Below are positions 1 to 64,000 of a DNA stretch of 64,000 nt, piece after piece. The stretch is from Microbacterium sp. 70-16 (GTDB taxonomy: Bacteria > Actinomycetota > Actinomycetes > Actinomycetales > Microbacteriaceae). Both the position numbers and the translations under genes were made by a program. Under the pieces are notes generated by a model. That model did not search any database. It had not been told where the DNA came from and was given only the letters and a program-made list of their open reading frames with translations. Location: the NCBI RefSeq assembly GCF_001898315.1, contig NZ_MKTQ01000009.1:201127-265126 (forward strand), given 5' to 3'. The stretch's first letter is position 1. Each line of letters begins with the position of its first letter.

Positions 1-426
1 GACTCGTACGCCGGCATGATCTTGCCGTTGCTGGTGGATGCCGCGGGGGTCTTCATCATGAAGAACTTCTTCGAGTCGATCCCGGCCTCGGTCGAAGAGC
101 AGGCCCGCATCGACGGCGCGGGCACCTTCCGGGTGTTCTGGTCGGTCGTGCTGCCGATGGCGCGGCCCGCCCTCATCACGATCGTGATCCTGTCGTTCCA
201 GGGGTCGTGGAACGAGCTGAGCCACTTCATCGTCTCGACGCAGTCGCCGGGGCTCACGACGCTCACGAAGGGCGTCGCGTCGCTCGCCTCAGGCCAGCTC
301 AGTCAGGGCACCCAGTATCCGCTGAAACTCGCCGCGGCGGCGATCATGACGATTCCCGTCGCCGTGCTCTTCTTCATCTTCCAGCGGCGAATCATGAACA
401 CCAGCGAAGGAGCCGTGAAGGGATGA
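1..426 (+). CDS. Carbohydrate ABC transporter permease, C-terminal part (cut by window edge)
   Basis: Inner-membrane permease of a sugar-uptake ABC transporter of the MalG/UgpE type. The frame is open from base 1 (Asp-Ser-Tyr-Ala-Gly before the first Met at 16), so the N-terminus lies outside the window. The EAA loop that contacts the ATPase is visible (EEQARIDGAGTFRVFWSVVL), followed by transmembrane segments and a basic tail. It overlaps the next gene by ATGA, so the two are translationally coupled and probably belong to one sugar-utilisation operon. The substrate cannot be told from the sequence. Confidence 0.9.
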   Translation, partial: DSYAGMILPLLVDAAGVFIMKNFFESIPASVEEQARIDGAGTFRVFWSVVLPMARPALITIVILSFQGSWNELSHFIVSTQSPGLTTLTKGVASLASGQLSQGTQYPLKLAAAAIMTIPVAVLFFIFQRRIMNTSEGAVKG

Positions 427-2330
427 CCGCGGGACTGCAGCCATTTCTCGATGACCGCACGATCGTGCTCGACGCGCCGACCCAGGCGTGGTCGGGGCGC
501 GGCGGCGACATAGGCGACGCCCCGATCGACGGCGTCTACCACGGCGACACCCGATTCATCGGGGCGCTTGAGCTGACCTATGCGGCGGCCGACGGCGCCT
601 TCGTGCGGCCCGAGTGGGTGCGCACGACCGCGGCGACCGCGTCGCGCGTGCGCTTCGACGGACTGCTGCGCGGCGTCGACGATGCGTGGCCCGATCCGAA
701 GGTGCGGCTCGTGCGCGAGCGCGAGGTGCGCCACGGACGGATGACCGAGACGCTGACCGTGCGCTCGCACCTGGCTTCCGCCGTGACGGTGCGGCTGCAG
801 CTGCGCGTGGATGCGCAGTTCGCGCCGCTGCAGGAGGTCAAGGCGGGCGCCGCCGCCGGCGACCCGGGCGCGCGCACCCCGCTGCCGGACGGCGTCGCGA
901 TCGCGGCGGGCGCCCTGCGGCTCGAGCTCTCGGCATCCGGTGCGCAGGTCGGCAGCGACTCCGACGCGGTCGTGCTCGACTGGACCCTCGAGGTGCCCGC
1001 GTTCGGCACCGCGACGGCGACGTGGCACGCCGAGATGACGGATGCCGCGATCGTCGTCCGCGGCGTGACCGCACCCGCGCCCTGGCATACGCCGGGTCCC
1101 GTGCCGGGTGCGGATCCGCGCCTGGGCCGGTGGCTCGACCGCGCGTTGGGTGACCTCGCGGCGCTCCGCCTCGCTCTGCCCGACGCACCGGAAGATGTCT
1201 TCTTCGCGGCGGGTGCGCCGTGGTTCTTCACGCTGTTCGGTCGCGATTCGCTGTGGGCGGCGCGGCTCATCCTGCCGCTGGATGCCTCTGTCGCGGCATC
1301 CACCCTGCGCGTCCTCGCGCGCCTGCAAGGCACCGCGCACGACCCGCAGACGGCAGAGGATCCCGGCAAGATCATGCACGAGCTGCGCGCCGGGACCCTG
1401 TCGATGCCGGGCGAGGGGATCGTGCTGCCGCCGCTGTACTACGGCACCGTCGACGCGACGCCGCTGTGGGTGTGCCTGCTCGCCGATGTCGCCGACATCG
1501 CCGACGCGATGGCGCCCGGCGAGGTCGAGGCGCTGCTGCCGAACCTTGAGGCGGCGCTCGGGTGGATCCGGGCATCCGCCGGCGACGACGGGTTCCTCGA
1601 CTACATCGACGAGACGGGCCACGGCCTGTCGAACCAGGGGTGGAAAGATTCGGGCGACTCGATCCAGTGGCGCGACGGGTCGCTCGCGCAAGGGCCGATC
1701 GCGCTGTGCGAAGTGCAGGGGTACGCGTACGAGGCCGCGCTCGGCGGTGCCGGGTTGCTGGAGCGCTTCGGGCGGGGCGGCGCCGACGAGCTGCGGGCGT
1801 GGGCGGCGGCGCTCAAGCGGCGCTTCGCCGAGCGGTTCTGGGTCGAGACGCCGGAGGGCCGCTACCCCGCGATTGCGCTCGATCGTGACGGCCGGGCGGT
1901 CGACACACTGACCTCGAACATCGGGCACCTGCTCGGCACGGGCATCCTCGATCCCGCCGAGGAGGAGGCCGTGTCGGCCCTGCTGGTGGGGCGGAGCATG
2001 TCGTCGGGCTTCGGCGTGCGGACCCTCTCAAGTGGCGCGGCAGGCTACTGGCCGCTGAGCTACCACGGCGGAAGCGTGTGGACGCACGACACCGCGATCA
2101 TCGCGCGCGGTATGCAGCGTGCGGGTCGGGGTGCCGACGCGCGCGCCGTCGTCGCGGGCATGCTCGCCGCAGCCGCGGCCTTCGAATACCGCGTGCCCGA
2201 GCTGCACGCGGGTGACGCGGCCGACGAGGTGCCGGCACCGGCCCCCTACCCTGCGGCGTGCCGCCCGCAGGCGTGGTCGGCCGCCGCGGCCGTCACCGCG
2301 TGGGACGTGCTGCGGGGCAGCGCCGCCTGA
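423..2330 (+). CDS. Glycogen-debranching-type protein (amylo-alpha-1,6-glucosidase family)
   Basis: 635 residues. The N-terminal ~250 residues match the glycogen debranching N-terminal beta-sandwich (FLDDRTIVLDAPTQAW, then DGVYHGDTRFI). The rest is an (alpha/alpha)6-barrel domain with the segment GAPWFFTLFGRDSLWAARL near residue 265 and a substrate-site region around GWKDSGDSIQW. The ATG at 423 overlaps the stop of the upstream permease (ATGA). The frame is open upstream to 207, but that part is an out-of-frame shadow of the permease. The role is probably cytoplasmic hydrolysis of oligosaccharides imported by the linked transporter; the exact substrate is unknown. Confidence 0.88.
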   Translation: MTAGLQPFLDDRTIVLDAPTQAWSGRGGDIGDAPIDGVYHGDTRFIGALELTYAAADGAFVRPEWVRTTAATASRVRFDGLLRGVDDAWPDPKVRLVREREVRHGRMTETLTVRSHLASAVTVRLQLRVDAQFAPLQEVKAGAAAGDPGARTPLPDGVAIAAGALRLELSASGAQVGSDSDAVVLDWTLEVPAFGTATATWHAEMTDAAIVVRGVTAPAPWHTPGPVPGADPRLGRWLDRALGDLAALRLALPDAPEDVFFAAGAPWFFTLFGRDSLWAARLILPLDASVAASTLRVLARLQGTAHDPQTAEDPGKIMHELRAGTLSMPGEGIVLPPLYYGTVDATPLWVCLLADVADIADAMAPGEVEALLPNLEAALGWIRASAGDDGFLDYIDETGHGLSNQGWKDSGDSIQWRDGSLAQGPIALCEVQGYAYEAALGGAGLLERFGRGGADELRAWAAALKRRFAERFWVETPEGRYPAIALDRDGRAVDTLTSNIGHLLGTGILDPAEEEAVSALLVGRSMSSGFGVRTLSSGAAGYWPLSYHGGSVWTHDTAIIARGMQRAGRGADARAVVAGMLAAAAAFEYRVPELHAGDAADEVPAPAPYPAACRPQAWSAAAAVTAWDVLRGSAA

Positions 2331-2339
2331 CGCGCTGCG

Positions 2340-2819
2340 TCAGTCGACCTTGGCGACGGTCCCGCCGGTGAGCGCAACCAACTCGTCGTAGGTCAGCGGG
2401 AAGACCGTGCGCGGCGTGCCACCCGCAGCCCAGATCTCGTTGAACGCGGCGAGCGCCTCGTCGACCACGGTCGGCAGCGGCGCCGGATGCCCCGTCGGGG
2501 CGACGCCGCCGATGGCTTGGCCGGTCACCTCGCGTACCTGCTCGGGCGTCGCGCGCACGATGCTCGAGCGTCCCAGGCGTGCGGCGAGCGCCGCCGTGTC
2601 GACGCGGTGCGCACCGCTGGTCATCACCAGCAGCGGCCCGCCATCCGACCAGAAGACGAGCGAGTTCGCGATCGCGCCGACCTCGACGCCGAGCGCCGCC
2701 GCGGCCAGAGCGGCCGTCGACGCGGCATCCGGCAGGACGACGATCTCGCCCGCGATGCCCGCCGCACGCAGCGCGTCGTGGACGAGTCGGCTCCGCGGCG
2801 ACAGGTGCTCGCTTGTCAT
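2340..2819 (-). CDS. YbaK/EbsC-family aminoacyl-tRNA deacylase-like protein
   Basis: 159 residues, one YbaK/aminoacyl-tRNA-editing domain. Family members hydrolyse mischarged tRNAs (Cys- or Ala-tRNAPro). Visible features are the GAIANSLVF segment, the GPLLVMTSGAHRVD strand and the conserved GGVAPTGHPAPLPTVVDE loop. It is convergent with the debranching gene (9 bp between stops). The start is supported by a TAGAGT -10 element six bases upstream of the ATG, the leaderless arrangement common in this window. It is divergent from the GNAT gene. Confidence 0.85.
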   Translation of the reverse strand: MTSEHLSPRSRLVHDALRAAGIAGEIVVLPDAASTAALAAAALGVEVGAIANSLVFWSDGGPLLVMTSGAHRVDTAALAARLGRSSIVRATPEQVREVTGQAIGGVAPTGHPAPLPTVVDEALAAFNEIWAAGGTPRTVFPLTYDELVALTGGTVAKVD

Positions 2820-2825
2820 TCCTGC

Positions 2826-2831
2826 ACTCTA
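2826..2831 (-). promoter_or_regulatory. -10 element of a leaderless promoter for the YbaK-like gene
   Basis: TAGAGT on the minus strand, six bases before the ATG at 2819. With TANNNT this close, transcription should start at or next to the ATG. There is no Shine-Dalgarno sequence. Confidence 0.5.
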
Positions 2832-2878
2832 GGGCGGCGAAACGGCGCGGCACGAGTTCCCGCGCCCTTGTCGGACGA

Positions 2879-2884
2879 TACGGT
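2879..2884 (+). promoter_or_regulatory. -10 element of a leaderless promoter for the GNAT-membrane gene
   Basis: TACGGT followed by six bases and the ATG at 2891. There is no Shine-Dalgarno sequence. Confidence 0.5.
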
Positions 2885-2890
2885 CCAATC

Positions 2891-4138
2891 ATGACTTCGA
2901 CCGACACCACCGGACTTCGGCTGCGAAAGGCGACTGCGGCCGACGCACCCGCGATTCACGCGATCGACCAGGCGTGCTTCCCACCCGGGCGTGACGATGT
3001 CGAGCCCGCACATCCCGACGAGATCGAGAACGCGCTCGCCACCGATCAGATCACCGTGGCATCGCTCGATGGGAAGATCATCGGCTTCCTGCAAACGGAG
3101 GTGCTTGGCGAAGAACACATCTACCTCGGCGCGTTGGCTGTGCACCCGGACTTCCAACGAACAGGAGTCGGAGCGCGCCTGATCGCGCGCTTCACCGACT
3201 TCGTCGCACAGAAGCGGCCGCGCCCGTCGGCGACGACGGTCACCAGCCCGCAGAACGTCGCGATGATCGACCTCCTCACGCGAAGCGGCTTCGTGGGCAC
3301 CCGAGGAGTCGCGAACTACTTCGGCCCGCACAAGGATCGCGTGTACTTCCAGCTGAAGAGTCGTCGGCAGGTCGCCGACCCCGACGACCGCGTCCTCGTT
3401 CCCGTCGGGGCCGTCGACCACGTGTTCGACCTTCTGACGGCCGATGGTGCGGCGATCACACGCGTGGTCAAGAGCGTCCAGGGCACGTTCTACGAAGTGT
3501 CGACGTTCGAGGTCGAAGACCGACCCGGCCTCCGCGCCGACGAGACAGCAGTCAGCACCGGTGAAGCCGGTGCTGTGCTCGCGGCACTCACTTTTCTGCT
3601 CGGTCTCTCGTTCACGACACCCGACTACTCCGAATCTCTGCGCACGTTCATCCTCGTCGCAACGATCCTCACGCTCGGCGCCACGCAGGTGTATGCGAAC
3701 GCCTCGGGTTCCCTCGCCCGGCTCCAGGACGATCAGTTCGGCGCCCACATGAAGTGGGGGAATCTGCTGCTCGAGTTCGGTGGCGTGTACCCGCTCGTGC
3801 TCGTGCTGCCCGCCGTGTTCGCGAACGCCTCAAGCAATGAGGCCCTGTCCCTGGGCACATCGATCGCCGTCGCTCTGCTCATCCTGGTGTACGAAGCGTC
3901 GCCGTTCTCGATCAGCGGCCGCTACTCGCGCGGCCCCGCGTTCTGGACTCTCGTCGTCATCACGGCGGCACTTCCCGTGCTTGCCCTACCGCTGCAGATG
4001 TCGACCGGACGTGACACCGCATGGATCCTCATCACGGGAGCAGTCCTGGTCGCCCGGCTCCTGTGGTTGCTCCCTGCGAAGCAACAGGAGCTCGGTGTGC
4101 GGCTGCGACCGATGTGGCGGAGGCGTTCCCGCCGCTGA
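2891..4138 (+). CDS. GNAT acetyltransferase fused to a multi-pass membrane domain
   Basis: 415 residues. Residues ~1-155 form a GNAT domain: an LRLRKATAADAPAIHAID start and the acetyl-CoA loop in AVHPDFQRTGVGARLI. Residues ~155-230 form a linker of unknown fold. Residues ~235-400 hold about five hydrophobic segments (for example AGAVLAALTFLLGLSF and WGNLLLEFGGVYPLVLVLP), ending in an Arg-rich cytoplasmic tail. The start is set by a -10 element six bases upstream. The fusion suggests acetylation of a membrane-proximal substrate. I recognise the two halves but not the full-length family. Confidence 0.8.
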   Translation: MTSTDTTGLRLRKATAADAPAIHAIDQACFPPGRDDVEPAHPDEIENALATDQITVASLDGKIIGFLQTEVLGEEHIYLGALAVHPDFQRTGVGARLIARFTDFVAQKRPRPSATTVTSPQNVAMIDLLTRSGFVGTRGVANYFGPHKDRVYFQLKSRRQVADPDDRVLVPVGAVDHVFDLLTADGAAITRVVKSVQGTFYEVSTFEVEDRPGLRADETAVSTGEAGAVLAALTFLLGLSFTTPDYSESLRTFILVATILTLGATQVYANASGSLARLQDDQFGAHMKWGNLLLEFGGVYPLVLVLPAVFANASSNEALSLGTSIAVALLILVYEASPFSISGRYSRGPAFWTLVVITAALPVLALPLQMSTGRDTAWILITGAVLVARLLWLLPAKQQELGVRLRPMWRRRSRR

Positions 4139-4237
4139 CCCCGCCGCGCAACCCCCAGTGCCACAATGGGGGCAGGATGCCGCAACGCCGCGGCATCCGC
4201 TGAGCACAGCCCACAAGGCCCGCTGAAAGAGGTTGCG

Positions 4238-5332
4238 ATGACGCACACCCTGCCGCTGCCCGATTTCACCCACGAACGCGTGGAGGTGATGACCGGCCCG
4301 CGCAGCGGCCTCATCATCACCGTCGCTCTCCACTCGTCCGTGCTCGGTTCCGCCCTCGGCGGGGCCCGGCTGTGGACGTACCCGCACTGGAGCGACGCCA
4401 TGGGCGACGCCCTGCGGCTGTCGGCCGCGATGACCCTCAAGAACGCCGCGGCGGGCCTCGATGCCGGAGGCGGCAAGGCCGTCATCGCCCTGCCGCAGGC
4501 CGCCCCCGACACCACCCCGACACCACTCGACGCCGAGCGCCGTCGCGCGGCGTTCCTCGACCTGGGCGATGCCGTCGAGCGCTTCGACGGGCTGTACCGC
4601 ACGGCCGAGGACGTCGGCTCGACGACGGAAGACATGCTCACCGTCAGCGAGCGCACGAGTCATGTCGTCGGGCTCCCCGACACGGTGGGCGGCTCGGGCG
4701 AACCCGCCGGGCCAACGAGCCTCGGGGTCTACGAGTCGCTGCGCGCGACCCTCGAGCGCGTGACGGGCTCCCCCGACGTCGCGGGGCGTCGCATCACGAT
4801 CTCGGGTCTGGGCCAGGTGGGCAACCGCCTCGCCGTGCGGCTGTCGGCCGAGCACGCGACGCTGACCGTGACCGATGTGAACCCCGCCAAGCGCGCGCTT
4901 GCCGCCGATCTCGGCGCACGCTGGGTCGAACCCGGCACCGAACATCTCGTGCCGGCAGACGTCTTCGTGCCTGCCGGAATCGGCGGGCTCCTCGACGACG
5001 AGGTCATCGACGCGCTCGCGGCCGCGGCCGTCTGCGGCCCGGCCAACAACCCGCTCGCCGACCGCTCCGGCGCGGAACGGCTTGCCGCGCGCGGCATCTT
5101 GTACGCTCCCGACTTCGTCGTCAACGCGGGCGGCGTCATCTACCTCGACCTCGAGGCGAAGGGCCTCGGCACGCGCGCCGAGATCATGGAACGCGTCGCC
5201 GCGATCGGCGACACCGTGCGCACCCTGTTCGACGTCGCCGCCGCGCGCAGCATCACACCGTTGGATGCCGCGGAGCAGCAGGTCGCCGAACGCCTGCGCG
5301 CCGCGCAAGCGGCGGCATCCGTCAACGCATAG
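4238..5332 (+). CDS. Leucine/Glu/Phe/Val-dehydrogenase-family amino acid dehydrogenase
   Basis: 364 residues, cytoplasmic NAD-dependent oxidative deaminase family. The substrate domain carries GGARLWTYP and the Lys-containing MTLKNAAAGLDAGGGKAVI stretch (residues ~66-84). The Rossmann domain starts at ISGLGQVGNRLAVRL (~residue 188), with GPANNPLAD and NAGGVIYLDLE further on. Length and motifs fit leucine or valine dehydrogenase. The ATG at 4238 is preceded by GAAAGAGG. It probably feeds branched-chain amino acid catabolism; substrate specificity is not provable here. Confidence 0.85.
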   Translation: MTHTLPLPDFTHERVEVMTGPRSGLIITVALHSSVLGSALGGARLWTYPHWSDAMGDALRLSAAMTLKNAAAGLDAGGGKAVIALPQAAPDTTPTPLDAERRRAAFLDLGDAVERFDGLYRTAEDVGSTTEDMLTVSERTSHVVGLPDTVGGSGEPAGPTSLGVYESLRATLERVTGSPDVAGRRITISGLGQVGNRLAVRLSAEHATLTVTDVNPAKRALAADLGARWVEPGTEHLVPADVFVPAGIGGLLDDEVIDALAAAAVCGPANNPLADRSGAERLAARGILYAPDFVVNAGGVIYLDLEAKGLGTRAEIMERVAAIGDTVRTLFDVAAARSITPLDAAEQQVAERLRAAQAAASVNA

Positions 5333-5451
5333 CGCCAGACCGCACACAGGATACCCGGTTCCGTAGATGGTGGAACCGGGTTCACCCAGATGGCAAGATG
5401 GTGCGCACCCGGCAGCGCCGCCGGAACCGCCGCCGTCGAAGGAGACTGCCC

Positions 5452-7047
5452 GTGTTCACCAGCCCGTTCCCCGACATCGAGATCCCCGCCACGAGCATCT
5501 ACGACGACCTGTTCGGTGATCTCACTGCCGAGGATGCCGGCCGCGTCGCGCTGATCGACCCGGCGACGGGGGCCGAGACGACGTACGGCGCGCTGAAGGC
5601 GCAGGTCGACGCGTTCGCGGGCGCGCTCGCGGCGCGCGGCGTCGGGCTTGACACGGTGCTGGGCCTGCTGTGCCCCAACGTCCCCGCGTTCGCCACCGTG
5701 TTCCATGGCATCCTGCGTGCGGGCGCGACGGTCACGACGATCAACTCGCTCTACACGCCGGGCGAGATCCAGAAGCAGCTGACGGATGCCGGGGCGACGT
5801 GGCTCATCACGGTGAGCCCGCTGCTGCCGCAGGCGAAGGCCGCCGCCGAGGCCGTCGGCATCGCCGACGACCACCTGATCGTCCTCGACGGCGCAGAAGG
5901 CCACCCGAACCTGCGCGGGCTGCTGACCGAGGGCAGCCCCGCCCCCGACGTGACGTTCGACCCCGCGACGCACGTCGCCGTGCTCCCCTACTCGTCGGGT
6001 ACGACGGGCATCCCCAAGGGCGTCATGCTCAGTCACCGCAACCTCGTCGCGAACGTCGCACAGTGCCGCGTCAACATCGACCTGCGCTCGAGTGACCGCG
6101 TGCTCGCCGTGCTCCCGTTCTTCCACATCTACGGCATGACGGTGCTGCTGAACCTCGCGCTCAAGCAGCGCGCGAGCCTCGTCACGATGCCGAAGTTCGA
6201 CCTCGTGCAGTTCCTCGAGAACATCCAGAACTTCCGCTGCACGTACCTGTACATCGCGCCGCCGATCGCCGTCGCGCTCGCGAAGCATCCGATCGTCGAC
6301 CAGTACGACATCTCGACCGTGCATACCGTGTTCTCAGGCGCCGCGCCGCTCGACGGCGAGACGGCGGAGCTGGCCGGTCGGCGCCTGAACACCCGCATGA
6401 TGCAGGGGTACGGCATGAGCGAGCTGAGCCCCGTCTCCCACGCGATGCCGTTCCAGCGCGACGACATCCCGGTCTCGTCGGTCGGCGTCATGCTGCCCAA
6501 CACCCTCAACAAGCTCATCGACACCGAGACGGGTGAAGAGATCACCGAGCTCGGCGAGGACGGCCAGACCCGCCCCGGTGAGCTGTGGGTCAAGGGCCCG
6601 AACGTCATGCTCGGCTACCTCGGCAAGCCCGAGGCGACGGCCGAGACGCTCGATGACGACGGATTCCTGCACACGGGCGACATCGCGATCTATCACGAGG
6701 GCGGCTACTTCTCGATCGTCGAGCGCGTCAAAGAGCTCATCAAGTACCACGGCTACCAGATCGCTCCGGCAGAGCTCGAGGCCCTGCTGCTCAGTCACCC
6801 GAAGGTGATGGATGCCGCGGTCATCGGCGTCCTCGACGATGAGAAGGAGGAGATCCCGAAGGCGTTCATCGTCGCCCGGCCGGACTCCGGCCTCACCGAG
6901 GACGAGGTGAAGGATTTCGTCACCGCGAACGTCGCGCCGTACAAGAAGGTGCGCCGCGTGGAGTTCGTCGAGGCGATCCCGAAGTCGACATCGGGCAAGA
7001 TCCTCCGCAAGGACCTGCGCGCCCGCGAAGCCGCCGCGCGCGTGTAG
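5452..7047 (+). CDS. AMP-forming acyl-CoA/4-coumarate-CoA ligase family protein
   Basis: 531 residues, ANL superfamily. It adenylates a carboxylic acid and transfers it to CoA. Visible motifs: P-loop YSSGTTGIPKGVMLSH (residues ~180-195), MQGYGMSELSP, the HTGDIA core and the C-terminal catalytic lysine region PKSTSGKILRKDLR. The GTG start at 5452 has a GAAGGAG ribosome site; the longer open frame upstream is a shadow of the dehydrogenase. Overall it is most like 4-coumarate-CoA ligases, but a medium-chain or aryl acid substrate is equally possible. Confidence 0.88.
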   Translation: MFTSPFPDIEIPATSIYDDLFGDLTAEDAGRVALIDPATGAETTYGALKAQVDAFAGALAARGVGLDTVLGLLCPNVPAFATVFHGILRAGATVTTINSLYTPGEIQKQLTDAGATWLITVSPLLPQAKAAAEAVGIADDHLIVLDGAEGHPNLRGLLTEGSPAPDVTFDPATHVAVLPYSSGTTGIPKGVMLSHRNLVANVAQCRVNIDLRSSDRVLAVLPFFHIYGMTVLLNLALKQRASLVTMPKFDLVQFLENIQNFRCTYLYIAPPIAVALAKHPIVDQYDISTVHTVFSGAAPLDGETAELAGRRLNTRMMQGYGMSELSPVSHAMPFQRDDIPVSSVGVMLPNTLNKLIDTETGEEITELGEDGQTRPGELWVKGPNVMLGYLGKPEATAETLDDDGFLHTGDIAIYHEGGYFSIVERVKELIKYHGYQIAPAELEALLLSHPKVMDAAVIGVLDDEKEEIPKAFIVARPDSGLTEDEVKDFVTANVAPYKKVRRVEFVEAIPKSTSGKILRKDLRAREAAARV

Positions 7048-7099
7048 CCGAGGCCGCCTGCGCGCCCGCGAAGCCGCCGCGCACGTGTAGCCGATGCCG
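7014..7099. repeat. 43-bp tandem duplication over the ligase 3' end
   Basis: Two adjacent copies, 7014-7056 and 7057-7099, differ at only a couple of bases. The first encodes the last codons and stop of the ligase; the second lies just after the stop and is untranslated. Confidence 0.8.
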
Positions 7100-7179
7100 C
7101 CGCGCGCGTGGCGACACGTTCATCGGCCCGGCCATCGGTGTCGGGGGGATGCCACGGGGCGGCACAGCGGGCCGGGCTG

Positions 7180-7740
7180 CTACGCCCCGGGCCGATACCG
7201 CAGCGCCGTCGCGCCGGAGGCGAAGTCCCGTCGGTCGATCAGTTCGAGGTGGATGCGGTCGCGCAGGCCGGCGAGGAGCGTCGGACCGCGCCCGGCGATC
7301 ACCGGGTGCACGAGGAGCTCGTATTCGTCGATGAGGCCGAGCTCGGCAAGCACGAGCGGCAGTCGCACGCCGCCGACGGCGATGAGCCCGCCCGGCTCGT
7401 CCTTGAGGCGCCGCACGGCGGGCTCGAGGTCCCCCTGCACCAGCTCGGCGTTCCAGTCGACCGTGCGCAGCGTGCTGGAGACGACATGCTTCGGCGCCTG
7501 GTCGATCGCCTCAGCGAACGGCACTTCCCAGGTCTCCATCCAGTCGGGCCAGATTCCGGATGCCGGCCTCCGCCAGGCATCCTGCATCATCTCGTAAGTG
7601 ACGCGGCCGTAGAGCAGGGCATCGGCCTGCCGCATGCCGTCGGTCCAGAAGTCCATGAACTCCTCGTCGGGCGTGAACCCGGCGTCGTGGTGGACACACC
7701 CGTCGAGCGTGACGTTGATCGAGTAGCGCAGAGTCCGCAT
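7180..7740 (-). CDS. Dihydrofolate-reductase-like (RibD C-terminal domain) protein
   Basis: 186 residues, one RibD-C/DHFR-like domain, a pyridine-nucleotide reductase fold. It begins MRTLRYSINVTLDGCVHHDAG and contains DALLYGRVTYEMMQ and GGVRLPLVLAELGLIDEYEL, typical of the YyaP/YwjB class. The start at 7740 is chosen because GAGGAG lies just upstream; a longer frame to 7806 lacks this. Substrate unknown. It stands alone between the ligase and tRNA-Ala. Confidence 0.85.
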   Translation of the reverse strand: MRTLRYSINVTLDGCVHHDAGFTPDEEFMDFWTDGMRQADALLYGRVTYEMMQDAWRRPASGIWPDWMETWEVPFAEAIDQAPKHVVSSTLRTVDWNAELVQGDLEPAVRRLKDEPGGLIAVGGVRLPLVLAELGLIDEYELLVHPVIAGRGPTLLAGLRDRIHLELIDRRDFASGATALRYRPGA

Positions 7741-7802
7741 GTTCTCCTCGGCGCTCACTGTACTCGGAGATGCCGGCGCCGCCCGAGCAAGACGGGCCTG
7801 AG

Positions 7803-7831
7803 ACAAGAAAAGCCCCCGCGATGCGGGGGCT
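7803..7831 (-). terminator. Rho-independent terminator after tRNA-Ala
   Basis: A 9-bp stem (agcccccgc/gcgggggct) with a three-base loop at 7811-7831. On the minus strand it is followed by a T-rich run, just downstream of the tRNA 3' end. Confidence 0.85.
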
Positions 7832-7840
7832 CTTCTGTGG

Positions 7841-7913
7841 TGGACCTAAGGAGATTCGAACTCCTGACCTCCTCGATGCGAACGAGGCGCGCTACCAACT
7901 GCGCCATAGGCCC
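7841..7913 (-). tRNA. tRNA-Ala (anticodon CGC)
   Basis: A 73-nt cloverleaf can be folded: acceptor GGGCCTA/TAGGTCC, D-stem GCGC/GCGC, anticodon stem CCTCG/CGAGG with loop TTCGCAT (anticodon CGC, reads GCG), T-stem AGGAG/CTCCT with loop TTCGAAT, and discriminator A. CCA is not encoded. Confidence 0.93.
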
Positions 7914-7961
7914 GTGAACCTCAATAGGCTATCACGCGTTGCGCGGGGTCGACGACGCGGG

Positions 7962-8891
7962 TCACTGCCCGCTGGCGCGACGCTCGAGCAGCTGCCGCAC
8001 GTGCGCTTCGATTGCCTCGTCGCCCGCGGCAGGGCCCCCGGCGAACTCCGCCTCGCGACGGGCAGCACGCGCGGCGATGGTCGGCGGGCGCAACTGTTCG
8101 GCGCGCGTGCGCATCGCCTCTTCGACGGCGGCGCGGCGCAGAGCCTCGCGGGCTTCGACCTCGTCCAGCACGCTCGCGGCGCGCGAACCGGCCGACGCGG
8201 TGAGGGGTCGGGGCAGCTCGCGCGGTGTCCACACGGTGCGGTCGGATGCCAGGGCCACATCCTGCAACGCTCCCGCGACGCCCGGTGCGCGCACGACCTG
8301 CGGCGCCGCAACGCGCACCACCGAACGGCGCTGCACGGCGGACATCCGCTGCAGCAGCGCGAAGCAGCCGATCGTAACGGCGACGGCGCTCCACAGCAGC
8401 AGCTGAGATCCGGTCGCGGCAAGCACGAATCCGCCCCCGACAGCGAGGCCCGCAGCGACAGCGGCAATGACGGTCGTGGTCAGGCGCGCACGACGACGCG
8501 CGTTCGCACGGCGCAGTTCCGGCCGCGCCTTCTCGGCGCGCGACTGCGCGGCCGCCCGCTCGCGAGCCGCAGCGGCATCCGCCTTGGCCTGCAGCGTCGT
8601 GACGGCAAGCTCCGCGCGAGCACGATCGAGCTCGGCCTGCTCGCGCTCAGACTGCGCCTGGCGCGCGAGGCGCTGCTGTGCGAGCGCCGTGCGGGCGTTG
8701 AGCTCGAGGCGGACCTCTTGCGGGGTCTCGCTGGTCTCGGCGAGCACGCGCAGGGCCTGGTTCAGACGCACCGCGTTGCGCTCGGCGGCATAGAACTGGT
8801 GTCGGCCGTGCCACGACGGCAGAAGGTACGCGAGCCACAGCACCACCGCCACGAGGACGATGACACCACCGCCGAGAACCTGCCCACCCAT
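7962..8891 (-). CDS. Conserved membrane protein with coiled-coil middle, function unknown
   Basis: 309 residues. An N-terminal signal-anchor (VIVLVAVVLWLAYLLPSW) is followed by a charged, Ala/Arg/Glu-rich coiled-coil stretch (residues ~45-125), two more hydrophobic segments (~135-175) and a basic C-terminal region. The start is supported by a TACCGT -10 element seven bases upstream of the ATG. I recognise no catalytic motif. Similar proteins in Microbacterium are, as I recall, often labelled 'large exoprotein' without evidence. It lies next to the GNAT-galU pair. Confidence 0.75.
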   Translation of the reverse strand: MGGQVLGGGVIVLVAVVLWLAYLLPSWHGRHQFYAAERNAVRLNQALRVLAETSETPQEVRLELNARTALAQQRLARQAQSEREQAELDRARAELAVTTLQAKADAAAARERAAAQSRAEKARPELRRANARRRARLTTTVIAAVAAGLAVGGGFVLAATGSQLLLWSAVAVTIGCFALLQRMSAVQRRSVVRVAAPQVVRAPGVAGALQDVALASDRTVWTPRELPRPLTASAGSRAASVLDEVEAREALRRAAVEEAMRTRAEQLRPPTIAARAARREAEFAGGPAAGDEAIEAHVRQLLERRASGQ

Positions 8892-8969
8892 GGCGTCAAC
8901 GGTAAGGCCGAGACAGCGTAGGGCGTGGCATCCCGCCCGCGTGTCTGACCTTCGAGTGAAAGGTGAAGG

Positions 8970-9599
8970 TCAGCGTCCCAGCCGGTCGGCGGCCGGTACC
9001 GTGGCGGCGTCCGCCGGCGCGCGTCCGCTCACCCAACGCTGCAGCACCCCTTCGGGCACCTCTTCACGGACGAGCGCGAACGCATAGTGATCGCGCCAGT
9101 CGCCTGCGATGTGGATGAACCGGCGCCGCAGCCCCTCGTAGCGGAAGCCGAGCTTCTCGACGACCCGCAGGCTCGCCCGGTTCTCGGGACGGATGCAGAT
9201 CTCCATGCGGTGCAGCCCCATGTCGCGGAAGCACAGGTCGGTGGCCAGCGCGACGCTCGTCGGCGTGATGCCGTGCCCCGCGAAACGCTCGCTCACCCAG
9301 TAACCGATCGTCGCCGACGACAGCGAGCCGCGCGAGACGCCCCACACGTTCAGCTGCCCCGCGATCTCGCCCTCGTACTCCATGACAAGCGGGATGCCAC
9401 CGCCATCGCGGTACTGCTGCAGCAGGCGCCGCACGCCCTGCCGCATGTCGAACGATACCGGGCCGTCGGGGCTCGTCGCCTCCCACGGGCGCAACCATCC
9501 GCGGTTGCTGAGCAACTCCGACTGCAGGACGCGCGCGTCGCGCTGCTTGACGAGGCGGATCGCGACGCTGCCGTACTGCCGCGGTACCGTCAGGTCCAC
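8970..9599 (-). CDS. GNAT N-acetyltransferase (RimJ/RimL-like)
   Basis: 209 residues, single GNAT domain of the ribosomal-protein-acetyltransferase type. Seen: WLRPWEATSP near the start, IGYWVSERFAGHGITPTSVA (acetyl-CoA loop) and MEICIRPENRASLRVVEKLG. It lies 24 bp downstream of galU on the same strand and is probably co-transcribed. The natural substrate is unknown. Confidence 0.85.
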   Translation of the reverse strand: MDLTVPRQYGSVAIRLVKQRDARVLQSELLSNRGWLRPWEATSPDGPVSFDMRQGVRRLLQQYRDGGGIPLVMEYEGEIAGQLNVWGVSRGSLSSATIGYWVSERFAGHGITPTSVALATDLCFRDMGLHRMEICIRPENRASLRVVEKLGFRYEGLRRRFIHIAGDWRDHYAFALVREEVPEGVLQRWVSGRAPADAATVPAADRLGR

Positions 9600-9623
9600 C
9601 GGATCTCCCTCACGCGGCGTGCG

Positions 9624-10502
9624 TCACAGCTGCGACGCGAAGTCCTTCAGCCACGGGCGCAGTTCGGGCCCGAGGTCGTCACGGTCGGATGCCAGCTGCA
9701 CGATGGCCTTGATGTAGTCGACCCTATCGCCGGTGTCGTACCGGCGGCCGCGGAACACGACGCCCAGAACGCCCTCGGTGACCGCGAGCTCCTGCAGGGC
9801 ATCCGTCAGCTGGATCTCCCCGCCCTTGCCAGGCTCGGTGCGCTCGAGGATGTCGAACACGCCCGGGTTGAGGACGTACCGGCCGATGACGGCGAAGTTC
9901 GACGGCGCGTCCTCCTTCTTCGGCTTCTCGACGAGGCCCGTGACACGCACCACGTCGGGGTCGTCGGTCGCCTCGACGGCGGCGGCGCCGTACATGTGGA
10001 TGTGCTCGGGGTCGACCTCCATCAGCGCGATGACGGTCAGGCCTGACTTCTGGTTCTCGTCGATCATCTTCGTCAGCAGCGTGTCGCGCACATCGATGAG
10101 GTCATCACCCAGCAGCACCGCGAACGTGCTGTCGCCCACGTGGTTGCGCGAGCGCAGCACGGCGTGCCCGAGGCCCTTGGGCTCGCCCTGGCGCACGAAG
10201 TGGATGTCGGCGAGCTCGGTCGGCGCCTTCACACGGCGCAGCTTCTCGTGGTCGCCCTTGTTCGCGAGGTTCGACTCGAGCTCGGGCACCGAGTCGAAAT
10301 GATTGGAGATGTTGTTCTTGTTGCGACCCAGGATGATCAAGATGTCGTCGATCCCGGAGGCGACGGCCTCTTCGACGACGTACTGGATGGCCGGCTTGTC
10401 GACGACCGGCAGCATCTCCTTCGGCATCGCCTTCGTGGCCGGCAGGAACCGCGTTCCGAGTCCGGCGGCAGGGATGACGGCTTTGATGCGCTTCTCAGTC
10501 AT
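9624..10502 (-). CDS. galU: UTP--glucose-1-phosphate uridylyltransferase
   Basis: 292 residues. Makes UDP-glucose for cell-envelope polysaccharides. The nucleotidyltransferase signature AVIPAAGLGTRFLPATKAMP is at the N-terminus, followed by KPAIQYVVEEAV and the metal-binding LLGDDLIDV. The start at 10502 fits the family N-terminus and is preceded by TATGGT with a six-base gap (leaderless); the longer frame to 10658 is unsupported. It is divergent from the formyl-THF cyclo-ligase gene, with 74 bp between starts. Confidence 0.95.
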   Translation of the reverse strand: MTEKRIKAVIPAAGLGTRFLPATKAMPKEMLPVVDKPAIQYVVEEAVASGIDDILIILGRNKNNISNHFDSVPELESNLANKGDHEKLRRVKAPTELADIHFVRQGEPKGLGHAVLRSRNHVGDSTFAVLLGDDLIDVRDTLLTKMIDENQKSGLTVIALMEVDPEHIHMYGAAAVEATDDPDVVRVTGLVEKPKKEDAPSNFAVIGRYVLNPGVFDILERTEPGKGGEIQLTDALQELAVTEGVLGVVFRGRRYDTGDRVDYIKAIVQLASDRDDLGPELRPWLKDFASQL

Positions 10503-10508
10503 GCGAAT

Positions 10509-10514
10509 ACCATA
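10509..10514 (-). promoter_or_regulatory. -10 element of a leaderless galU promoter
   Basis: TATGGT on the minus strand, six bases before the galU ATG. It is mirrored by the promoter of the divergent gene. Confidence 0.5.
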
Positions 10515-10564
10515 GCGCCCGCATACGACGTGACCCCCAGCGGCTCTGCAACATGCGCGCCGCC

Positions 10565-10570
10565 TACAAT
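10565..10570 (+). promoter_or_regulatory. -10 element of a leaderless promoter for the cyclo-ligase gene
   Basis: TACAAT, then six bases, then the ATG at 10577. Confidence 0.55.
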
Positions 10571-10576
10571 CGGAGA

Positions 10577-11173
10577 ATGGCCGACGTGATCGACGACGCG
10601 AAGCGCGCACTGCGCGCCGACCTGCGCGAGCGTCGACAGCAGCGCTCCGAAGCAGCACGCGACGCCGCCGAAGCCGGTGTGAAGACCCAATTGGATGCCC
10701 TGGTCGCCAGCCTCGGCGCCCGGTCGGTGTCGTGCTTCCTGTCGACGCCCACTGAGCCTGGAACGCACGCGTTCATCACGGCTGCCGTGGCACGTGGCAT
10801 CCGTGTTCTGCTGCCCATCACGCGCGCCGACGGCCTGCTCGACTGGGCCATCGCCGACCCCGACGGCGACATCGCCGACGGCCTGTTCGGCATGCCCGAG
10901 CCGGTCGGTGAGGTGCTCAGCCCCCTGGCCGTCAACGACGTCGACCTGCTGATCATCCCGGCGGCCGCCGTCGATCGCACCGGCATGCGCCTGGGCTGGG
11001 GACGCGGCTACTTCGACAAGACGATCGGCTCGATGCAGAACTGCCCGCCGGTGTACGCCGTCGTCTTCGACTCCGAACTGCTCGACGAAGTGCCCCGTGA
11101 CGTGCACGATCAACCCGTCACCGGCATCGTCACCCCGACCCAGACCGTCGTGTTCGCACCCTCGCGGCGCTGA
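10577..11173 (+). CDS. 5-formyltetrahydrofolate cyclo-ligase
   Basis: 198 residues. Converts 5-formyl-THF to 5,10-methenyl-THF with ATP. Seen: the N-terminal KRALRADLRERRQQR basic helix, the substrate region VSCFLSTPTEPGT, and the ATP-site motif GMRLGWGRGYFDKTI near residue 135. The start at 10577 is supported by a leaderless TACAAT element; the frame extends to 10553 without support. It is followed closely by the FmdB-type zinc-ribbon gene. Confidence 0.92.
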   Translation: MADVIDDAKRALRADLRERRQQRSEAARDAAEAGVKTQLDALVASLGARSVSCFLSTPTEPGTHAFITAAVARGIRVLLPITRADGLLDWAIADPDGDIADGLFGMPEPVGEVLSPLAVNDVDLLIIPAAAVDRTGMRLGWGRGYFDKTIGSMQNCPPVYAVVFDSELLDEVPRDVHDQPVTGIVTPTQTVVFAPSRR

Positions 11174-11212
11174 CACGGCCACCGACCCCGCCCACGCCAT
11201 CCGAGGATCCCC

Positions 11213-11479
11213 ATGCCCACCTACGCCTACGCCTGCACGCAGTGCGGCCACCGCTTCGACGCCGTCCAGTCCTTCAGCGACGCCGCCCTGACCGAATGCC
11301 CCGAGTGCGGCGGCGCGCTGCGCAAGCAGTACGGCTCGGTGGGCGTCACCTTCAACGGCTCGGGCTTCTACCGCACTGACTCTCGCGCGACACCCGGGAA
11401 AAATGCTGGCGCCGGCACGGGATCTTCGACATCATCGAAATCTGAGGCGAAGGCCTCACCCGCGCCGTCGGGTTCATGA
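11213..11479 (+). CDS. FmdB-family zinc-ribbon protein
   Basis: 88 residues. The N-terminal zinc ribbon has two CxxC pairs (CTQCGH and CPECGG) in the usual FmdB layout, then NGSGFYRTDSR and a low-complexity Ser/Ala/Lys tail. Molecular role unknown, possibly regulatory. It lies between the folate gene and mscL, the common actinobacterial order. Confidence 0.88.
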   Translation: MPTYAYACTQCGHRFDAVQSFSDAALTECPECGGALRKQYGSVGVTFNGSGFYRTDSRATPGKNAGAGTGSSTSSKSEAKASPAPSGS

Positions 11480-11518
11480 CCGGCCAGCGGACCGCGCTGT
11501 AAGTCAGAAGGAGACTCC

Positions 11519-11947
11519 ATGGCAGAGAAGAAGGGCCTCGTTGAGGGGTTCAAGGAGTTCATTGCAGGAGGCAACGTCATCGAGTTGGCGGTTGCCGTCG
11601 TCATCGGCGCGGCATTCGCCGCGATCGTCAACGCCGCCGTTGAGACGATCATCAACCCGCTCATCGGCGCATTCGTACCGTCGGGCGACCTCTCGAGCTG
11701 GACGATCCCGATCCCGGGTCTGTTCGACACCGCCGAACTCGGCATCGGTGCGCTGATCTCGGCCGTGATCAACTTCCTCGCGATCGCGCTCGTGGTGTAC
11801 CTGTTCATCGTGCGCCCGTACAACACCTTCAAGGAGCGTGCGGCGGCGAAGGCCGGCGTCGCCGAGGAAGAGGCAGCTCCCCTGCCGACCGAGCAGGAGT
11901 TGCTCATCCAGATCCGCGATCTGCTCGAGAAGCAGAAGTCGGCGTAG
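11519..11947 (+). CDS. mscL: Large-conductance mechanosensitive channel
   Basis: 142 residues. Homopentameric inner-membrane tension valve. N-terminal amphipathic helix (GLVEGFKEFIAGGNVIELAV), TM1 (VAVVIGAAFAAIVNAAV), periplasmic loop, TM2 (ALISAVINFLAIALVVYLFI) and a cytoplasmic bundle ending in EQELLIQIRDLLEKQKSA. It has a strong ribosome site (AGAAGGAG). Length is usual for the family. Confidence 0.96.
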   Translation: MAEKKGLVEGFKEFIAGGNVIELAVAVVIGAAFAAIVNAAVETIINPLIGAFVPSGDLSSWTIPIPGLFDTAELGIGALISAVINFLAIALVVYLFIVRPYNTFKERAAAKAGVAEEEAAPLPTEQELLIQIRDLLEKQKSA

Positions 11948-11949
11948 CG

Positions 11950-12153
11950 CTAGTAGTGCGGCGGAACGTCCCGCCGCATGCGCTCATCGTTCGGACCGGA
12001 TGCCCCCGCCTCTACGGCGGGGGCATCCGTCGTCTCGGCAGGAAGTTCCGGATCGGGATCGGTGCCGGGCGCCGGCGTCAGCTTCGCGCGACGCGCACCA
12101 CGGACCCGCACGACGTGCTGACGAGCGTCAGCGTCGCCCGGGTCACCGGACAT
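11950..12153 (-). CDS. Small conserved hypothetical protein
   Basis: 67 residues, hydrophilic and acidic/Pro-rich. It contains HVVRVRGARRAKLTPAPGTD and ends NDERMRRDVPPHY, a C-terminus I recall as recurring in small Microbacteriaceae proteins. Its ATG overlaps the stop of the helicase gene by 11 bp, suggesting coupling. Function unknown. Confidence 0.65.
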   Translation of the reverse strand: MSGDPGDADARQHVVRVRGARRAKLTPAPGTDPDPELPAETTDAPAVEAGASGPNDERMRRDVPPHY

Positions 12154-15100
12154 CGAGCGGCTCGGTCTGCTCGTGCGAGGTCGGCGTCTCGGGCGGCACG
12201 CCGAGGATGACGGCGATGCGCTCGGCGACTCCTGCCGGGTCGCTGTACAGATCGAACGCGTGCACGCGCACGTAGTGCCACCCCAGGCGGCGCAAGACCT
12301 GCGGACGCAGGCGCAGGGTTTCGCGCAGCGTGTCGCCGGCGGCATCCGAGTCGCTCTCGGCCACGATCGCCTTGCCCTGGTATTGCGCGACCAGCGGCAG
12401 CTGGCCGCGGTAGTCGACGTCGACCGACACGCCGCGGGCGCGCAGGTGGCGCGCGAGGTTCAGCGTGAGCGGGTCGGCGAGGTCTTCGAGTCGGGCCTCG
12501 CGGCTGCGCGCGGCGATGCCGCCGAGGATCGACATGAGGTTCGCGGCGCCCGTCGTCAGGCGGCCCTCGTCGAACGCCGACGGGCGGATCGACGAGACGA
12601 TGACCATCGACCGGCGGGCGCGCGTCATGCCGACGGTGAGCAGGCGTTCGCCGTCTTCACCGGACAGGTCGCCGAAGTCGCTCAGCACGCGGCCGTGCTT
12701 GGTGAGTCCGAATCCGAGCGAGAAGATGACGCGGTCGCGGCTCTCGGCGACCGACTCCTCCAGGCCCAGCACGGCGAATGGCTCGGCTGTGTCGCGTCCG
12801 ACGAAGTCGGCGACGTCGGTGCGCCCCGAGAAGGCGGCGGCGACGGCGGCACGCACCCGCTCGGCGTGCCGAGTGGATGCCGTGACGACCATCAGCGTCT
12901 CGGTGGGGCGGTTGACGGCGTGCTCGACGACGAGCGTCACGACGCGCGACACCTCGGCATCCGGGCTCTCCACCGCGCCTGTGACGGGGTCGGGTGTGCC
13001 GTGGCCGCCTTCGACGTAGTCGACGCTGAGGCTGCCGCGGCCGAGGTAGGACCCCGCCCAGGGCAGCGTCGAGAGCCGGCCACCGTAGAAGGCCGAGTTG
13101 ACGAGCTCGGCGAGGTCTTCGCCGCCCGCCCGGTAGCTGTGGGTGAGCGTCTCGCTCGGAATGACCTCGGCGAGACGCTCGAACACGCTCACGTCGTCGA
13201 AGTCGACATCGGTCTCATCGTCGGGCTGCGCGTCACCCGCTCCGACGCGGAACGGCGTCGGCTTCTGCGTCACGGGGTCGCCGAACACGACGACCTGGCG
13301 CGCACGGCGCAGGGCGGGCGCCGCCTCGGCGAGGCACAGCGCCGCGGCATCCGCGATCACGACGACATCGAACGGCGAATCGGCGGGGATCGTGGGCACC
13401 TCGTACGGCGAGGCGAGCCATACGGGGGCGAGGGTGCGCACGAGCGCCGGCGCGGCGCCGATGAGCTCGGTCGGCGTCGTCGCCCCCGACCGCAGCGCGT
13501 GCTTGAGGGCGGATGCCTCGTGCGCTTCGTCGACGACGGCGATCTTCCACTTCGTCGCGAGCTCGGCGGCCAGCAGCGGGCCGGCCGACCCGGCGTGGGC
13601 CTCGTCGACCAGACGGAAGTCACGCTCCAGCCGGTCGACGATCGAGGTGTTGGCGCCCAGCAGCGCGCGATCGGTGCGCAGCATCGCCTCGAGGGCGGAC
13701 TGCCACCAGGCGAACTCGAACTCGGCTGCGACCTGGTCTTCCGGCACGTGCCGCACCGACAGCTCGGTGAGCAGGGTGTCCAGCCCCATCTCGGCGAGCT
13801 GACCGCGCAGCGTCGCGCGCTCGACGAGGTTGTCGAAGACCTCGGATTCGGCCGCGAGCCCCGCGAGCGTGCGCAGCAGCAGCGGGATCGGCAGCGATGA
13901 CAGCGGCCGTGTGCGGCCGAGGGCCGTGTCGAGCGCCGTGAGGTCGGCGCCCACGCGCTGCCAGGCGGCGGCGACGTCGTCCAGCCCGATCGGCACCTCG
14001 GGCATGACGCCGGGCTCGACGAGCGCCTGCCACTGCGTGCGCTGGGCCTGCACGCGCACGAGCGCTTCGTGCATGTCGGTCACGTGCATGCCGGGGCGCA
14101 CGTATTCGCGCGAGAGGTGCTTGAGGCGACGACGCTGCGCTCCCGACATCTCCGGGGCGTCGCGGCGGGCCGCGTGCGCGTCGATGAGTTCGCCGAGCGG
14201 GCGTTCGAACACCGTCAGGCTGAACTTGTCGAGCGACGCGCGGATGCCCTGCAGCAGCTGGATCGCCGTGCCGAGCTCAGCGACCGTCGTGAACGGCCGC
14301 ATGCGCGTCTGCGCGATCAGTGCGTAGCCGCGCTCGAGGATGCCCGGCACGTCGGTGCGGTGCAGGCGCCCCGCGAGCGCGTGCGCGTCGCGGGCCTGCG
14401 CGGTCGTGTCGAACGCGACGGCGTACCAGGGCGAGTCATCCGGCCCGAAGCGGAACTCGCCCAGTCGGGCCGCCGTCGAGAGGGCCTGGGCGGCCTCGGC
14501 GCGGCGCGTGCCGAGCGACTGCAGCGTGCGCATGTCGAAGCGCGTCTGCGCGGCGGGCTGCGGCGTCTGCCCCGTGATCGTGGTGAGCGTACGCAGCGCC
14601 TCGAGCGGCGAGATGCCGAGCTGGGCGTGGCGGCCGGTGAGCGCTTCGCGATAGTCGCGCAGCACCGTGCGCAGCCGCACGAGGGCATCGTCGACGTCGG
14701 CGACCTTGGGCTGCTCGGCTTTCTCGTTGCGGCCGATCGCGCGGATGAGGTCGCGGTGCAGCTGCGTCGGCGAGACGGCGAGCGCGGGCAGTCCGATGCC
14801 GCCGAGGCGGTGGCGGACACCCTCGAGCGTCGAGCGGCGCGCGCTGACGACGAGCACGCGCTTGCCGGCGCGGACGAGTTCGCCGACCGCGTTGATGACG
14901 GTCTGCGTGCCACCCGTGCCCGGCAGAGTCTGCACCGTCAGCGACTGCCCCGCGAGGATCCGCGCGAGCACGGCCTCCTGCTCGGCATCGGCATCCAGCA
15001 ACAGGCGATCGGATGCCGGCGGGCGTTCGTCGGCGCCGATGAGTGTCGGCAGCGGGTGGACGATCCCCAGCTCTTCGCGGTCGGCGGCGTGGCCGGCGAG

Positions 15101-15826
15101 CGCGTTGAGCACGGGGTGGTCGAGGTCGGCCGAGTCGCGCGTCATGTGCGACGCGACGTCGGCGAACGTCGAGACGACGAGGCGCGGCAGCACCGTGAAC
15201 GTGTCGATGTGGGCCGTCAGCGCGCGCAGATGGTCGATGACCGGCTGCGGCTTGAAGACGCCGTCGTCGTAGGCGAGCGCGGCAAGCGCCCGACCGTCCA
15301 GCGCGATGCCGAAATGGGTGCGCGCAGCTTCGACGAGTTCGGGGTTGATCGTGAACGACCCGTGCAGCTTGAGGTCGAAGTCGAGGTGGTGGCGGCGGAT
15401 TGCAAGCGGCCGCAGCAGCACGGGTGCCGCGTACGACACGCCGCCGATGCGCCACGCGGCGATCGCGACGGCCAGATGCACCGTGTCGAGGCCTCGCGCG
15501 GTGCGCAGTTCGACGTCCTTCGCCGCGATCCGCTCGGCGGCGAGGCGCGCGGTGCGCAGCGCGACTTCGTCGCGGAAGAGGTTCGACAGCAGCGTCGAGC
15601 GGCCCGTGATGAACTGCGGCAGGCTGCCCGGGTGGGCCTTCGTGATGTCGATGCCCGCGTCACCGGCATCCGTGTAATGCAGCAGCGTCGAGCGGCCGCC
15701 CAGCTGCGCAGCCTCTTCGCGCAGACGCGCCCGCTCGGACTGCGCGATGTGCGCCACGACGACTCCCGGTTCGGCCAGATCGAGGTCCGCAGGGGTCACC
15801 GAGATCTCGTGCTCGGCGTCGCTCAC
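12143..15826 (-). CDS. Large DNA2/NAM7-type helicase with C-terminal Vsr/MTES_1575-like nuclease domain
   Basis: 1227 residues. Superfamily 1 helicase layout: a degenerate Walker A at ~residue 300 (TLPGTGGTQT), Walker B with VVDEAHEASALKH near 765, motif III/IV region VVVFGDPVTQKPTPF, and motif VI VGMTRARRSMVIVSS. The last ~110 residues (ARGVSVDVDYRGQLPLVAQY, then LRRLGWHYVRVHAFDLYSDP) resemble the Vsr-like REase domain seen in Microbacterium testaceum proteins. The GTG at 15826 fits the conserved-looking N-terminus SDAEHEIS; an in-frame GTG nine bases upstream (15835) sits better after GAGGAG. Walker A lacks its lysine (see findings). Probable role: nucleic-acid processing. Confidence 0.82.
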   Translation of the reverse strand: MSDAEHEISVTPADLDLAEPGVVVAHIAQSERARLREEAAQLGGRSTLLHYTDAGDAGIDITKAHPGSLPQFITGRSTLLSNLFRDEVALRTARLAAERIAAKDVELRTARGLDTVHLAVAIAAWRIGGVSYAAPVLLRPLAIRRHHLDFDLKLHGSFTINPELVEAARTHFGIALDGRALAALAYDDGVFKPQPVIDHLRALTAHIDTFTVLPRLVVSTFADVASHMTRDSADLDHPVLNALAGHAADREELGIVHPLPTLIGADERPPASDRLLLDADAEQEAVLARILAGQSLTVQTLPGTGGTQTVINAVGELVRAGKRVLVVSARRSTLEGVRHRLGGIGLPALAVSPTQLHRDLIRAIGRNEKAEQPKVADVDDALVRLRTVLRDYREALTGRHAQLGISPLEALRTLTTITGQTPQPAAQTRFDMRTLQSLGTRRAEAAQALSTAARLGEFRFGPDDSPWYAVAFDTTAQARDAHALAGRLHRTDVPGILERGYALIAQTRMRPFTTVAELGTAIQLLQGIRASLDKFSLTVFERPLGELIDAHAARRDAPEMSGAQRRRLKHLSREYVRPGMHVTDMHEALVRVQAQRTQWQALVEPGVMPEVPIGLDDVAAAWQRVGADLTALDTALGRTRPLSSLPIPLLLRTLAGLAAESEVFDNLVERATLRGQLAEMGLDTLLTELSVRHVPEDQVAAEFEFAWWQSALEAMLRTDRALLGANTSIVDRLERDFRLVDEAHAGSAGPLLAAELATKWKIAVVDEAHEASALKHALRSGATTPTELIGAAPALVRTLAPVWLASPYEVPTIPADSPFDVVVIADAAALCLAEAAPALRRARQVVVFGDPVTQKPTPFRVGAGDAQPDDETDVDFDDVSVFERLAEVIPSETLTHSYRAGGEDLAELVNSAFYGGRLSTLPWAGSYLGRGSLSVDYVEGGHGTPDPVTGAVESPDAEVSRVVTLVVEHAVNRPTETLMVVTASTRHAERVRAAVAAAFSGRTDVADFVGRDTAEPFAVLGLEESVAESRDRVIFSLGFGLTKHGRVLSDFGDLSGEDGERLLTVGMTRARRSMVIVSSIRPSAFDEGRLTTGAANLMSILGGIAARSREARLEDLADPLTLNLARHLRARGVSVDVDYRGQLPLVAQYQGKAIVAESDSDAAGDTLRETLRLRPQVLRRLGWHYVRVHAFDLYSDPAGVAERIAVILGVPPETPTSHEQTEPLDVR

Positions 15827-16009
15827 GCCTCGCACAGCGCCACCGTCTCCTCGCCACACACACGACACCCTAGGCGCCCGTTGCCGCCGCGGGCCGTCAC
15901 GGCGGCGGGTTTCGCATCTTTTCCTCCACAATCGACCGATTCGGCAGACTGTGCACAGATCCGCCGTCTGCGCCGCCGCGCCGCCACACGGGGCGCCATC
16001 ATGGGACGC

Positions 16010-16624
16010 ATGACCACCTCCGCACACGCCCCGGCCGCCTTCGCGGTGCACCCGACTCCGCTGGGCGAGGTCCTCGTCGTCGTGACCGACGAGGGCCTGG
16101 CCGGGCTGCATGTGCTCGAGGTGCGCCTCGGCGCGGTCGATGCGGCGGTGGCTGCCGCGTCGGCCGCGCTGCGCGCGGTGCTCGAACCGGATGCCACGGC
16201 GACAGCCTCCGTGACCACGCAGCTCGACGAGTACTTCGACGGCGCGCGCCGCGACTTCGACCTGCCGCTTGACCTGCGCGGCACGGACGGGTTCGTCCGC
16301 CGCGCGCTCGACGCGATCTGCGGGATCCCCTACGGTGAGACCGCGTCATACGGCGAGGTCGCGATCATGGCGGGCTCGCCCGGAGCGCACCGCGCGGCCG
16401 GATCGGCCTGCGCTCGCACGCCGATCTCGATCGTCGTGCCCGCGCACCGGGTCGTCCGCGCCGACGGCTCGCTCGGCGAGTACGGCGGCCACCCGGAGCA
16501 CAAGCGGTTCCTCCTCGACCTGGAGGCCGGGGTCGCCGGCGCCGCGCCCGCCGCTCGGGTAGCCGTCGCGCAGGTCGCCGCCGCCGCGCAAGCCGGCACC
16601 GCGCAGGCATCCGAGGCCGTGTAG
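16010..16624 (+). CDS. Ogt/MGMT-like alkyltransferase-like protein with PAHR active site
   Basis: 204 residues. Looks like O6-alkylguanine-DNA alkyltransferase: an N-terminal RNase-H-like domain, then a DNA-binding domain with GIPYGETASYGEVAIMAGSP, and HRVVRADGSLGEYGG. The PCHR active site reads PAHR, with Ala145 instead of the acceptor cysteine, so it cannot accept alkyl groups. It therefore resembles ATL proteins that flag alkylated DNA for nucleotide excision repair. An in-frame ATG also exists at 16001. The Ala-rich C-terminal tail is unusual. It is divergent from the helicase gene. Confidence 0.85.
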   Translation: MTTSAHAPAAFAVHPTPLGEVLVVVTDEGLAGLHVLEVRLGAVDAAVAAASAALRAVLEPDATATASVTTQLDEYFDGARRDFDLPLDLRGTDGFVRRALDAICGIPYGETASYGEVAIMAGSPGAHRAAGSACARTPISIVVPAHRVVRADGSLGEYGGHPEHKRFLLDLEAGVAGAAPAARVAVAQVAAAAQAGTAQASEAV

Positions 16625-16668
16625 GCCGGCCACGGACCCTCGAGCGGCACCGAGACCGCCCGAAGATG

Positions 16669-16700
16669 CCGAGACCCCGCGGGCAACCGCGGGGTCTCGG
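16669..16700. terminator. Strong hairpin between convergent genes
   Basis: A perfect 14-bp stem (ccgagaccccgcgg/ccgcggggtctcgg) with loop gcaa. There is no T-run, but its position between the alkyltransferase-like gene and the symporter gene fits a two-way terminator. Confidence 0.75.
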
Positions 16701-16746
16701 TGTGCAGAGCGGGTCTCGCGTCCCCCGGCGCGAGGCCCGCAAGCGG

Positions 16747-18378
16747 TCAGTGCTCGACGGCCTTCTCCGCTCCGTAGCCGGTGAGCGACCGTACCTCCAT
16801 CTCGGCGGCCTTGCGCGGGTCTTCCGCCTTGCGCGATGTGACCGAGCCGAGCCAGCCGAGGAAGAACCCGAGCGGGATCGACACGATGCCGGGGTTGTTC
16901 AGCGGCCAGATCGCGGTGCCGACGTTCTTGAACACGCTCGTCTCGGTGCCCCAGAACACCGGAGACAGAACGATCAGGATGATCGCCGCAGCGAGACCCC
17001 CGTACATGCTCCAGACCGCACCGCGGGTCGTGAACTTGCGCCAGAACAGCGAGTACAGGATCGTCGGCAGATTCGCCGAAGCAGCCACCGCGAAGGCCAG
17101 CGCCACCAGGAACGCGACGTTCTGGCCCTGCACGCCGATGCCACCGAGGATCGCGAGGATGCCGATGACGATCACCGTCCGGCGCGCGACCTTGACCTCA
17201 CCGTCCGGCGGGACGTTGCCCTTCTTCACGACGTTCGCGTAGATGTCGTGCGCGAACGAGGCCGCGGCCGTGATCGTGAGGCCGGCGACGACCGCGAGGA
17301 TCGTTGCGAAGGCGACCGCCGAGATGAACCCGAGCAGCAGCGGACCGCCGAGCGCCTGCGCAAGCAGGGGCGCGGCCGAGTTGACGCCGCCGGGGGCGGC
17401 CTTGATGGTGTCCGAACCGACGAGCGCACCGGCGCCGTAGCCGAGCACGAGGGTCAGCAGGTAGAACAGGCCGATCAGCCAGATCGCCCAGACGACCGAC
17501 CGGCGCGCCTCCTTCGCCGTGGGCACCGTGTAGAAGCGCATCAGCACGTGCGGCAGACCCGCTGTGCCGAGCACGAGCGCGATCGCGAGGGAGATGAAGT
17601 CCCACGGGTTCTTGCCGTACTGCAGGCCGGGTCCGAGGATGGCATCCTTCGGGTCGGTCGTCGACGCGGCGACGGCCGACTCGAGCAGCGTGTTGAAGTT
17701 GAAGCCGTTGATCGCGAGCACCCAGATCGTCATGACGATCGCCCCGCCGATCAGCAGGAACGCCTTGACGATCTGCACCCAGGTCGTGCCCTTCATACCG
17801 CCGATGAGCACGTAGACGATCATCAGCACGCCCACGACGGCGACGACGATCGACTGTCCGATCTGCTCGTGGATGCCCAGCAGCAGCGACACGAGCCCGC
17901 CGGCGCCGGCCATCTGCGCGAGCAGGTAGAAGAAGCAGACGGCGAGGGTCGTGATGGCGGCCGCCATCCGCACCGGGCCCTGCTTGAGACGGAACGACAG
18001 CACGTCGGCCATCGTGAACTTGCCGGTGTTGCGCATGAGCTCGGCGACGAGCAGCAGGGCGACGAGCCAGGCGACGAGGAAGCCGATGGAGTAGAGGAAC
18101 CCGTCGTAGCCGTTGATCGCGATCGCGCCGACGATTCCGAGGAAGGATGCCGCCGACAGGTAATCTCCGGCGATCGCGAAGCCGTTCTGAGGCCCCGTGA
18201 ACGAGCGGCCGGCGGCGTAGTAGTCCGCCGCCGTCTTGTTGTTGCGGCTCGCGCGGATGACGATGAACAGTGTCACCGCGACGAACGCGCCGAAGATCGA
18301 GATGTTGAGAACCGGGTTGTTCTCAGCGGCCGCGGCGGGCGCTGCGGCGACGACGTCCTGAGCATGGCGGAGGATCAC
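16747..18378 (-). CDS. actP: Sodium:solute symporter, cation/acetate (ActP/MctC) type
   Basis: 543 residues, about 13 transmembrane segments of the SSS family. It takes up short-chain monocarboxylates with Na+ or H+. Typical stretches: AADYYAAGRSFTGPQNGFAI, AGDYLSAASFLGIVG, GGMKGTTWVQIVKAFLL and GTAGLPHVLMRFYTVPTAKE. The GTG start overlaps the stop of the DUF485 gene (GTGA), the usual YjcH-ActP arrangement. Substrate (acetate, pyruvate or propionate) is inferred from the family. Confidence 0.9.
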   Translation of the reverse strand: MILRHAQDVVAAAPAAAAENNPVLNISIFGAFVAVTLFIVIRASRNNKTAADYYAAGRSFTGPQNGFAIAGDYLSAASFLGIVGAIAINGYDGFLYSIGFLVAWLVALLLVAELMRNTGKFTMADVLSFRLKQGPVRMAAAITTLAVCFFYLLAQMAGAGGLVSLLLGIHEQIGQSIVVAVVGVLMIVYVLIGGMKGTTWVQIVKAFLLIGGAIVMTIWVLAINGFNFNTLLESAVAASTTDPKDAILGPGLQYGKNPWDFISLAIALVLGTAGLPHVLMRFYTVPTAKEARRSVVWAIWLIGLFYLLTLVLGYGAGALVGSDTIKAAPGGVNSAAPLLAQALGGPLLLGFISAVAFATILAVVAGLTITAAASFAHDIYANVVKKGNVPPDGEVKVARRTVIVIGILAILGGIGVQGQNVAFLVALAFAVAASANLPTILYSLFWRKFTTRGAVWSMYGGLAAAIILIVLSPVFWGTETSVFKNVGTAIWPLNNPGIVSIPLGFFLGWLGSVTSRKAEDPRKAAEMEVRSLTGYGAEKAVEH

Positions 18379-18725
18379 AGCGCGGCCTCCTGGCGCTCGA
18401 GGTCTTCACGGATCTCCGCGGTGAGCGGATCGAGCCTGCGGTTCGCGTACGAGACGTAGCCCATCGTGATCGCGAAGGTCGTCACGAACTGGCCGAGCCC
18501 CAGCAGCAGGCCGATCGTGATGTCGCCCCAGACCTTGGTCGCCATGAACTCGGTCGCGAACGACGAGAGCAGCACGTAGGCGAAGTACCAGACGAGGAAG
18601 GCGATGGTCAGCGGCCAGACGAAGCTGCGATGGCGGCGTTTCAGCTCGACGTAGCGCGCGGACTCCTCCTCGGCGACGTAGTCGATGCCGCCCGTCGGGG
18701 CGGCGTCGCGGGGTGTGACGGACAT
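18375..18725 (-). CDS. DUF485 membrane protein (YjcH-like symporter partner)
   Basis: 116 residues, two transmembrane segments (FVWPLTIAFLVWYFAYVLL and ITIGLLLGLGQFVTTFAITM). DUF485 proteins are encoded directly before acetate permeases and are thought to assist them. AAGGAGG sits just before the ATG. The stop overlaps the symporter start. Confidence 0.9.
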   Translation of the reverse strand: MSVTPRDAAPTGGIDYVAEEESARYVELKRRHRSFVWPLTIAFLVWYFAYVLLSSFATEFMATKVWGDITIGLLLGLGQFVTTFAITMGYVSYANRRLDPLTAEIREDLERQEAAL

Positions 18726-18851
18726 GTGGCCTCCTTGCCAGATGCGGGGGTGCGACGGTGCACCACGACCGGTCGACGTCGACGGGCCGCGTGGTATCGT
18801 CGACGCTACGAAAACGAGTGACGAAGCTGTCACCCCCGGAAGTAGGTAGCG

Positions 18852-19706
18852 GTGAAGGCAGTCGGATCCCTCGCGTCCGAGGACGATCTGCTCGCGAACG
18901 CGGTCGGCGACCTCGTGACGCGAACCGGACTGCCCGTCGCATTCGGCGGGTTCGAGAGATCGCACGCCGTCGAGGTCACCGCGGTCGTCGGCAATCGCAC
19001 GCCGCACCTGTCCGGACTCGTGGTCCACGCGTCGCGAGGCCTCGGAGGGCGCGCGCTCGTCGAACGCCGTCCGCGGCTCGCGCTCGACTACCGTTCGTCG
19101 CGCAACATCACGCACGATTACGACCGTGCTGTGCTCGGCGAGGGCATCTCGACGCTGTTCGCCGTTCCGGTGATGGTGTCGGGGCGGGCGCGCGGCGTCC
19201 TCTACTGCGGGTCGTGGGCGGCGTCGCCGTTCGGCGAGTCGATCGCGCGGACGGCGCTGCGGGTGGCATCCGACCTGGCGACCGAGTTGCGCGTGCGCGA
19301 GGAGGTCTCCCGTCGCCTCTCACTCACGGCACCCGCTCCCGCACTGCTGGGTCTCGACGCGCCGGCGCGCGAGCAGCTGCGCGAGAGCTACGCGGAGCTT
19401 CGCCGGATCGGCGCGGAGGTCGCCGACGCCGGCATCCGCGCTCGCCTCGCCGAGATCGAGCGGCGCCTCGCGACGCTGTCGAACGACGGAGCGGCGCAGG
19501 ATCCGCTCGACGTGAAGCTCTCGCCGCGCGAGACCGACGTGCTCGCGTGCGCCGCACTCGGGCACACCAACGCCGAGATCGCCGCGACGCTGAGCCTTCG
19601 CGAAGGCACGGTGAAGTCGTATCTGCAGTCGGCGATGGCGAAGCTGGATGCCGGCACCCGCCACGCCGCCGTCGCGAAGGCCCGCCGCGCGGGCCTGCTG
19701 CCCTGA
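18852..19706 (+). CDS. GAF-domain LuxR-type transcriptional regulator
   Basis: 284 residues. A GAF-like sensor (residues ~15-150; GRALVERRPRLALDYRSSRN, then GISTLFAVPVMVSGRARGVL), a helical linker, and a C-terminal LuxR HTH (~215-284; LSPRETDVLACAALGHTNAE, REGTVKSYLQSAMAKL). GTG start. Divergent from the DUF485-symporter operon with 126 bp between starts, so it is probably its regulator. The same layout occurs in actinobacterial propionate/acetate catabolic regulators. The ligand is unknown. Confidence 0.85.
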   Translation: MKAVGSLASEDDLLANAVGDLVTRTGLPVAFGGFERSHAVEVTAVVGNRTPHLSGLVVHASRGLGGRALVERRPRLALDYRSSRNITHDYDRAVLGEGISTLFAVPVMVSGRARGVLYCGSWAASPFGESIARTALRVASDLATELRVREEVSRRLSLTAPAPALLGLDAPAREQLRESYAELRRIGAEVADAGIRARLAEIERRLATLSNDGAAQDPLDVKLSPRETDVLACAALGHTNAEIAATLSLREGTVKSYLQSAMAKLDAGTRHAAVAKARRAGLLP

Positions 19707-19812
19707 CGAGGCTGCTGCCGGCTCGTGCTTCGGCTGGTAATCGTGGCTGGCTCCCCCGCGCTGAGACCGCCGCGACTGCCACCTGCCGATGCCGCGCGGT
19801 GCGGCATCCCAC

Positions 19813-19818
19813 TAGGCT
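19813..19818 (+). promoter_or_regulatory. -10 element of a leaderless lsr2 promoter
   Basis: TAGGCT, then six bases, then the ATG at 19825. Confidence 0.5.
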
Positions 19819-19824
19819 CGCCCC

Positions 19825-20208
19825 ATGGCCCGCAGAATCGTGCATCAGCTCGTCGACGACCTGGACGGCACCGTCCTGGAGGTTGGATCTGGCGAGACCG
19901 TCCTGTTCTCTCTCGACGGCACCGCCTACGAGATCGACCTCACCGACGACAACGCCGCGGCGCTGCGCGAGGCGCTCGCGCCTTTCATCGCGGCGGGGCG
20001 CTCGGTGTCGGCGCGGGGCGCGGGCACACGCGGCGTGTCGGCCGGCAGCCCCCGCGGCACCGCCGGAAGCTCCACGCGTCGGCAGAAGCGCGCCGGCCAG
20101 CGCGACTACGCGCCGGTGCGCGAGTGGGCGGCCCAGAACGGGTACACGGTCTCTGAGCGCGGGCGGATCCCCGCCGCCGTGCTCGAGGCATACGACGCGG
20201 CCCACTGA
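19825..20208 (+). CDS. lsr2: Lsr2-family nucleoid-associated protein / xenogeneic silencer
   Basis: 127 residues. N-terminal oligomerisation domain (HQLVDDLDGTVLE, FSLDGTAYEIDLTDDNAAAL) and a C-terminal DNA-binding domain (VREWAAQNGYTVSERGRIPA) that reads AT-rich minor grooves. The linker here is Ser/Gly/Arg-rich. Lsr2 silences acquired AT-rich DNA, which makes the AT-rich patches of the island at 25-59 kb likely targets. Confidence 0.94.
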   Translation: MARRIVHQLVDDLDGTVLEVGSGETVLFSLDGTAYEIDLTDDNAAALREALAPFIAAGRSVSARGAGTRGVSAGSPRGTAGSSTRRQKRAGQRDYAPVREWAAQNGYTVSERGRIPAAVLEAYDAAH

Positions 20209-20248
20209 GCCAGCGCCGCGCTTCGCCCGCCGCGGCCGGTGGCGCGCG

Positions 20249-21790
20249 TCAGCCGAGCGGCCCGTGCCGCACGATGCCGCTGGGCACTGATCCGCCGAAC
20301 AGCGCGTCGATGGTGACGAGCTGGAACCCGCGGTCGCGCAGGCTCGCGACGACCTGAGCGAAGACGCTCTCGGTCACGGGCTGGATGTCGTGCATCAGCA
20401 TGATCGTGCTCGGCTTGGGCCGGTCGATCGCGTAGCGCGCCAGGGCGGCGGCTTCGGGCCCCTCCCAGTCACGCGTGTCGACGCTCCACAGGATCGCGGG
20501 CTGCCCCGCGAGTTCGACGACGTGGTCGTCGACGTACCCGCCGGGCGGGCGGAAGATGTCGACGGGCTGCCCCGACAGTCGCTGCAGCAGTTCGCGTGTG
20601 TCGCCGAGCTGGGCCTGCACCTGGGCATCCGTCAGGTCTGTCAGGTACGGGTGGTCCCACGTGTGGTTGGCGACCTCGTGACCTTCGGCGGCGACGCGCG
20701 CGACGGTGTCGGCATGCCGCGAGGCGTTCTTGCCGAGCATGAAGAAGGTCGCCGCGGAGTGCTGGTCGCGCAGCACGTCGAGGAAGGTCGGAGTCAGCGT
20801 CGACGGGCCGTCGTCGAGGGTCATCGCCATGCACGGAACGAGGTCGCACGGCATCCGCTCGAACCCGGCACCGGCGCTGACGGGGCCCGAATAGGGGCCG
20901 GATGCCACGGCGACGGCTCGCCCCAGATCGCTGAGCGCGCCGCTGATCTCGTCGAGGGTGAACGTGACGAACAGCGGCCGCTGCGCGCCGCGGGCGTTCC
21001 AGCGCACGAGTCCGTCCAGCTCGGGCGCGTGCAGGTCGGCAGCAACGGGAACGGCGACGTCCCCACCCGCGAACCGTGCGGAGGCGAGGCTCTGCGTGAA
21101 CGCGGCGAGCTGCGCGTCGCCGGGCGGCTGCACGTCGGCGAGCGACAGGCTGCCGAAGTCGCGGCGCAGCGCGTCGACGGTCGCGACCCACACGGCCGCG
21201 GGGCCTTCGAACAGATCCGCCGCAGACCCGACCGCGCCGGTGGCGAGGTCGGTGTAGAAGGCCTGCGTGGTGTCGGAGGTGACCTCCCCGGCCGCGCCCG
21301 TGACGGTGCGCAGAATCTCACCGAACACCGTTCCGCGCGCCACCGTGATCTCGCACACGACGACGCTGCCCGTGCGATCGCCGAGAACGCTGGATGCCAC
21401 GGCCGTCGCCGCACCGGTAGCGCAGCCCCGCTCCCCCAGCCCCGCACCGGCGTCGAAGACGGCCGGCCGGTAGCTCGTGCCGGTGGTCGTCGCCTGCGTC
21501 GCGACGGCGCCGCGCACCACCTGCTCGATCGCGGCGTTGATCGGTTGGTCGCCGGGCAGCATCGCCCAGCGCGCGTCGATGCCGACGTCGTCGTTGCGCA
21601 GGCGCATCGCGACGGTGTCGGCCGTGGCAGCGGCGGTCGGGGCATCCGTCGTCACCTGGCCGACGACACTCCACGCGGCGGGCGTCCACTCCGTGCGCGG
21701 CGCCTCGGCGGCGCAGGCGGTCAGGATGCCGGTGGCAAGCGCCGCCACGGCGATCATCGCCGCGACCGGTCGCAGCCCTCGCCTGTTCAC
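20249..21790 (-). CDS. Polysaccharide deacetylase (NodB-domain) lipoprotein
   Basis: 513 residues. A lipoprotein signal peptide with lipobox LTAC at ~residue 23-26, an N-terminal domain of unknown fold (~30-300), then a NodB deacetylase domain: TLDDGPSTLTPTFLDVL (motif 1), NHTWDHPYLTDLTD (metal-binding HxxxH) and FRPPGGYVDDHV (motif 3). Predicted to act outside the membrane on peptidoglycan or another wall polymer. The GTG start overlaps the stop of the upstream gene (GTGA). Confidence 0.87.
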   Translation of the reverse strand: MNRRGLRPVAAMIAVAALATGILTACAAEAPRTEWTPAAWSVVGQVTTDAPTAAATADTVAMRLRNDDVGIDARWAMLPGDQPINAAIEQVVRGAVATQATTTGTSYRPAVFDAGAGLGERGCATGAATAVASSVLGDRTGSVVVCEITVARGTVFGEILRTVTGAAGEVTSDTTQAFYTDLATGAVGSAADLFEGPAAVWVATVDALRRDFGSLSLADVQPPGDAQLAAFTQSLASARFAGGDVAVPVAADLHAPELDGLVRWNARGAQRPLFVTFTLDEISGALSDLGRAVAVASGPYSGPVSAGAGFERMPCDLVPCMAMTLDDGPSTLTPTFLDVLRDQHSAATFFMLGKNASRHADTVARVAAEGHEVANHTWDHPYLTDLTDAQVQAQLGDTRELLQRLSGQPVDIFRPPGGYVDDHVVELAGQPAILWSVDTRDWEGPEAAALARYAIDRPKPSTIMLMHDIQPVTESVFAQVVASLRDRGFQLVTIDALFGGSVPSGIVRHGPLG

Positions 21791-22335
21791 GGCGCGACCT
21801 CGATGCGCGAGAGCAGCAGAGCGAGTTCAGCCTCGTAGGCGGTGCCCGGCCGGGCGAGGAACACGACGGCGGCGGCGCCGTCCACGACGGCACCGACGAT
21901 GGCATCCTCGCCGACGACGCGCGCGTGCACGACGGTCGCCGCGCCGATCGGCTCGCGGTCGAACGGCGCGACGGTGCCATCGACGAGGTCACGCGCGGCC
22001 TGCTCGGGGTCGACGCCGTGCGCGGCGGTGAGGTCCAGTTCGAAGGAACCGTCGGGGCTCGTGAGCGTCGTGTGCACGTCACCGGCGGAGTCGGAGACGT
22101 ACGACCAGCCGGCATCCACCGGCACCGTCGCCGTGACGCCGTCGCCGCGCAGCGCGATCGTCGTGTCCGTTGCGGCGATCTCTGTCGACGAGGCGCGGAT
22201 GATCTGCGGGATGACCGTGATCGCGGCGAACGCGACCGCCGCGGTGACCGCGAGCCCGGCAAGGGTCGCCACGATCAGCGGGAGGCGGGATGCGCGGCGG
22301 GCCACAGTCTCGATGATGACAGACGCCGCAGACAT
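21787..22335 (-). CDS. Membrane-anchored hypothetical protein, partner of the deacetylase
   Basis: 182 residues. One N-terminal transmembrane anchor (LPLIVATLAGLAVTAAVAFAA) and an extracytoplasmic domain of ~140 residues (VPVDAGWSYVSDSAGDVHTT, then GAAAVVFLARPGTAYEAELA). The fold is not recognised with certainty, possibly LpqN-like. Coupled to the deacetylase by a GTGA overlap. Start at 22335 because the hydrophobic anchor follows at once; the longer frame is a shadow. Confidence 0.75.
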   Translation of the reverse strand: MSAASVIIETVARRASRLPLIVATLAGLAVTAAVAFAAITVIPQIIRASSTEIAATDTTIALRGDGVTATVPVDAGWSYVSDSAGDVHTTLTSPDGSFELDLTAAHGVDPEQAARDLVDGTVAPFDREPIGAATVVHARVVGEDAIVGAVVDGAAAVVFLARPGTAYEAELALLLSRIEVAP

Positions 22336-22399
22336 CGCCCGGCTGACGTTCGGGCGTCGCGCGACCCGGGCGCGCTGGTCGTGTGCAGCGGGGGCCGCC

Positions 22400-23680
22400 T
22401 CACCGAGCGGTGACAGCCTCCACCGGCACCGCCGGCCGCCGCCGTACGACGATCGACAGCACCGCCGCCACACCACAAAGGGCCGCTCCACCCCACCACG
22501 CGTAGGTGTAGGTGCCGAACACGTCGCGGATGACGCCGGCACCGAGCGCCGCCGCGGCGGCGCCGATCTGGTGCGCGGCGAACACCCAGCCGAACACGAT
22601 CGTGCCGTTCTCGCCGAAGATCTCGCGGCACAGGGCGGCGGTCGGCGGCACGGTGGCGACCCAGTCGAGGCCGTAGATGACGATGAACAGCACCATGCTG
22701 GGGTGGACGGCGTCCGACAGCAGCACCGGCAGCATGACCAGGCCGACGCCGCGGAACGCGTAGTAGGCGACGAGTAGCACGCGCGGGTCGAAGACATCGG
22801 TGAGCCAGCCCGAGGCGACGGTGCCGAGGATGTCGAAGACGCCGACGACGGCGAGCAGGCCGGCGGCCGTCGTCGTCGCCATGCCGTGATCGTGCGCGGA
22901 GGGGATGAAGTGGATGCCCACGAGGCCGTTCGTCGTGGCGCCGCAGATCGCGAACGCAATCGCCAGCGCCCAGAACGAGCGCGTCTTCGCCGCCTGCGCG
23001 AGTCCACTGAGCGCGCGACGCGCGGCGTTTCCGGTCGCGCGTGCGCGGGGTGTGTGCGTCGCGGCATCCGCGCCATAGGGCAGCACGCCGCGGTCGGCGG
23101 GATCGTCGCGGAGGACGACGGCGACGATCGGTACGGCGGCGAGCGCGACGGCCGCGATCAGCAGCGACGCCACGCGTCAGCCGGCGCTCTCGGCGAGGTC
23201 GGCGACGATCGGCAGGAACAGCAGTTGCCCCGTCGCCGAGCCTGCGGTGAGGATGCCCATGACAAGACCTCGCCGCGCGACGAACCAGCGGTCGGCGATC
23301 GTGGCCGCGAACACGAGGGCCATCGATCCGGTGCCGAGCCCGATGAGCACGCCCCAGAACACGACGAGCTGCCACGACTGGGTGACGAGCACGCTGCCGC
23401 CGGCGCCGAGCGCGACCAGCGCGAGCGCCGTGGCGACGACGTGGCGGATGCCGAACCGATCCATGAGCGCGGCGGCGAACGGGGCAGTGAGACCGTAGAG
23501 CAGCAGGTTGACACTGACGGCGAGCGACATCGATGTCGTCGACCAGCCGAACTCGACGTTCAGCGGCACCATGAGCGCGCCGGGCGCGGCGCGGAACCCT
23601 GCCGCCGCCAGGAGCGCAAGGAACGCGACGGCGGCGACCCACCACGCCGGGTGGATGCGGCGCACAGTGCTGGTGCTCAC
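22400..23680 (-). pseudogene. MFS transporter interrupted by one in-frame TGA
   Basis: A full 12-TM-like MFS protein is encoded in one frame from the GTG at 23680 (GAGGAG upstream) to 22400. The only break is a TGA codon at 23177-23179, between ...IVADLAESAG and RVASLLIAAVAL.... No base is gained or lost, so one TGG-to-TGA change (Trp, as in the usual G-W-R context) explains it. The two halves would be 167 and ~258 residues. Divergent from the HxlR regulator, which probably controls it. Confidence 0.85.
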
Positions 23681-23696
23681 TCGGACTCCTCGTTAG

Positions 23697-23713
23697 ACTT
23701 TCTTCAGCGAAGT
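23697..23713. promoter_or_regulatory. Possible HxlR operator between the MFS and HxlR genes
   Basis: A 17-bp imperfect palindrome (ACTT, nine bases, AAGT) lies in the short gap between the two divergent genes, where an HxlR dimer would be expected to bind. Only four base pairs per arm are perfect. Confidence 0.3.
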
Positions 23714-23754
23714 TACATGACGCACCACGACTTCCGCCACTGAAAGGTCTGACG

Positions 23755-24246
23755 ATGGCTTTGAGGTCCGACTGGTCGACCGAGTTCTGCCCGATCCGGC
23801 GCGCGCTCGATGTTCTCGGCGATCCGTGGGTGCTGCTCATCGTGCGCGACGCGCTGCACGGCCGCGGGCGCTTCGACGCGCTGCGCGAGAATCTCGGGAT
23901 ATCTGAGGCCGTCCTCAGCCGTCGCCTGGGTGCGATGGTCGAGGCGGGCCTGCTCGTGCGGGTGCCTTATCGGGACGGTGCACGCACGCGTCACGAGTAC
24001 GCGGTGACGGATGCCGCGGCCGAGCTCCTGCCGATCCTGCAGCAGCTGGCCGTCTGGGGCGAGAAGCACACGGCGATGCCGCCCGGCGGCGCGCACATGG
24101 CGATGATCCACGAGGCGTGCGGGAGCGAGACCACGCAGGGTGAGATCTGCAGCGCGTGCGGCGAGGTGCTCACTGCGGATCAGATGGTGTGGGTCAAGCC
24201 GTGGCAGGGCACGCGCGAACACCTGGTGGGTGCGGCCGCCGGTTGA
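23755..24246 (+). CDS. HxlR-family transcriptional regulator
   Basis: 163 residues. Winged-helix HxlR domain: FCPIRRALDVLGDPWVLLIV, FDALRENLGISEAVLSRRL and the wing R-T-R-H-E-Y-A-V-T. The C-terminal extension carries a CSACGE zinc-knuckle-like pair. Ribosome site GAAAGG. Divergent from the broken MFS gene. Confidence 0.9.
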   Translation: MALRSDWSTEFCPIRRALDVLGDPWVLLIVRDALHGRGRFDALRENLGISEAVLSRRLGAMVEAGLLVRVPYRDGARTRHEYAVTDAAAELLPILQQLAVWGEKHTAMPPGGAHMAMIHEACGSETTQGEICSACGEVLTADQMVWVKPWQGTREHLVGAAAG

Positions 24247-24272
24247 ACGGTCGGGCGGATTCTGCGAGCGGT

Positions 24273-24500
24273 TTAGGGGCGCACGCGCACGCGGCGCCCT
24301 TCGGCCGCCACGACGTCGCCGACCTGCAGCTGGCGGCCGCGGCGGCGGTCGACCTCGCCGTTGACGGTCACGAGTCCGTCGATGATCGCTTCTTTCACAT
24401 CTCCACCTGAGTCGAAGACGCCCGCGAACTTCAGGAACTGCCCGAGGCGGATGCCATCACTGCCGATCGACACGTCCTCGATGGGCATCCCGTTTGTCAT
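24273..24500 (-). CDS. S4-domain RNA-binding protein (YaaA/RlbA-like)
   Basis: 75 residues, essentially one S4 domain: IRLGQFLKFAGVFDSGGDVK, GLVTVNGEVDRRRGRQLQVG. Such small S4 proteins bind structured RNA or ribosomal particles. The start at 24500 is favoured because TACCAT stands seven bases upstream (leaderless); an in-frame ATG at 24488 is possible. Confidence 0.85.
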   Translation of the reverse strand: MTNGMPIEDVSIGSDGIRLGQFLKFAGVFDSGGDVKEAIIDGLVTVNGEVDRRRGRQLQVGDVVAAEGRRVRVRP

Positions 24501-24607
24501 GTCGCCGATGGTAGTCGACGGCGACCTGCCCCGGGCCGGGCGCGGCGTCTGCGGCAGGTGCCGCCCGACGTTCACCGAGCGTTGGGTCGCGCGTCTGTGG
24601 TGAGGCG

Positions 24608-24613
24608 TAGGGT
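24608..24613 (+). promoter_or_regulatory. -10 element of a leaderless promoter for the endonuclease gene
   Basis: TAGGGT, then six bases, then the ATG at 24620. Confidence 0.5.
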
Positions 24614-24619
24614 CCTGGC

Positions 24620-25447
24620 ATGAGCGAAGTGCGCCCTGATATCACCGTCGCCGCGACCGGGTTCGACGTCGACTTCCTCGGCACGGCGACGCCGCTCCCC
24701 GCGCTGACGGAGTGGGCCGCCGCCGACACGCTGCGCGTGGACGGGTCGGAATGGCTCGACTACACGCACTTCTCGCTGTCGATGAGTCGTAGCCGCCGGC
24801 TTGCGCGCGTGGTCGCCTGGAACATCGACGGGGCGACGCTGAAAGACGTCTCGCGCTCGGGCATCCCGTTTCGTCCGGATCCGCGGATTCCCGAGAGCGC
24901 GCAGTTCGTCAACGACCTCTACGCCAACAATGACCTCGACCGCGGGCACGTCGCACGGCGCGCCGATCTGACGTGGGAACCGGGCGCCGGGCAGGCCAAC
25001 CGCGACTCGTTCTACTTCACCAACATCACCCCGCAGCTGAACGACTTCAACCAGGCCTCGCGCGGCGGTCTGTGGGGCCGGCTTGAAGACGATCTGCTCG
25101 CCGAGGCGAGGCTGACGGAGCAGCGGATCTCGGTGTTCGGTGGGCCGCTGCTCACTGACGCAGACCCCGTGTACCGGGATGCCGGCATCCCGACCGCGTA
25201 CTGGAAGATGTTCGTCTACCGCATCGACGGCGAGCTCAGGCTGCAGGGATTCCTGCTGCGCCAGAACCTCGACCGGCTCGAGACCTCGGCCTTTCCGACG
25301 GAGAAATGGGCGATGTACGCCTACTCGACCGAGCAGCTGCGCGTGGCCGCGGGCGTGGACTTCGGGGCGTACACGGGGTGGGAGCGGGCGCGGCAGGCGG
25401 CGGTTGGGGCCGCAGAGTGGGGCCCGCTGTCGGCGGTTGAGTGGTGA
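24620..25447 (+). CDS. DNA/RNA non-specific (beta-beta-alpha metal) endonuclease
   Basis: 275 residues. NUC1-type nuclease with the catalytic DRGH motif (NNDLDRGHVARRADL, ~residue 114), the metal-binding Asn in FYFTNITPQLNDFNQ, and GGPLLTDADPVY. No signal peptide is visible, so it appears cytoplasmic, unlike many family members. It is the last chromosomal gene before the inserted element; its stop is 14 bp from the distal att repeat. Confidence 0.87.
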   Translation: MSEVRPDITVAATGFDVDFLGTATPLPALTEWAAADTLRVDGSEWLDYTHFSLSMSRSRRLARVVAWNIDGATLKDVSRSGIPFRPDPRIPESAQFVNDLYANNDLDRGHVARRADLTWEPGAGQANRDSFYFTNITPQLNDFNQASRGGLWGRLEDDLLAEARLTEQRISVFGGPLLTDADPVYRDAGIPTAYWKMFVYRIDGELRLQGFLLRQNLDRLETSAFPTEKWAMYAYSTEQLRVAAGVDFGAYTGWERARQAAVGAAEWGPLSAVEW

Positions 25448-25460
25448 TTCAGAAGCAAGA

Positions 25461-25479
25461 CCCCTGGAGGGATTCGAAC
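25461..25479 (+). repeat. Distal attachment site (19-bp direct repeat)
   Basis: cccctggagggattcgaac, identical to 59184-59202 inside tRNA-Arg(CCT). Only the tRNA 3' end is duplicated here; no tRNA can be folded. Confidence 0.9.
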
Positions 25480-25515
25480 ACGTTTTGAGCATTTTGCATA
25501 GCGACCTCAATCGAC

Positions 25516-25541
25516 AAAATCCGCGGAATTACGCGGATTTT
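25516..25541. terminator. Bidirectional terminator-like hairpin near the left element end
   Basis: A perfect 10-bp stem, aaaatccgcg/cgcggatttt, with loop gaatta. A/T ends on both sides would give U-runs in either direction, insulating the element from the chromosome. Confidence 0.7.
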
Positions 25542-25590
25542 CTTGATGCCTCCGACATCATACGACGTCTGAAAACAGCCAACGGCAAAC

Positions 25591-25610
25591 CAAATGCGGG
25601 CAAAAAGCGG
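25591..25610 (+). repeat. Left copy of 20-bp end repeat (putative integrase arm site)
   Basis: caaatgcgggcaaaaagcgg, identical to 59097-59116 at the other end of the element, same orientation. Confidence 0.75.
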
Positions 25611-25704
25611 CCACGAATCACCAGTGCTGGTGGGGTGCTCAGGCGTATGCCAAAAGTGAATGCGGCCACGAACGAATTCACCCTGTGGATAACTTCGCGA
25701 TTTT

Positions 25705-25717
25705 GAGCAGATTGCTC
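25705..25717 (+). repeat. Left copy of 13-bp end palindrome
   Basis: gagcagattgctc (GAGCA-gat-TGCTC), identical to 58981-58993. It resembles the half-sites of the regulator operators at 26417-26488. Confidence 0.6.
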
Positions 25718-25776
25718 GCGTTGAAGGATGCTGTTTAGCAATGTGCAGAAACGCAGTTTGATGCGTCAGTTCGCCG

Positions 25777-26388
25777 TCAGCGCCCGATCGAGGGGCCCGC
25801 GGGCGAGTCCGGGCCGACGTGCGGACCCGCCTGCGCCGCTTCGTCCGCGCGCATCCGGTTGTACGTCTCACGGGCGATCAGGTCGACCGCGAGGCCCGCT
25901 TCGCGGGCGCGAGCCATCATGCGCGTGGCCGTGCTCACGCTCACCCCGAGCTGCTCGGAGACGAGCTTGAGGGGCGCCAGGTTCACGGTCGTCGCGATCC
26001 GGTAGAGCGTCACCGCCTCGCGCACGGTTTCGTCGTAGGAGCGATCGGTGCGCGACCTGACGTCGTTGAGGTAGTCATTTAACCGCTCGGGCTTGCCCGC
26101 CTCGCGCGTCACGGTGACCACGCGCATCGATGAAAGCGCGACGAGGTACTGGACGCGCACGTCTCGGAGCGCGGCCGCGGTGACCTCGTCGCCCTCCCCC
26201 ACGCGATCGAGGCGGACGGATGCCGCCGCGGTGCGTCGCAGCTGCTCGTCGAAGACGACGTGAAGGTGGATGGCGCCGGCGACGTTGGGCTCGCCGACGG
26301 CGACGGCATTCCACGCCTTGGGCAGGCTCACGCCGTCGCCGACGTCGATCCGCTCGCTGTCGGTCACCTCGACCTCGACGCCACTCAT
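25777..26388 (-). CDS. HTH transcriptional regulator of the element
   Basis: 203 residues. The N-terminal ~90 residues are beta-rich and of unknown fold; the C-terminal part is helix-turn-helix (TVNLAPLKLVSEQLGVSVST, ATRMMARAREAGLA). Start at 26388 (MSGVEVEV); the longer frame to 26481 runs over the operator region. It is divergent from the excisionase-like gene, and repeated ATTGCTCAC boxes lie between them, so it probably controls its own promoter and excision. I do not recognise the family by name. Confidence 0.7.
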   Translation of the reverse strand: MSGVEVEVTDSERIDVGDGVSLPKAWNAVAVGEPNVAGAIHLHVVFDEQLRRTAAASVRLDRVGEGDEVTAAALRDVRVQYLVALSSMRVVTVTREAGKPERLNDYLNDVRSRTDRSYDETVREAVTLYRIATTVNLAPLKLVSEQLGVSVSTATRMMARAREAGLAVDLIARETYNRMRADEAAQAGPHVGPDSPAGPSIGR

Positions 26389-26416
26389 GGGATCAGCCTG
26401 ACACGATTTCGGACTG

Positions 26417-26488
26417 GTGAGCAATACATGTCGCGGATTGCTCACGTGAGGAGTACGGTGTGGGCAAGTGATGACACACATTGCTCAC
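26417..26488. promoter_or_regulatory. Operator region with three GTGAGCAAT/ATTGCTCAC boxes
   Basis: GTGAGCAAT at 26417-26425 and ATTGCTCAC at 26437-26445 form a perfect 9-bp inverted repeat with an 11-base spacer. A third ATTGCTCAC at 26480-26488 abuts the ribosome site of the downstream gene. The spacing suits a dimeric repressor controlling both divergent genes. Confidence 0.75.
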
Positions 26489-26500
26489 GAGGAGAAGGAC

Positions 26501-26680
26501 ATGAACAATTCAAGCAACTCACTCGCCCTGACGATGAAGGATGCCGCCAAGCTCGTCGGCGTCGACTACCGTACGATCAAGCTCGGCATCGAGAGCGGGA
26601 CTATCCCCACGATCCAGCTCGGCCCGCGACGGATGATCCCCCGCGTCCCGCTGCTGCGCGCGTTCGGGATCAACGCCTGA
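26501..26680 (+). CDS. Small excisionase/MerR-like HTH protein
   Basis: 59 residues: LTMKDAAKLVGVDYRTIKLG, then IESGTIPTIQLGPRRMIPR. This is the compact HTH plus wing of excisionase-family DNA-binding proteins, which bend att DNA or act as recombination directionality factors. The start at 26501 has the strong site GAGGAGAAGG. Divergent from the element regulator. Confidence 0.78.
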   Translation: MNNSSNSLALTMKDAAKLVGVDYRTIKLGIESGTIPTIQLGPRRMIPRVPLLRAFGINA

Positions 26681-26743
26681 GCGATCGAGACCAACCTCGC
26701 CGTCTGTGCCCCGGCGCCGATACGGACCAGGCTGGGTTCCGGC

Positions 26744-27511
26744 TCAGCGCGGCCGTGCGACGCGGGTACGGATGCTCGCGATCACCTGGCGGTAGTCGAA
26801 CATGATCCTGGGCGGCGGTTGCGCCTCCCATCCGTCAGCGAGCGAATGCAGGATCTGTCCGACATCGCGTCGCACGCCCCGCGCCGGCGCTTCATCGAGC
26901 TGCCAGCCACCGATGTCCTCAGTCGGGTGCGCTTCGACGATCCGAAACAGGCTGTGCAGGTCGATCGCGTCCTTCATCGCGCGACGGTTCTTCCAGGCGT
27001 ACGCCTTGAGCATGATCGCACCCTCGACCGACGGGACCGTGGTCGTGAACAGCAGCTCCTCATCGTTGCTGAGCGTGACCGACACCTCGAGCGAGAGCCG
27101 ATGCGCCAGAGCGACACCGAGACCAGGCATGCTGTCGAACGTCCTGCCGCCGAGCGTCTCCTGGCGCAGTCGGGTATCCAGGTTGGGCACGAGCAGATCC
27201 ACCGCGAGGGTGGTGTCATCCGCGCCTGGCCGTACGTACCGATTGCTGTTCGTGGGCGCGTAGCCGAGCGCCATCAGCCGGCCGTGGGCGGTGCTCGTGC
27301 TGGCCAGCGCACGCGGGATGCCGCCGTCTGCGTCTCCCGTGCGACGCAGGACCGAGCCAGGGCTCGGGAAGCGTGCGCACAGCATCGATACCATCTGACC
27401 GCCGATGATGCCGGACTCCTCTTCACCGTCGAGGACCTGCGACAGGTCGGCGAGAGCTAGGAACGCAGCGTCGTCGGCTGCGGTGCGCGAGACGAGGTAC
27501 GTGTCAGGCAT
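26744..27511 (-). CDS. AbiEii-like nucleotidyltransferase toxin
   Basis: 255 residues. Nucleotidyltransferase pattern: IIGGQMVSMLCARF, then TGDADGGIPRAL (D-x-D metal pair), AVDLLVPNLDTR, and MLKAYAWKNRRAMKDAIDLH, the Lys/Asp helix typical of AbiEii/MenT-type toxins. Those enzymes block growth by nucleotidylating tRNA or other targets. The start overlaps the stop of the antitoxin gene by 8 bp (type IV toxin-antitoxin organisation). Exact target unknown. Confidence 0.75.
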   Translation of the reverse strand: MPDTYLVSRTAADDAAFLALADLSQVLDGEEESGIIGGQMVSMLCARFPSPGSVLRRTGDADGGIPRALASTSTAHGRLMALGYAPTNSNRYVRPGADDTTLAVDLLVPNLDTRLRQETLGGRTFDSMPGLGVALAHRLSLEVSVTLSNDEELLFTTTVPSVEGAIMLKAYAWKNRRAMKDAIDLHSLFRIVEAHPTEDIGGWQLDEAPARGVRRDVGQILHSLADGWEAQPPPRIMFDYRQVIASIRTRVARPR

Positions 27512-28430
27512 CGGCGTGCTTCGCGTACCAGCGCACGACGTAGTCGCGGAGCTTGTCGACCGCTTCGTCCTGGTCGCCCGTTGTCGCCGTACGCAACACG
27601 TCATAGGCCGCGATGACCGGGTCGACGATGCCTTCCCTCCCCCACGCCGCGGCCGTCGACCATAGAGTCAGGTCACTCGGGATCGTGACGAGCGTCGTGT
27701 AGTCGGAGTCGTCTGTCAGGACGTAGCCGTCTGAAGCGAGGTCGATCGTCGCCTTCGCATAACCGACGACACGCTCGGACACTCGCCACGGCGCGATCGC
27801 ATCCGCGGCGAAGTCTCCGGACAGCAACGCGCCGCGGGCGGTGAGCTGCTTCGCCTGCTCGTCCACGGGGCGATCGCTCCACCAATAGAAGGACTGACCT
27901 CCGGGGCCCGGGTAGCCGGCCACGAGCTCGTCGAACAGCTTCGCGGCGTCCTCGTCGTCGGGCAACAACCGCAGAGCATTGGACACAGAGCCCTGCGACG
28001 CGCCGGCGAGCTCGGCAAGCCGGGCCTGCTCATTGTGGGGCGCGCCAGCGAGGAGTGCCCGCCACACGGCGAAACGCGCATAGGGACGGGGGCCCCTCGT
28101 GGCTGGCTGCGCAGCGGGCGTCTCCTCGAGCATGTGGACCTCACCATCACGAACAACTCGATCGTCGAGCACGAGCGTCAGGTCGCGGTTGGCTCGCGCC
28201 CATTCGATTGCATTCACCGTCGCGCGCGGCGCGACGACGACGAGGTGCGCGCGATCCCGGCGTGACTCGTGCGCCGCGTAGATCTTCTGGAGCCAGGCCC
28301 GTTCCGGTAGCCGCCCGGTGGTTTTGAACTCGAAGTCGACGGGCTCGCCGTCGACGAGGATGGTGAGATCGGACATCTTCACGTGCGCGCCAGCGCTGCG
28401 AAGCTGCTTGATGACCCGACCGACGTCCAT
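27504..28430 (-). CDS. AbiEi-like antitoxin / autoregulator
   Basis: 308 residues. A winged-helix region appears in the middle (NEQARLAELAGASQGSVSNA), with N- and C-terminal domains as in long AbiEi antitoxins. The N-terminal part (VDFEFKTTGRLPERAWLQKI) has a restriction-endonuclease-like look, common in this group. Start at 28430: GAAGG stands six bases upstream, while the ATG at 28442 falls inside the palindromic operator. Likely neutralises the toxin and represses its own operon. Confidence 0.72.
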   Translation of the reverse strand: MDVGRVIKQLRSAGAHVKMSDLTILVDGEPVDFEFKTTGRLPERAWLQKIYAAHESRRDRAHLVVVAPRATVNAIEWARANRDLTLVLDDRVVRDGEVHMLEETPAAQPATRGPRPYARFAVWRALLAGAPHNEQARLAELAGASQGSVSNALRLLPDDEDAAKLFDELVAGYPGPGGQSFYWWSDRPVDEQAKQLTARGALLSGDFAADAIAPWRVSERVVGYAKATIDLASDGYVLTDDSDYTTLVTIPSDLTLWSTAAAWGREGIVDPVIAAYDVLRTATTGDQDEAVDKLRDYVVRWYAKHADA

Positions 28431-28437
28431 ATCAACC

Positions 28438-28480
28438 TTCATATTAAAGAAAACGTAGATTGCGTTTATTCTAATATGAA
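28438..28480. promoter_or_regulatory. AbiE operator: long AT-rich inverted repeat
   Basis: Perfect 9-bp arms TTCATATTA (28438-28446) and TAATATGAA (28472-28480) enclose a further near-symmetrical stretch, giving a ~43-bp palindrome just upstream of the antitoxin start. AbiEi antitoxins are known to repress from inverted repeats. Confidence 0.7.
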
Positions 28481-28741
28481 CCTCGCGAGTGCACACGTTG
28501 GGTGGGCACAGCGGACCTCGGGGCGCTTCTCAAGATCCGTTCGTCGCGGGTCAAGTCCTGGGGCGTGGTCTATCGGTGATTGTGTGATTCCTCGTGTTTG
28601 TGGTCAGGCGGTGAGGGCGAGGAGATCGCCGCACACGGCGACTCGTGGTTCTATCTCAAGGACCTCCCGCCCAACCGTTGATCCCCCTCCCCGCTATGCA
28701 CGGTAGGCTAGATATCGATAGGCGAACTTCTCATTCGTCTC
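28481..28741. other. Gap with a possible gene remnant
   Basis: No complete gene seen. Codons 28598-28681 on the plus strand read as a protein C-terminus (WSGGEGEEIAAHGDSWFY, then LKDLPPNR, stop) with normal codon bias, but no start is available. It may be the tail of a deleted gene. Confidence 0.3.
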
Positions 28742-28777
28742 GCCCCGGCTGTGTGGTAACAGTCGGGGCTTTTTCTT
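28742..28777 (+). terminator. Rho-independent terminator
   Basis: An 11-bp stem (gccccggctgt/acagtcggggc, one G-T pair) with loop gtggta, followed by ttttctttgt. It has no intact gene upstream on its strand, supporting the idea that a gene was lost here. Confidence 0.8.
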
Positions 28778-28977
28778 TGTCCCAGTCGCTCTCAGCGCTA
28801 TGGACGCTCCAACCAACGCAGCGCCGCCCCCGGGGCGTGAGCTCCGCTCGACTGCACGAGCAGCCCTGCACAAGCGACGCCTTCGGCGGATACGCAAAGG
28901 TGCACAACTCAACGGCACCTTCCGCATGCGTCCCTGCGGCAAGGAGCCGCACCCCGACCCGTACCGCAGCATCTGTA

Positions 28978-30009
28978 TCAGGACTCCACGCCGGCGAACG
29001 CCTCGATCTCCACGCGGTACCAGCTATCCAGGATCTCTACGAGAGCGTCCGCCAGAAGCTCGACTTGTTCGAGCGGCATCCGGGTTGAGGCCGGCCCCAC
29101 GATCCAGTCGATGTACCCCGTGGTCAACCAGCGCTCGCTGTCGTCAAAGTGGTGACCGACGATCGCCAGTTTGCGAGCGTGCGCACGGCCGTTCTCGGTC
29201 TTGGAGTTCACGTGGGCCGAACTAGGGCGACGCCTACTGAGATGAAAGTCCTCAACTCGATCGCCGATGACATCTCGCTGCAGCCGGCGCACCGCGTCGA
29301 CCCACGTCGGCGTCTTGGCAGAGTCTCGCGGATAGCTCGTCGAGTCCGCCTTCACGCTGATGCCGACGCTGAAACGGAGCGGCACGGGCTCGCCCGCGGG
29401 CGGCATAGCCCGCTGAGCAACCTGCAGGACGGCCCGCAGCTGCGCATCGCCAATCCAGGGCGAGTAGAAGTTGATCGCTGGCATCCCCGAGCCGCCACGT
29501 CTGCTGTCGATCGCCCACCCCGACCCCAACCGCTGCTGGGCGGGTTCGATCAGCCGGCGGAGCCTCGCCTCAACCGCACTCTTCCCCGATCGCGCAGCCC
29601 CCACCTCGGCGAGCGTCAGGCGTGAGTGCGGGAAGCAATCGAGAGCTTCTTCCCATGTCATCAGCGTGACCCGCGCCTTGCGGGGAAGCCATTCCGGCGC
29701 ATGCTCCCTCTCGAGTAGCAACACGACGAGGTGATCCGCGACTGTCAGCTCGCGGTCGACTTGGTCTTCCGTCAGCGTGTGATCGAACTTCGCCTCGATG
29801 CCGACAACGAGTCCCGGCTCCACGAAGGTGAGCGCGATATCGATCTTCTGGTCGCCGTGCTCGGCCCTGACGTCCGCAAATCGACCGAGGCGGCCAGCGC
29901 CGACGTGTTCGGCGAGCTTCGCGACGAAGCGAACGTGGTCGTGGCGAATCTCAGCCGCGAGCGCGCGTGTCGCGAGCGGCTCGGTTGTGAAGATGAGTGA
30001 TGCGGCCAC
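28978..30009 (-). CDS. PD-(D/E)XK-nuclease-like hypothetical protein
   Basis: 343 residues. The N-terminal half has a nuclease-core pattern: AEHGDQKIDIALTFV, then VVGIEAKFDHTLTEDQVDRE (Asp ... Glu-x-Lys). The C-terminal half (INFYSPWIGDAQLRAVL, DWIVGPASTRMPLEQVE) is not recognised. The GTG at 30009 has GAGGGG six bases upstream; the frame stays open to a GTG at 30174 but that part is Arg-rich and unconvincing. Stands between the AbiE pair and the relaxase, so defence or element maintenance is plausible. Confidence 0.6.
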   Translation of the reverse strand: MAASLIFTTEPLATRALAAEIRHDHVRFVAKLAEHVGAGRLGRFADVRAEHGDQKIDIALTFVEPGLVVGIEAKFDHTLTEDQVDRELTVADHLVVLLLEREHAPEWLPRKARVTLMTWEEALDCFPHSRLTLAEVGAARSGKSAVEARLRRLIEPAQQRLGSGWAIDSRRGGSGMPAINFYSPWIGDAQLRAVLQVAQRAMPPAGEPVPLRFSVGISVKADSTSYPRDSAKTPTWVDAVRRLQRDVIGDRVEDFHLSRRRPSSAHVNSKTENGRAHARKLAIVGHHFDDSERWLTTGYIDWIVGPASTRMPLEQVELLADALVEILDSWYRVEIEAFAGVES

Positions 30010-30228
30010 CGGGTCCCCTCGGTTGTCGGTCTCCAGAGTACCGAAGCCAATGCCCGATGCGTATCGCCACCAACGCCGCTCCGATGCTGGCAGCACACGA
30101 ACCCCGAACGCCTTCCGCGCTCGACGAGGTCGGTCGCGATCACGACCCACACGATGCAGAACGCGGCGAATCACCCATCCGCTACACCCGCCGACTGTTC
30201 CCGGTCGGCTCGATCGAAGAGCCGGGCG

Positions 30229-30759
30229 TGAAGCGCCAACCGGAACTCACTGGTCGTCCGCGTACACAAGGCGAACGCCCTCTTCCCCGACCGTGTTGAC
30301 TCCGCCGAGCCAGTGGGACTTCTGGTACGGGTGGGATCGGCCCGAGCAACACGCGACGTCAACCTGTTCGGCAAACAGCAGCCGCTCGAAGTCGCCGACC
30401 TTCGACGACTTGCCTCGATCGACCTCGGCGGCTACTTCCGATTCGAACACGCGGGGCACGGCGGCGCTGTCGGCGGGCAACAAGACTACGTCGAGGGATA
30501 CCGTGCGCGCGCCGATAAGCTCCGACGTGCGCTCGTCGCGGAGGCTCGAGTCCGCAACCTGCTCCTGCCGGATCGATTCGTCATCCCGCCCACCTGGGGT
30601 CCTCGCTATGCGAAGGATGCCAAGCCTGTGCCAGCGTGCGGCAACTACAGAACCGTCGACCTTGCCGCGGCACTCGCCAGCGACTTCCTCGATCCGGTGC
30701 TCTCTGCAGATTTCACGAGCGGAATGACCTGGTCTCGCGACGCGCTCGCCTGGCTCTGA
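30229..30759 (+). pseudogene. Hypothetical gene, probably 5'-truncated or frameshifted
   Basis: The only legal start is a GTG at 30313 (148 residues), but codon bias and protein-like sequence continue upstream of it (NSLVVRVHKANALFPDRVDS) to a TGA at 30229. A different frame upstream (30057-30230, MRIATNAAPMLAAHEPRTPS ... FPVGSIEEPGVKRQ) also looks coding, so a frameshift near 30230 may have split one gene. The C-terminal part includes RRALVAEARVRNLLLPDRF. Function unknown. Confidence 0.4.
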
Positions 30760-30798
30760 TAGACCGTCGCTTCGCGAGGGTGGCCAGGCCCGGTACGC

Positions 30799-33534
30799 TC
30801 ATACCCCGATCCCACGCCCCGCCCCCGGCACCCCCACCACCGGCCCGGTAGCCACCGCGACGTCCCTTGCCGCCCGTCGCACCTCCGCCGCCGCCGCACG
30901 CACCGCATCCTGCATGGTCAGCTCCGGCGTCCCGCGCTGCATCGACTCGGCGAGGCACTCGCGCGCCTCGTCGTCCGTCCGCGCCACCACGATCGCGGTG
31001 TTGTGCGCCCGCCCGCGGGTGAGGCCGACATAGAGCCCCGCGGCATCCACGTCGGGGCCGACGATCGACGCGTCGGCGGTGTCGCCCTGCACGCCGTGCA
31101 CGGTCGACGCGTACGCCAGCTGCAGATGCTCGCGCGCGTACTCGGACGACACGCGCCGGAACTCACCGCTGTCGCTCACCGACACGAGGTCGACGTGCTC
31201 ATCACGGATGCCCCACACGATCCACTGCGCACGGTTCTCGACCCCGGTGTGCCGGTCGTTGCGGCGCGTCTGGACTGCGTCGCCCACGAGGATGCGTTGC
31301 TCCCCCATCCCCCACGCGACCACGCCCGCGTCGAGCTCACCTACCTCGACGCGCCGCTGTTGAACGGCATCGTTGATGGCATCCGCCTCGGCGTTCGTGC
31401 CCGACACCAGCGCGACACGCTTGCCGCGCGCGTGCCAGTCGAAGTACGCCTCGATCATCCGCTCGCGCGCCGCGTCGAGGTGATCGACCCGGTCGACGTG
31501 ACCGCGGTCGACCAGCTCACCGGCGACGGCCATCGCGCGGTCGCCATCGCCGGCATCGCGCAGCCGCAGCGTGAGCGCGGCGTAGTCGCGGTCGCGGAAC
31601 CGGTGCACCGTGTCGAGCTCGACCGCCGCATTCGCGTGCCGGATCGCCGACCCCATCGCACCCGCGTGCCCGACCGGCGTCGCCTGATGCGTATCGCCCA
31701 CGAACGCCACCCCGACCCCCTGCTCGATCGCCAGCTCAGCGAGCACATTTGCCGTCTGCAGGTCGACCATGCCGGCCTCGTCGACGACGATCCGATCACC
31801 ATGCGCCAACACGTACCGCGAAGGGCCAGCGTAGACAGCACCGGTCGCCGGGTCGACATCGCCCGCGCCCAGTCGCGTCCACACCATCGCGCCGGCCTCA
31901 TCGCACCCCCACCGGTAGCCGTGGTCGGCGAGCAGCGCGTGAAGACTGGATGCCGCGGCCCCCACCTCCCGCGACGCGACCGACGCCGCCTTGCGCGTGG
32001 GCGCCACGACGAGCAGCCGCCGCCGCTGCGTCGTGAGCGCCGTAAACGCCGCGCGCAGCATCGTCGTCTTGCCCGCGCCGGCGGGGCCGGTCACCGTCAC
32101 GAGTCCATCGGTGCCGGCGATGGCGCACGCCGCGACCATCTGCGAGGCATCCAATGTCGACGGGGCCTCGGCGTGCGCGAACCGGCGCAACTCGCCAGGC
32201 AGCAGCGAGCGGCCGGGCTGGGCGAGCACGTCGAGACGCCCGGCGAGCCGGATCTTGGCGCGCACCGTCTCGGTTGCCATGAAGGCCTTCACGTGCGCGG
32301 GCGAGTCATCCGCGACGAGGCGCTGCACGCCGCGCATGGCACGCTGCGTGATGTCGGCGATCACGTCGTCGAGCCGGTCACGCGCGACGACGATCCCGGT
32401 GCGCGAGAGCGCGCGGATCGCCCCCGCGCGCAGGTCGAAGACGCTGAATCGCCCGCCGCTCGAGGTCGACCGTTCGTCCGCGTCAACCACCGCCTGCGCC
32501 GCGAGCAGATCGAGATCGATGGCGTCCACATCGCGCGCCGCGACGGGAACGGCCGCGCGCGCCCCGAGGAGGCTCGGATCGATCGCCGCCATCTCGTCGC
32601 GGACCGTCTGCTCCCACGACATCTCGTCGAGATCCGCCGGCTTGTTCGGGCGCGCCACCGCCCACGCGCGCCGATCGATCTGCTGCAGCACGTCGATGCT
32701 CGGCGCAGCTCCCCCGTGCGCCGCCGACCATTCCGCGATCAGACGTGCCCGGTTCGCCGCGATCTGTGTGGACCGTCGCGAGAGGGGGCGCACGGCGCCG
32801 GCGAGCTCGGCGATCTCGCCCGCGTCGTCGAGCGTGTACCCGTGGCGCGCGAGCGCGGCGATCCAGGCGGGGTCGGTGCGGGCGGCGAGCTCACCCTCGG
32901 CGTTGATCACGGTGTGCAGCTTCATCGCGACGCGCGAGTCGAGGTTCGACCACTTGCCGTCGGCGCCGCGCACCTTGATGTTCAGCCAGAGGTGCCGGTG
33001 GATGTGCGGGTCGAGTGCCCGCGAGCGCCGGTGCTGCAGCTCGACGACCTCGATGCGGGTGATCGCTTCGCGGATGCGTCCGCCGTGTCCGCGTCGCGCG
33101 TTGAGCTCGGATTGCCAGGTGAGCAGGATGCGTTCGCGCAGCCGATCCTGCAGCGCCTCGAACTCGGTCGCGAGCTCGGGGTGCAGCAGCGCGGCGAGGC
33201 TGTAGGACTTCGGGTGATTGAGCGTCCCATCAAGCAGCAGGTCGGCGTCGGGGCTCAGCCGCTGGTGGCCGCGCTCCTCCCCCGTAACCGGATCGTGCCC
33301 GGTGACCCACACCCGCATGCCGCCGGCGGTGAGCTGGTCCGACGTGATGACGCCGTTGTCGACGATGAAGCGCGTGACGGTCGAATCGGATGCCGCGCTG
33401 TACGCCTCGAGTGCGTCGACACCCGCCCCGGGGTGCAGATGTGCGTCGCACGTGCCCTCGAGCGCATACGCGATCGCCTGTCGAACCCCTCGAGATTCGA
33501 CGCCCCGCTTCCACCGCTCGAGCCCTCCCCGCAT
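30799..33534 (-). CDS. MobF-type conjugative relaxase-helicase (TrwC/TraI-like)
   Basis: 911 residues. The relaxase domain has the three-His metal motif LDPHIHRHLWLNIKV near residue 175 and a candidate catalytic Tyr23 (QAIAYALEG). A RecD-like helicase follows: Walker A TGPAGAGKTTMLRA near 480, DRIVVDEAGMVD, FVGDTHQATPVGH, and C-terminal LAYASTVHGVQGDTADASIV and VGLTRGRAH. It nicks and unwinds DNA for conjugal transfer. The N-terminus is shorter than in typical MobF proteins. A TACTCT element lies six bases before the ATG. No T4SS genes accompany it. Confidence 0.85.
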   Translation of the reverse strand: MRGGLERWKRGVESRGVRQAIAYALEGTCDAHLHPGAGVDALEAYSAASDSTVTRFIVDNGVITSDQLTAGGMRVWVTGHDPVTGEERGHQRLSPDADLLLDGTLNHPKSYSLAALLHPELATEFEALQDRLRERILLTWQSELNARRGHGGRIREAITRIEVVELQHRRSRALDPHIHRHLWLNIKVRGADGKWSNLDSRVAMKLHTVINAEGELAARTDPAWIAALARHGYTLDDAGEIAELAGAVRPLSRRSTQIAANRARLIAEWSAAHGGAAPSIDVLQQIDRRAWAVARPNKPADLDEMSWEQTVRDEMAAIDPSLLGARAAVPVAARDVDAIDLDLLAAQAVVDADERSTSSGGRFSVFDLRAGAIRALSRTGIVVARDRLDDVIADITQRAMRGVQRLVADDSPAHVKAFMATETVRAKIRLAGRLDVLAQPGRSLLPGELRRFAHAEAPSTLDASQMVAACAIAGTDGLVTVTGPAGAGKTTMLRAAFTALTTQRRRLLVVAPTRKAASVASREVGAAASSLHALLADHGYRWGCDEAGAMVWTRLGAGDVDPATGAVYAGPSRYVLAHGDRIVVDEAGMVDLQTANVLAELAIEQGVGVAFVGDTHQATPVGHAGAMGSAIRHANAAVELDTVHRFRDRDYAALTLRLRDAGDGDRAMAVAGELVDRGHVDRVDHLDAARERMIEAYFDWHARGKRVALVSGTNAEADAINDAVQQRRVEVGELDAGVVAWGMGEQRILVGDAVQTRRNDRHTGVENRAQWIVWGIRDEHVDLVSVSDSGEFRRVSSEYAREHLQLAYASTVHGVQGDTADASIVGPDVDAAGLYVGLTRGRAHNTAIVVARTDDEARECLAESMQRGTPELTMQDAVRAAAAEVRRAARDVAVATGPVVGVPGAGRGIGV

Positions 33535-33763
33535 GCCGCCAGAGTATGAGCGTTTTTCCTGATTATCCAGGTATTTTTACGGTATGAAGGTTGGTGTTGC
33601 AGGATGCCTCTAAGGGGTGTTGCTCACCGGGGGGTGCCTGCGTGCATCGTCCTTGTTCTTGTCCATGGTCGGCGTCCAGGGAATCGCGAGCGAGCACCTC
33701 GGTCGACCGCCATACTGGCCGGGATCAGCGTCAGAAACGACGAGCGTCAGAACGACCCGCGCC
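33535..33763. other. Gap upstream of the relaxase; candidate oriT region
   Basis: 229 bp with no convincing gene. It holds small inverted repeats (CCTG-attatc-CAGG at about 33558 and GGTG-ttgct-CACC at about 33617) and an AT-rich stretch. Its position beside the relaxase start makes it the natural place to seek the origin of transfer. No nic site is recognised. Confidence 0.35.
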
Positions 33764-34402
33764 TCACGCTCTTTCGAACAGCTCCGCCGGCCTCCCCCGC
33801 CCTTCGATGAGCATCTCCCCGGTCGCGCGCAGCTGCGGCAGCATGGCCCGGCGGAAGGTGTCCGGCATCAGCGCTTGGCCCGACACCGCCTCGTGCACCA
33901 GTCGAAGCTGCCGCATCGTGAACGGTGCTTCGAGAAGACCAGCGGGGTCAGGCGAACTGAGGTACTCGGCACGCAGAGCATCGACCGCGAATCCGACGAT
34001 CTCGCGGTGGTCGTACTTCAGGTCGGGCAGGTTGTCGACCGGCGCGAGCCGGTGCTCTTCTGACGCCGGTAGCCGGTCGACACGAACGACGTCCACGTGC
34101 GCGACGGACAGCACCCATCCCCGGTCATCCCGCCCCGGCTCGTCGAACACGTGAAGCTGACGAGGGCGGAGCCCGTCGATCCCCGCCTTGGTCCGTAACG
34201 AGCGCAGCACGGCACCACGAAGCGTCTCCCCCTCATGCAGAAACGACCCCGGCAGACGCCACTCGCCATCAGAATCGCCGGCGCGGACGAGGAGCACGGC
34301 CAGCGCGCCGTCGGCGACCGTGAGGACCGCGGTGTCCACCGCGACGGACGGCTGCGGGTAGTCAAACAGTCGTCTTCCTGAGCTGTCGCGGTAGTCGGCC
34401 AT
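33764..34402 (-). CDS. NrtR-like Nudix-domain transcriptional regulator
   Basis: 212 residues. An N-terminal Nudix fold with an eroded catalytic box (WRLPGSFLHEGETLRG, then LRSLRTKAGI, lacking the REXXEE core), then the NrtR winged helix (APFTMRQLRLVHEAVSGQAL, PDTFRRAMLPQ) ending in the family's G-R-P-x-E-L-F segment. NrtR proteins bind ADP-ribose and regulate NAD metabolism. Divergent from the HD-hydrolase/ARH operon with palindromes between them. Confidence 0.85.
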   Translation of the reverse strand: MADYRDSSGRRLFDYPQPSVAVDTAVLTVADGALAVLLVRAGDSDGEWRLPGSFLHEGETLRGAVLRSLRTKAGIDGLRPRQLHVFDEPGRDDRGWVLSVAHVDVVRVDRLPASEEHRLAPVDNLPDLKYDHREIVGFAVDALRAEYLSSPDPAGLLEAPFTMRQLRLVHEAVSGQALMPDTFRRAMLPQLRATGEMLIEGRGRPAELFERA

Positions 34403-34410
34403 GCGATCAA

Positions 34411-34477
34411 TTTAGCGCACCCTTGCGCAATGTCGGAACCCAGGTGCATGATCTATTTAGATCACATCAGCGCTAAA
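34411..34477. promoter_or_regulatory. Candidate NrtR operator region
   Basis: TGATCTA-tt-TAGATCA (34449-34464) is a perfect 7-bp-arm palindrome. Outside it, TTTAGCGC (34411-34418) and GCGCTAAA (34470-34477) form a second inverted pair. They fill the gap between the divergent regulator and the HD-hydrolase operon. Confidence 0.7.
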
Positions 34478-34490
34478 GAAGGAGAAGACG

Positions 34491-35258
34491 ATGGGCAAAC
34501 AAATCAAGGGGACGATCCCCTGCGTCCTGTTCGGCGGCCCGCTCGACGGCCAGAAGTACGGTGACCTGCCCGACATCGGCAGCGCCTTCACGGGGGCGAC
34601 CGTGTCGATTCCGCTGGGCGCCGGCGACAACCCGATGAAGGCGGTCTACGTCTGCCTCGGAGATGCGCCGATCGACGGACTGTGGCAGTTCTTCTACGAG
34701 CGCACGGAGTTTCCGGCCAGCCTCGAGGTCGTGGACCTGCCGATCCCGCATCCGCCCCTTCCGCAGGGCACGACACTGGCATCCAAGAAGAACGAATGGG
34801 ATGCCGGCACACAGGTCGCCCTGGCTCGTGCGATGGCGGTGATGGCGCACCGCAGTCAGACCGACAAGTCGGGCGTGGCGTACATCACCCATCCTGCCCG
34901 TGTGGCTGCCCGGTTCAACCCGGCGACGAAACCGCTGGAGCACTGCGCGGCCTGGCTTCACGACGTGGTGGAACACACCGACCTCACGCTGGACGACCTG
35001 TGGACTGCAGGCATCCATCCGAAGGTTCTCGCGCTCGTCGCTCTTCTCACACCGCGCGCAGAGCTCTCGACCGAGGAGTACTACGCGAGAATCGCCGCCG
35101 ATCCGCGCGCGCTGGCAGTGAAGGTCGCCGACATCGACGACAACACCAATCCCGCTCGTCTGCAGAAGCTCCACCTAAATGTTCGGGAACGCATGAAGAG
35201 CAAGTACGCCCGTGCCCGCCAGGCGCTCGGTCTGACGGAAACGGAAGGAGCCCACTGA
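34491..35258 (+). CDS. HD-domain nucleotide hydrolase, SpoT/MESH1-like
   Basis: 255 residues. Residues ~1-95 are an extra N-terminal domain of unknown fold. Residues ~105-250 are a SpoT/MESH1-type HD domain: MAVMAHRSQTDKSGVAYITH, CAAWLHDVVEHTDLTLDDL (the HD pair) and LAVKVADIDDNTNPARLQ. Relatives remove pyrophosphate from (p)ppGpp, or phosphate from NADPH in MESH1. The strong ribosome site GAAGGAGAAG and the TGATG overlap with the next gene show an operon. Confidence 0.8.
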   Translation: MGKQIKGTIPCVLFGGPLDGQKYGDLPDIGSAFTGATVSIPLGAGDNPMKAVYVCLGDAPIDGLWQFFYERTEFPASLEVVDLPIPHPPLPQGTTLASKKNEWDAGTQVALARAMAVMAHRSQTDKSGVAYITHPARVAARFNPATKPLEHCAAWLHDVVEHTDLTLDDLWTAGIHPKVLALVALLTPRAELSTEEYYARIAADPRALAVKVADIDDNTNPARLQKLHLNVRERMKSKYARARQALGLTETEGAH

Positions 35259-36706
35259 TGCACCTCTCTGCTCAGCAACTCGACCGCGCCGTCGGTGCCG
35301 TCCTTGCGTCCGCCGCGGGTGACGCGCTCGGGTCGCAATACGAGTTCGGCCCGGCATTGCCCGATAGCGTCACACCCGAGTTCGGTGTCGGATGCTTCGG
35401 CCACGATTCCGGTGAATGGACCGACGACACCAGCATGGCCATGCCGATCCTGCGGCAGCTCGCCGAGGGACGGGCGCTGGAAGACGCCGAAGCGATCAGC
35501 CAGGTCATCGCCGAATGGAGAGGATGGGCGCGTACCGCGAAAGACGTCGGAACACAGACCCGAGCGGTCCTCAGCCGCCTCGGTGACGACACCGGCGAGA
35601 ACGCGGCACGCGCGGCATCCGAAGCTGCGCACCGCCACACCGGCCGCAGCGCAGGGAACGGATCGCTCATGCGCACGGGCCCTGTGGCACTCGGCTACCT
35701 CGACCGCTCCCCCGACGAGCTCGCCGCCACCGCCGGGCGACTTGCACAGCTCACCCACTGGGAGCCGGACAACGTGGATGCCGTGACCCTCTGGTGTCTC
35801 GCAATCCGGCACGCCATCCTGACGGGCGATCTCGACATCCGCGCACAGCTCGAGTGGATCCCCATCGATCGGCGGAATCGCTGGGCAGAACTCATCGACG
35901 AGGCCACCGCGCACGGCATCCACCCGCGCGACTTCCGTCCCGGCAACGGCTGGGTCGTCCGCGCGTTCCAAGCCGCGCTCGCGGCGATCACCGGTGCGAA
36001 CTCGTTGCGCGACGCGCTGGAGCGCGCCGTCCGCGGCGGCGGCGACACCGACACGGTCGCGGCGATCGCCGGATCCCTCGCCGGCGCGGTGTGGGGCGGA
36101 TCGGCGCTGCCCCTGTCGTTCAAGCGCCGGCTGCACGGATGGCCGGGGTTCGACGCGAATGAGCTCACGCGGCTCGCTTGCCTCGCGGTCCGGCACGGTG
36201 AGAGCGACCGCGAAGGCTGGCCGAGTGCTGCGCGCGCGACGGTCTACGCCGGCAGCGACTACCTCTTTCGACACCCGCACGACGACGGAGTGTGGATCGG
36301 ATCGCTCGCAGCACTCGACCGGCTCCCGTCCGAGGTGGATGCCGTCGTCTCACTCTGCCGAGTCGGGCGTACGCAGGTGCCCGCCGGGCTGGAGAGCCTG
36401 CAGGTGTGGCTCGTGGATCAGGAAGGTCGAAACGCGAACCTCGATCTCGTTCTCACGGAGGCAGCGGATGTCGTCGCCGAACTCCGCAACGAAGGACGAC
36501 GGGTGTTCCTGCATTGCGCCGAGGGGCGGAGTCGCACCGCCGCGGTCGCCGCTCTGTATGGCGCACGTCACCGAACGATCCCGCTGGCGCAATCGTGGGA
36601 GGACGTCCGCCGAACCCTTCCCGGGTTCACTCCTCAGCGGTTTCTGCGTGAAGCGGTGGAGCGTCTTGTGTCCGGGGAATCTCCGGCGCCCCGTTCCGGG
36701 ACGTGA
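35258..36706 (+). CDS. ADP-ribosylglycohydrolase fused to a tyrosine-phosphatase-like domain
   Basis: 482 residues. Residues ~1-325 are a complete ADP-ribosylglycohydrolase (DraG/ARH) with metal-binding motifs GEWTDDTSMAM and RGGGDTDTVAAIAGSLAG. Residues ~330-482 are a dual-specificity-phosphatase-like domain with the Cx5R signature VFLHCAEGRSRTAAV near 419. It would remove ADP-ribose from protein or nucleic acid and possibly phosphate as well. Translation is coupled to the HD gene (TGATG). Its 3' end overlaps the converging SIR2 gene by 73 bp. Confidence 0.87.
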   Translation: MHLSAQQLDRAVGAVLASAAGDALGSQYEFGPALPDSVTPEFGVGCFGHDSGEWTDDTSMAMPILRQLAEGRALEDAEAISQVIAEWRGWARTAKDVGTQTRAVLSRLGDDTGENAARAASEAAHRHTGRSAGNGSLMRTGPVALGYLDRSPDELAATAGRLAQLTHWEPDNVDAVTLWCLAIRHAILTGDLDIRAQLEWIPIDRRNRWAELIDEATAHGIHPRDFRPGNGWVVRAFQAALAAITGANSLRDALERAVRGGGDTDTVAAIAGSLAGAVWGGSALPLSFKRRLHGWPGFDANELTRLACLAVRHGESDREGWPSAARATVYAGSDYLFRHPHDDGVWIGSLAALDRLPSEVDAVVSLCRVGRTQVPAGLESLQVWLVDQEGRNANLDLVLTEAADVVAELRNEGRRVFLHCAEGRSRTAAVAALYGARHRTIPLAQSWEDVRRTLPGFTPQRFLREAVERLVSGESPAPRSGT

Positions 36707-38289
36707 GGCGAGTCGCGCGGGATGCCAAGGTCGTCCAACATCGCTGAGACGACCGCCCACGATGTCGGCGACTTGGCGCGCTCAGGGAGGTCGGAAACCA
36801 TCCGAAGGATCGCATCGCGCAGCAACCGCTCGTCGTCGGAGAGTCCGTCGTTGTAGGTCGCGTCAAGGAGGTAAGGGTGCGCGTCACTCGCGAAAGCGAG
36901 GACAGCGTCGAGGAAGATCTCGAGACGACGCGCTGCCGAGGCGAAGTCAGGCTCGCCTCCGTCCGGCGAGAAGGGGACGAACTGCAGCTCCCGCAGGAGC
37001 TCACGGTCGAGCCGATCCTCCTGGAGGGTGAGTACGGTCCCGATGCCGCTGAGCGGCACCCCCGAAGACTCCATGGCTCGACGGACGTCGTGGATGATCT
37101 CGTGGAAGTGATCGTCGCGCATTCCGAATCCGACGAACAGTACGTGCCGAGTCAGAAGCGTCGCCTTGACGATGCTGCTCAAGGCTGCGCGGTCGGTGTT
37201 GAAGCCGAGGTAGTCCGAGCGGGTGAGGACGATCGACCCGGGATCGTCCACCGACCCGTGGAGTTTGAGGAGCCAGCGGTCGTGCGTGTGATCGCGCGGT
37301 GCCGTGCTGGGGATCGTGCGCCTGGGCATCCCGCCATCACCGGCCGCCAGTTCGAAGAGCCGATCGTAGTTGAGCGTGATCGCCTGTTCGCTGTCTAGCG
37401 ACGCCAATAGTGCCGGAGCGAGACCGTAGCGCGGCATGTCGGTGATGGCGGCGATGCCACGCGCGAAGGCCAGTGGATCGTTCGGCGACTGCTCGTCGAT
37501 CGCCTGCCTGACGAACGTCGCCTGGTCGAGTACATCGCGACCCTTGTCGAGAAGTGCCGTACGCACCTCAGCCTCGAGGCGGGCGCGATCCGCCAGTTTC
37601 TCGATGAGCTCCGCCCAGGTCGGGGCACCCGCGCTCACGCTCACACCGGCTCCCATGAACGGCACGAGCCGCCCCATCCGCGCGAGGTCTCCGAGCCGAC
37701 GCGCGTGGTCCAGCTCATCCGCGTTCAACTCCGGCCACGCGTCGACTCCGGACGTCTTACGAAGGTGTTGCGCGAGCGCATAGGCCTTCGCATCATCGCG
37801 GAGGACGATCGCGATGTCGACCTCGAACTCTGCGGCGAGCGTGCGAGCCTCGTCGAGAAGCATCCGGATGACGTCGCCCTTGCGCAGATGCGCGCCGCCT
37901 CGACCGAACCCGATCGGCGGGATGCCCAACAACGGGCGCGGCCTGCCGCCGGTCAGCCGCGCACGCGCGATCGGCACAGCGGCCTCGACGAATGCCCGGA
38001 TGCGTGGACGGAACTCATCGGCCGTTCTCACCCCGTAGAAGGGCACGGCGGTGAGAAAGGGGACCGGTTCGCGCGCATCGCCTCGTGGCCACACGGGTAT
38101 CGCGTAGACCCGCTCGGCCTCGAAAGCGGCGCGATCGTTCGGATCGAGGCGAGTGGGAGCATCGGGGATATCGACCTCCCAGCGGCCGCCGGGGCGCAGT
38201 CGCTTGTCGGTTGTCTGCATCCAGGCGGAGCATGCGAGGTTCCGCAGGTCCCCGCGGATGACGAAAACGTGACCGGGGTCGGGCTTCAT
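36634..38289 (-). CDS. SIR2-family NADase-type defence protein with macro-like N-terminal domain
   Basis: 551 residues. Residues ~1-190 look like a macro-type ADP-ribose-binding domain (FVIRGDLRNLACSAWMQTTD, GIPPIGFGRGGAHLRKGDV; weak call). Residues ~205-470 are a SIR2-like domain: VPFMGAGVSVSAGAPTWAEL, ITLNYDRLFE, WLLKLHGSVDDPG, LFVGFGMRDDHFHEI. Stand-alone SIR2 proteins of this style act as phage-triggered NAD+ hydrolases. GAGGAG stands seven bases before the ATG. Tail-to-tail with the ADP-ribosylglycohydrolase. Confidence 0.8.
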   Translation of the reverse strand: MKPDPGHVFVIRGDLRNLACSAWMQTTDKRLRPGGRWEVDIPDAPTRLDPNDRAAFEAERVYAIPVWPRGDAREPVPFLTAVPFYGVRTADEFRPRIRAFVEAAVPIARARLTGGRPRPLLGIPPIGFGRGGAHLRKGDVIRMLLDEARTLAAEFEVDIAIVLRDDAKAYALAQHLRKTSGVDAWPELNADELDHARRLGDLARMGRLVPFMGAGVSVSAGAPTWAELIEKLADRARLEAEVRTALLDKGRDVLDQATFVRQAIDEQSPNDPLAFARGIAAITDMPRYGLAPALLASLDSEQAITLNYDRLFELAAGDGGMPRRTIPSTAPRDHTHDRWLLKLHGSVDDPGSIVLTRSDYLGFNTDRAALSSIVKATLLTRHVLFVGFGMRDDHFHEIIHDVRRAMESSGVPLSGIGTVLTLQEDRLDRELLRELQFVPFSPDGGEPDFASAARRLEIFLDAVLAFASDAHPYLLDATYNDGLSDDERLLRDAILRMVSDLPERAKSPTSWAVVSAMLDDLGIPRDSPHVPERGAGDSPDTRRSTASRRNR

Positions 38290-38720
38290 GTCGTCTCCTC
38301 AGAGCAGCATCGTGAGCGTCGTCGTCGACCGCGCGGATCGGACGCGCGCGTCTCCGCGATGTCCAACGCTAGCGCCCGAGCGCGGGGTTGCGTGGTCCCC
38401 CGTGGGCACAGCCGGTCACGCTCATGGTCGGCGGCGGTTACGTCAAGGGCCACGGTGATGCTCTGAGCCCAGCCCCCCGGGTAGCAAACGGGCGAGCGCC
38501 TGGCGACGCACCGCGCATACGGACAGCTTGTGTCGTACGACTCGGCTGCCGAAGGTGCGTCGTAGAGCTTCACGGTGCGAGTGGGTGCGCAGTCGCCGAC
38601 CATCCAGCACTCAGCGGGAGCCAGCATCCAGTGCCCGATGACGAACGCTGGGCGGGAGAGTAGTCGCGCCGCAGCAGTGCGCCGGTCAGTATTTGCTCAA
38701 GCGGGAGGAAGGCGTACGGA
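38290..38720. other. 431-bp gap holding one decayed fragment
   Basis: Upstream region of the SIR2 gene. Apart from the pseudogene piece at 38520-38663 I see no gene or clear promoter. Confidence 0.6.
38520..38663 (+). pseudogene. Decayed fragment of a paralogue of the 159-residue protein gene at 39388-39867
   Basis: The plus strand encodes RTACVVRLGCRRCVVELHG, then GCAVADHP...DDERW. This aligns with RVARVVKLGHRQYVVELHG, then GCAVIEDP...DDER of the nearby intact gene, which is in opposite orientation. No start and no flanking homology remain. Confidence 0.6.
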
Positions 38721-38903
38721 CTACAGAGGCTCGCCGCAACTGGCGCAAGCAGACTCACCATCCTCATAGATCACGCCGCAGCAGTACTTTGCATCGTCGG
38801 CGTACTTGCCGTTGCCCCATTCGCAACCCAGTTCGCGATGGATCGCGAGACCTTGTGGATATCCGAAGTCGATTTCACAGCTGGGACAAACATACGAAAC
38901 CAA
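38721..38903 (-). CDS. Small zinc-finger-like protein
   Basis: 60 residues with three cysteine clusters: YVCPSCEIDFGYPQGLAIH (CxxC followed by a His), KYCCGVIY and CASCGEPL. The pattern suggests a C2H2-like finger plus a zinc knuckle, a nucleic-acid or protein adaptor. Last of a run of very small minus-strand genes. Function unknown. Confidence 0.55.
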   Translation of the reverse strand: MVSYVCPSCEIDFGYPQGLAIHRELGCEWGNGKYADDAKYCCGVIYEDGESACASCGEPL

Positions 38904-38938
38904 GGCTCAGATCCTCCATTGCTTAACGGACGTTGGCG

Positions 38939-39124
38939 CTATGGACGACGCGGATTGCGTCCAATGAGCCTGATGATGCTCTTGAATGGCCCGCCAGTCT
39001 TCTTCGTGCTCATGTAGTTCCCGCGCTTGTCGTACTTGTCCCAGAGTCCTGTGCGTGAGTTCTTCTTCTGGTAGCGACCCTTTATCAGCCCCACCCGCTT
39101 GCCCTGACCGGTGTTCTTCGCCAC
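38939..39124 (-). CDS. Small basic hypothetical protein
   Basis: 61 residues, Lys/Arg/Gly-rich (AKNTGQGKRVGLIKGRYQKK, then YMSTKKTGGPFKSIIRLIGR). The layout K-N-T-G...R...G-R-x-Q...K...D-x-K...G-x-P-F-K resembles a small protein family I recall from plasmids and genomic islands. GTG start with GGGGGAT upstream. TATACT at 39146-39151 on the minus strand may be its -10 element. Function unknown, possibly nucleic-acid binding. Confidence 0.6.
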   Translation of the reverse strand: MAKNTGQGKRVGLIKGRYQKKNSRTGLWDKYDKRGNYMSTKKTGGPFKSIIRLIGRNPRRP

Positions 39125-39224
39125 GGATCCCCCCAATCTGCGCTCAGTATATGGTGCGCAACGGCATCGAACGCCGCGCGCTACCGCTTTGCTGCGGGGA
39201 GGTGACAGCGCTGGACGCACGCGT

Positions 39225-39338
39225 ATGACCCGGCGCGCCGTGCTGGTAGTCGCAACCCTCGGCATCGCCGCTCCGCCGGCGTTCGAGTTCTTCAGCCGCG
39301 TGCTTGGCATCGGCACCAGCTACCACCACGCGAGATAG
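39225..39338 (+). CDS. Doubtful 37-residue hydrophobic peptide
   Basis: An ATG opens a short frame with a hydrophobic stretch (AVLVVATLGIAAPPAFEF). No well-placed ribosome site. It may be a small membrane peptide or chance; it lies in the gap upstream of two divergent small genes. Confidence 0.2.
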   Translation: MTRRAVLVVATLGIAAPPAFEFFSRVLGIGTSYHHAR

Positions 39339-39387
39339 GGCGGCGCGCGGTCGTCGCGCGCCGCGTTAATTAGCGTTGTCACGCGGC

Positions 39388-39867
39388 CTACGTGCTTGTC
39401 GCCCACCTGCCGAGAACGTAGCGATCGTCCACAATTCCATGGTCCAACCACATGCGCGCGCAACTCTCTGCCATGACCGAGGATGACAGCACCTTGGCTG
39501 GAGAGACCGCGGGATGTCCCAGCACGTCGCGTTCATCATCGGCTACCCAGCGCTCCTCCCCGAAGCGCATTGGATCCTCAATGACGGCACAACCATCCAC
39601 ACCATGGAGTTCCACGACGTACTGTCGATGGCCAAGTTTGACGACGCGCGCTACCCGGTCTCCAGATTCGTCCGTCCACATCCAAAACTCGCGCGCCACG
39701 TCGGTCTTGTTCATCAGTGCCAGCCCGATCCCCATATAGCCGCTCGGGTCCGGAACCGGGAACCACGCCAGTGATTCGTCATGCGCGCGACGCGTGATCA
39801 CCCTGCGCTCACGAAACGCCCAGCCTTCCGGCATCGGAAACCAGCCGTCCGGATCTTCTGGCAGCAT
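39388..39867 (-). CDS. Hypothetical protein
   Basis: 159 residues, acidic, no recognised domain. Seen: MLPEDPDGWFPMPEGWAF, ITRRAHDESLAWFPVP, RQYVVELHGVDGCAVIEDP. The start at 39867 is chosen because its ATG overlaps the stop of the preceding small gene (TGATG); an upstream ATG at 39882 is in frame. A decayed second copy lies at 38520-38663. Confidence 0.6.
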   Translation of the reverse strand: MLPEDPDGWFPMPEGWAFRERRVITRRAHDESLAWFPVPDPSGYMGIGLALMNKTDVAREFWMWTDESGDRVARVVKLGHRQYVVELHGVDGCAVIEDPMRFGEERWVADDERDVLGHPAVSPAKVLSSSVMAESCARMWLDHGIVDDRYVLGRWATST

Positions 39868-40049
39868 CACCACCGCCGCCACTCAGCCAGGTTGTCGCCA
39901 ACACTCTCGGGGTGGCCATTGCGTTGAACGTGCATCCCGGCGCGGCCCCCGAATCCGTTGAACGCACAGCCACTTCTGTCCCCACCACCGGGAACGCGAA
40001 CACTCATGTTGGTATCGAGGGCCGTACTGCTGACATGTGCGATGCCCAC
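39867..40049 (-). CDS. Small hypothetical protein, translationally coupled
   Basis: About 60 residues from a GTG at 40049, or 46 from the ATG at 40007 (MSVRVPGGGDRSGCAFNGFG, then DNLAEWRRW). TGATG overlap with the next gene and a 5-bp gap from the previous one support a real gene in a small-protein operon. No ribosome site of note and no recognised domain. Confidence 0.4.
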   Translation of the reverse strand: MGIAHVSSTALDTNMSVRVPGGGDRSGCAFNGFGGRAGMHVQRNGHPESVGDNLAEWRRW

Positions 40050-40054
40050 CTCGA

Positions 40055-40273
40055 CTACGCCAGCGGTATCCGAGAGTAGCCCCGCTCCTCGCCAAGGACG
40101 AGACCGGTGAACGAATCCACAAGCACCCTCTTGACACTGACGGAAGTCGCGAACTTCCTGACGCAAGGGATCTGCCACAGCACGGCGCCCGCTGCGCCGA
40201 GAACACCGCATACAAATGCCGTTTCCGCGACACGTCGCAGATCGAGCTGGGGTGCGATTTCGAGGTTCGACAT
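40055..40273 (-). CDS. Small hypothetical protein with one hydrophobic segment
   Basis: 72 residues (MSNLEIAPQLDLRRVAETAF) with a likely transmembrane helix (FVCGVLGAAGAVLWQIPCV). First of the run of small minus-strand genes and divergent from the NrtR-like gene at 40404. Function unknown. A Met four residues earlier (40285) is also possible. Confidence 0.45.
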   Translation of the reverse strand: MSNLEIAPQLDLRRVAETAFVCGVLGAAGAVLWQIPCVRKFATSVSVKRVLVDSFTGLVLGEERGYSRIPLA

Positions 40274-40391
40274 GTCGGGGTCCACCGTTCCGGGTCGAGA
40301 TCGCCGAACTTCGACGACAGAGTGAAGGTATCACACTTTCAATCAGATGAGTAGAACGCGCACAGATACGCGCCGGAGGTCGGATATGGGC

Positions 40392-40397
40392 TACAAT
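40392..40397 (+). promoter_or_regulatory. -10 element of a leaderless promoter
   Basis: TACAAT, then six bases, then the ATG at 40404. It picks this start over the longer frame from 40347. Confidence 0.55.
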
Positions 40398-40403
40398 TTA
40401 CGC

Positions 40404-41339
40404 ATGTCCAGCCTTCGAGTGACAGTGGTTCCGGTAGCGCTAAAGGCAGACGACGACCCAACGCAGCCATCGCTGGCAGTCTCCTACTTCGGCGAGGGAT
40501 CGGACTGGCTAGCTGAAGATGTCCCCGACTCGTCAACTGTTGCTGACGCGGGAAGGAGCCTTCTCGCCCGCGCCATACCGGACGAGCTCCGGACCGACGA
40601 GTTCGACGCGGTCACTACCATTCCTCTGGAGAACGCGGGCGTCGACTACTCATCTGGTTGCCCGAACCTCCTACTAACGGCGGTTCTACCGATCGCGGTC
40701 ACCGAGTTCCGAGGTGAGGCATGGACGAAGTTGATACCTTCCCCCGGCAGCGTCCAGGGCGGCGGACGACAAACGCGACTAGATCCCGTCCGGGCCGCAA
40801 TCGCCTCGTATTGGCGCGAGCAACTCACGAAGACAACGGCAGCACTCGACTTCTTGCCTAAGTATTTTCCTGCGTCGCAGGTGCGGGCTGTGTACGAGTC
40901 CTTATGGGGAGGAAGCCAGCCTGAGAGCAACTTCCAACGCTGGTTGACGACAGCGCGCGATGCAGATGGAACTGTCATCTGTGAAGAGGTAGTCGATTCA
41001 TCGGTGCGGGCGGAAGCTCAAGCCGCCTTCGCGAAGAATCTCACGGCGGCCGCCAGCACGACTGCAGGCATGACAACAGCGACTGCCGTTGCGCGCGCAT
41101 GGGACCCCAGGTTCATTGGCACCAGCGGCAAGGTATCGGCAATGGCCGGACTCGCGGTAATTCCCGCCGCGGTCGTCGCAGGCGCGCTCGTCGGATCGCT
41201 GGTCAGTTGGCAGCGTTCCAGAGTCACGGGCCGACCACCAGCCTGGTATCACCGAACGGTCGCGACCCGAGCGGATCTGAAGGCCCTCTATGTCGTCCGT
41301 CCGGTCGTGTCGCTACCATCCGCGACCTTTCTGAGCTGA
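40404..41339 (+). CDS. NrtR-related protein with hydrophobic insertion
   Basis: 311 residues. The N-terminal part resembles a decayed Nudix fold (EGSDWLAEDVPDSSTVADAG, then RSLLARAIPDEL). A winged-helix-like segment follows (ALDFLPKYFPASQVRAVYES, then SNFQRWLTTARD), as in the NrtR C-terminus. Before the expected final G-R-P-P-A-W-Y motif there are ~90 extra residues including a transmembrane-like helix (AGLAVIPAAVVAGALVGSLV). This assignment is by eye and tentative; the protein might be a membrane-tethered regulator or sensor. Confidence 0.5.
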   Translation: MSSLRVTVVPVALKADDDPTQPSLAVSYFGEGSDWLAEDVPDSSTVADAGRSLLARAIPDELRTDEFDAVTTIPLENAGVDYSSGCPNLLLTAVLPIAVTEFRGEAWTKLIPSPGSVQGGGRQTRLDPVRAAIASYWREQLTKTTAALDFLPKYFPASQVRAVYESLWGGSQPESNFQRWLTTARDADGTVICEEVVDSSVRAEAQAAFAKNLTAAASTTAGMTTATAVARAWDPRFIGTSGKVSAMAGLAVIPAAVVAGALVGSLVSWQRSRVTGRPPAWYHRTVATRADLKALYVVRPVVSLPSATFLS

Positions 41340-41500
41340 GGGTGTGCCACTTACGGCGCGAACCCAGGTCGTGTGCGACCGACCAACCGACGCCTCACTC
41401 CTCCAGGCAGTCTGGCTCGCGCCCCGACTCTTGGGGGGGACAAGCGAGCGACAGCCGTTGCCGACAAGATCCTCCACGTGGTTGGCATGTCGCACTCAGT
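41340..41500. other. Gap between convergent genes
   Basis: 161 bp between the NrtR-related gene and the end of the Z1 operon. No gene and no strong hairpin seen. Confidence 0.5.
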
Positions 41501-44500
41501 TCAGTAGCTGTCGACGATCGCCGCGTCCGCGTCCTCCTCACGCCGTACAGCAAATCCGATCCGGCCTCTGGGCGCCGATCCGTACGGCATGGCGAGCGAG
41601 AGCAGGGTCGCGACGTTGTCGCTGGTGATCACCGCTGGCCAGGCATCTCGTTTGACACGTGCACGATCGGCCCGCTCGCCCTTGGCGGCTTCCTCAGCGG
41701 TCAGTACCGGATCGAACGCGAATGTGAGTAGGAGCGCACCACGCGTCGGTGTCGAGTAGGCGACAGCGTTCTCCCCCCCCTCGGCAGTACGGTCCGGCTT
41801 CTGTGTGATCACCTCGAGTGCTGCACGGTGCCGACGCTCGCTGCCAGCGAAGCCCGGACGGTCGGGGCGACGCTGACGTTCTGCGAGCGATACGACCGAA
41901 CCTTCGACCTCGCGTTCGTAGTCGCCCCCGAGGTAAGGGACGACAACCGCCCAGTCTTCAAGGGTTCCCTCGGCACGTGCCTTCTCGATCATGCTGATCG
42001 TCGGACTCAGCTGATCGGGGGCGTAGAGCGTGATGCTGCGCAGCGCCTCGAGCACGACATCTGTCGAGAACACGCCGACGCGAGCCCGGTAAGTCGTGCT
42101 GTTCACTCCGGAGAACATCAGCACCTCCGAAAGCCCTTGCAACAGCGGCTTCACCGCCGCGAAGTGCTTCACATTGCGACTGCCGTCTTCACGGTAGTCG
42201 TGCGCGTTGAAGTCCTTGACGACACCGCCTTCGCCTTCGTACTTGAGGACCGCGTTGTACATCTTCGCCGTGCCTGTGGGCTTGAGCCACGGCAGCTGCT
42301 GGAAGACGAGCGGGGGCACGTGAATAGGCCGCACGACAGGCCGGCCGTCCTCCTTGATCTCGGAGAACTTGCGCAGCTGATCGCGGAACTCCTCCTCGTC
42401 CTCGATGATCGAGGTGAAGGCGTCGTAGAGGTCGTAGACCTTCCCACGCGGGCCCGGCACATTGCGAGCAATGTAGAGACGGACAAGGTCGCCATATCCG
42501 GGACGGTATCCGAACCAACGCCCCATCTGCATGAGCGTGTCCGCTGCCGCGGCCTTCCGGCGGTAATAGGTGACCGTGAGCCCTTCGACGGTGAATCCAC
42601 GGCTGAGTTTCGCCCCGCCGACCATGACGCGCCAGTACGGGCCCGTCTGGAAGTCCATCGAGTTGTAGTCGCTCTCCTTCGTCCCGTTGACAACAACGAC
42701 GGGGTCGGTGGCCGCAGTGATCGCATCGACGGCCTGTCCGATGTACGGCTTGAGCGCATCGAACGAATCGGGCAGAGGAAGGTCCGCCCACGCCTCCCGT
42801 GAGTCGTGCACGCGGACGAAGTCCTTCGCATAGTGCTCGCGCAGTCGCGCCAACCCGGCAGGGCTGCTGTACGCACCGAGACTCCAGACTTCGCGGAACC
42901 TGTCCGCGAGCTCCGAATGCTCGGCAGTGCTGACCGACTCGTGCACCAGCATCGTGTGGTGACGGTACGAGAACTTCGCCGGGTCGATCGACTCGCGCCA
43001 CTTCTTGATCGCGCCGGTCAGCACGAAGGCGTCCAGTGCTGCCTGAATCTCGCCGGCCTCCGCTGCGGGGTCGGCATCGCCATCGGCTTTCAGATTCCGG
43101 ACGAACGCAGCCTCGTTCGAACACGCAGGGTCTCCTCGACACTCGTCAGGCACACCGCCGAGGTCGTGGAAGTAACGCCCGCCCATGTACTGCGACGAAG
43201 GCTGAAGACTGACCAGGAAGTCCTTGGGGAAGAGGTCTTCGGCATCATCCGGCGAGATGAATACGTTCGCGAACGGCGTGGCCGTGTAGCCGACGTACTG
43301 CGCGCGCGGGAGCTGCTGAAGCAGCTCAGAGATCAACTTGTTGATCGCCGAGCGCTTCCTCGATTCCGCACGCGCTTCCGCCGACTTCGGGTTGACCGTA
43401 TTGACGGATGCCTGGTCGGCCTCGTCATCGATGATGAGCGCCGGGATCTCCTTGCCGTCCGCTCGGATGTTCTTGAGATCGTGGAGAAGATTCTTGAGCG
43501 CCGTCGTGTTCTTCTTCATCACGGCGATGCGAACGTCGACGGAGTGGATGTTCTCCGGCGCGTAAACGGGCTTCGAAATGTCTTGCACCTCACCCGTCCG
43601 CCGGAAGTCAAGCGTGTCCTTCCCGAGCCGCAGCTTCCGGTAGTCACGGTCCACGGTGGTCAAGCGCTTGATCTCCGGGACTTCGGGGAGCGCATGCAGA
43701 TCCTGTCCGTGCTTCAAGAACCTCCCTGCGTACCAGTCGGAGTCCTGCGTCCCGATGTAGTCGATGTCGCGGATGGAATCGGGGTCGGTCCTGTCGGCGC
43801 TGCCGAGGATGTTCTCCTCCCCCAACAACTCCATGTCGAGCCGTCGCTGCGTCTGGCCGCGCAGCAGTTCGATCGTTCCGGTGAGGACGATGATCAGGCG
43901 GTAGCCTGCATCGACCGCCTTCGCGACGATCCCGGTGAAGTTCGCGGTCTTTCCGCTCTGCACGTGGCCGACGACGAGGCCTTTGGTCTGGTAGCCCTTG
44001 TCCGCGCTCGGGTCCGCAAGCCGCTGCACGATCTCGGTGGTCGAACGGTCGAGCGTCGCAAGCGCGTCCACGTCCCACCCTTTGTCCTCGAGAACGCCTC
44101 GATAGGCCCGCCAGTAGAAGTCGTGCGCCGCGCGGCGGTCTTCGTCGTACCAGGGGGTCCAGTTCTTCGGGTCGACGATCATCGCATCCATCTGCGATGC
44201 ACTGGGCATGGCCTTGTCGAGCGCCTCGCGTGCCTCGGGGCCAAGTCCCAGTCGGTCGTAGATCAGCTCCCGACGGTCGGGGGTCGCAGGCGAGGTCTCT
44301 CCCACCCATTCCTGCGACGTCGCAGCGTCCCACACGGCGAGCGCCATGTGCATCTCGCGACGAGCCGGGTCGTTGAGCTCGGGTACGGTCACGGCGGCGA
44401 TGATCTCGGCTTCCGTCGGCGTCACCTCTGTCCTGCGCAGATCGAACGTGACGTTGTCGACCAGTTCGTCGGGCCCGGTGTCTCTGATCTGCTTCAGCAC

Positions 44501-44545
44501 CTTGCGAACGGACTCGGAAAGGCGGGAGTCGACGGATGCGGTCAT
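41501..44545 (-). CDS. Z1-domain superfamily 2 helicase-like ATPase
   Basis: 1014 residues. Z1-type protein: Walker A VVGHVQSGKTANFTGIVAKA near residue 195, Walker B/DEAD-like IPALIIDDEADQASVN, QYVGYTATPFANVFIS, and GGAKLSRGFTVEGLTVTYY with QMGRWFGYRPGY (motif VI-like). Z1 proteins occur in restriction-like operons together with MORC/MutL-like ATPases and DUF4420 nucleases, where they are taken to be the DNA translocase. The start overlaps the stop of the DUF4420 gene (ATGA). Last gene of the five-gene operon. Confidence 0.85.
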   Translation of the reverse strand: MTASVDSRLSESVRKVLKQIRDTGPDELVDNVTFDLRRTEVTPTEAEIIAAVTVPELNDPARREMHMALAVWDAATSQEWVGETSPATPDRRELIYDRLGLGPEAREALDKAMPSASQMDAMIVDPKNWTPWYDEDRRAAHDFYWRAYRGVLEDKGWDVDALATLDRSTTEIVQRLADPSADKGYQTKGLVVGHVQSGKTANFTGIVAKAVDAGYRLIIVLTGTIELLRGQTQRRLDMELLGEENILGSADRTDPDSIRDIDYIGTQDSDWYAGRFLKHGQDLHALPEVPEIKRLTTVDRDYRKLRLGKDTLDFRRTGEVQDISKPVYAPENIHSVDVRIAVMKKNTTALKNLLHDLKNIRADGKEIPALIIDDEADQASVNTVNPKSAEARAESRKRSAINKLISELLQQLPRAQYVGYTATPFANVFISPDDAEDLFPKDFLVSLQPSSQYMGGRYFHDLGGVPDECRGDPACSNEAAFVRNLKADGDADPAAEAGEIQAALDAFVLTGAIKKWRESIDPAKFSYRHHTMLVHESVSTAEHSELADRFREVWSLGAYSSPAGLARLREHYAKDFVRVHDSREAWADLPLPDSFDALKPYIGQAVDAITAATDPVVVVNGTKESDYNSMDFQTGPYWRVMVGGAKLSRGFTVEGLTVTYYRRKAAAADTLMQMGRWFGYRPGYGDLVRLYIARNVPGPRGKVYDLYDAFTSIIEDEEEFRDQLRKFSEIKEDGRPVVRPIHVPPLVFQQLPWLKPTGTAKMYNAVLKYEGEGGVVKDFNAHDYREDGSRNVKHFAAVKPLLQGLSEVLMFSGVNSTTYRARVGVFSTDVVLEALRSITLYAPDQLSPTISMIEKARAEGTLEDWAVVVPYLGGDYEREVEGSVVSLAERQRRPDRPGFAGSERRHRAALEVITQKPDRTAEGGENAVAYSTPTRGALLLTFAFDPVLTAEEAAKGERADRARVKRDAWPAVITSDNVATLLSLAMPYGSAPRGRIGFAVRREEDADAAIVDSY

Positions 44546-45540
44546 TCAGGAACCTCGCAGAAGTCATTGAGCGGAGCGGGGATCACGGCGTGGTCGAGGT
44601 CCGTGACATTCACACGGTAGGAGACGCTTACGACATTGGCGCGCTGCGGGATGACCTGGTCGAGGCGGTCCGATGTGATCGCGGGGAACGCCTCATCGAC
44701 GAGGTAGGCACGCGGCGTCGACCGCAGCTGGAATCGTGTGCGGTAGAGATCCGCATCGGCGCTGCGCCAGCCCAACCTGTCGAGCGCGGCATCGAACGTC
44801 CGCAGCGTCTGGTCAAGGCGCGCACGCGTGCGGGCGACGGCCTCAGCCAGAGAGAATCCCTGTTCTGCGAGCCCCGCCCGGGTGAGCTGGATTGACACGA
44901 GGTACAGCGGGCGATCCGGCTCGGGCTCGAGCTGGGTCTCCGATCCGATCAGATGCGTACGGCTCTCGGACTTCGTGGTCTTGACCTCCGCATCGAAGTC
45001 CTTGAACGCGAAGTCGTGTTCCTCGGCCAACGGACCGAGCCATGCCTCGATCGCGAGAACCTCCCCCAAGGCGTCGATTGCGTGCTCGAGCACGAGCAGC
45101 TCGCCGAGCAGCCCCCGCGCGGCCTCGTCCGTGAGGCCGCGACGCCCTGCGAGCAGATCCTTGAACGAATGCACCGCGTCCGACACCGCATTGCGGAATG
45201 CTGCACCGCCCTTCATCTGATCGACGACCGACTCCATCAGAACGTAGGCCTCGTAGTGCATGTCCCGCGCCGACACCGCGAGGCGGAACCACTCGCCGCC
45301 GTCGTTGATGATGCGTGAGAAGTCCAGGCGCTCAAGCGCAGTGACGTCGGGGTCCGGACCCGCCGCGGGAGTCAGAAGCTCGATCTCCTCCTGCTGCGGA
45401 AGGATCCGCATGACGATCTGCGGGTCCGTGTGCAGCGGGAACGCCGCCTGCGCGCCCAGCCGGAAGTACGCCTCGACCGTCCGCGGATCGAGGTGCGTGG
45501 GATCGGCACCTGAAGTACCTGCATCACCCTTCGGCGTCAT
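44542..45540 (-). CDS. DUF4420 PD-(D/E)XK nuclease-motif protein
   Basis: 332 residues. Core nuclease pattern: ARGLLGELLVLEHAIDALGE, then FKDFDAEVKTTKSESRTHLI (Asp...Glu-Val-Lys). This matches the DUF4420 family, the restriction-endonuclease-like component linked to Z1 helicases. Start at 45540 has GAGGAGAAGGAG just upstream and overlaps the MORC-like gene by 17 bp. Proposed DNA-cutting effector of the operon. Confidence 0.82.
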   Translation of the reverse strand: MTPKGDAGTSGADPTHLDPRTVEAYFRLGAQAAFPLHTDPQIVMRILPQQEEIELLTPAAGPDPDVTALERLDFSRIINDGGEWFRLAVSARDMHYEAYVLMESVVDQMKGGAAFRNAVSDAVHSFKDLLAGRRGLTDEAARGLLGELLVLEHAIDALGEVLAIEAWLGPLAEEHDFAFKDFDAEVKTTKSESRTHLIGSETQLEPEPDRPLYLVSIQLTRAGLAEQGFSLAEAVARTRARLDQTLRTFDAALDRLGWRSADADLYRTRFQLRSTPRAYLVDEAFPAITSDRLDQVIPQRANVVSVSYRVNVTDLDHAVIPAPLNDFCEVPE

Positions 45541-47050
45541 CGCGCAACTCCTTCTCCTCGCGTGCGGACTCATCCCGCACCGCAGCGGTCAGCAGCTGGC
45601 CCCAGGCGTCCAGCTCAGCCTTCTCACGTGAGCCCAGATACGACCCCTCGAAGTATCTCGAGTAGACGATCGTCAGCAGTGTCTTCACGAGCGGCGCGTC
45701 CTCGTTGTCGGTGCCGTCGCCGCCCGCCATGAGCGATCGGTATGCGCTGTTGATCCAGATCGTGCGGCCCTCGAGATCGAGGGTGACCGGTGATTCGGAT
45801 GCCTCGACGCGCCACCGGATGGCGACAGGCCCACTCTCGTCGGCCTCGACCGACTCAGCGAAAGCCTCGCGCATCGTCGGGCTCATGCCGCGTGCCGGCT
45901 GCACGAGCGAGACAGGTCGCTTGACGTACCGTCGACTCTCGCGCCGACGGTTCTCGGCGGCCTCCAGGAACTCCTGCAATCGCATGCCGCCCGGCTGCAG
46001 CCGCGCGTCGAGCAGCGCATGCTTCGCGTCGGCGTCGAGCTCGAGACCGGCCTTCTCGGGATTGATAGTTACATGCGGTTCGAGCGATCCGTCGATGTCG
46101 ACCGCGATCCGCACGTACTCGAGCTCCGGCCGGTCGACGGTGAGCGTGTTCCAGCCACCGATCTGCAGCAACCGATCGTTGCGGTAGAAATACAACCCCT
46201 GTGCCAGCCCACCGGGACGTCCTCCGAGGCGGAACTCCGGTAGCCCCGCCTGCGACGCAGGCCACACATGCGCCTCGCCGGACGCGGTGATGTTGTCGAT
46301 TTCGAACGTGAGCGCTGCGGGGAAGAGGTCATTGGGCAACCTGCGGTACCCGAAGGGGTCGAGCGCGGTAACGGCGCGCGGTGCACCAGACTCGCCAAGG
46401 AACTCATCCAACACATCGATCGAGACCGCAATGGAGCCAGCAGCCAGGTGCCTGTGGAACACCGTCCCGAGGTGGGTCCGAAGCGCCGCCACTCGTTGAT
46501 CGAGCCACCGGGAGCGATCGCGATTGTCGTCGCTGCTCAGAAATGTCCGCGCACCCACCCACTCGACGACCGTGCCATTCGCCCACGGGAAGTCAACGCG
46601 GAGACCCTGGAGAACATCCGCAGCATGGTCTCCGTCGAGGTCGCCGATCCGCGTCGGATCCTCGGCACCGATTGTCCGGCCGACTGCGAGCGCACCATAA
46701 CGACGGGAGTAGACGTTCAACGTATTGGCTTGACTGAGGGATGCCGCCTTCAGCCCGAGTCCGAAATGACCTTGCTCCGTTTTGTCGTAGGACCTCTTGC
46801 GCGCATAGGCCATCGCGGCATCGATTTGGTCGCCATCCATCCCACGACCGTCGTCAATCACTTGGAGCCCAGTAATGGCACCGTGAGTCTCGAGGAAACG
46901 GATGAGGACGTGGGATGCGCCAGCATCGAGGCTATTGTCGACAAGGTCCGCGACGGCAGTCTCGAAGGTGTGGTGGCGACCCACCGACTTCGCGATCGAC
47001 GGATCGGGTGCCACTTGTTGAAAGCCGGTGACGTGCCGCTCCGCGCTCAT
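45524..47050 (-). CDS. MORC/MutL-like GHKL ATPase
   Basis: 508 residues. GHKL ATP-binding motifs: ADLVDNSLDAGASHVLIRF (N box, ~36-54), VIDDGRGMDGDQI (G1), QGHFGLGLKAASLSQANTL (G2), followed by an S5-like transducer (QGLYFYRNDRLLQIGGWNTL, VTINPEKAGLEL). Fits prokaryotic MORC-like ATPases of restriction-type operons, which dimerise on ATP to form DNA clamps. TGATG overlap with the DUF499 gene. Closely related to the N-terminal half of the sigma fusion at 53359. Confidence 0.87.
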   Translation of the reverse strand: MSAERHVTGFQQVAPDPSIAKSVGRHHTFETAVADLVDNSLDAGASHVLIRFLETHGAITGLQVIDDGRGMDGDQIDAAMAYARKRSYDKTEQGHFGLGLKAASLSQANTLNVYSRRYGALAVGRTIGAEDPTRIGDLDGDHAADVLQGLRVDFPWANGTVVEWVGARTFLSSDDNRDRSRWLDQRVAALRTHLGTVFHRHLAAGSIAVSIDVLDEFLGESGAPRAVTALDPFGYRRLPNDLFPAALTFEIDNITASGEAHVWPASQAGLPEFRLGGRPGGLAQGLYFYRNDRLLQIGGWNTLTVDRPELEYVRIAVDIDGSLEPHVTINPEKAGLELDADAKHALLDARLQPGGMRLQEFLEAAENRRRESRRYVKRPVSLVQPARGMSPTMREAFAESVEADESGPVAIRWRVEASESPVTLDLEGRTIWINSAYRSLMAGGDGTDNEDAPLVKTLLTIVYSRYFEGSYLGSREKAELDAWGQLLTAAVRDESAREEKELRDDAEG

Positions 47051-50000
47051 CAGAGATCCTCGAACCTGTTCGGATAGAGGCCGAGATTCGTTCCGTTCTC
47101 CTTGACCGTGCGGACAACGGATTCGGGAAATCCGTCGGACCGGCCCGCCTCGATGTCGACGCGGATCTCCAGCGTGTCGGGTGCTGCGCCACGCAGGTGC
47201 TCGAGCAGTTCTTCAGCGAGCACGATCACTTGTGCCCTCAGGTCCGCGCCTGGTTTGAGTTCGAGCGTCCCCCGGTAGCGGGCATTGCGGATAGGTGCTG
47301 GCGGTCGCTGCGGAGCCGGTTTGGGAGTGTGTTCTGGGGACAGGTCAGGCTGCGGATGAGGACCGGGAATGGGGACGACCGCAGCAGTCTCCCGGTCACG
47401 CTGCGCGCGCGCGAGCGCGGGTGAGACGAGAAGCATGTCGTCGGTCAAGACGGCTGGCGCGGCGTCCTCAATCGGCAAACGCAGGCCGACGAAGTCCCCG
47501 GTCGCGTCGTCATAGCCGTCGGCGAGGGCGAACCCGATACCCTCCCAGCCGAGGTCGGTCATCGCACCGGAGATCGCATCGAGGAGCACCTGCTTCTCGC
47601 GGAGCCGGGCGAGGTAGGGATACCGCGAGTGGAACTCCCACAGTTCGCCGATGCTGATGCGCCCAGCGTTCCATCTGCTTCGCAGCACGTTCTGCAGTTC
47701 GATCGCGATCGATTGCATCGAGAAATGCGCAATGACGATGTCGTTCTTCTCGAACTTGTCGCCGACCGTGCGGATCACCGACTCGGTGGCGCCGTCGGCC
47801 TTGATCTGGGATGTCGTCCACGGCTCGTTCGCCTGCGGCTGTTGCGGATAGAGCCCCCAGATCCACGTCTCACGAATGCGCTGGTCGACAGTGCGGTTGA
47901 ACGTCGTCACACGGTTCTGCGCCGTCTCTGCCTGACCTTGCGTGAGGTCGAGAGTCTTTCGCGACTCATGCACGCCCCGCCAGGCGAGGTACTGGCGAAC
48001 AGACTGCTCGAGATCGGTCCATCGCGACTGGTCGGGAGCGAGCACGACGACGGTGTTGACGTTCTGGCGCGGGGCGTTCCCCCTGGTCGACGCGAGCTCG
48101 CGCGTGAAAGCGTGCGCCTTCGACTCGTAGCTCTTGCCGTCGTGTACGTGCTGTGGGCCCGCCACGACGAGGCGCACACGTTCGGATTCGGCGACGTCTG
48201 CCGAATCGTCGGGTGCGAAGACGACGTCGGCGAATGCGCCGGGATGCCCCGGATGCCGGCGGATGCGGCCGATGACCTCGGCTGCGACGTCGGCCTCCGA
48301 GAACGACTGCGCGCGCTCCGCGACGGTGCGGTTGAGCGAGACCTGGAGGTCGAACCAGAAGCGGTCGCCCTCGGCGTAGAGATAGGTCGCACGCTCGCCG
48401 AGCAGCTGCAGCGCGCTGCCGAAGTTCCCAATGGTGTCGCCGGGCATAGCGACGCCAAGGAACATCCGCTTGCGCTCGACGCCCTTGTGATTGGCGCCGA
48501 GGGTCGCCGCCGACCCGACGAAGGCGGCCCGCGCGATGCGCCGGGTGAGCGCGCGCCCGCCGAACAGCGGCTTCTCCTTGTCGACGAGCACCGCCGTGGC
48601 GTTGGTCCCGTCGATGTCACTCTCGATGACCGACTTCCAGCGGTCGCCGTCGTCGAGGTAGCCAGTGAGCTCGTCGCGCACCGCGGCCGAGTCGAGCGGG
48701 ATGGACCCAGGCATGATGAGCGGCGAGTCGTCGCCGGCAGCGTGTAGGGCGTGCACGACGGCGCTCATGAGGCGAAGCACGCCGCGAGTACGCTGGAATT
48801 TCTCCAGCGTCGACCAGTCGCCGTAGAGTCGGTCGAACAGCTCGGGATGGATCGGGTAGGCGCTGCGGATGCGATCCTCATACGACGACTCGCGCGTCTC
48901 GGCGGGGAGTTCCCCGACGCTGCGGCGGTAGTACTCGACGAACGTCTTTGCGGTCGCGTCGATCCGTCGCTGAGCGGCGGCGTCCGGCTCGCGGAAGAGC
49001 CGGCGCCGCACGATCTCGAACGACTCGTTGCTGCTCGCGGGCGTCCACGGCTGCGCAACGCGGGTGACGACGTTCTGCAGGCGTTCGAGCGCTGCACGGC
49101 CGTGCGCACCGCCGACTTCGAGATCGGATGCCACAGCTGCGTCATCATCGCGTCGGATGTCGGATGCCGGGATGGAGACGAGCAGCAGCGCCTGCGGTAC
49201 CGACTTGACGGCCTCGGTGAGCTGCTGGGCGAAGGTGAACTGCGTCTCGAAGGTGCCGCCGACGAGGTCGTCCTGTCCGTACAACCCGCGGGCGTAGGCA
49301 ACCCATTCGTCGATGAGGATGATCGACGGCGAGTTCTGTGCAATGACGGTGCGCATCGCGGCACCCGGATTGGTGCCAGTGCGGTCGGCCTCGGCGACGA
49401 GGGCGTATGCGTCGGCACCGCCCAGTTGCCAGGCGATCTCGCCCCACAGCGTGCGGATCTCGGTGCCGTCGGGCTTGGTCCACGGCTGGCCGGGAGAGAG
49501 CTCATTGCCGACGATCGCGACGCGGCGCACGTCCTGCGCGACGGCTGCGGGGTTGACGTCGAGCGCGGCGACCGCGTCTTGCACGCCCTGCGGGAAGTCG
49601 GCCAGTGGGCGGCCACTGAACAGGTGCCAGGCCGCGAGCATCGAGTGGGTCTTGCCACCACCGAATGCGGTCTGCAGGTTGACGACCGGCGCAGCGTTCA
49701 TGTCGCCCGCGAGGCGTCGCACGGCGATGCCGAGCAGGTTCTTCAGACCTTCGGTGAGGAAGGTCCGCTGGAAGAACTCGACGGGGTCGTTGTAGTCGAC
49801 GGATGCCTCGGCACCGGTGGCGACCTGATACAGGTCAGCCGCGAACTCCGCGCGCGCGAAGTCATTGGCCGCGATATCGGCGTGTGGCTGGAGGACATCG
49901 CGCCATGGGGTGAGCTCGGAGGACGCGAGTCCGGGCATTCCTGAGGAGGACCGGGTGTCACGGCGAGTCTCATCGGCGTAGGCCGAGCGCTGCACGTCGA

Positions 50001-50409
50001 GACGTGTCTTCCGCACACGGTCGGCCGCAGGACCCGACCCGATCGCACGGAGCAGGCGCTCGATCGTGTCGAGCGCGCGGTAGGCGTCGTCGGCGCTGAA
50101 CGGCTTCCGGTGCGCCCACGAGTCGCGCACGGCGCGCGTCTCGCTGGCGAGGTTCTGCTCAGCGCGCGAGAGAACGTCGTTGAAGGCGTACTTGAGCGCG
50201 CCGAGCGGTTCGGTGATGACCCGCAGCTGCACCTGCGGGTCGGCGGGCGAGTACTCCTTGCCTGCGATGTCGTCCTTCGCTGCGAGGATCAGGGTCCAGT
50301 CGTGCGCGCCGGCGGGAAGGTGCGGCGAGAGCACGCGCGCGACGAACGGCTCGAGCTCTGCGGCGAGGATGTCGAGCGCACCGCCCACGCGGTCGAGGTT
50401 GGATGCCAC
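47050..50409 (-). CDS. DUF499-family ATPase
   Basis: 1119 residues. AAA-like ATPase with Walker A NLQTAFGGGKTHSMLAAWHL near residue 250 and Walker B SPSIILIDEWVAYARG; a long C-terminal part ends in a Pro-rich linker and a small domain. The GTG at 50409 is preceded by GGAGG; 88 codons of open frame before it are a shadow of the methylase 3' end. DUF499 genes usually sit beside DUF1156 methylases, as here, in defence islands (the ATPase and methylase of Hma-type systems, from memory). Confidence 0.83.
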   Translation of the reverse strand: MASNLDRVGGALDILAAELEPFVARVLSPHLPAGAHDWTLILAAKDDIAGKEYSPADPQVQLRVITEPLGALKYAFNDVLSRAEQNLASETRAVRDSWAHRKPFSADDAYRALDTIERLLRAIGSGPAADRVRKTRLDVQRSAYADETRRDTRSSSGMPGLASSELTPWRDVLQPHADIAANDFARAEFAADLYQVATGAEASVDYNDPVEFFQRTFLTEGLKNLLGIAVRRLAGDMNAAPVVNLQTAFGGGKTHSMLAAWHLFSGRPLADFPQGVQDAVAALDVNPAAVAQDVRRVAIVGNELSPGQPWTKPDGTEIRTLWGEIAWQLGGADAYALVAEADRTGTNPGAAMRTVIAQNSPSIILIDEWVAYARGLYGQDDLVGGTFETQFTFAQQLTEAVKSVPQALLLVSIPASDIRRDDDAAVASDLEVGGAHGRAALERLQNVVTRVAQPWTPASSNESFEIVRRRLFREPDAAAQRRIDATAKTFVEYYRRSVGELPAETRESSYEDRIRSAYPIHPELFDRLYGDWSTLEKFQRTRGVLRLMSAVVHALHAAGDDSPLIMPGSIPLDSAAVRDELTGYLDDGDRWKSVIESDIDGTNATAVLVDKEKPLFGGRALTRRIARAAFVGSAATLGANHKGVERKRMFLGVAMPGDTIGNFGSALQLLGERATYLYAEGDRFWFDLQVSLNRTVAERAQSFSEADVAAEVIGRIRRHPGHPGAFADVVFAPDDSADVAESERVRLVVAGPQHVHDGKSYESKAHAFTRELASTRGNAPRQNVNTVVVLAPDQSRWTDLEQSVRQYLAWRGVHESRKTLDLTQGQAETAQNRVTTFNRTVDQRIRETWIWGLYPQQPQANEPWTTSQIKADGATESVIRTVGDKFEKNDIVIAHFSMQSIAIELQNVLRSRWNAGRISIGELWEFHSRYPYLARLREKQVLLDAISGAMTDLGWEGIGFALADGYDDATGDFVGLRLPIEDAAPAVLTDDMLLVSPALARAQRDRETAAVVPIPGPHPQPDLSPEHTPKPAPQRPPAPIRNARYRGTLELKPGADLRAQVIVLAEELLEHLRGAAPDTLEIRVDIEAGRSDGFPESVVRTVKENGTNLGLYPNRFEDL

Positions 50410-50410
50410 G

Positions 50411-53239
50411 TCATGCCTCCAGATCGTCGAAGTCAAGGGTGGGTGCGTCGAGCGCTTCGGGCTTCTCGGCTGCGGATGCCGCGGCGGCTCGCACCTCGGG
50501 CCACGACGACCCGAGCGTGTTGAAGAGGATGCCCGCCTGGGTGAGGCCCTTCTTCTCAGCGATCGAGTAGAGGAGGTAGGCGAGCTCGTGCGCCGACGCG
50601 GTGTCGACTCCGCGCGCCTCGGCGCCTGCCAGGATGCGCCCGGCGGCGTCGAGGCCCTGCGCGGAAAGGGCACGCGCCATGTGCAGCACGACCTCCCAGA
50701 GCGAGATGCGATCGTCGGTGCGCGGGTCGTAGCTGGCCGGGAGCTCCTCCGGGGAGAACAGCTTCACCTTGCCGCCGCCGCTGGAGACCGCCCCGCCGCG
50801 CGCGAGGGCAGCAACTGACGCGTTCTTTGCACTGGCGAGGGTCTCGGCCTCGCCGTACGAGGCGACGTCGAAGCCATGCGTCTCGAACCACGCCACGCAC
50901 CAGCGTGTGTCGTCGTCGAAGTCGCCCTCCTGCGCGGAGAGCACCTCATCGAGCACGCCGTTGATCGCACGCAGCGCGTCGCGCACACTCATGGCTTCGC
51001 CGGACGGTTCCACAACGCGCGCATACCTCGAGAATGTCGCCATGCCGGGACCGATCGCGGCCTGGGCCATGTCGACCGGTGCGACGCTGCCCTGCTGCAG
51101 ATCACGCAACGCCTCGGGAAGCGTGGCCTTCAGCTCGGCGAGGACTCCGCGGCGATCGATGATCGGCGCGTCGGTGGGACGAGGGCGAAGCGCGAGCACG
51201 ATCGAGGACGCCAGCGCGTTCGTTCCCGACGCGATCATGCGGTTGCCGAGCTCGGAGCGCACCGGCCAGGTCGCCGTCACGGTCCACCCTGCGCGTACCA
51301 TGCTGCCGAGGATGGTCTCCCATCCCGTCGAGGCCGTTCCACTCGCGTCCGTCTCGGACTGTTTGAACGCGTAATACACCGTGATCGGGAACTGGTCCGT
51401 CGCCGTCTCGCGAGCGTGCTCGAAAACGTGCTCGAAGCCGTCCTCAAAGAACGATCGAGCACCATCCTTGCCACCGTGGCGATACGGATTGGCGACCAAT
51501 TCATCTGCCTTGGGAACGAGCATCGTCTGGGTCAGTTTCGCTTGCACTGAACGCAGCGAGCGGCGCAGCCAGACGTAGAAGAAGTCCGACAGGTCCGAGT
51601 AACCGATGTTGTCGTAGTACGGCGGATCCGTGGATATCAGCACACCCGCGTACGGCCGGTTGGCCGCATCCTGCTGCACAGCCACCCCGGCTGTCCGCGC
51701 TGGCAGCCGTTCTAGTGTCGTAACCACATTGCCGATCTGACGGGACACCGTGCCCGCTGCCTCACCGAGAAGGGCGCCCTCCGCGAAGTCCCAGATCATT
51801 GGGATTGCTTGCCGCGCGAAGAGATGACCAACACCTTCGTTCTTCGGATCGCTCCGCCACGAGCAGAGCGCATTCTGGTAGTCAGTCGACTTGGATATCG
51901 CGAATCCCAGGTAGGTGGCGACTGCGTCGGCGTAGGCGGCAGCGCCGGAGCCGCCCTGCTCGAGGCGGTCTCCCTCGTCGAGGCCTGCGGCCAGGGCATC
52001 CTGCAGCACCCGCTCGCGCGCTTCGCCGACGAGGTCGCTAAAGGTCGTCAGCGCCGTCAGCTGTCGGTTCGTGAACAGCGACGCGAAGGTGCTCATGCCG
52101 TAGTTGGGCGTCTTGAAATCGCGCGGGTTGGCGGCGAGGTCTCCGAGCGGGACATCGACGGGCACGGGCACCGAGGCCGCATCGACGTCGGCGGGCGTCG
52201 GCGCCGTATAGATGCGCTGCCGCTTCCCTTCTGCGACTATCGCCATCAGATGCGTACCCAGTCCGTGGTACTTTCCTTGCGCCCGGATGTACTTCAGCGG
52301 GACGGCAGAATCGCATCCGATACAAGTTGCACCGAGCCTGCCGACAGTGCCGTCGTCATCTTTCGTCGGGGCATCCTTCGGGTCGTGACCGATCGAGTAC
52401 TCCACCCGTCCGTCGACGACGGTGGGGACGACGTACGCCTCCTTGCCCTTCTTCTTGCCGAGCCACCACGAGCGAACGAGGGGCATCTCGATGCCGCAGG
52501 CGGGATTGGGGCAGGTGACGGTGCGGGCCCAGATCCAGGCGATGACGTTCGCCTCGGTGCCGTCGTCGAGGCGCGCCTTCGGGTAGAGGTGTCCGATGCG
52601 CGTCTGCGCCTCGTCCCGCATCCATTCGCCGTAGCGGCGCACGTCATCCGCGAGGCCGGTCGCCTTCGGCCAGTGAGTGCGGGTGCCCTCCGCACCAGGG
52701 AACACGGGCGGGCGGTCGGCAAAACGCGGGGGGATCTCGATGAGCGCCTTGTTGATGAGTACGGCGACCGGGTTGAGGTCACTCGCGTGCGCTTCGAGTC
52801 CGAGCCGCTGCGCCTCGAGCGGGATCGTCCCACCGCCAGCAAAGGGATCGAGGATGGCGGGCGGGTTGCCATCGGTCGAGCGGCGGATCTCTGCGCGCAC
52901 CTCGTCGAAGAGAGCCTCGTCGCCGAGGTTGTCCCAGTCGACCATCCGAGTGATGAGGTCGAACAGACGCTCGCGCTCGGCGTCGACGCGCGCGGCGGCG
53001 TGCGCGGCAGCGTCCTCAACGCCGCTTTTCTCGGCCTCGGCGCGGTACTCGTCGAGGTTCTCGCCCGGGTCGTCGACAAGCTGCGCGAAGAGCACGGCGC
53101 GCGCGGTCGCGAGCGGGCGACGAGCCCACCACAGGTGCAGCGTCGAGGGGTGCCCGTGACGGATCGACTTCTCGCGCGCGGACTGCGCATTGATCGCCTC
53201 GAGCGGCAGCGCGACCTCGATCAGCTTCTTCTTGGACAC
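50411..53239 (-). CDS. DUF1156 DNA methyltransferase (N6-adenine/N4-cytosine type)
   Basis: 942 residues. N-terminal DUF1156 signature KKKLIEVALPLEAINAQSAR, then STLHLWWARRPLATARAVLF. AdoMet motif ILDPFAGGGTIPLEAQRLGL near 130 and the amino-methylase motif ISTDPPYYDNIGYSDLSDF near 535; a zinc-ribbon-like C-x4-C pair (TCPNPACGIE, TCIGCDS) lies between. GTG start at 53239 after GGGGAGT. First gene of the operon, probably giving the self-mark. Only 119 bp separate it from the divergent MORC-sigma gene. Confidence 0.87.
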   Translation of the reverse strand: MSKKKLIEVALPLEAINAQSAREKSIRHGHPSTLHLWWARRPLATARAVLFAQLVDDPGENLDEYRAEAEKSGVEDAAAHAAARVDAERERLFDLITRMVDWDNLGDEALFDEVRAEIRRSTDGNPPAILDPFAGGGTIPLEAQRLGLEAHASDLNPVAVLINKALIEIPPRFADRPPVFPGAEGTRTHWPKATGLADDVRRYGEWMRDEAQTRIGHLYPKARLDDGTEANVIAWIWARTVTCPNPACGIEMPLVRSWWLGKKKGKEAYVVPTVVDGRVEYSIGHDPKDAPTKDDDGTVGRLGATCIGCDSAVPLKYIRAQGKYHGLGTHLMAIVAEGKRQRIYTAPTPADVDAASVPVPVDVPLGDLAANPRDFKTPNYGMSTFASLFTNRQLTALTTFSDLVGEARERVLQDALAAGLDEGDRLEQGGSGAAAYADAVATYLGFAISKSTDYQNALCSWRSDPKNEGVGHLFARQAIPMIWDFAEGALLGEAAGTVSRQIGNVVTTLERLPARTAGVAVQQDAANRPYAGVLISTDPPYYDNIGYSDLSDFFYVWLRRSLRSVQAKLTQTMLVPKADELVANPYRHGGKDGARSFFEDGFEHVFEHARETATDQFPITVYYAFKQSETDASGTASTGWETILGSMVRAGWTVTATWPVRSELGNRMIASGTNALASSIVLALRPRPTDAPIIDRRGVLAELKATLPEALRDLQQGSVAPVDMAQAAIGPGMATFSRYARVVEPSGEAMSVRDALRAINGVLDEVLSAQEGDFDDDTRWCVAWFETHGFDVASYGEAETLASAKNASVAALARGGAVSSGGGKVKLFSPEELPASYDPRTDDRISLWEVVLHMARALSAQGLDAAGRILAGAEARGVDTASAHELAYLLYSIAEKKGLTQAGILFNTLGSSWPEVRAAAASAAEKPEALDAPTLDFDDLEA

Positions 53240-53388
53240 CAGACTCCCCAGACACGTACCAGCGGCCGTCGTGCACGGGTGGAGCATTCTCCGGCCAGAG
53301 ACTCTTCCTTTCTATCGCATGGACACGGCTTCGTTCGCACGGCGTTGTAGGGTCCGGCATGTCCGACGCTGTGCGTACGATCACAGCC
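53240..53388. promoter_or_regulatory. Divergent promoter region between the methylase operon and the MORC-sigma gene
   Basis: TACGAT at 53376-53381 stands seven bases before the ATG at 53389 and fits a leaderless start for the MORC-sigma gene, in which case translation begins 10 codons after the ATG at 53359. No convincing -35 or methylase-operon promoter was recognised by eye. Confidence 0.4.
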
Positions 53389-56013
53389 ATGACGTACCTC
53401 GCCGACGCAGACGATGCGGATACGACCACGCCGGTCACCGTGGAGCTGCAACCCGACGCATCGATCCTTGCGGCCATCGGTCGCGGGCACGACCTGGCCT
53501 CCGCCATCGCCGACCTCGTCGACAACAGCATCGATGCCGGTGCGACGCGCATCGGCGTCCAGTTCGTGACGAAGGACGCCCGTGTGAAGTCGGTGCGGAT
53601 CCGCGACGACGGGTGCGGCATGACCGGCGACCAGTTGCAACACGCGATGGCGCTCGGCGGATCCGAGAAGCAGGGCACGGGCAAGCTCGGACACTTCGGC
53701 GTCGGGCTCAAGGCCGCGTCCATGAGCCAGGCGACAATGCTCGCAGTGTTCTCTAGCACGGGGTTCGCGCCAGCGGCCGGGATGCGACTTCACCGTGAGC
53801 AGTCCGGTCCGCAGATCCAGGCCGAGGTGGTTCCCGCGTCAGCCGCGGCGAATGTACTGCGGCTGCGCGGGTTTGACACCGACGCGGGCACGCTCATCGA
53901 GTGGTACGGGTTGGAGAGCGTCTCGGAGGCGACGGGGTGGCATGCGCGCCGGAAGTGGCTCGAGACCATGATCACTTCGCTGCGCGACTCGCTGGGCATG
54001 ACGTTCCACCGCCTGCTCGCCGATGACGGTCTGCGGATCGAGATCCAGGAGGTGGACGAGACGACCGCGGAGTCGGGCCCGCCTCGCGCAGTGAAACCCG
54101 TCGACCCGTTCGCATTCGAGCAGTGGGGCGCCGCTGGCTACCCGCGAGCGCTGTCGGTGCCTCCGTCGACGGGCGGGGCGATCTCTGCACTTTTCTTCGT
54201 CCTGCCGCCTGGGGTGGAGGCCCCGAGTGCTCGGATGCTGGGCCGATCGCGGGCACACTGGCAAGGGCTCTACGTGTACCGGAACAACCGGCTGCTGCAG
54301 GCGGGCGGCTGGCTCGGGCTTGCCGAGAGATCGGATGCGCTGCAACTGGGCCGCGTGATCCTCGAGTTCGACGACGACGCGCGCTGCGCAATCGCGATGA
54401 ACGCCGAGAAGCGCGGCGTCGTACTGCGACCATCCGCAGTGCAGGCGCTCGAGAGCGCACACGAGGGTGGCTTCACGCTCAACGGGTACTTCGCCGAGCT
54501 GCGTGAGGTCTGGACGAATTCGCAGAAGCATGAGCTCAAAGCGCAGCCTGTCGCACGCCCCGGCGACGGAGCGCCCGATGGATTGCTGCCGCTCGTGACG
54601 AGCACAATCGGTGTGCGTGATGAGGATCCGGCACTGAGCTTCGTGATTGAAGCTGTACCGCCGGGGGCGCTGTACGCGTTCGAGCCGGGCACGGGCATCG
54701 TAAGGATCGCTCCTTCGCTCGCAGCGCGGTCGGATCTCGAGCTGCTGAAGACGAGCCTGTTCCTCCTGCTCGAGCCGCATGTCGGCAAGCAATGGCTCGC
54801 GGAGCACACCCGGCGGAAGCTAGACGTGGTGCACGCGGCGTTCGCCGCAGCGGTATCGGCCTCAGTTGTGGCACCGGATTCCGCCGCTGTTGCGGACGGG
54901 GGCGAGAACGAACCCGAGGAGATCGCGCGAGACTTATCCGAGGACGCGGAACCGAACGCACCACCCGACCTGGCGGACGAATCGGCAGGCGAAGAGCCGC
55001 CCGCGTTGATCCGCACGACGATCATCCACACCGCGGACCAGGATGAGCCGTTGGGAGACCCGGCTGTCGCGAACGTTCACGTCGACGAGGACCCCGTCAA
55101 GGACTACATGGCTCGGGCAGGCCGTGCTCCACTCCTCAGCGCTGACGAGGAAGTGGAGGTCGCTCGACGGATCGAAGTCGGCGTTCTCGCGGCCGAGCGC
55201 CTGCGTACGCTGGTACCCACTGATCATCCGCGCTCGTACCCGCGTGAGTTGAGGATGCTCGTTCGCGACGGCGAGCACGCGATGCAGACAATGATCGAAG
55301 CGAACCTCCGGCTCGTGATCTCGATCGCGCGGAAGCATCTCGGTGGTGGGATGGAAATGCTCGACCTCATCCAGGAAGGCAACATCGGTCTCCACCGTGC
55401 GGTCCAGAAGTTCGACTATCGGCTCGGGAACAAGTTCTCGACGTACTCGACGTGGTGGATCCGACAAGGCATGACCCGGGCGATGGCCGATCAAAGCCGG
55501 CTGATACGGTTTCCTGTTCACATTGTCGAGAAGCTCCCGAAGGTCGCGAAAGCGTGGGAGGAATCGACCGGCACCATCGAGCAGCGGCTATCGGCTGTCG
55601 CAGCGCAAGTCGAGGAAGCACCGAAGGCGTTGCGGTCGATCATCGACAACATGTATCCGCCACTGTCCCTCGACTATCAGCGGGCGATCGATGCGGGAGA
55701 TGACACGGTCGAGTGGGGCACACTCGCAGACCAGGTCGTCGATACCGAGGCCTACGGGCCCGACGACGTCGCTACGACGCGGGAACTACCTCGCCGCATC
55801 GCCACGGTCTTGGGCAGTCTGCCCGAGCAGCACAGCGAAATCCTCCGGCTGCGGTTCGGCCTCGACGGGAAGGACGCGCAGACCCTCGACACGATCGGCG
55901 ATCACTTCGGCGTCACGCGGGAGCGCATCCGCCAGATCGAGAAGAAGGCGCTGACCAGACTCGAGGAGATCGCGCCCGCGTTTGACTTGAGGGAGTACCT
56001 TCAGTCCCCCTGA
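53359..56013 (+). CDS. MORC-like GHKL ATPase fused to a sigma-70 factor
   Basis: 884 residues (874 if started at 53389). Residues ~45-400: GHKL ATPase with N box IADLVDNSIDAGATRIGVQF, G1 RDDGCGMTGDQ, G2 KLGHFGVGLKAASMSQATML, and transducer QGLYVYRNNRLLQAGGWLGL as in the MORC-like protein of the facing operon. Residues ~500-570: acidic linker. Residues ~578-884: sigma factor with region 1.2 (EDPVKDYMARAGRAPLLSAD), region 2 (EANLRLVISIARKHLGGGME, LDLIQEGNIGLHRAVQKFDY, YSTWWIRQGMTRAMADQSRL), region 3 and region 4.2 (GVTRERIRQIEKKALTRLEE). All sigma regions look intact. I know no described family with this architecture. Confidence 0.92.
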   Translation: MSDAVRTITAMTYLADADDADTTTPVTVELQPDASILAAIGRGHDLASAIADLVDNSIDAGATRIGVQFVTKDARVKSVRIRDDGCGMTGDQLQHAMALGGSEKQGTGKLGHFGVGLKAASMSQATMLAVFSSTGFAPAAGMRLHREQSGPQIQAEVVPASAAANVLRLRGFDTDAGTLIEWYGLESVSEATGWHARRKWLETMITSLRDSLGMTFHRLLADDGLRIEIQEVDETTAESGPPRAVKPVDPFAFEQWGAAGYPRALSVPPSTGGAISALFFVLPPGVEAPSARMLGRSRAHWQGLYVYRNNRLLQAGGWLGLAERSDALQLGRVILEFDDDARCAIAMNAEKRGVVLRPSAVQALESAHEGGFTLNGYFAELREVWTNSQKHELKAQPVARPGDGAPDGLLPLVTSTIGVRDEDPALSFVIEAVPPGALYAFEPGTGIVRIAPSLAARSDLELLKTSLFLLLEPHVGKQWLAEHTRRKLDVVHAAFAAAVSASVVAPDSAAVADGGENEPEEIARDLSEDAEPNAPPDLADESAGEEPPALIRTTIIHTADQDEPLGDPAVANVHVDEDPVKDYMARAGRAPLLSADEEVEVARRIEVGVLAAERLRTLVPTDHPRSYPRELRMLVRDGEHAMQTMIEANLRLVISIARKHLGGGMEMLDLIQEGNIGLHRAVQKFDYRLGNKFSTYSTWWIRQGMTRAMADQSRLIRFPVHIVEKLPKVAKAWEESTGTIEQRLSAVAAQVEEAPKALRSIIDNMYPPLSLDYQRAIDAGDDTVEWGTLADQVVDTEAYGPDDVATTRELPRRIATVLGSLPEQHSEILRLRFGLDGKDAQTLDTIGDHFGVTRERIRQIEKKALTRLEEIAPAFDLREYLQSP

Positions 56014-56141
56014 TATCGTACTTATGCATGAATGTCGGAGGGAGTATCTAGTCTCGATAGTATGAGATATGTTCCTTCCGCAGCTCGTTTGAGGACGTGC
56101 GACACCACGTTAGGTGCGGCGGCGCGACCGCCGCGGCCGGC
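56014..56141. other. AT-richer gap upstream of the cytosine methyltransferase gene
   Basis: Contains TATCT...AGATA arms (about 56046-56074) that could form a weak hairpin after the MORC-sigma gene. No gene seen. Confidence 0.35.
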
Positions 56142-56147
56142 TAGGAT
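56142..56147 (+). promoter_or_regulatory. -10 element of a leaderless promoter for the cytosine methyltransferase gene
   Basis: TAGGAT, then eight bases, then the GTG at 56156. Confidence 0.5.
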
Positions 56148-56155
56148 TGGGCACC

Positions 56156-57247
56156 GTGGCTGACGACATCCGGGTACTCGATCTCTTCGCCGGAGCCGGC
56201 GGGCTTACTGCTGGCTTTCACAAGGCCTCTGCGCGTTTCGTCAGTGTCGCAGCGGTGGAGAAAGACCTCGCCGCCGCCGCTTCGTATGAGGCCACGTTCG
56301 GTGACGGTGTCGTGTTCGCAGGAGGCATCGACGAGTGGCTCGACACCGCGACGATGCCCGAAGACATCGATGTCGTCGTCGGCGGCCCACCCTGCCAAGG
56401 ATTCTCCACGCTCGGCAAGCGACAGGAAGAGGACCACCGCAACGAGCTGTGGCGCTCATACGCGCGCACGATTCTCGCAGTGAAGCCAAAGTACTTCGTC
56501 GTAGAGAACGTCGCAGTCTTCGAGAAGTCTCGTCAGTTCCAGGACTTCCACAAGGCCACCGAGCCGGGCGAGTTCCTTGAGGACTATCACTTCCAGCACC
56601 GTGTGCTGAACTCGGCAGATTTCGGTGCCGCGCAGTCCCGTAAGCGAGCGGTGCTCATTGGATACAGGCGGGATCTCCCCTTCCCAGGTTTGCCGGAGCC
56701 CACGCACAACTCCGAAGGCACCGGTGGACTGCAGCGCTACGAGTGGGTCAAGGACGTCTTTGCGCGTATCCCGGTAGATCCCGACAGGGACGACGTGTTC
56801 GACACCAAGTCCATGATTTTCGCGGGCAAGACTTTCGCCGGGGCCTTCACCCCGCGTGAGCTTCATTGGAGCCGCAACTATACGACGAAGTCTTTGGAGC
56901 GGTTCGAGGACATTCCTGCGGGCGGCAACCGGTTCAACATCGATGAGTCACGATTGCCGGAGTGCTGGAAGAAGCACAAGACCGGCTCAGGCGATGTCAT
57001 GGGCCGACTGCATCTCGACCGCCCGTCGGTGACGATCCGAACGGAGTTCTTCAAGCCGGAGAAGGGCCGTTACCTGCACCCGACGAAGAACCGCGCGATC
57101 ACCCACTATGAGGCGGCCATGCTTCAGGGCTTCCCACTGAACCACCAGTTCGTCGGCTCGAAGACTGCCATCGCACGCCAGATCGGCAACGCCGTGCCGA
57201 TCCCTCTGGGCACCGCCGTCGCGCGACAGCTACTGACGGTCCTGTGA
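56156..57247 (+). CDS. DNA (cytosine-5) methyltransferase
   Basis: 363 residues with all key motifs in order: I RVLDLFAGAGGLTAGF, IV VVGGPPCQGFSTLGKRQ (catalytic Cys), VI YFVVENVAVF, VIII AAQSRKRAVLIGYR, IX RPSVTIRTEF and RAITHYEAAMLQGFP, X IARQIGNAVPIPLG. The target-recognition region lies at ~residues 225-290. The GTG start at 56156 is supported by the leaderless promoter; the frame opens at 56114 without support. Likely marks host DNA for the neighbouring MORC-sigma or operon system. Coupled to the next gene by GTGA. Confidence 0.93.
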   Translation: MADDIRVLDLFAGAGGLTAGFHKASARFVSVAAVEKDLAAAASYEATFGDGVVFAGGIDEWLDTATMPEDIDVVVGGPPCQGFSTLGKRQEEDHRNELWRSYARTILAVKPKYFVVENVAVFEKSRQFQDFHKATEPGEFLEDYHFQHRVLNSADFGAAQSRKRAVLIGYRRDLPFPGLPEPTHNSEGTGGLQRYEWVKDVFARIPVDPDRDDVFDTKSMIFAGKTFAGAFTPRELHWSRNYTTKSLERFEDIPAGGNRFNIDESRLPECWKKHKTGSGDVMGRLHLDRPSVTIRTEFFKPEKGRYLHPTKNRAITHYEAAMLQGFPLNHQFVGSKTAIARQIGNAVPIPLGTAVARQLLTVL

Positions 57248-57579
57248 GCGACGCGAGCGATTCCCTATTCGACCTGTCGCAGCCTGACGTCGACGAGCGT
57301 CCCACTCCCCCGCCGGCGGCCGCGCCGATGATGTCCGCCGCTCAGCGCGCCAAGATCCGTGCACTCTTCGGTGAGCTCGGCGTCACGACTGCGCGCGACC
57401 AGTTCGCCGTCGTCAAGGAACTCACGGGGACGACGATCGCGTCCGTCGCGGAGCTCACCGCGGCAACGGCGCATCGCCTGAGCGAGCGCCTCGCTGCTCG
57501 CGTGCGCGATGCTGGCAAGACCCGCACAGGCAATTCGTGGGACGACCGCGAGGAAGACACCTGGATCGACCGGCTGTGA
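57244..57579 (+). CDS. Small protein coupled to the methyltransferase
   Basis: 111 residues. GTG start overlaps the methyltransferase stop (GTGA). The core, SAAQRAKIRALFGELGVT, then KELTGTTIASVAELTAATAH, resembles the short helical module found at the C-termini of several phage and plasmid DNA-handling proteins (x-R-x-K-I-x-A-L-F...E-L-T...A). The ends are low-complexity and acidic. It may recruit the methyltransferase or a nuclease to DNA; this is a guess. Confidence 0.7.
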   Translation: MSDASDSLFDLSQPDVDERPTPPPAAAPMMSAAQRAKIRALFGELGVTTARDQFAVVKELTGTTIASVAELTAATAHRLSERLAARVRDAGKTRTGNSWDDREEDTWIDRL

Positions 57580-57842
57580 TCGGGCGGGCGTCCGGGGCCC
57601 ATCGAACCCGACCTCCGAGCATTCATGGCCTGGACCCAACATGAGGAATCACACGACCACCCATACACCACATCCGAGGACTGGACGCCTCTATAGGGGC
57701 TGAGACCTGCTCTCTCAGACTTCAGTCAACTACGGTCGCCGACAACCACCCACATCGTCCGTCGCCCGCGTTGACGTCGCCCGCCCAGTGTCCGACACTG
57801 TCCCCACACTGGTGATCAACCACCCGCGAGCGGAGGCCAGAG
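57580..57842. other. Gap upstream of the integrase gene
   Basis: 263 bp, no gene. Contains a small palindrome (AGTGTCCGACACT at about 57788) that could be an operator for the integrase promoter. Confidence 0.4.
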
Positions 57843-58973
57843 ATGGGCACCATCACCTCGTACGAGACGTCGAAGGGCCGCCGCTACCGCGTGCGCTATT
57901 ACAAGCCGGATCGGACCGAGACGCAGAAGCGCGGCTTCACGACGATGCGCGACGCGCAGCTGTACCTCTCCTCGGTCACGGTGTCGAAGTCGAAGGGCGA
58001 GTACATCGATCCCGCAGCGTCGCGGGTGCCGGTCCGGATGTTTGCCGACAGCTGGCTGCGCTCCAAGCAGCCGCCGATGTCGAAGCCTTCGTACTACATG
58101 ACCCTCGAGCGGGCATGGAAGAACCACGTCGCTCCCGTCTGGGGAGACCGCGAGATCTTCACGATCCGGCGCTCTGAAGTGCAGGACTGGGTGTCCGAAC
58201 TCGCGACAGAGAAATCGAGCACCGTCGTCATCCGGGCGCTCGGCGTCCTCGCCGGCATCCTCGACGTCGCCATCGATGACCGACGACTCGCGACCAATCC
58301 CGCCCGCCAGATCCGCAACCTCCCGCGAAGGGGGCCGGGCAAGCGCCGCGTCTACCTCACGCACGACCAGGTCGCGACCCTCGCCGCGTGCTCGGCGCAC
58401 CCGGCCATGGTCCTGACGCTCGCCTACACAGGCCTGCGCTGGGGCGAGGCGACTGCACTGCGGGTACGTGCGGTGAACCGGCTTCGCAAGCGCTTCATCA
58501 TCGAAGAGAACGCGGTGATGATCGGCTACGAGATCCACGTCGGAACGCCAAAGACGCACAAGTCGCGCTCGGTCCCCTACCCCGACCGCCTCGCGTCGAT
58601 GATCGAGCAGGCCTGCGCCGGCAAAGGCCCCGAGGGGCTGCTCTTCGGCGACGGCGAGCACCACATGCGCAACTCGGGCAGCCAGGGCTGGTTCGCGAAC
58701 GCCGTGAAGCGGGCGCAGGCGATCGATCCGTCGATCCCGCGGCTCACGCCGCACGACCTGCGCCACACTGCCGCCTCACTCGCGATCAGCTCGGGCGCGA
58801 ACGTGAAGGCCGTGCAGCGGATGCTCGGTCACGCGTCAGCAGCGATGACCCTCGATACCTACGCCGACCTCTTCGACGACGATCTGGATGCCGTCGCGTC
58901 GCGCCTCAACGACGCCATGCCGCTCGTGCCTCTGCCGACCGGCCCGCAGACCCGCTACCCCCGGCCGCAGTGA
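57843..58973 (+). CDS. int: Tyrosine-type site-specific integrase
   Basis: 376 residues. N-terminal arm-binding domain (SKGRRYRVRYYKPDRTETQK), core-binding domain (FADSWLRSKQPPMSKPSYYM), and catalytic domain with the tetrad: Arg in YTGLRWGEATALRV, HDLRHTAAS (His-x-x-Arg), LGHASAAMTLDTYADL (His/nucleophile Tyr). Adjacent to the tRNA-Arg attachment site, 209 bp from the repeat, it would catalyse integration and excision of this element. Confidence 0.95.
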   Translation: MGTITSYETSKGRRYRVRYYKPDRTETQKRGFTTMRDAQLYLSSVTVSKSKGEYIDPAASRVPVRMFADSWLRSKQPPMSKPSYYMTLERAWKNHVAPVWGDREIFTIRRSEVQDWVSELATEKSSTVVIRALGVLAGILDVAIDDRRLATNPARQIRNLPRRGPGKRRVYLTHDQVATLAACSAHPAMVLTLAYTGLRWGEATALRVRAVNRLRKRFIIEENAVMIGYEIHVGTPKTHKSRSVPYPDRLASMIEQACAGKGPEGLLFGDGEHHMRNSGSQGWFANAVKRAQAIDPSIPRLTPHDLRHTAASLAISSGANVKAVQRMLGHASAAMTLDTYADLFDDDLDAVASRLNDAMPLVPLPTGPQTRYPRPQ

Positions 58974-58980
58974 CCGCGCA

Positions 58981-58993
58981 GAGCAGATTGCTC
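58981..58993 (+). repeat. Right copy of 13-bp end palindrome
   Basis: gagcagattgctc, identical to 25705-25717, 7 bases after the integrase stop. Confidence 0.6.
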
Positions 58994-59096
58994 AGCTTTC
59001 GACGAGGCTCGCGGCCGCGCGGAACGCTCGATTTCGACGCTCTGAGACGTCAAAAGAGGCCCTCCGCAAACCACTGTCGTCGACTCATAGTGTTCT

Positions 59097-59116
59097 CAAA
59101 TGCGGGCAAAAAGCGG
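59097..59116 (+). repeat. Right copy of 20-bp end repeat (putative integrase arm site)
   Basis: Identical to 25591-25610. It is directly followed by a further gggcaaaagcgg, so the motif gcgggcaaaa occurs twice in tandem here. Confidence 0.75.
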
Positions 59117-59181
59117 GCAAAAGCGGTTTTCGAGTGGTCCGACCACGGGATAAATCCCAGGTCAGAAGCGAAAAACAAGTG

Positions 59182-59253
59182 TGCCCCTGGAGGGATTCGA
59201 ACCCCCGACCCGCTGCTTAGGACGCAGTGGCTCTTCCACTGAGCTACAGAGGC
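59182..59253 (-). tRNA. tRNA-Arg (anticodon CCT), integration target
   Basis: 72-nt cloverleaf: acceptor GCCTCTG/CAGGGGC with discriminator A, D-stem GCTC/GAGC, anticodon loop GTCCTAA (anticodon CCT, reads AGG), T-stem GGGGT/CCTCC-type with TTCGAATC loop. Its 3' 19 bases (minus one pair and the discriminator) form the attachment repeat, so the gene was restored by the incoming element. Confidence 0.92.
59184..59202 (+). repeat. tRNA-proximal attachment site (19-bp direct repeat)
   Basis: cccctggagggattcgaac inside tRNA-Arg(CCT), identical to 25461-25479. Confidence 0.9.
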
Positions 59254-59346
59254 AGGCGCGATCGAGTCTAGTCGGCGCGGACACCGGGACCGGGTGTCCA
59301 CCGCCGCCGGATAGCGATGTCGGAGGCCCCGCGTAACGTGCAGGGT

Positions 59347-60750
59347 ATGAGCTTCTTCACGACGGCAGACCCTACCGGGGATGTGTTGTGGAGTGATCCG
59401 GAGCTGCGGACGGCGCACCTCGAAGCGCGGGCAGCAGAGGCCCTCGCTGGCGGAGTCGACGAAGAAGACGCGTTCTGCCCGCCCGACTGGACCCCGGCCG
59501 AAGCCGAGGACTATGTCGATGCGTTGCTGGACGTGGAGGGCACAGCCCGCGCCGCGCGCGCGTTGTGCGCTCAGCAAGACGCGGCATTCCACGCGACTCT
59601 TGTCCATGCCGCCGCGGCACCGGATGCCTGGGTGGGGCCCGACCCCACCCTCGACCCGGCATGGCGCGACCCTCGCGGCCGCTCGGTCGGAGACGTCCGT
59701 GCAGACCGTCGCGATCTCGCAGTACGCGCCGCCGCAGCCGACGTGGGCGCACGCGTGCACCTGACCGACAACCAGGTCCGCTCGCGCGCGTACCGCGCGA
59801 AGGTGCTCTCCACCCGCACGCCGATCACGTGGGAGGCCTGCCTCGCCGGATCGGTGTCAGAGCAGAACATGGCGATCACGGCACAGATCGCCGCGTCCCT
59901 GCCCGACGACGCACCAGAGGTGTGGGCCGTGTTCGACGACGCGATCAGCGAACCGGCAACCCGCCTCGCGCCGGGGCGGTTCCGGCAGCGCGCCCGCACC
60001 GCACGCGAGCGCGCACACCCCGAGTCGCTCACCGAGCGGCACCAGCGCGCGGCGACGGGCCGGCGCGTCGACGTGGAGGCCCACTTCGACGGGATGGCGT
60101 TCGTCTCTGCGTACGTGCCCGCGGCCGACGCCTATTCGGTCGACCAGCACCTCGCCGACCTCGCTGACCACCTCGCCGCCGCGCCGGGTGAAACGCGCAC
60201 GCGCGCGCAACTGCGCGCCGACGCGTTCGTCGATCTGCTCACCCGCTCCCCCGAGACCAACCCTGACGCTTCCGCAGGCACCCCGGCCGCGACCGTGCAC
60301 ATCACGATCCCGGCCCTCGCGCTGCTCGGTCACTCCGACGAGCCCGCGATCCTCGACGGATACGGCCCCATCGACCTCGACACCGCCAAACAGCTCGCTG
60401 CGGGCGCGAGGAGTTGGACGCGTGTGCTCACCCACCCGTTCACCGGCACCGTCGTCGACGTCGAACGCCGCTCGTATCGCGTCCCGGCCGACCTCAGGCG
60501 GCTGCTCACGGTGCGACATCCCACCTGCGTCTTCCCCGGGTGCACTCGTCGAGCCAAAAACTGCGACATGGGCCACCGAAAACGGTGGGCCGACGGCGGC
60601 ACGACCTCGGAAGAGAACCTCGCGCCGCTGTGCGAACCGCACCATCACGTCAAAGACGAGACGCTCTGGCAGTTGCTCCGCACCCTCGATGGGCTGCGGT
60701 GGATCTCGCCGAGCGGGTACGAGACCGACATCGACCCGCCGCCGTTCTAG
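59347..60750 (+). CDS. DUF222/HNH-signature protein
   Basis: 467 residues. A long DUF222 helical N-terminal region and a C-terminal HNH nuclease motif (HPTCVFPGCTRRAKNCDMGH, then CEPHHHVKDE). This family is multicopy in Microbacteriaceae and often behaves like a repeated element; its biological role is not established. The ATG at 59347 has TAACGT seven bases upstream (leaderless); the frame opens at 59317. First gene after the inserted element. Confidence 0.88.
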   Translation: MSFFTTADPTGDVLWSDPELRTAHLEARAAEALAGGVDEEDAFCPPDWTPAEAEDYVDALLDVEGTARAARALCAQQDAAFHATLVHAAAAPDAWVGPDPTLDPAWRDPRGRSVGDVRADRRDLAVRAAAADVGARVHLTDNQVRSRAYRAKVLSTRTPITWEACLAGSVSEQNMAITAQIAASLPDDAPEVWAVFDDAISEPATRLAPGRFRQRARTARERAHPESLTERHQRAATGRRVDVEAHFDGMAFVSAYVPAADAYSVDQHLADLADHLAAAPGETRTRAQLRADAFVDLLTRSPETNPDASAGTPAATVHITIPALALLGHSDEPAILDGYGPIDLDTAKQLAAGARSWTRVLTHPFTGTVVDVERRSYRVPADLRRLLTVRHPTCVFPGCTRRAKNCDMGHRKRWADGGTTSEENLAPLCEPHHHVKDETLWQLLRTLDGLRWISPSGYETDIDPPPF

Positions 60751-60754
60751 GCCT

Positions 60755-60910
60755 GATCTCGATACACCGGCGCTACGCGCCGGCACTCGATCACCGATGG
60801 GGAACCCGGGGCTCCACCCGGCACTCGATCACCGGAGGGATGTCTGCGCTACGCGCAGGCACGCGATCACCGGATGGTGTCGGTGCTACGCGCCGGCGCT
60901 CGATCACCGG
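60755..60910. repeat. Cluster of about four REP-like repeat units
   Basis: Units of about 38 bp with core gctacgcgccggcactcga and tcaccgg, in diverged forms, in the gap between the DUF222 gene and the DoxX gene. Related units recur at 62603-62686. Confidence 0.75.
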
Positions 60911-60938
60911 CCGCCCCGCGGGCACAGCGCACACAGCA

Positions 60939-60974
60939 CCGACGCCCCCACTGCCGGAGCAGCGGGGGCGTCGG
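60939..60974 (-). terminator. Terminator hairpin after the DoxX gene
   Basis: Stem ccgacgccccc/gggggcgtcgg with a nested ctgc-cgga-gcag stem in its loop. Placed just downstream of the DoxX stop on the minus strand. Confidence 0.7.
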
Positions 60975-60990
60975 GATGGAACGAGGCGAC

Positions 60991-61551
60991 TCACCAGAGC
61001 CAGGTGCGCTCACCGACGATGCGACGCCAGGTCGGCGCGAGGCTGATGCGCTGATCAGCGACCGCGAAGAACGCGATGGCCATGATGCCCATGTCGATGA
61101 TGTGGCTGTCGATCAGCGGGTTGGTGGCACCCGTCAGCGTCAGCGGGAACTCCGCCAGGTACATGAACAGCAGCATCGCGGCACCCGCGATCGCACCGAT
61201 CCGCACGCCGATCCCGAGGATCAGCGCCGCACCGACACCGAGCAGTCCGAGCATGAACAGCCAGTCGACGAGCGCGTTGCCGGCGAGCGCCGCGAACACA
61301 CCCGCGAAGGGGCTCTCGGTCGTCGCGTTCGTGAGGAACCCGGTCGTCGGGCTGCCGCCGTTCAGCCAGGCACGCTCAGCCGGCGTCGAGAAACCGAGAC
61401 CGAAGGTCTTGTCGAGGAAAGCCCACAAGAAGTAGAAGCCCATGAGGATGCGCGTGATCGCGATCGCGGTCGGCAGCGCGGCACGGGTGGCGACCGGAGC
61501 ATCGGCCGGGGTGACGCCCGGAAGAACCGGGGCTGCAGTGGGGGCGGACAT
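60991..61551 (-). CDS. DoxX-family membrane protein
   Basis: 186 residues, four transmembrane segments (AITRILMGFYFLWAFLDKTF, LFMLGLLGVGAALILGIGV, IGAIAGAAMLLFMYLAEFPL, IDMGIMAIAFFAVAD). DoxX-like proteins are linked to thiosulfate/redox stress functions, but most are uncharacterised. The start at 61551 has AAAGG in a suitable position; the frame opens at 61662 without support. Confidence 0.87.
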   Translation of the reverse strand: MSAPTAAPVLPGVTPADAPVATRAALPTAIAITRILMGFYFLWAFLDKTFGLGFSTPAERAWLNGGSPTTGFLTNATTESPFAGVFAALAGNALVDWLFMLGLLGVGAALILGIGVRIGAIAGAAMLLFMYLAEFPLTLTGATNPLIDSHIIDMGIMAIAFFAVADQRISLAPTWRRIVGERTWLW

Positions 61552-61751
61552 GATGTGGACCTTTCTCGTTGTTCTCAGTGCCTCCGTGATCGGCACCGTT
61601 TCGATGACTTGAGTCTCCTCCCGCTGGAGCCCTACCTGAGAAAACCCTGTACGCCTCCTCAATGTGGTCTGACCACATGCGGGTGACAGTTGTGGGAATC
61701 ATACGAACGCATGCGAAACGCGCCCCGCGGCGGCCCCGCGCCACCCCGCAC

Positions 61752-61757
61752 TAGGGT
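61752..61757 (+). promoter_or_regulatory. -10 element of a leaderless promoter for the lipoprotein gene
   Basis: TAGGGT, then six bases, then the ATG at 61764. Confidence 0.5.
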
Positions 61758-61763
61758 CGAATC

Positions 61764-62603
61764 ATGCGCGCGCATCCGATCCGCGGCACGATTCGCAGGG
61801 CATCCGCGGCGCTCGCGGCCGCAGCGATCGCCGCCGCCACGCTCGCGGGGTGCGCAGCCACCGAGTCGACGCCCGACGCGAACGCCCCGGCGCTCCCGCC
61901 GGCCGGCGGCGCGCTCGACTACCAGCTCGGTGGAGCGTACGACCCACCCGCCGGCGTGCAGATCGTGGCGCGCGACCGCGCGGCATCCCCCGCCGACGGC
62001 CTCTACAACATCTGCTACGTCAACGCGTTCCAGACCCAGCCGGGCGAGCTCGACCGCTGGCCCGACGCGCTGCTCCTGCACGAAGACAAGGACACACTCG
62101 TCCACGACCCGGACTGGCCCGACGAGGTCATCCTCGACACCCGCCAGTCAGCGAGCATCGCAGACGTCGTCGTCCCGTGGATCCGCGGCTGCGCCGACGA
62201 CGGATTCGACGCCGTCGAGTTCGACAACCTCGACACCTACACGCGCACCGGCGGCGCGCTCACTCGCGACGACAATCTCGCCCTTGCCACACTGCTCGTC
62301 ACGGCCGCGCACGACGCCGGACTCGCAGCCGGGCAGAAGAACGCGGCAGAGGATGCCCCGCTGCTGCACAGCCGCGCCGGGTTCGACTTCGCCGTCACCG
62401 AAGAGTGCGTCGCCTACGACGAGTGCGACGCGTACACCTCGGTCTACGGCGAGCACGTCCTGGCGATCGAGTACCCCGACACGCTCACGGTGCCGTTCGC
62501 GCAGGCGTGTGCGGCACCGGGGCGCCCGGCGTCGCTCGTGCTGCGCGACCGCGATCTCGTCACGCCGGGCGAGGCTGGGTATGCGTATGAGAGATGTGGT
62601 TGA
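61764..62603 (+). CDS. GH114-like (endo-alpha-1,4-polygalactosaminidase type) lipoprotein
   Basis: 279 residues. Lipoprotein signal peptide with lipobox LAGC at ~residues 27-30. The TIM-barrel-like domain carries GLYNICYVNAFQTQPGEL, WPDEVILDTRQ, GFDAVEFDNLDTYTRTGG and AAGQKNAAEDAPLLH, matching the GH114 pattern with its Asp/Glu residues. Predicted to act on an extracellular galactosaminogalactan-like or related polymer; the substrate is uncertain. Confidence 0.82.
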   Translation: MRAHPIRGTIRRASAALAAAAIAAATLAGCAATESTPDANAPALPPAGGALDYQLGGAYDPPAGVQIVARDRAASPADGLYNICYVNAFQTQPGELDRWPDALLLHEDKDTLVHDPDWPDEVILDTRQSASIADVVVPWIRGCADDGFDAVEFDNLDTYTRTGGALTRDDNLALATLLVTAAHDAGLAAGQKNAAEDAPLLHSRAGFDFAVTEECVAYDECDAYTSVYGEHVLAIEYPDTLTVPFAQACAAPGRPASLVLRDRDLVTPGEAGYAYERCG

Positions 62604-62686
62604 TCTCGATACACCGGCGCTGCGCGCCGGCACTCGATCACCGGAGGGGGCCCGGGGCTGCGCGCCGGCACTCGATCACCGGAGGG
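62603..62686. repeat. Second cluster of REP-like units (two copies)
   Basis: Two units containing gcgcgccggcactcgatcac, the same family as at 60755-60910, lying between the lipoprotein gene and the poxB-like gene. The leading segment gatctcgatacaccggcgct is shared with the first cluster. Confidence 0.75.
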
Positions 62687-62692
62687 TGAAGA

Positions 62693-64000
62693 TCAGTGGA
62701 AGATCCGTCGCCACACGTTCGTGTCGGCAAGATCGAGCAGCTCGTCGCCGCGTCCCGAGAGCACGGTCTTCAGCGCCCACAGCGTGAAGCCCTTCGCCTG
62801 CTCGACGGTGATCGACGGCGGCATCGACAGCTCTTCGCGCGCCGTCACGACATCGACGAGCACCGGCCCGTCGGTCGCGAGAGCCCGCTCGAGTGCCTCA
62901 CGCAGCTGCGACCCCTTCTCGACGCGGATGCCCGTGATGCCGACCGACTCCGCAACGGCGGCGAACGACGGGTTGTCCAGCGTCGTGCCGTAGTTGACGA
63001 TCCCGGCCGCCTTCATCTCGAGCTCGACGAAGTTCAGCGACGAGTTGTTGAACACGACGATCTTGATCGGCAGGTCGTTCTGCTTGATCGATAGAAGGTC
63101 ACCCATCAGCATCGCGAGTCCCCCGTCGCCGGCAAGCGCCACGACCTGCCGCGACCGATCCTCCGCCTGCGCACCGAGCGCCTGCGGCATGGCATTGGCC
63201 ATCGACCCGTGCAGGAACGACCCGAGTAGCCGCCGCTTGCCGTTCATCTTCAGGTAGCGCGCCGCCCAGATGACGGGGCTACCCACATCGGCCGTGAACA
63301 CGGCATCCTCGTTCGCCAGCTCGTCCAGCAGTGCCGCGACGTACTGCGGGTGGATCGGCGCTTTGCCGTCGTCGACCGCGAGCTCATCGAGCTGCTTGCG
63401 CGTCTTGCGGTAGTGCTCGACGGCATCCTCGACGTGCGACGAGCTGCGCCCGGCATCGATCAGCGGCGCCAGCGCAGCAGCGGTCTCGCGGACTCCCCCG
63501 ACCAGTCCCACATCGATCGGCGTGCGCCTCCCCAGCTGCTCACCGCGCAGGTCGACCTGCACGATCTTCGCCTTCGCGGGGTAGAACTGCCGGTACGGGA
63601 AGTCGGTGCCCAGCATCAGCAGCGCGTCGCACTTCTCCATCGCGCGATACCCCGACGCGAACCCGAGCAGACCCGTCATGCCGACGTCGTACGGGTTCTG
63701 CCACTCGATGTGCTCCTTGCCGCGAAGCGCGTGCACGATCGGCGCCTGCAGCTTCTCGGCGAGCGCGATCACCTCGTCGTGCGCCCCGGCGACGCCCGCA
63801 CCGGCGAGGATCGTGACGCGCTTGGCACCGTTGAGCACTTCGGCCGCCGCGGCGAGCGACGCGGCATCGGGCAGCACGACCGACGAGGTCGCCGCGATCG
63901 GCGCGGTCGCGCGCCGGGCCGGTGCATCGCGGAAGAACACGTCCCCAGGAACCACCACGACGGCGACGCCGCGCTTCTCGACGGCCGTGCGCATCGCGAT
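62693..64000 (-). CDS. poxB: Pyruvate dehydrogenase/oxidase (PoxB-like), C-terminal part (cut by window edge)
   Basis: At least 435 codons; the frame is open through the window edge, so the N-terminal PYR domain is outside. Central NAD/FAD-binding-like domain (AKRVTILAGAGVAGAHDEVI) and the C-terminal thiamine-diphosphate domain with ALAGDGGLAMLMGDLLSIKQ followed by a downstream N-N-S-S (Mg/ThDP site). Fits PoxB-type enzymes that oxidise pyruvate to acetate. Related oxalyl-CoA or acetolactate enzymes are less likely because of HIEWQNPYDVGMTGLLG. Confidence 0.87.
   Translation of the reverse strand: MAMRTAVEKRGVAVVVVPGDVFFRDAPARRATAPIAATSSVVLPDAASLAAAAEVLNGAKRVTILAGAGVAGAHDEVIALAEKLQAPIVHALRGKEHIEWQNPYDVGMTGLLGFASGYRAMEKCDALLMLGTDFPYRQFYPAKAKIVQVDLRGEQLGRRTPIDVGLVGGVRETAAALAPLIDAGRSSSHVEDAVEHYRKTRKQLDELAVDDGKAPIHPQYVAALLDELANEDAVFTADVGSPVIWAARYLKMNGKRRLLGSFLHGSMANAMPQALGAQAEDRSRQVVALAGDGGLAMLMGDLLSIKQNDLPIKIVVFNNSSLNFVELEMKAAGIVNYGTTLDNPSFAAVAESVGITGIRVEKGSQLREALERALATDGPVLVDVVTAREELSMPPSITVEQAKGFTLWALKTVLSGRGDELLDLADTNVWRRIFH

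What the first reader, a model, noticed from the sequence alone, without database searches (positions are those of the whole stretch)
53359..56013. A MORC-like GHKL ATPase fused to a complete sigma-70 factor
One uninterrupted reading frame joins a GHKL ATPase (N box, G1, G2 and transducer all visible) to a sigma factor with regions 1.2, 2, 3 and 4.2. The sigma part is strikingly like the housekeeping factor (YSTWWIRQGMTRAMADQSRL; GVTRERIRQIEKKALTRL), so it should bind core RNA polymerase and ordinary promoters. MORC-like ATPases are known from restriction-type operons and form ATP-driven DNA clamps. Joining one to a sigma factor suggests a sensor that loads on DNA and recruits RNA polymerase there, or that takes over transcription on infection. 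It faces a defence operon that contains a second, stand-alone MORC-like ATPase and precedes a DNA methyltransferase. I know of no described system with this fusion.
Basis: partly seen in the sequence, partly recalled or inferred. Interest (0 to 1): 0.97.

Follow-up and report, generated by a model that had tools for sequence, protein, structure and literature searches.

The report
MORC ATPase fused to sigma factor
A single gene on a mobile DNA island of a Microbacterium joins a MORC-type ATPase to a sigma factor, the part that tells RNA polymerase which gene to read; the fusion is conserved in close to ninety proteins and, wherever its neighbours were examined, lies beside restriction-type defence genes, which it likely switches on.

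The parts
53359..56013 (+). MORC-sigma fusion gene, 884 aa; likely true start at 53389 (M11)
   Evidence: M11 at least 90% conserved in 43 aligned fusions
53494..54867 (+). MORC half: GHKL ATPase plus S5/transducer domain, residues about 46-503; N box D52/N56, G1 D83xG85xG87, G2 GHFGVGLK, transducer K351, MORC motif GLYVYRNNRLL at 303-313
   Evidence: Pfam; 88-89 of 89 fusions keep N56, D83, G87, G111, F113, G116, R308, R311, W318, K351; pLDDT mostly 79-93, under 50 at 101-115
54868..55077 (+). flexible linker, residues 504-573
   Evidence: pLDDT under 50 throughout
55090..56001 (+). sigma-70 half, residues 578-881: regions 1.2, 2, 3 (divergent) and 4
53308..53319 (-). conserved promoter-like element, TGCGATAGAAAG read towards the hmaB operon, 68 nt before its likely GTG start (53239)
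53288..53301 (-). possible leader hairpin (TCTCTGGCCGGAGA) just after the element; weak
   Evidence: of seven leaders folded only one (G513) folds clearly better than its shuffles; the window's own does not
56114..57247 (+). C5-cytosine DNA methyltransferase (Dcm type), directly downstream of the fusion
   Evidence: PF00145 E 1.4e-59; same place in 10 of 10 fusion loci
50411..53239 (-). hmaB-like DUF1156 adenine methyltransferase; first gene of the divergent operon
   Evidence: PDLC00660 1109.7 bits; start
47050..50673 (-). hmaC-like DUF499 AAA+ ATPase with an N-terminal HEPN_Swt1 domain
45524..47050 (-). second, stand-alone MORC ATPase (MzaB-like, 508 aa)
   Evidence: falls with the stand-alone MORCs in the tree
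44542..45573 (-). PD-(D/E)XK nuclease-like protein, DUF4420 (MzaD-like)
41501..44545 (-). [not shown]
57244..57579 (+). 111-aa protein overlapping the methyltransferase end; no family; among the other loci examined one relative, near mzaC in G345
57843..58973 (+). tyrosine integrase of the island

Best explanation
[not shown]
For: Sigma half: of 89 fusions, D403 is kept in 89, Q406 and E407 in 88, W433 in 88, W434, Q437, R441 and R451 in 89; R562, R584, E585, R586, R588, Q589 in 87 of the 87 with a letter there (E. coli RpoD numbering; their roles are recalled). pN/pS 0.098 for sigma, 0.15 for MORC in the close pair G447/G620. Linker 504-573 is predicted disordered, so the sigma half could move freely. 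Best fold matches are actinobacterial SigA chains in initiation complexes (E 1.9e-20, but TM-score of the target only 0.45-0.48 in the first 18 rows). Element: 6 of 9 fusion loci other than the window carry it with at most one mismatch in the stretch before the operon; none of 500 letter-permuted 12-mers hit more than one locus. It lies 65-69 nt before hmaB in 5 of 5 fusion loci with hmaB, and none of the four hmaB operons without a fusion that were read has it. The exact form occurs once in 3.13 Mb. A separate sigma gene in MZA says that this kind of system uses one.
Against: G679, which has no sigma half and groups with sigma-less relatives, has TGCGATAGAGAC 22 nt before mzaD, and fusion-less G193 has AAGCTAGAAATG before hmaB, like the TAGGCTAGAAA of fusion loci G447/G620: the element may belong to another factor. 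Fusion locus G759 has none. No -35 box stands out (read by eye). In G091 and G345 another GHKL gene lies between the fusion and the element. T440 is kept in only 66 of 89; the sigma finger (513-516) is not kept; 423 and 425 match the genome's own SigA (K, F) in only 19 and 19 of 89: initiation may be weak or absent. The sigma label changes at least five times on the MORC tree while the slot stays, so the system can work without it. Nothing shows gating by ATP or by phage, or any defence by this locus.
Confidence: 0.42

Rival explanations
1. Transcription-coupled restriction: the sigma half docks the MORC clamp on RNA polymerase at promoters of incoming DNA, so that MORC, helicase and nuclease are loaded where invading DNA is first transcribed. 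Sigma is an address tag, not a regulator.
For: Most contacts for core, -10 and -35 are kept while the finger, which helps initiation (recalled), is not, as expected of a factor that binds promoters without firing them well. Some sigma-less relatives have HTH-like tails (over a Pfam cut-off in P0131, under it in P0083 and P0129, none in P0132), another possible DNA tag. RAD25-like helicase-sigma and DndB-sigma fusions exist, so sigma is grafted on different enzymes.
Against: Does not explain the element conserved in the system's own leader or its single exact copy in the genome.
Confidence: 0.25
2. Bait: the sigma half imitates the housekeeping factor and is caught by phage anti-sigma proteins or polymerase inhibitors, which releases the MORC half to act.
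For: The sigma half looks like SigA at its binding surfaces; phage interference with host transcription as a trigger of defence is reviewed in PMC12409349 (passages).
Against: Most -10 and -35 DNA contacts are as conserved as the core-binding ones, which a bait would not need; sigma is far from identical to SigA (43% to Microbacterium sigma loci L007, L009 and L010).
Confidence: 0.1
3. The conserved element belongs to a different regulator (or is a leader element of the mRNA) and the sigma half is only a DNA-binding domain that helps MORC hold DNA.
For: A degenerate element in sigma-less G679 and a variant-like one in fusion-less G193; its absence in fusion locus G759; no visible -35; a possible leader hairpin beside it (weak).
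Against: Core-polymerase residues D403, Q406, E407 in 88-89 of 89 fusions have no evident role in plain DNA binding; sigma shows no relaxed selection in the pair tested.
Confidence: 0.15
4. Artefact: two genes joined by a sequencing or assembly error.
For: None found.
Against: 88 other proteins with both halves, from several sequence sources; 10 genomes with the same order; one open frame here.
Confidence: 0.01

Closest known systems
MZA (mzaABCDE) anti-phage system (Gao 2020, not read; NCBIfam NF041931-NF041934; PADLOC PDLC02203-02206)
MORC restriction-modification operons, third type, of Iyer, Abhiman and Aravind 2008 (PMC2292703)
   Same: MORC with the GhXhhpXXRhl motif, helicase with DThhQXuRhFG, restriction-fold nuclease, often cytosine methylase; a second GHKL family in some, as seen here in G091 and G345.
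   Different: No sigma factor there: the word 'sigma' does not occur in the held text; parts 1 and 2 of section 3 read.
Hma system / Type-1 DUF499-centred BREX-related systems (PADLOC; PMC12839542, passages)
   Same: HmaB (1109.7 bits) and HmaC (840.2 bits) are typical, HmaC with the N-terminal HEPN.
Housekeeping SigA / group 2 sigma factors
   Same: About 42-43% identity, same regions, most core and promoter contacts.
   Different: A MORC ATPase in place of region 1.1; sigma finger not kept, residues 423/425 and 440 variable.

Membership tests
MORC family (Iyer 2008) | four GHKL ATP-binding motifs | tested here: met
   N56, D83, G87, G111, F113, G116 in 88 of 89 fusions, one gap; PF13589. The general-base position holds Asp (D52) in 86 of 89 (1 Glu, 2 gaps), not Glu as recalled for MutL
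MORC family (Iyer 2008) | S5 domain with GhXhhpXXRhl and a basic residue | tested here: met
   GLYVYRNNRLL at 303-313 against the motif as printed; R311 and K351 89 of 89
third MORC operon type (Iyer 2008) | SFII helicase with DThhQXuRhFG and a restriction-fold nuclease; methylase frequent | tested here: met
   [not shown]
sigma-70 family | regions 1.2, 2 and 4 over Pfam cut-offs | tested here: met
sigma-70 family | core-binding residues of region 2.2 | tested here: met
   D403 89, Q406 88, E407 88 of 89
primary (group 1) sigma factor | acidic sigma finger (513-516) and aromatic residue at 425 | tested here: not met
   425 is Thr 46, Phe 19, Asn 14, Tyr 4 of 89
sigma-70 family | binds core RNA polymerase and starts transcription | not testable with these tools
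   needs biochemistry
MZA system | MzaA-MzaD over curated cut-offs | tested here: not met
   266/800, 109/850, 271/1500, 81/420 bits
MZA system | AIPR protein MzaE in the operon | tested here: not met
   no AIPR family among nine proteins scanned; the rest of the window was not scanned
Hma / Type-1 BREX-related system | HmaB and HmaC | tested here: met
Hma / Type-1 BREX-related system | HmaA helicase-nuclease | tested here: not met
   not among the nine proteins scanned

The most novel reading that the evidence does not exclude
The first sigma factor built into an ATP-driven DNA clamp: the MORC half senses unmodified or invading DNA and, by closing or opening on ATP, releases its own sigma half, which fires one dedicated, non-standard promoter (TGNGATAGAAAG) to flood the cell with the restriction machinery. 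It would be a one-protein sensor-to-promoter switch, a bacterial counterpart of human MORC3, which restricts viruses and controls interferon expression.
Probability: 0.33. Interest if true: 0.93.

Novelty: new variant of a known kind. Interest (0 to 1): 0.78.

Why it matters
It ties, in one conserved protein, a MORC ATPase to the promoter-recognition subunit of RNA polymerase. It could explain why MZA-type systems carry a sigma factor at all, and it gives a named promoter-like element, a named deletion (sigma half) and a named in vitro test. How restriction-type defences time their own expression is an open question that this makes testable. Sigma grafted also on a RAD25-like helicase and on a DndB protein hints at a wider habit.

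Tried and rejected
Assembly join: rejected (89 proteins, 10 loci). Global transcription takeover: no support, the exact element occurs once in the genome (the 12-mer with one mismatch allowed gave one exact and two one-mismatch sites). Leader hairpin as an RNA switch: weak, 1 of 7 leaders folds clearly better than shuffles. Relatives on plasmids: 8 records, all under 60% identity, annotated as ATP-binding proteins or not at all; whether any continues into sigma was not looked at. Relatives in viral contigs: none, by a scan that finds close relatives only. The one genome-contig scan listed 80 loci whose matches covered only the sigma part of the query, apparently housekeeping or related sigma factors; 17 of the 80 served as rows in the sigma tree. 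L066 fell among fusions in that tree but is a 531-aa frame with no MORC half. The first conservation table used only 76 fusions chosen partly by the string WIRQ, which made W434 and Q437 circular; replaced by all 89. The first tree labels were wrong for the same reason; replaced. Whether sigma was gained once and lost, or gained repeatedly, is not decided: at least five changes.

Print searches (open-licence PMC, listings only, capped): no listed title or abstract describes the fusion; most of the listed papers were not opened. Gao 2020 is not held. Papers: PMC2292703, abstract, parts 1 and 2 of 3 of section 3 and a word search; PMC9523054, PMC10924106, PMC12839542 and PMC12409349, passages only.

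Full report
What is there. The frame 53359-56013 is open over 884 codons. Pfam places a GHKL ATPase at its start and sigma-70 regions 1.2, 2 and 4 at its end. A model from 43 aligned relatives has mean pLDDT 78 and pTM 0.46; both halves are mostly confident, and residues 504-573 between them are under pLDDT 50. The relative placing of the halves is therefore unknown. By Foldseek the sigma half is nearest to mycobacterial SigA chains in transcription initiation complexes, about 42% identical, with low TM-scores (0.39-0.48 of the target in the 50 rows shown), probably because the sigma regions are arranged differently (the reason is inferred). By sequence, the MORC half finds MutL, PMS and eukaryotic MORC2, 3 and 4 chains. 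It has the motif by which Iyer and co-workers unify the MORC family, GLYVYRNNRLL.

How widely it occurs. Two searches of 5.8 billion proteins (each lists its best 120 of about 8,000 scored) and a check for both halves gave 89 fusions, the window's own included: a lower bound. Those of the first search are 36-91% identical to it. Those named to genus are all Microbacteriaceae. Some stop after sigma (about 870 aa); others (1030-1170 aa) continue into a tail, in which HTH families score weakly or not at all. MORCs with a tail but no sigma also exist (27 rows), as do MORCs without a long tail like the second one in the window (31 rows). On the MORC tree the sigma label changes at least five times; P0129, P0131 and P0132 are sigma-less rows nested among fusions. 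Sigma is thus a module that comes and goes. The fusion is rare in genomes: 5 of 398 in a family sample and 5 of 366 in the genus, the window's genome counted in both; a second family sample of 399 added one. The genus is Microbacterium: contig lengths of G430 and G447 equal those of M. dauci and M. foliorum proteins.

Is the sigma half alive? Over 89 fusions, most residues that contact core polymerase, the -10 and the -35 elements (roles recalled, E. coli numbering) are kept almost without exception. Exceptions: T440 (66 of 89), E458 (78, Asp in the other 11), the sigma finger 513-516, and 423 and 425, where the genome's own SigA has K and F and the fusions have these in 19 and 19 of 89. In the closest pair with DNA (G447, G620) pN/pS is 0.098 for sigma, 0.15 for MORC and 0.70 for the tail (crude counting, one pair, 8 and 31 non-synonymous changes in sigma and MORC). 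So sigma is under selection, as a binder of polymerase and promoter-like DNA, perhaps with altered opening or start. On a sigma tree 86 fusions need only three changes of label beside SigA; one helicase-sigma (G133) and the DndB-sigma protein fall among them, P0090 among SigA, in a tree with many weak forks.

A candidate promoter. Reading the gaps side by side showed an element that, towards the operon, reads TGNGATAGAAAG. With the window's 12-mer as query, 6 of the 9 other fusion loci hold it before the operon with at most one mismatch; of 500 letter-permuted 12-mers, 492 hit no locus, 8 hit one, none hit more (stretches of 250-490 bases, but 2200 and 1940 in G091 and G345). The motif was chosen after looking, and the loci are related, so the figures are a guide, not a p-value. 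G447 and G620 have TAGGCTAGAAA at the same place; G759 has no match with up to two mismatches. It lies 65-69 nt before the hmaB start in 5 of 5 loci with hmaB and a fusion. Of four hmaB operons without a fusion none has it: G014 and G133 show TAGACT and TAAGAT, which fit an ordinary actinobacterial -10 (recalled), G074 nothing evident, and G193 has AAGCTAGAAATG, close to the variant of G447 and G620. Further against the link, sigma-less G679 has TGCGATAGAGAC 22 nt before mzaD, and G679 groups with sigma-less relatives, so it is not a recent loser of sigma. Sigma-less G267 has no match with up to two mismatches. In the window's genome exact TGNGATAGAAAG occurs once in 3,129,463 bases. The element can be read as a -10 hexamer TGNGAT (TANNNT with G for A at -11) and an AGAAAG discriminator, or as an extended -10, TGN plus GATAGA. 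No transcription start is known, and no -35 box is evident.

Known or new. The parts file under MORC restriction operons of the third type and near MZA, whose MzaA is a sigma factor, but under no MZA model's cut-off; the genome's own SigA scores higher against MzaA than the fusion does. HmaB-HmaC belong to Hma, also called Type-1 BREX-related systems. No description of the covalent MORC-sigma join turned up in the print searches (open-licence papers, listings only). The join also acts as a Rosetta stone: it suggests that sigma and MORC of MZA-type systems work together.

Noticed in passing
window 25461-59202: A 19-bp direct repeat (CCCCTGGAGGGATTCGAAC) at 25461 and within tRNA-Arg (59184-59202), with an integrase beside it, marks a ~33.7-kb island that carries the whole system.
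   Followed up: partly
window 30799-33534 (-): A 911-aa frame that looks like a conjugative relaxase with helicase motifs inside the island, so the island may be mobilisable (read from the translation; no family search).
   Followed up: no
P0090; G133:C1:313234-315792; G233:C3:212114-214465: RAD25/ResIII-like helicase fused to a sigma-70 half, three cases (P0090 is marked partial by its source); in G133 within 10 kb of Mrr_cat and GmrSD_C restriction proteins.
   Followed up: partly
P0108: DndB (DNA-sulfur-modification-associated) protein fused to a sigma-70 half, one case.
   Followed up: no
G091:C1:827808-829460; G345:C19:288716-290599: A further GHKL protein of a different type between the fusion and the divergent operon, perhaps one of Iyer's paraMORC families (no family search).
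   Followed up: no
window 57244-57579 (+): 111-aa protein of no known family overlapping the end of the methyltransferase gene; a relative lies near mzaC in G345.
   Followed up: no
G345:C19:295979-302509: A 2177-aa frame near the fusion locus shares the HEPN_Swt1 region of HmaC at its start.
   Followed up: no
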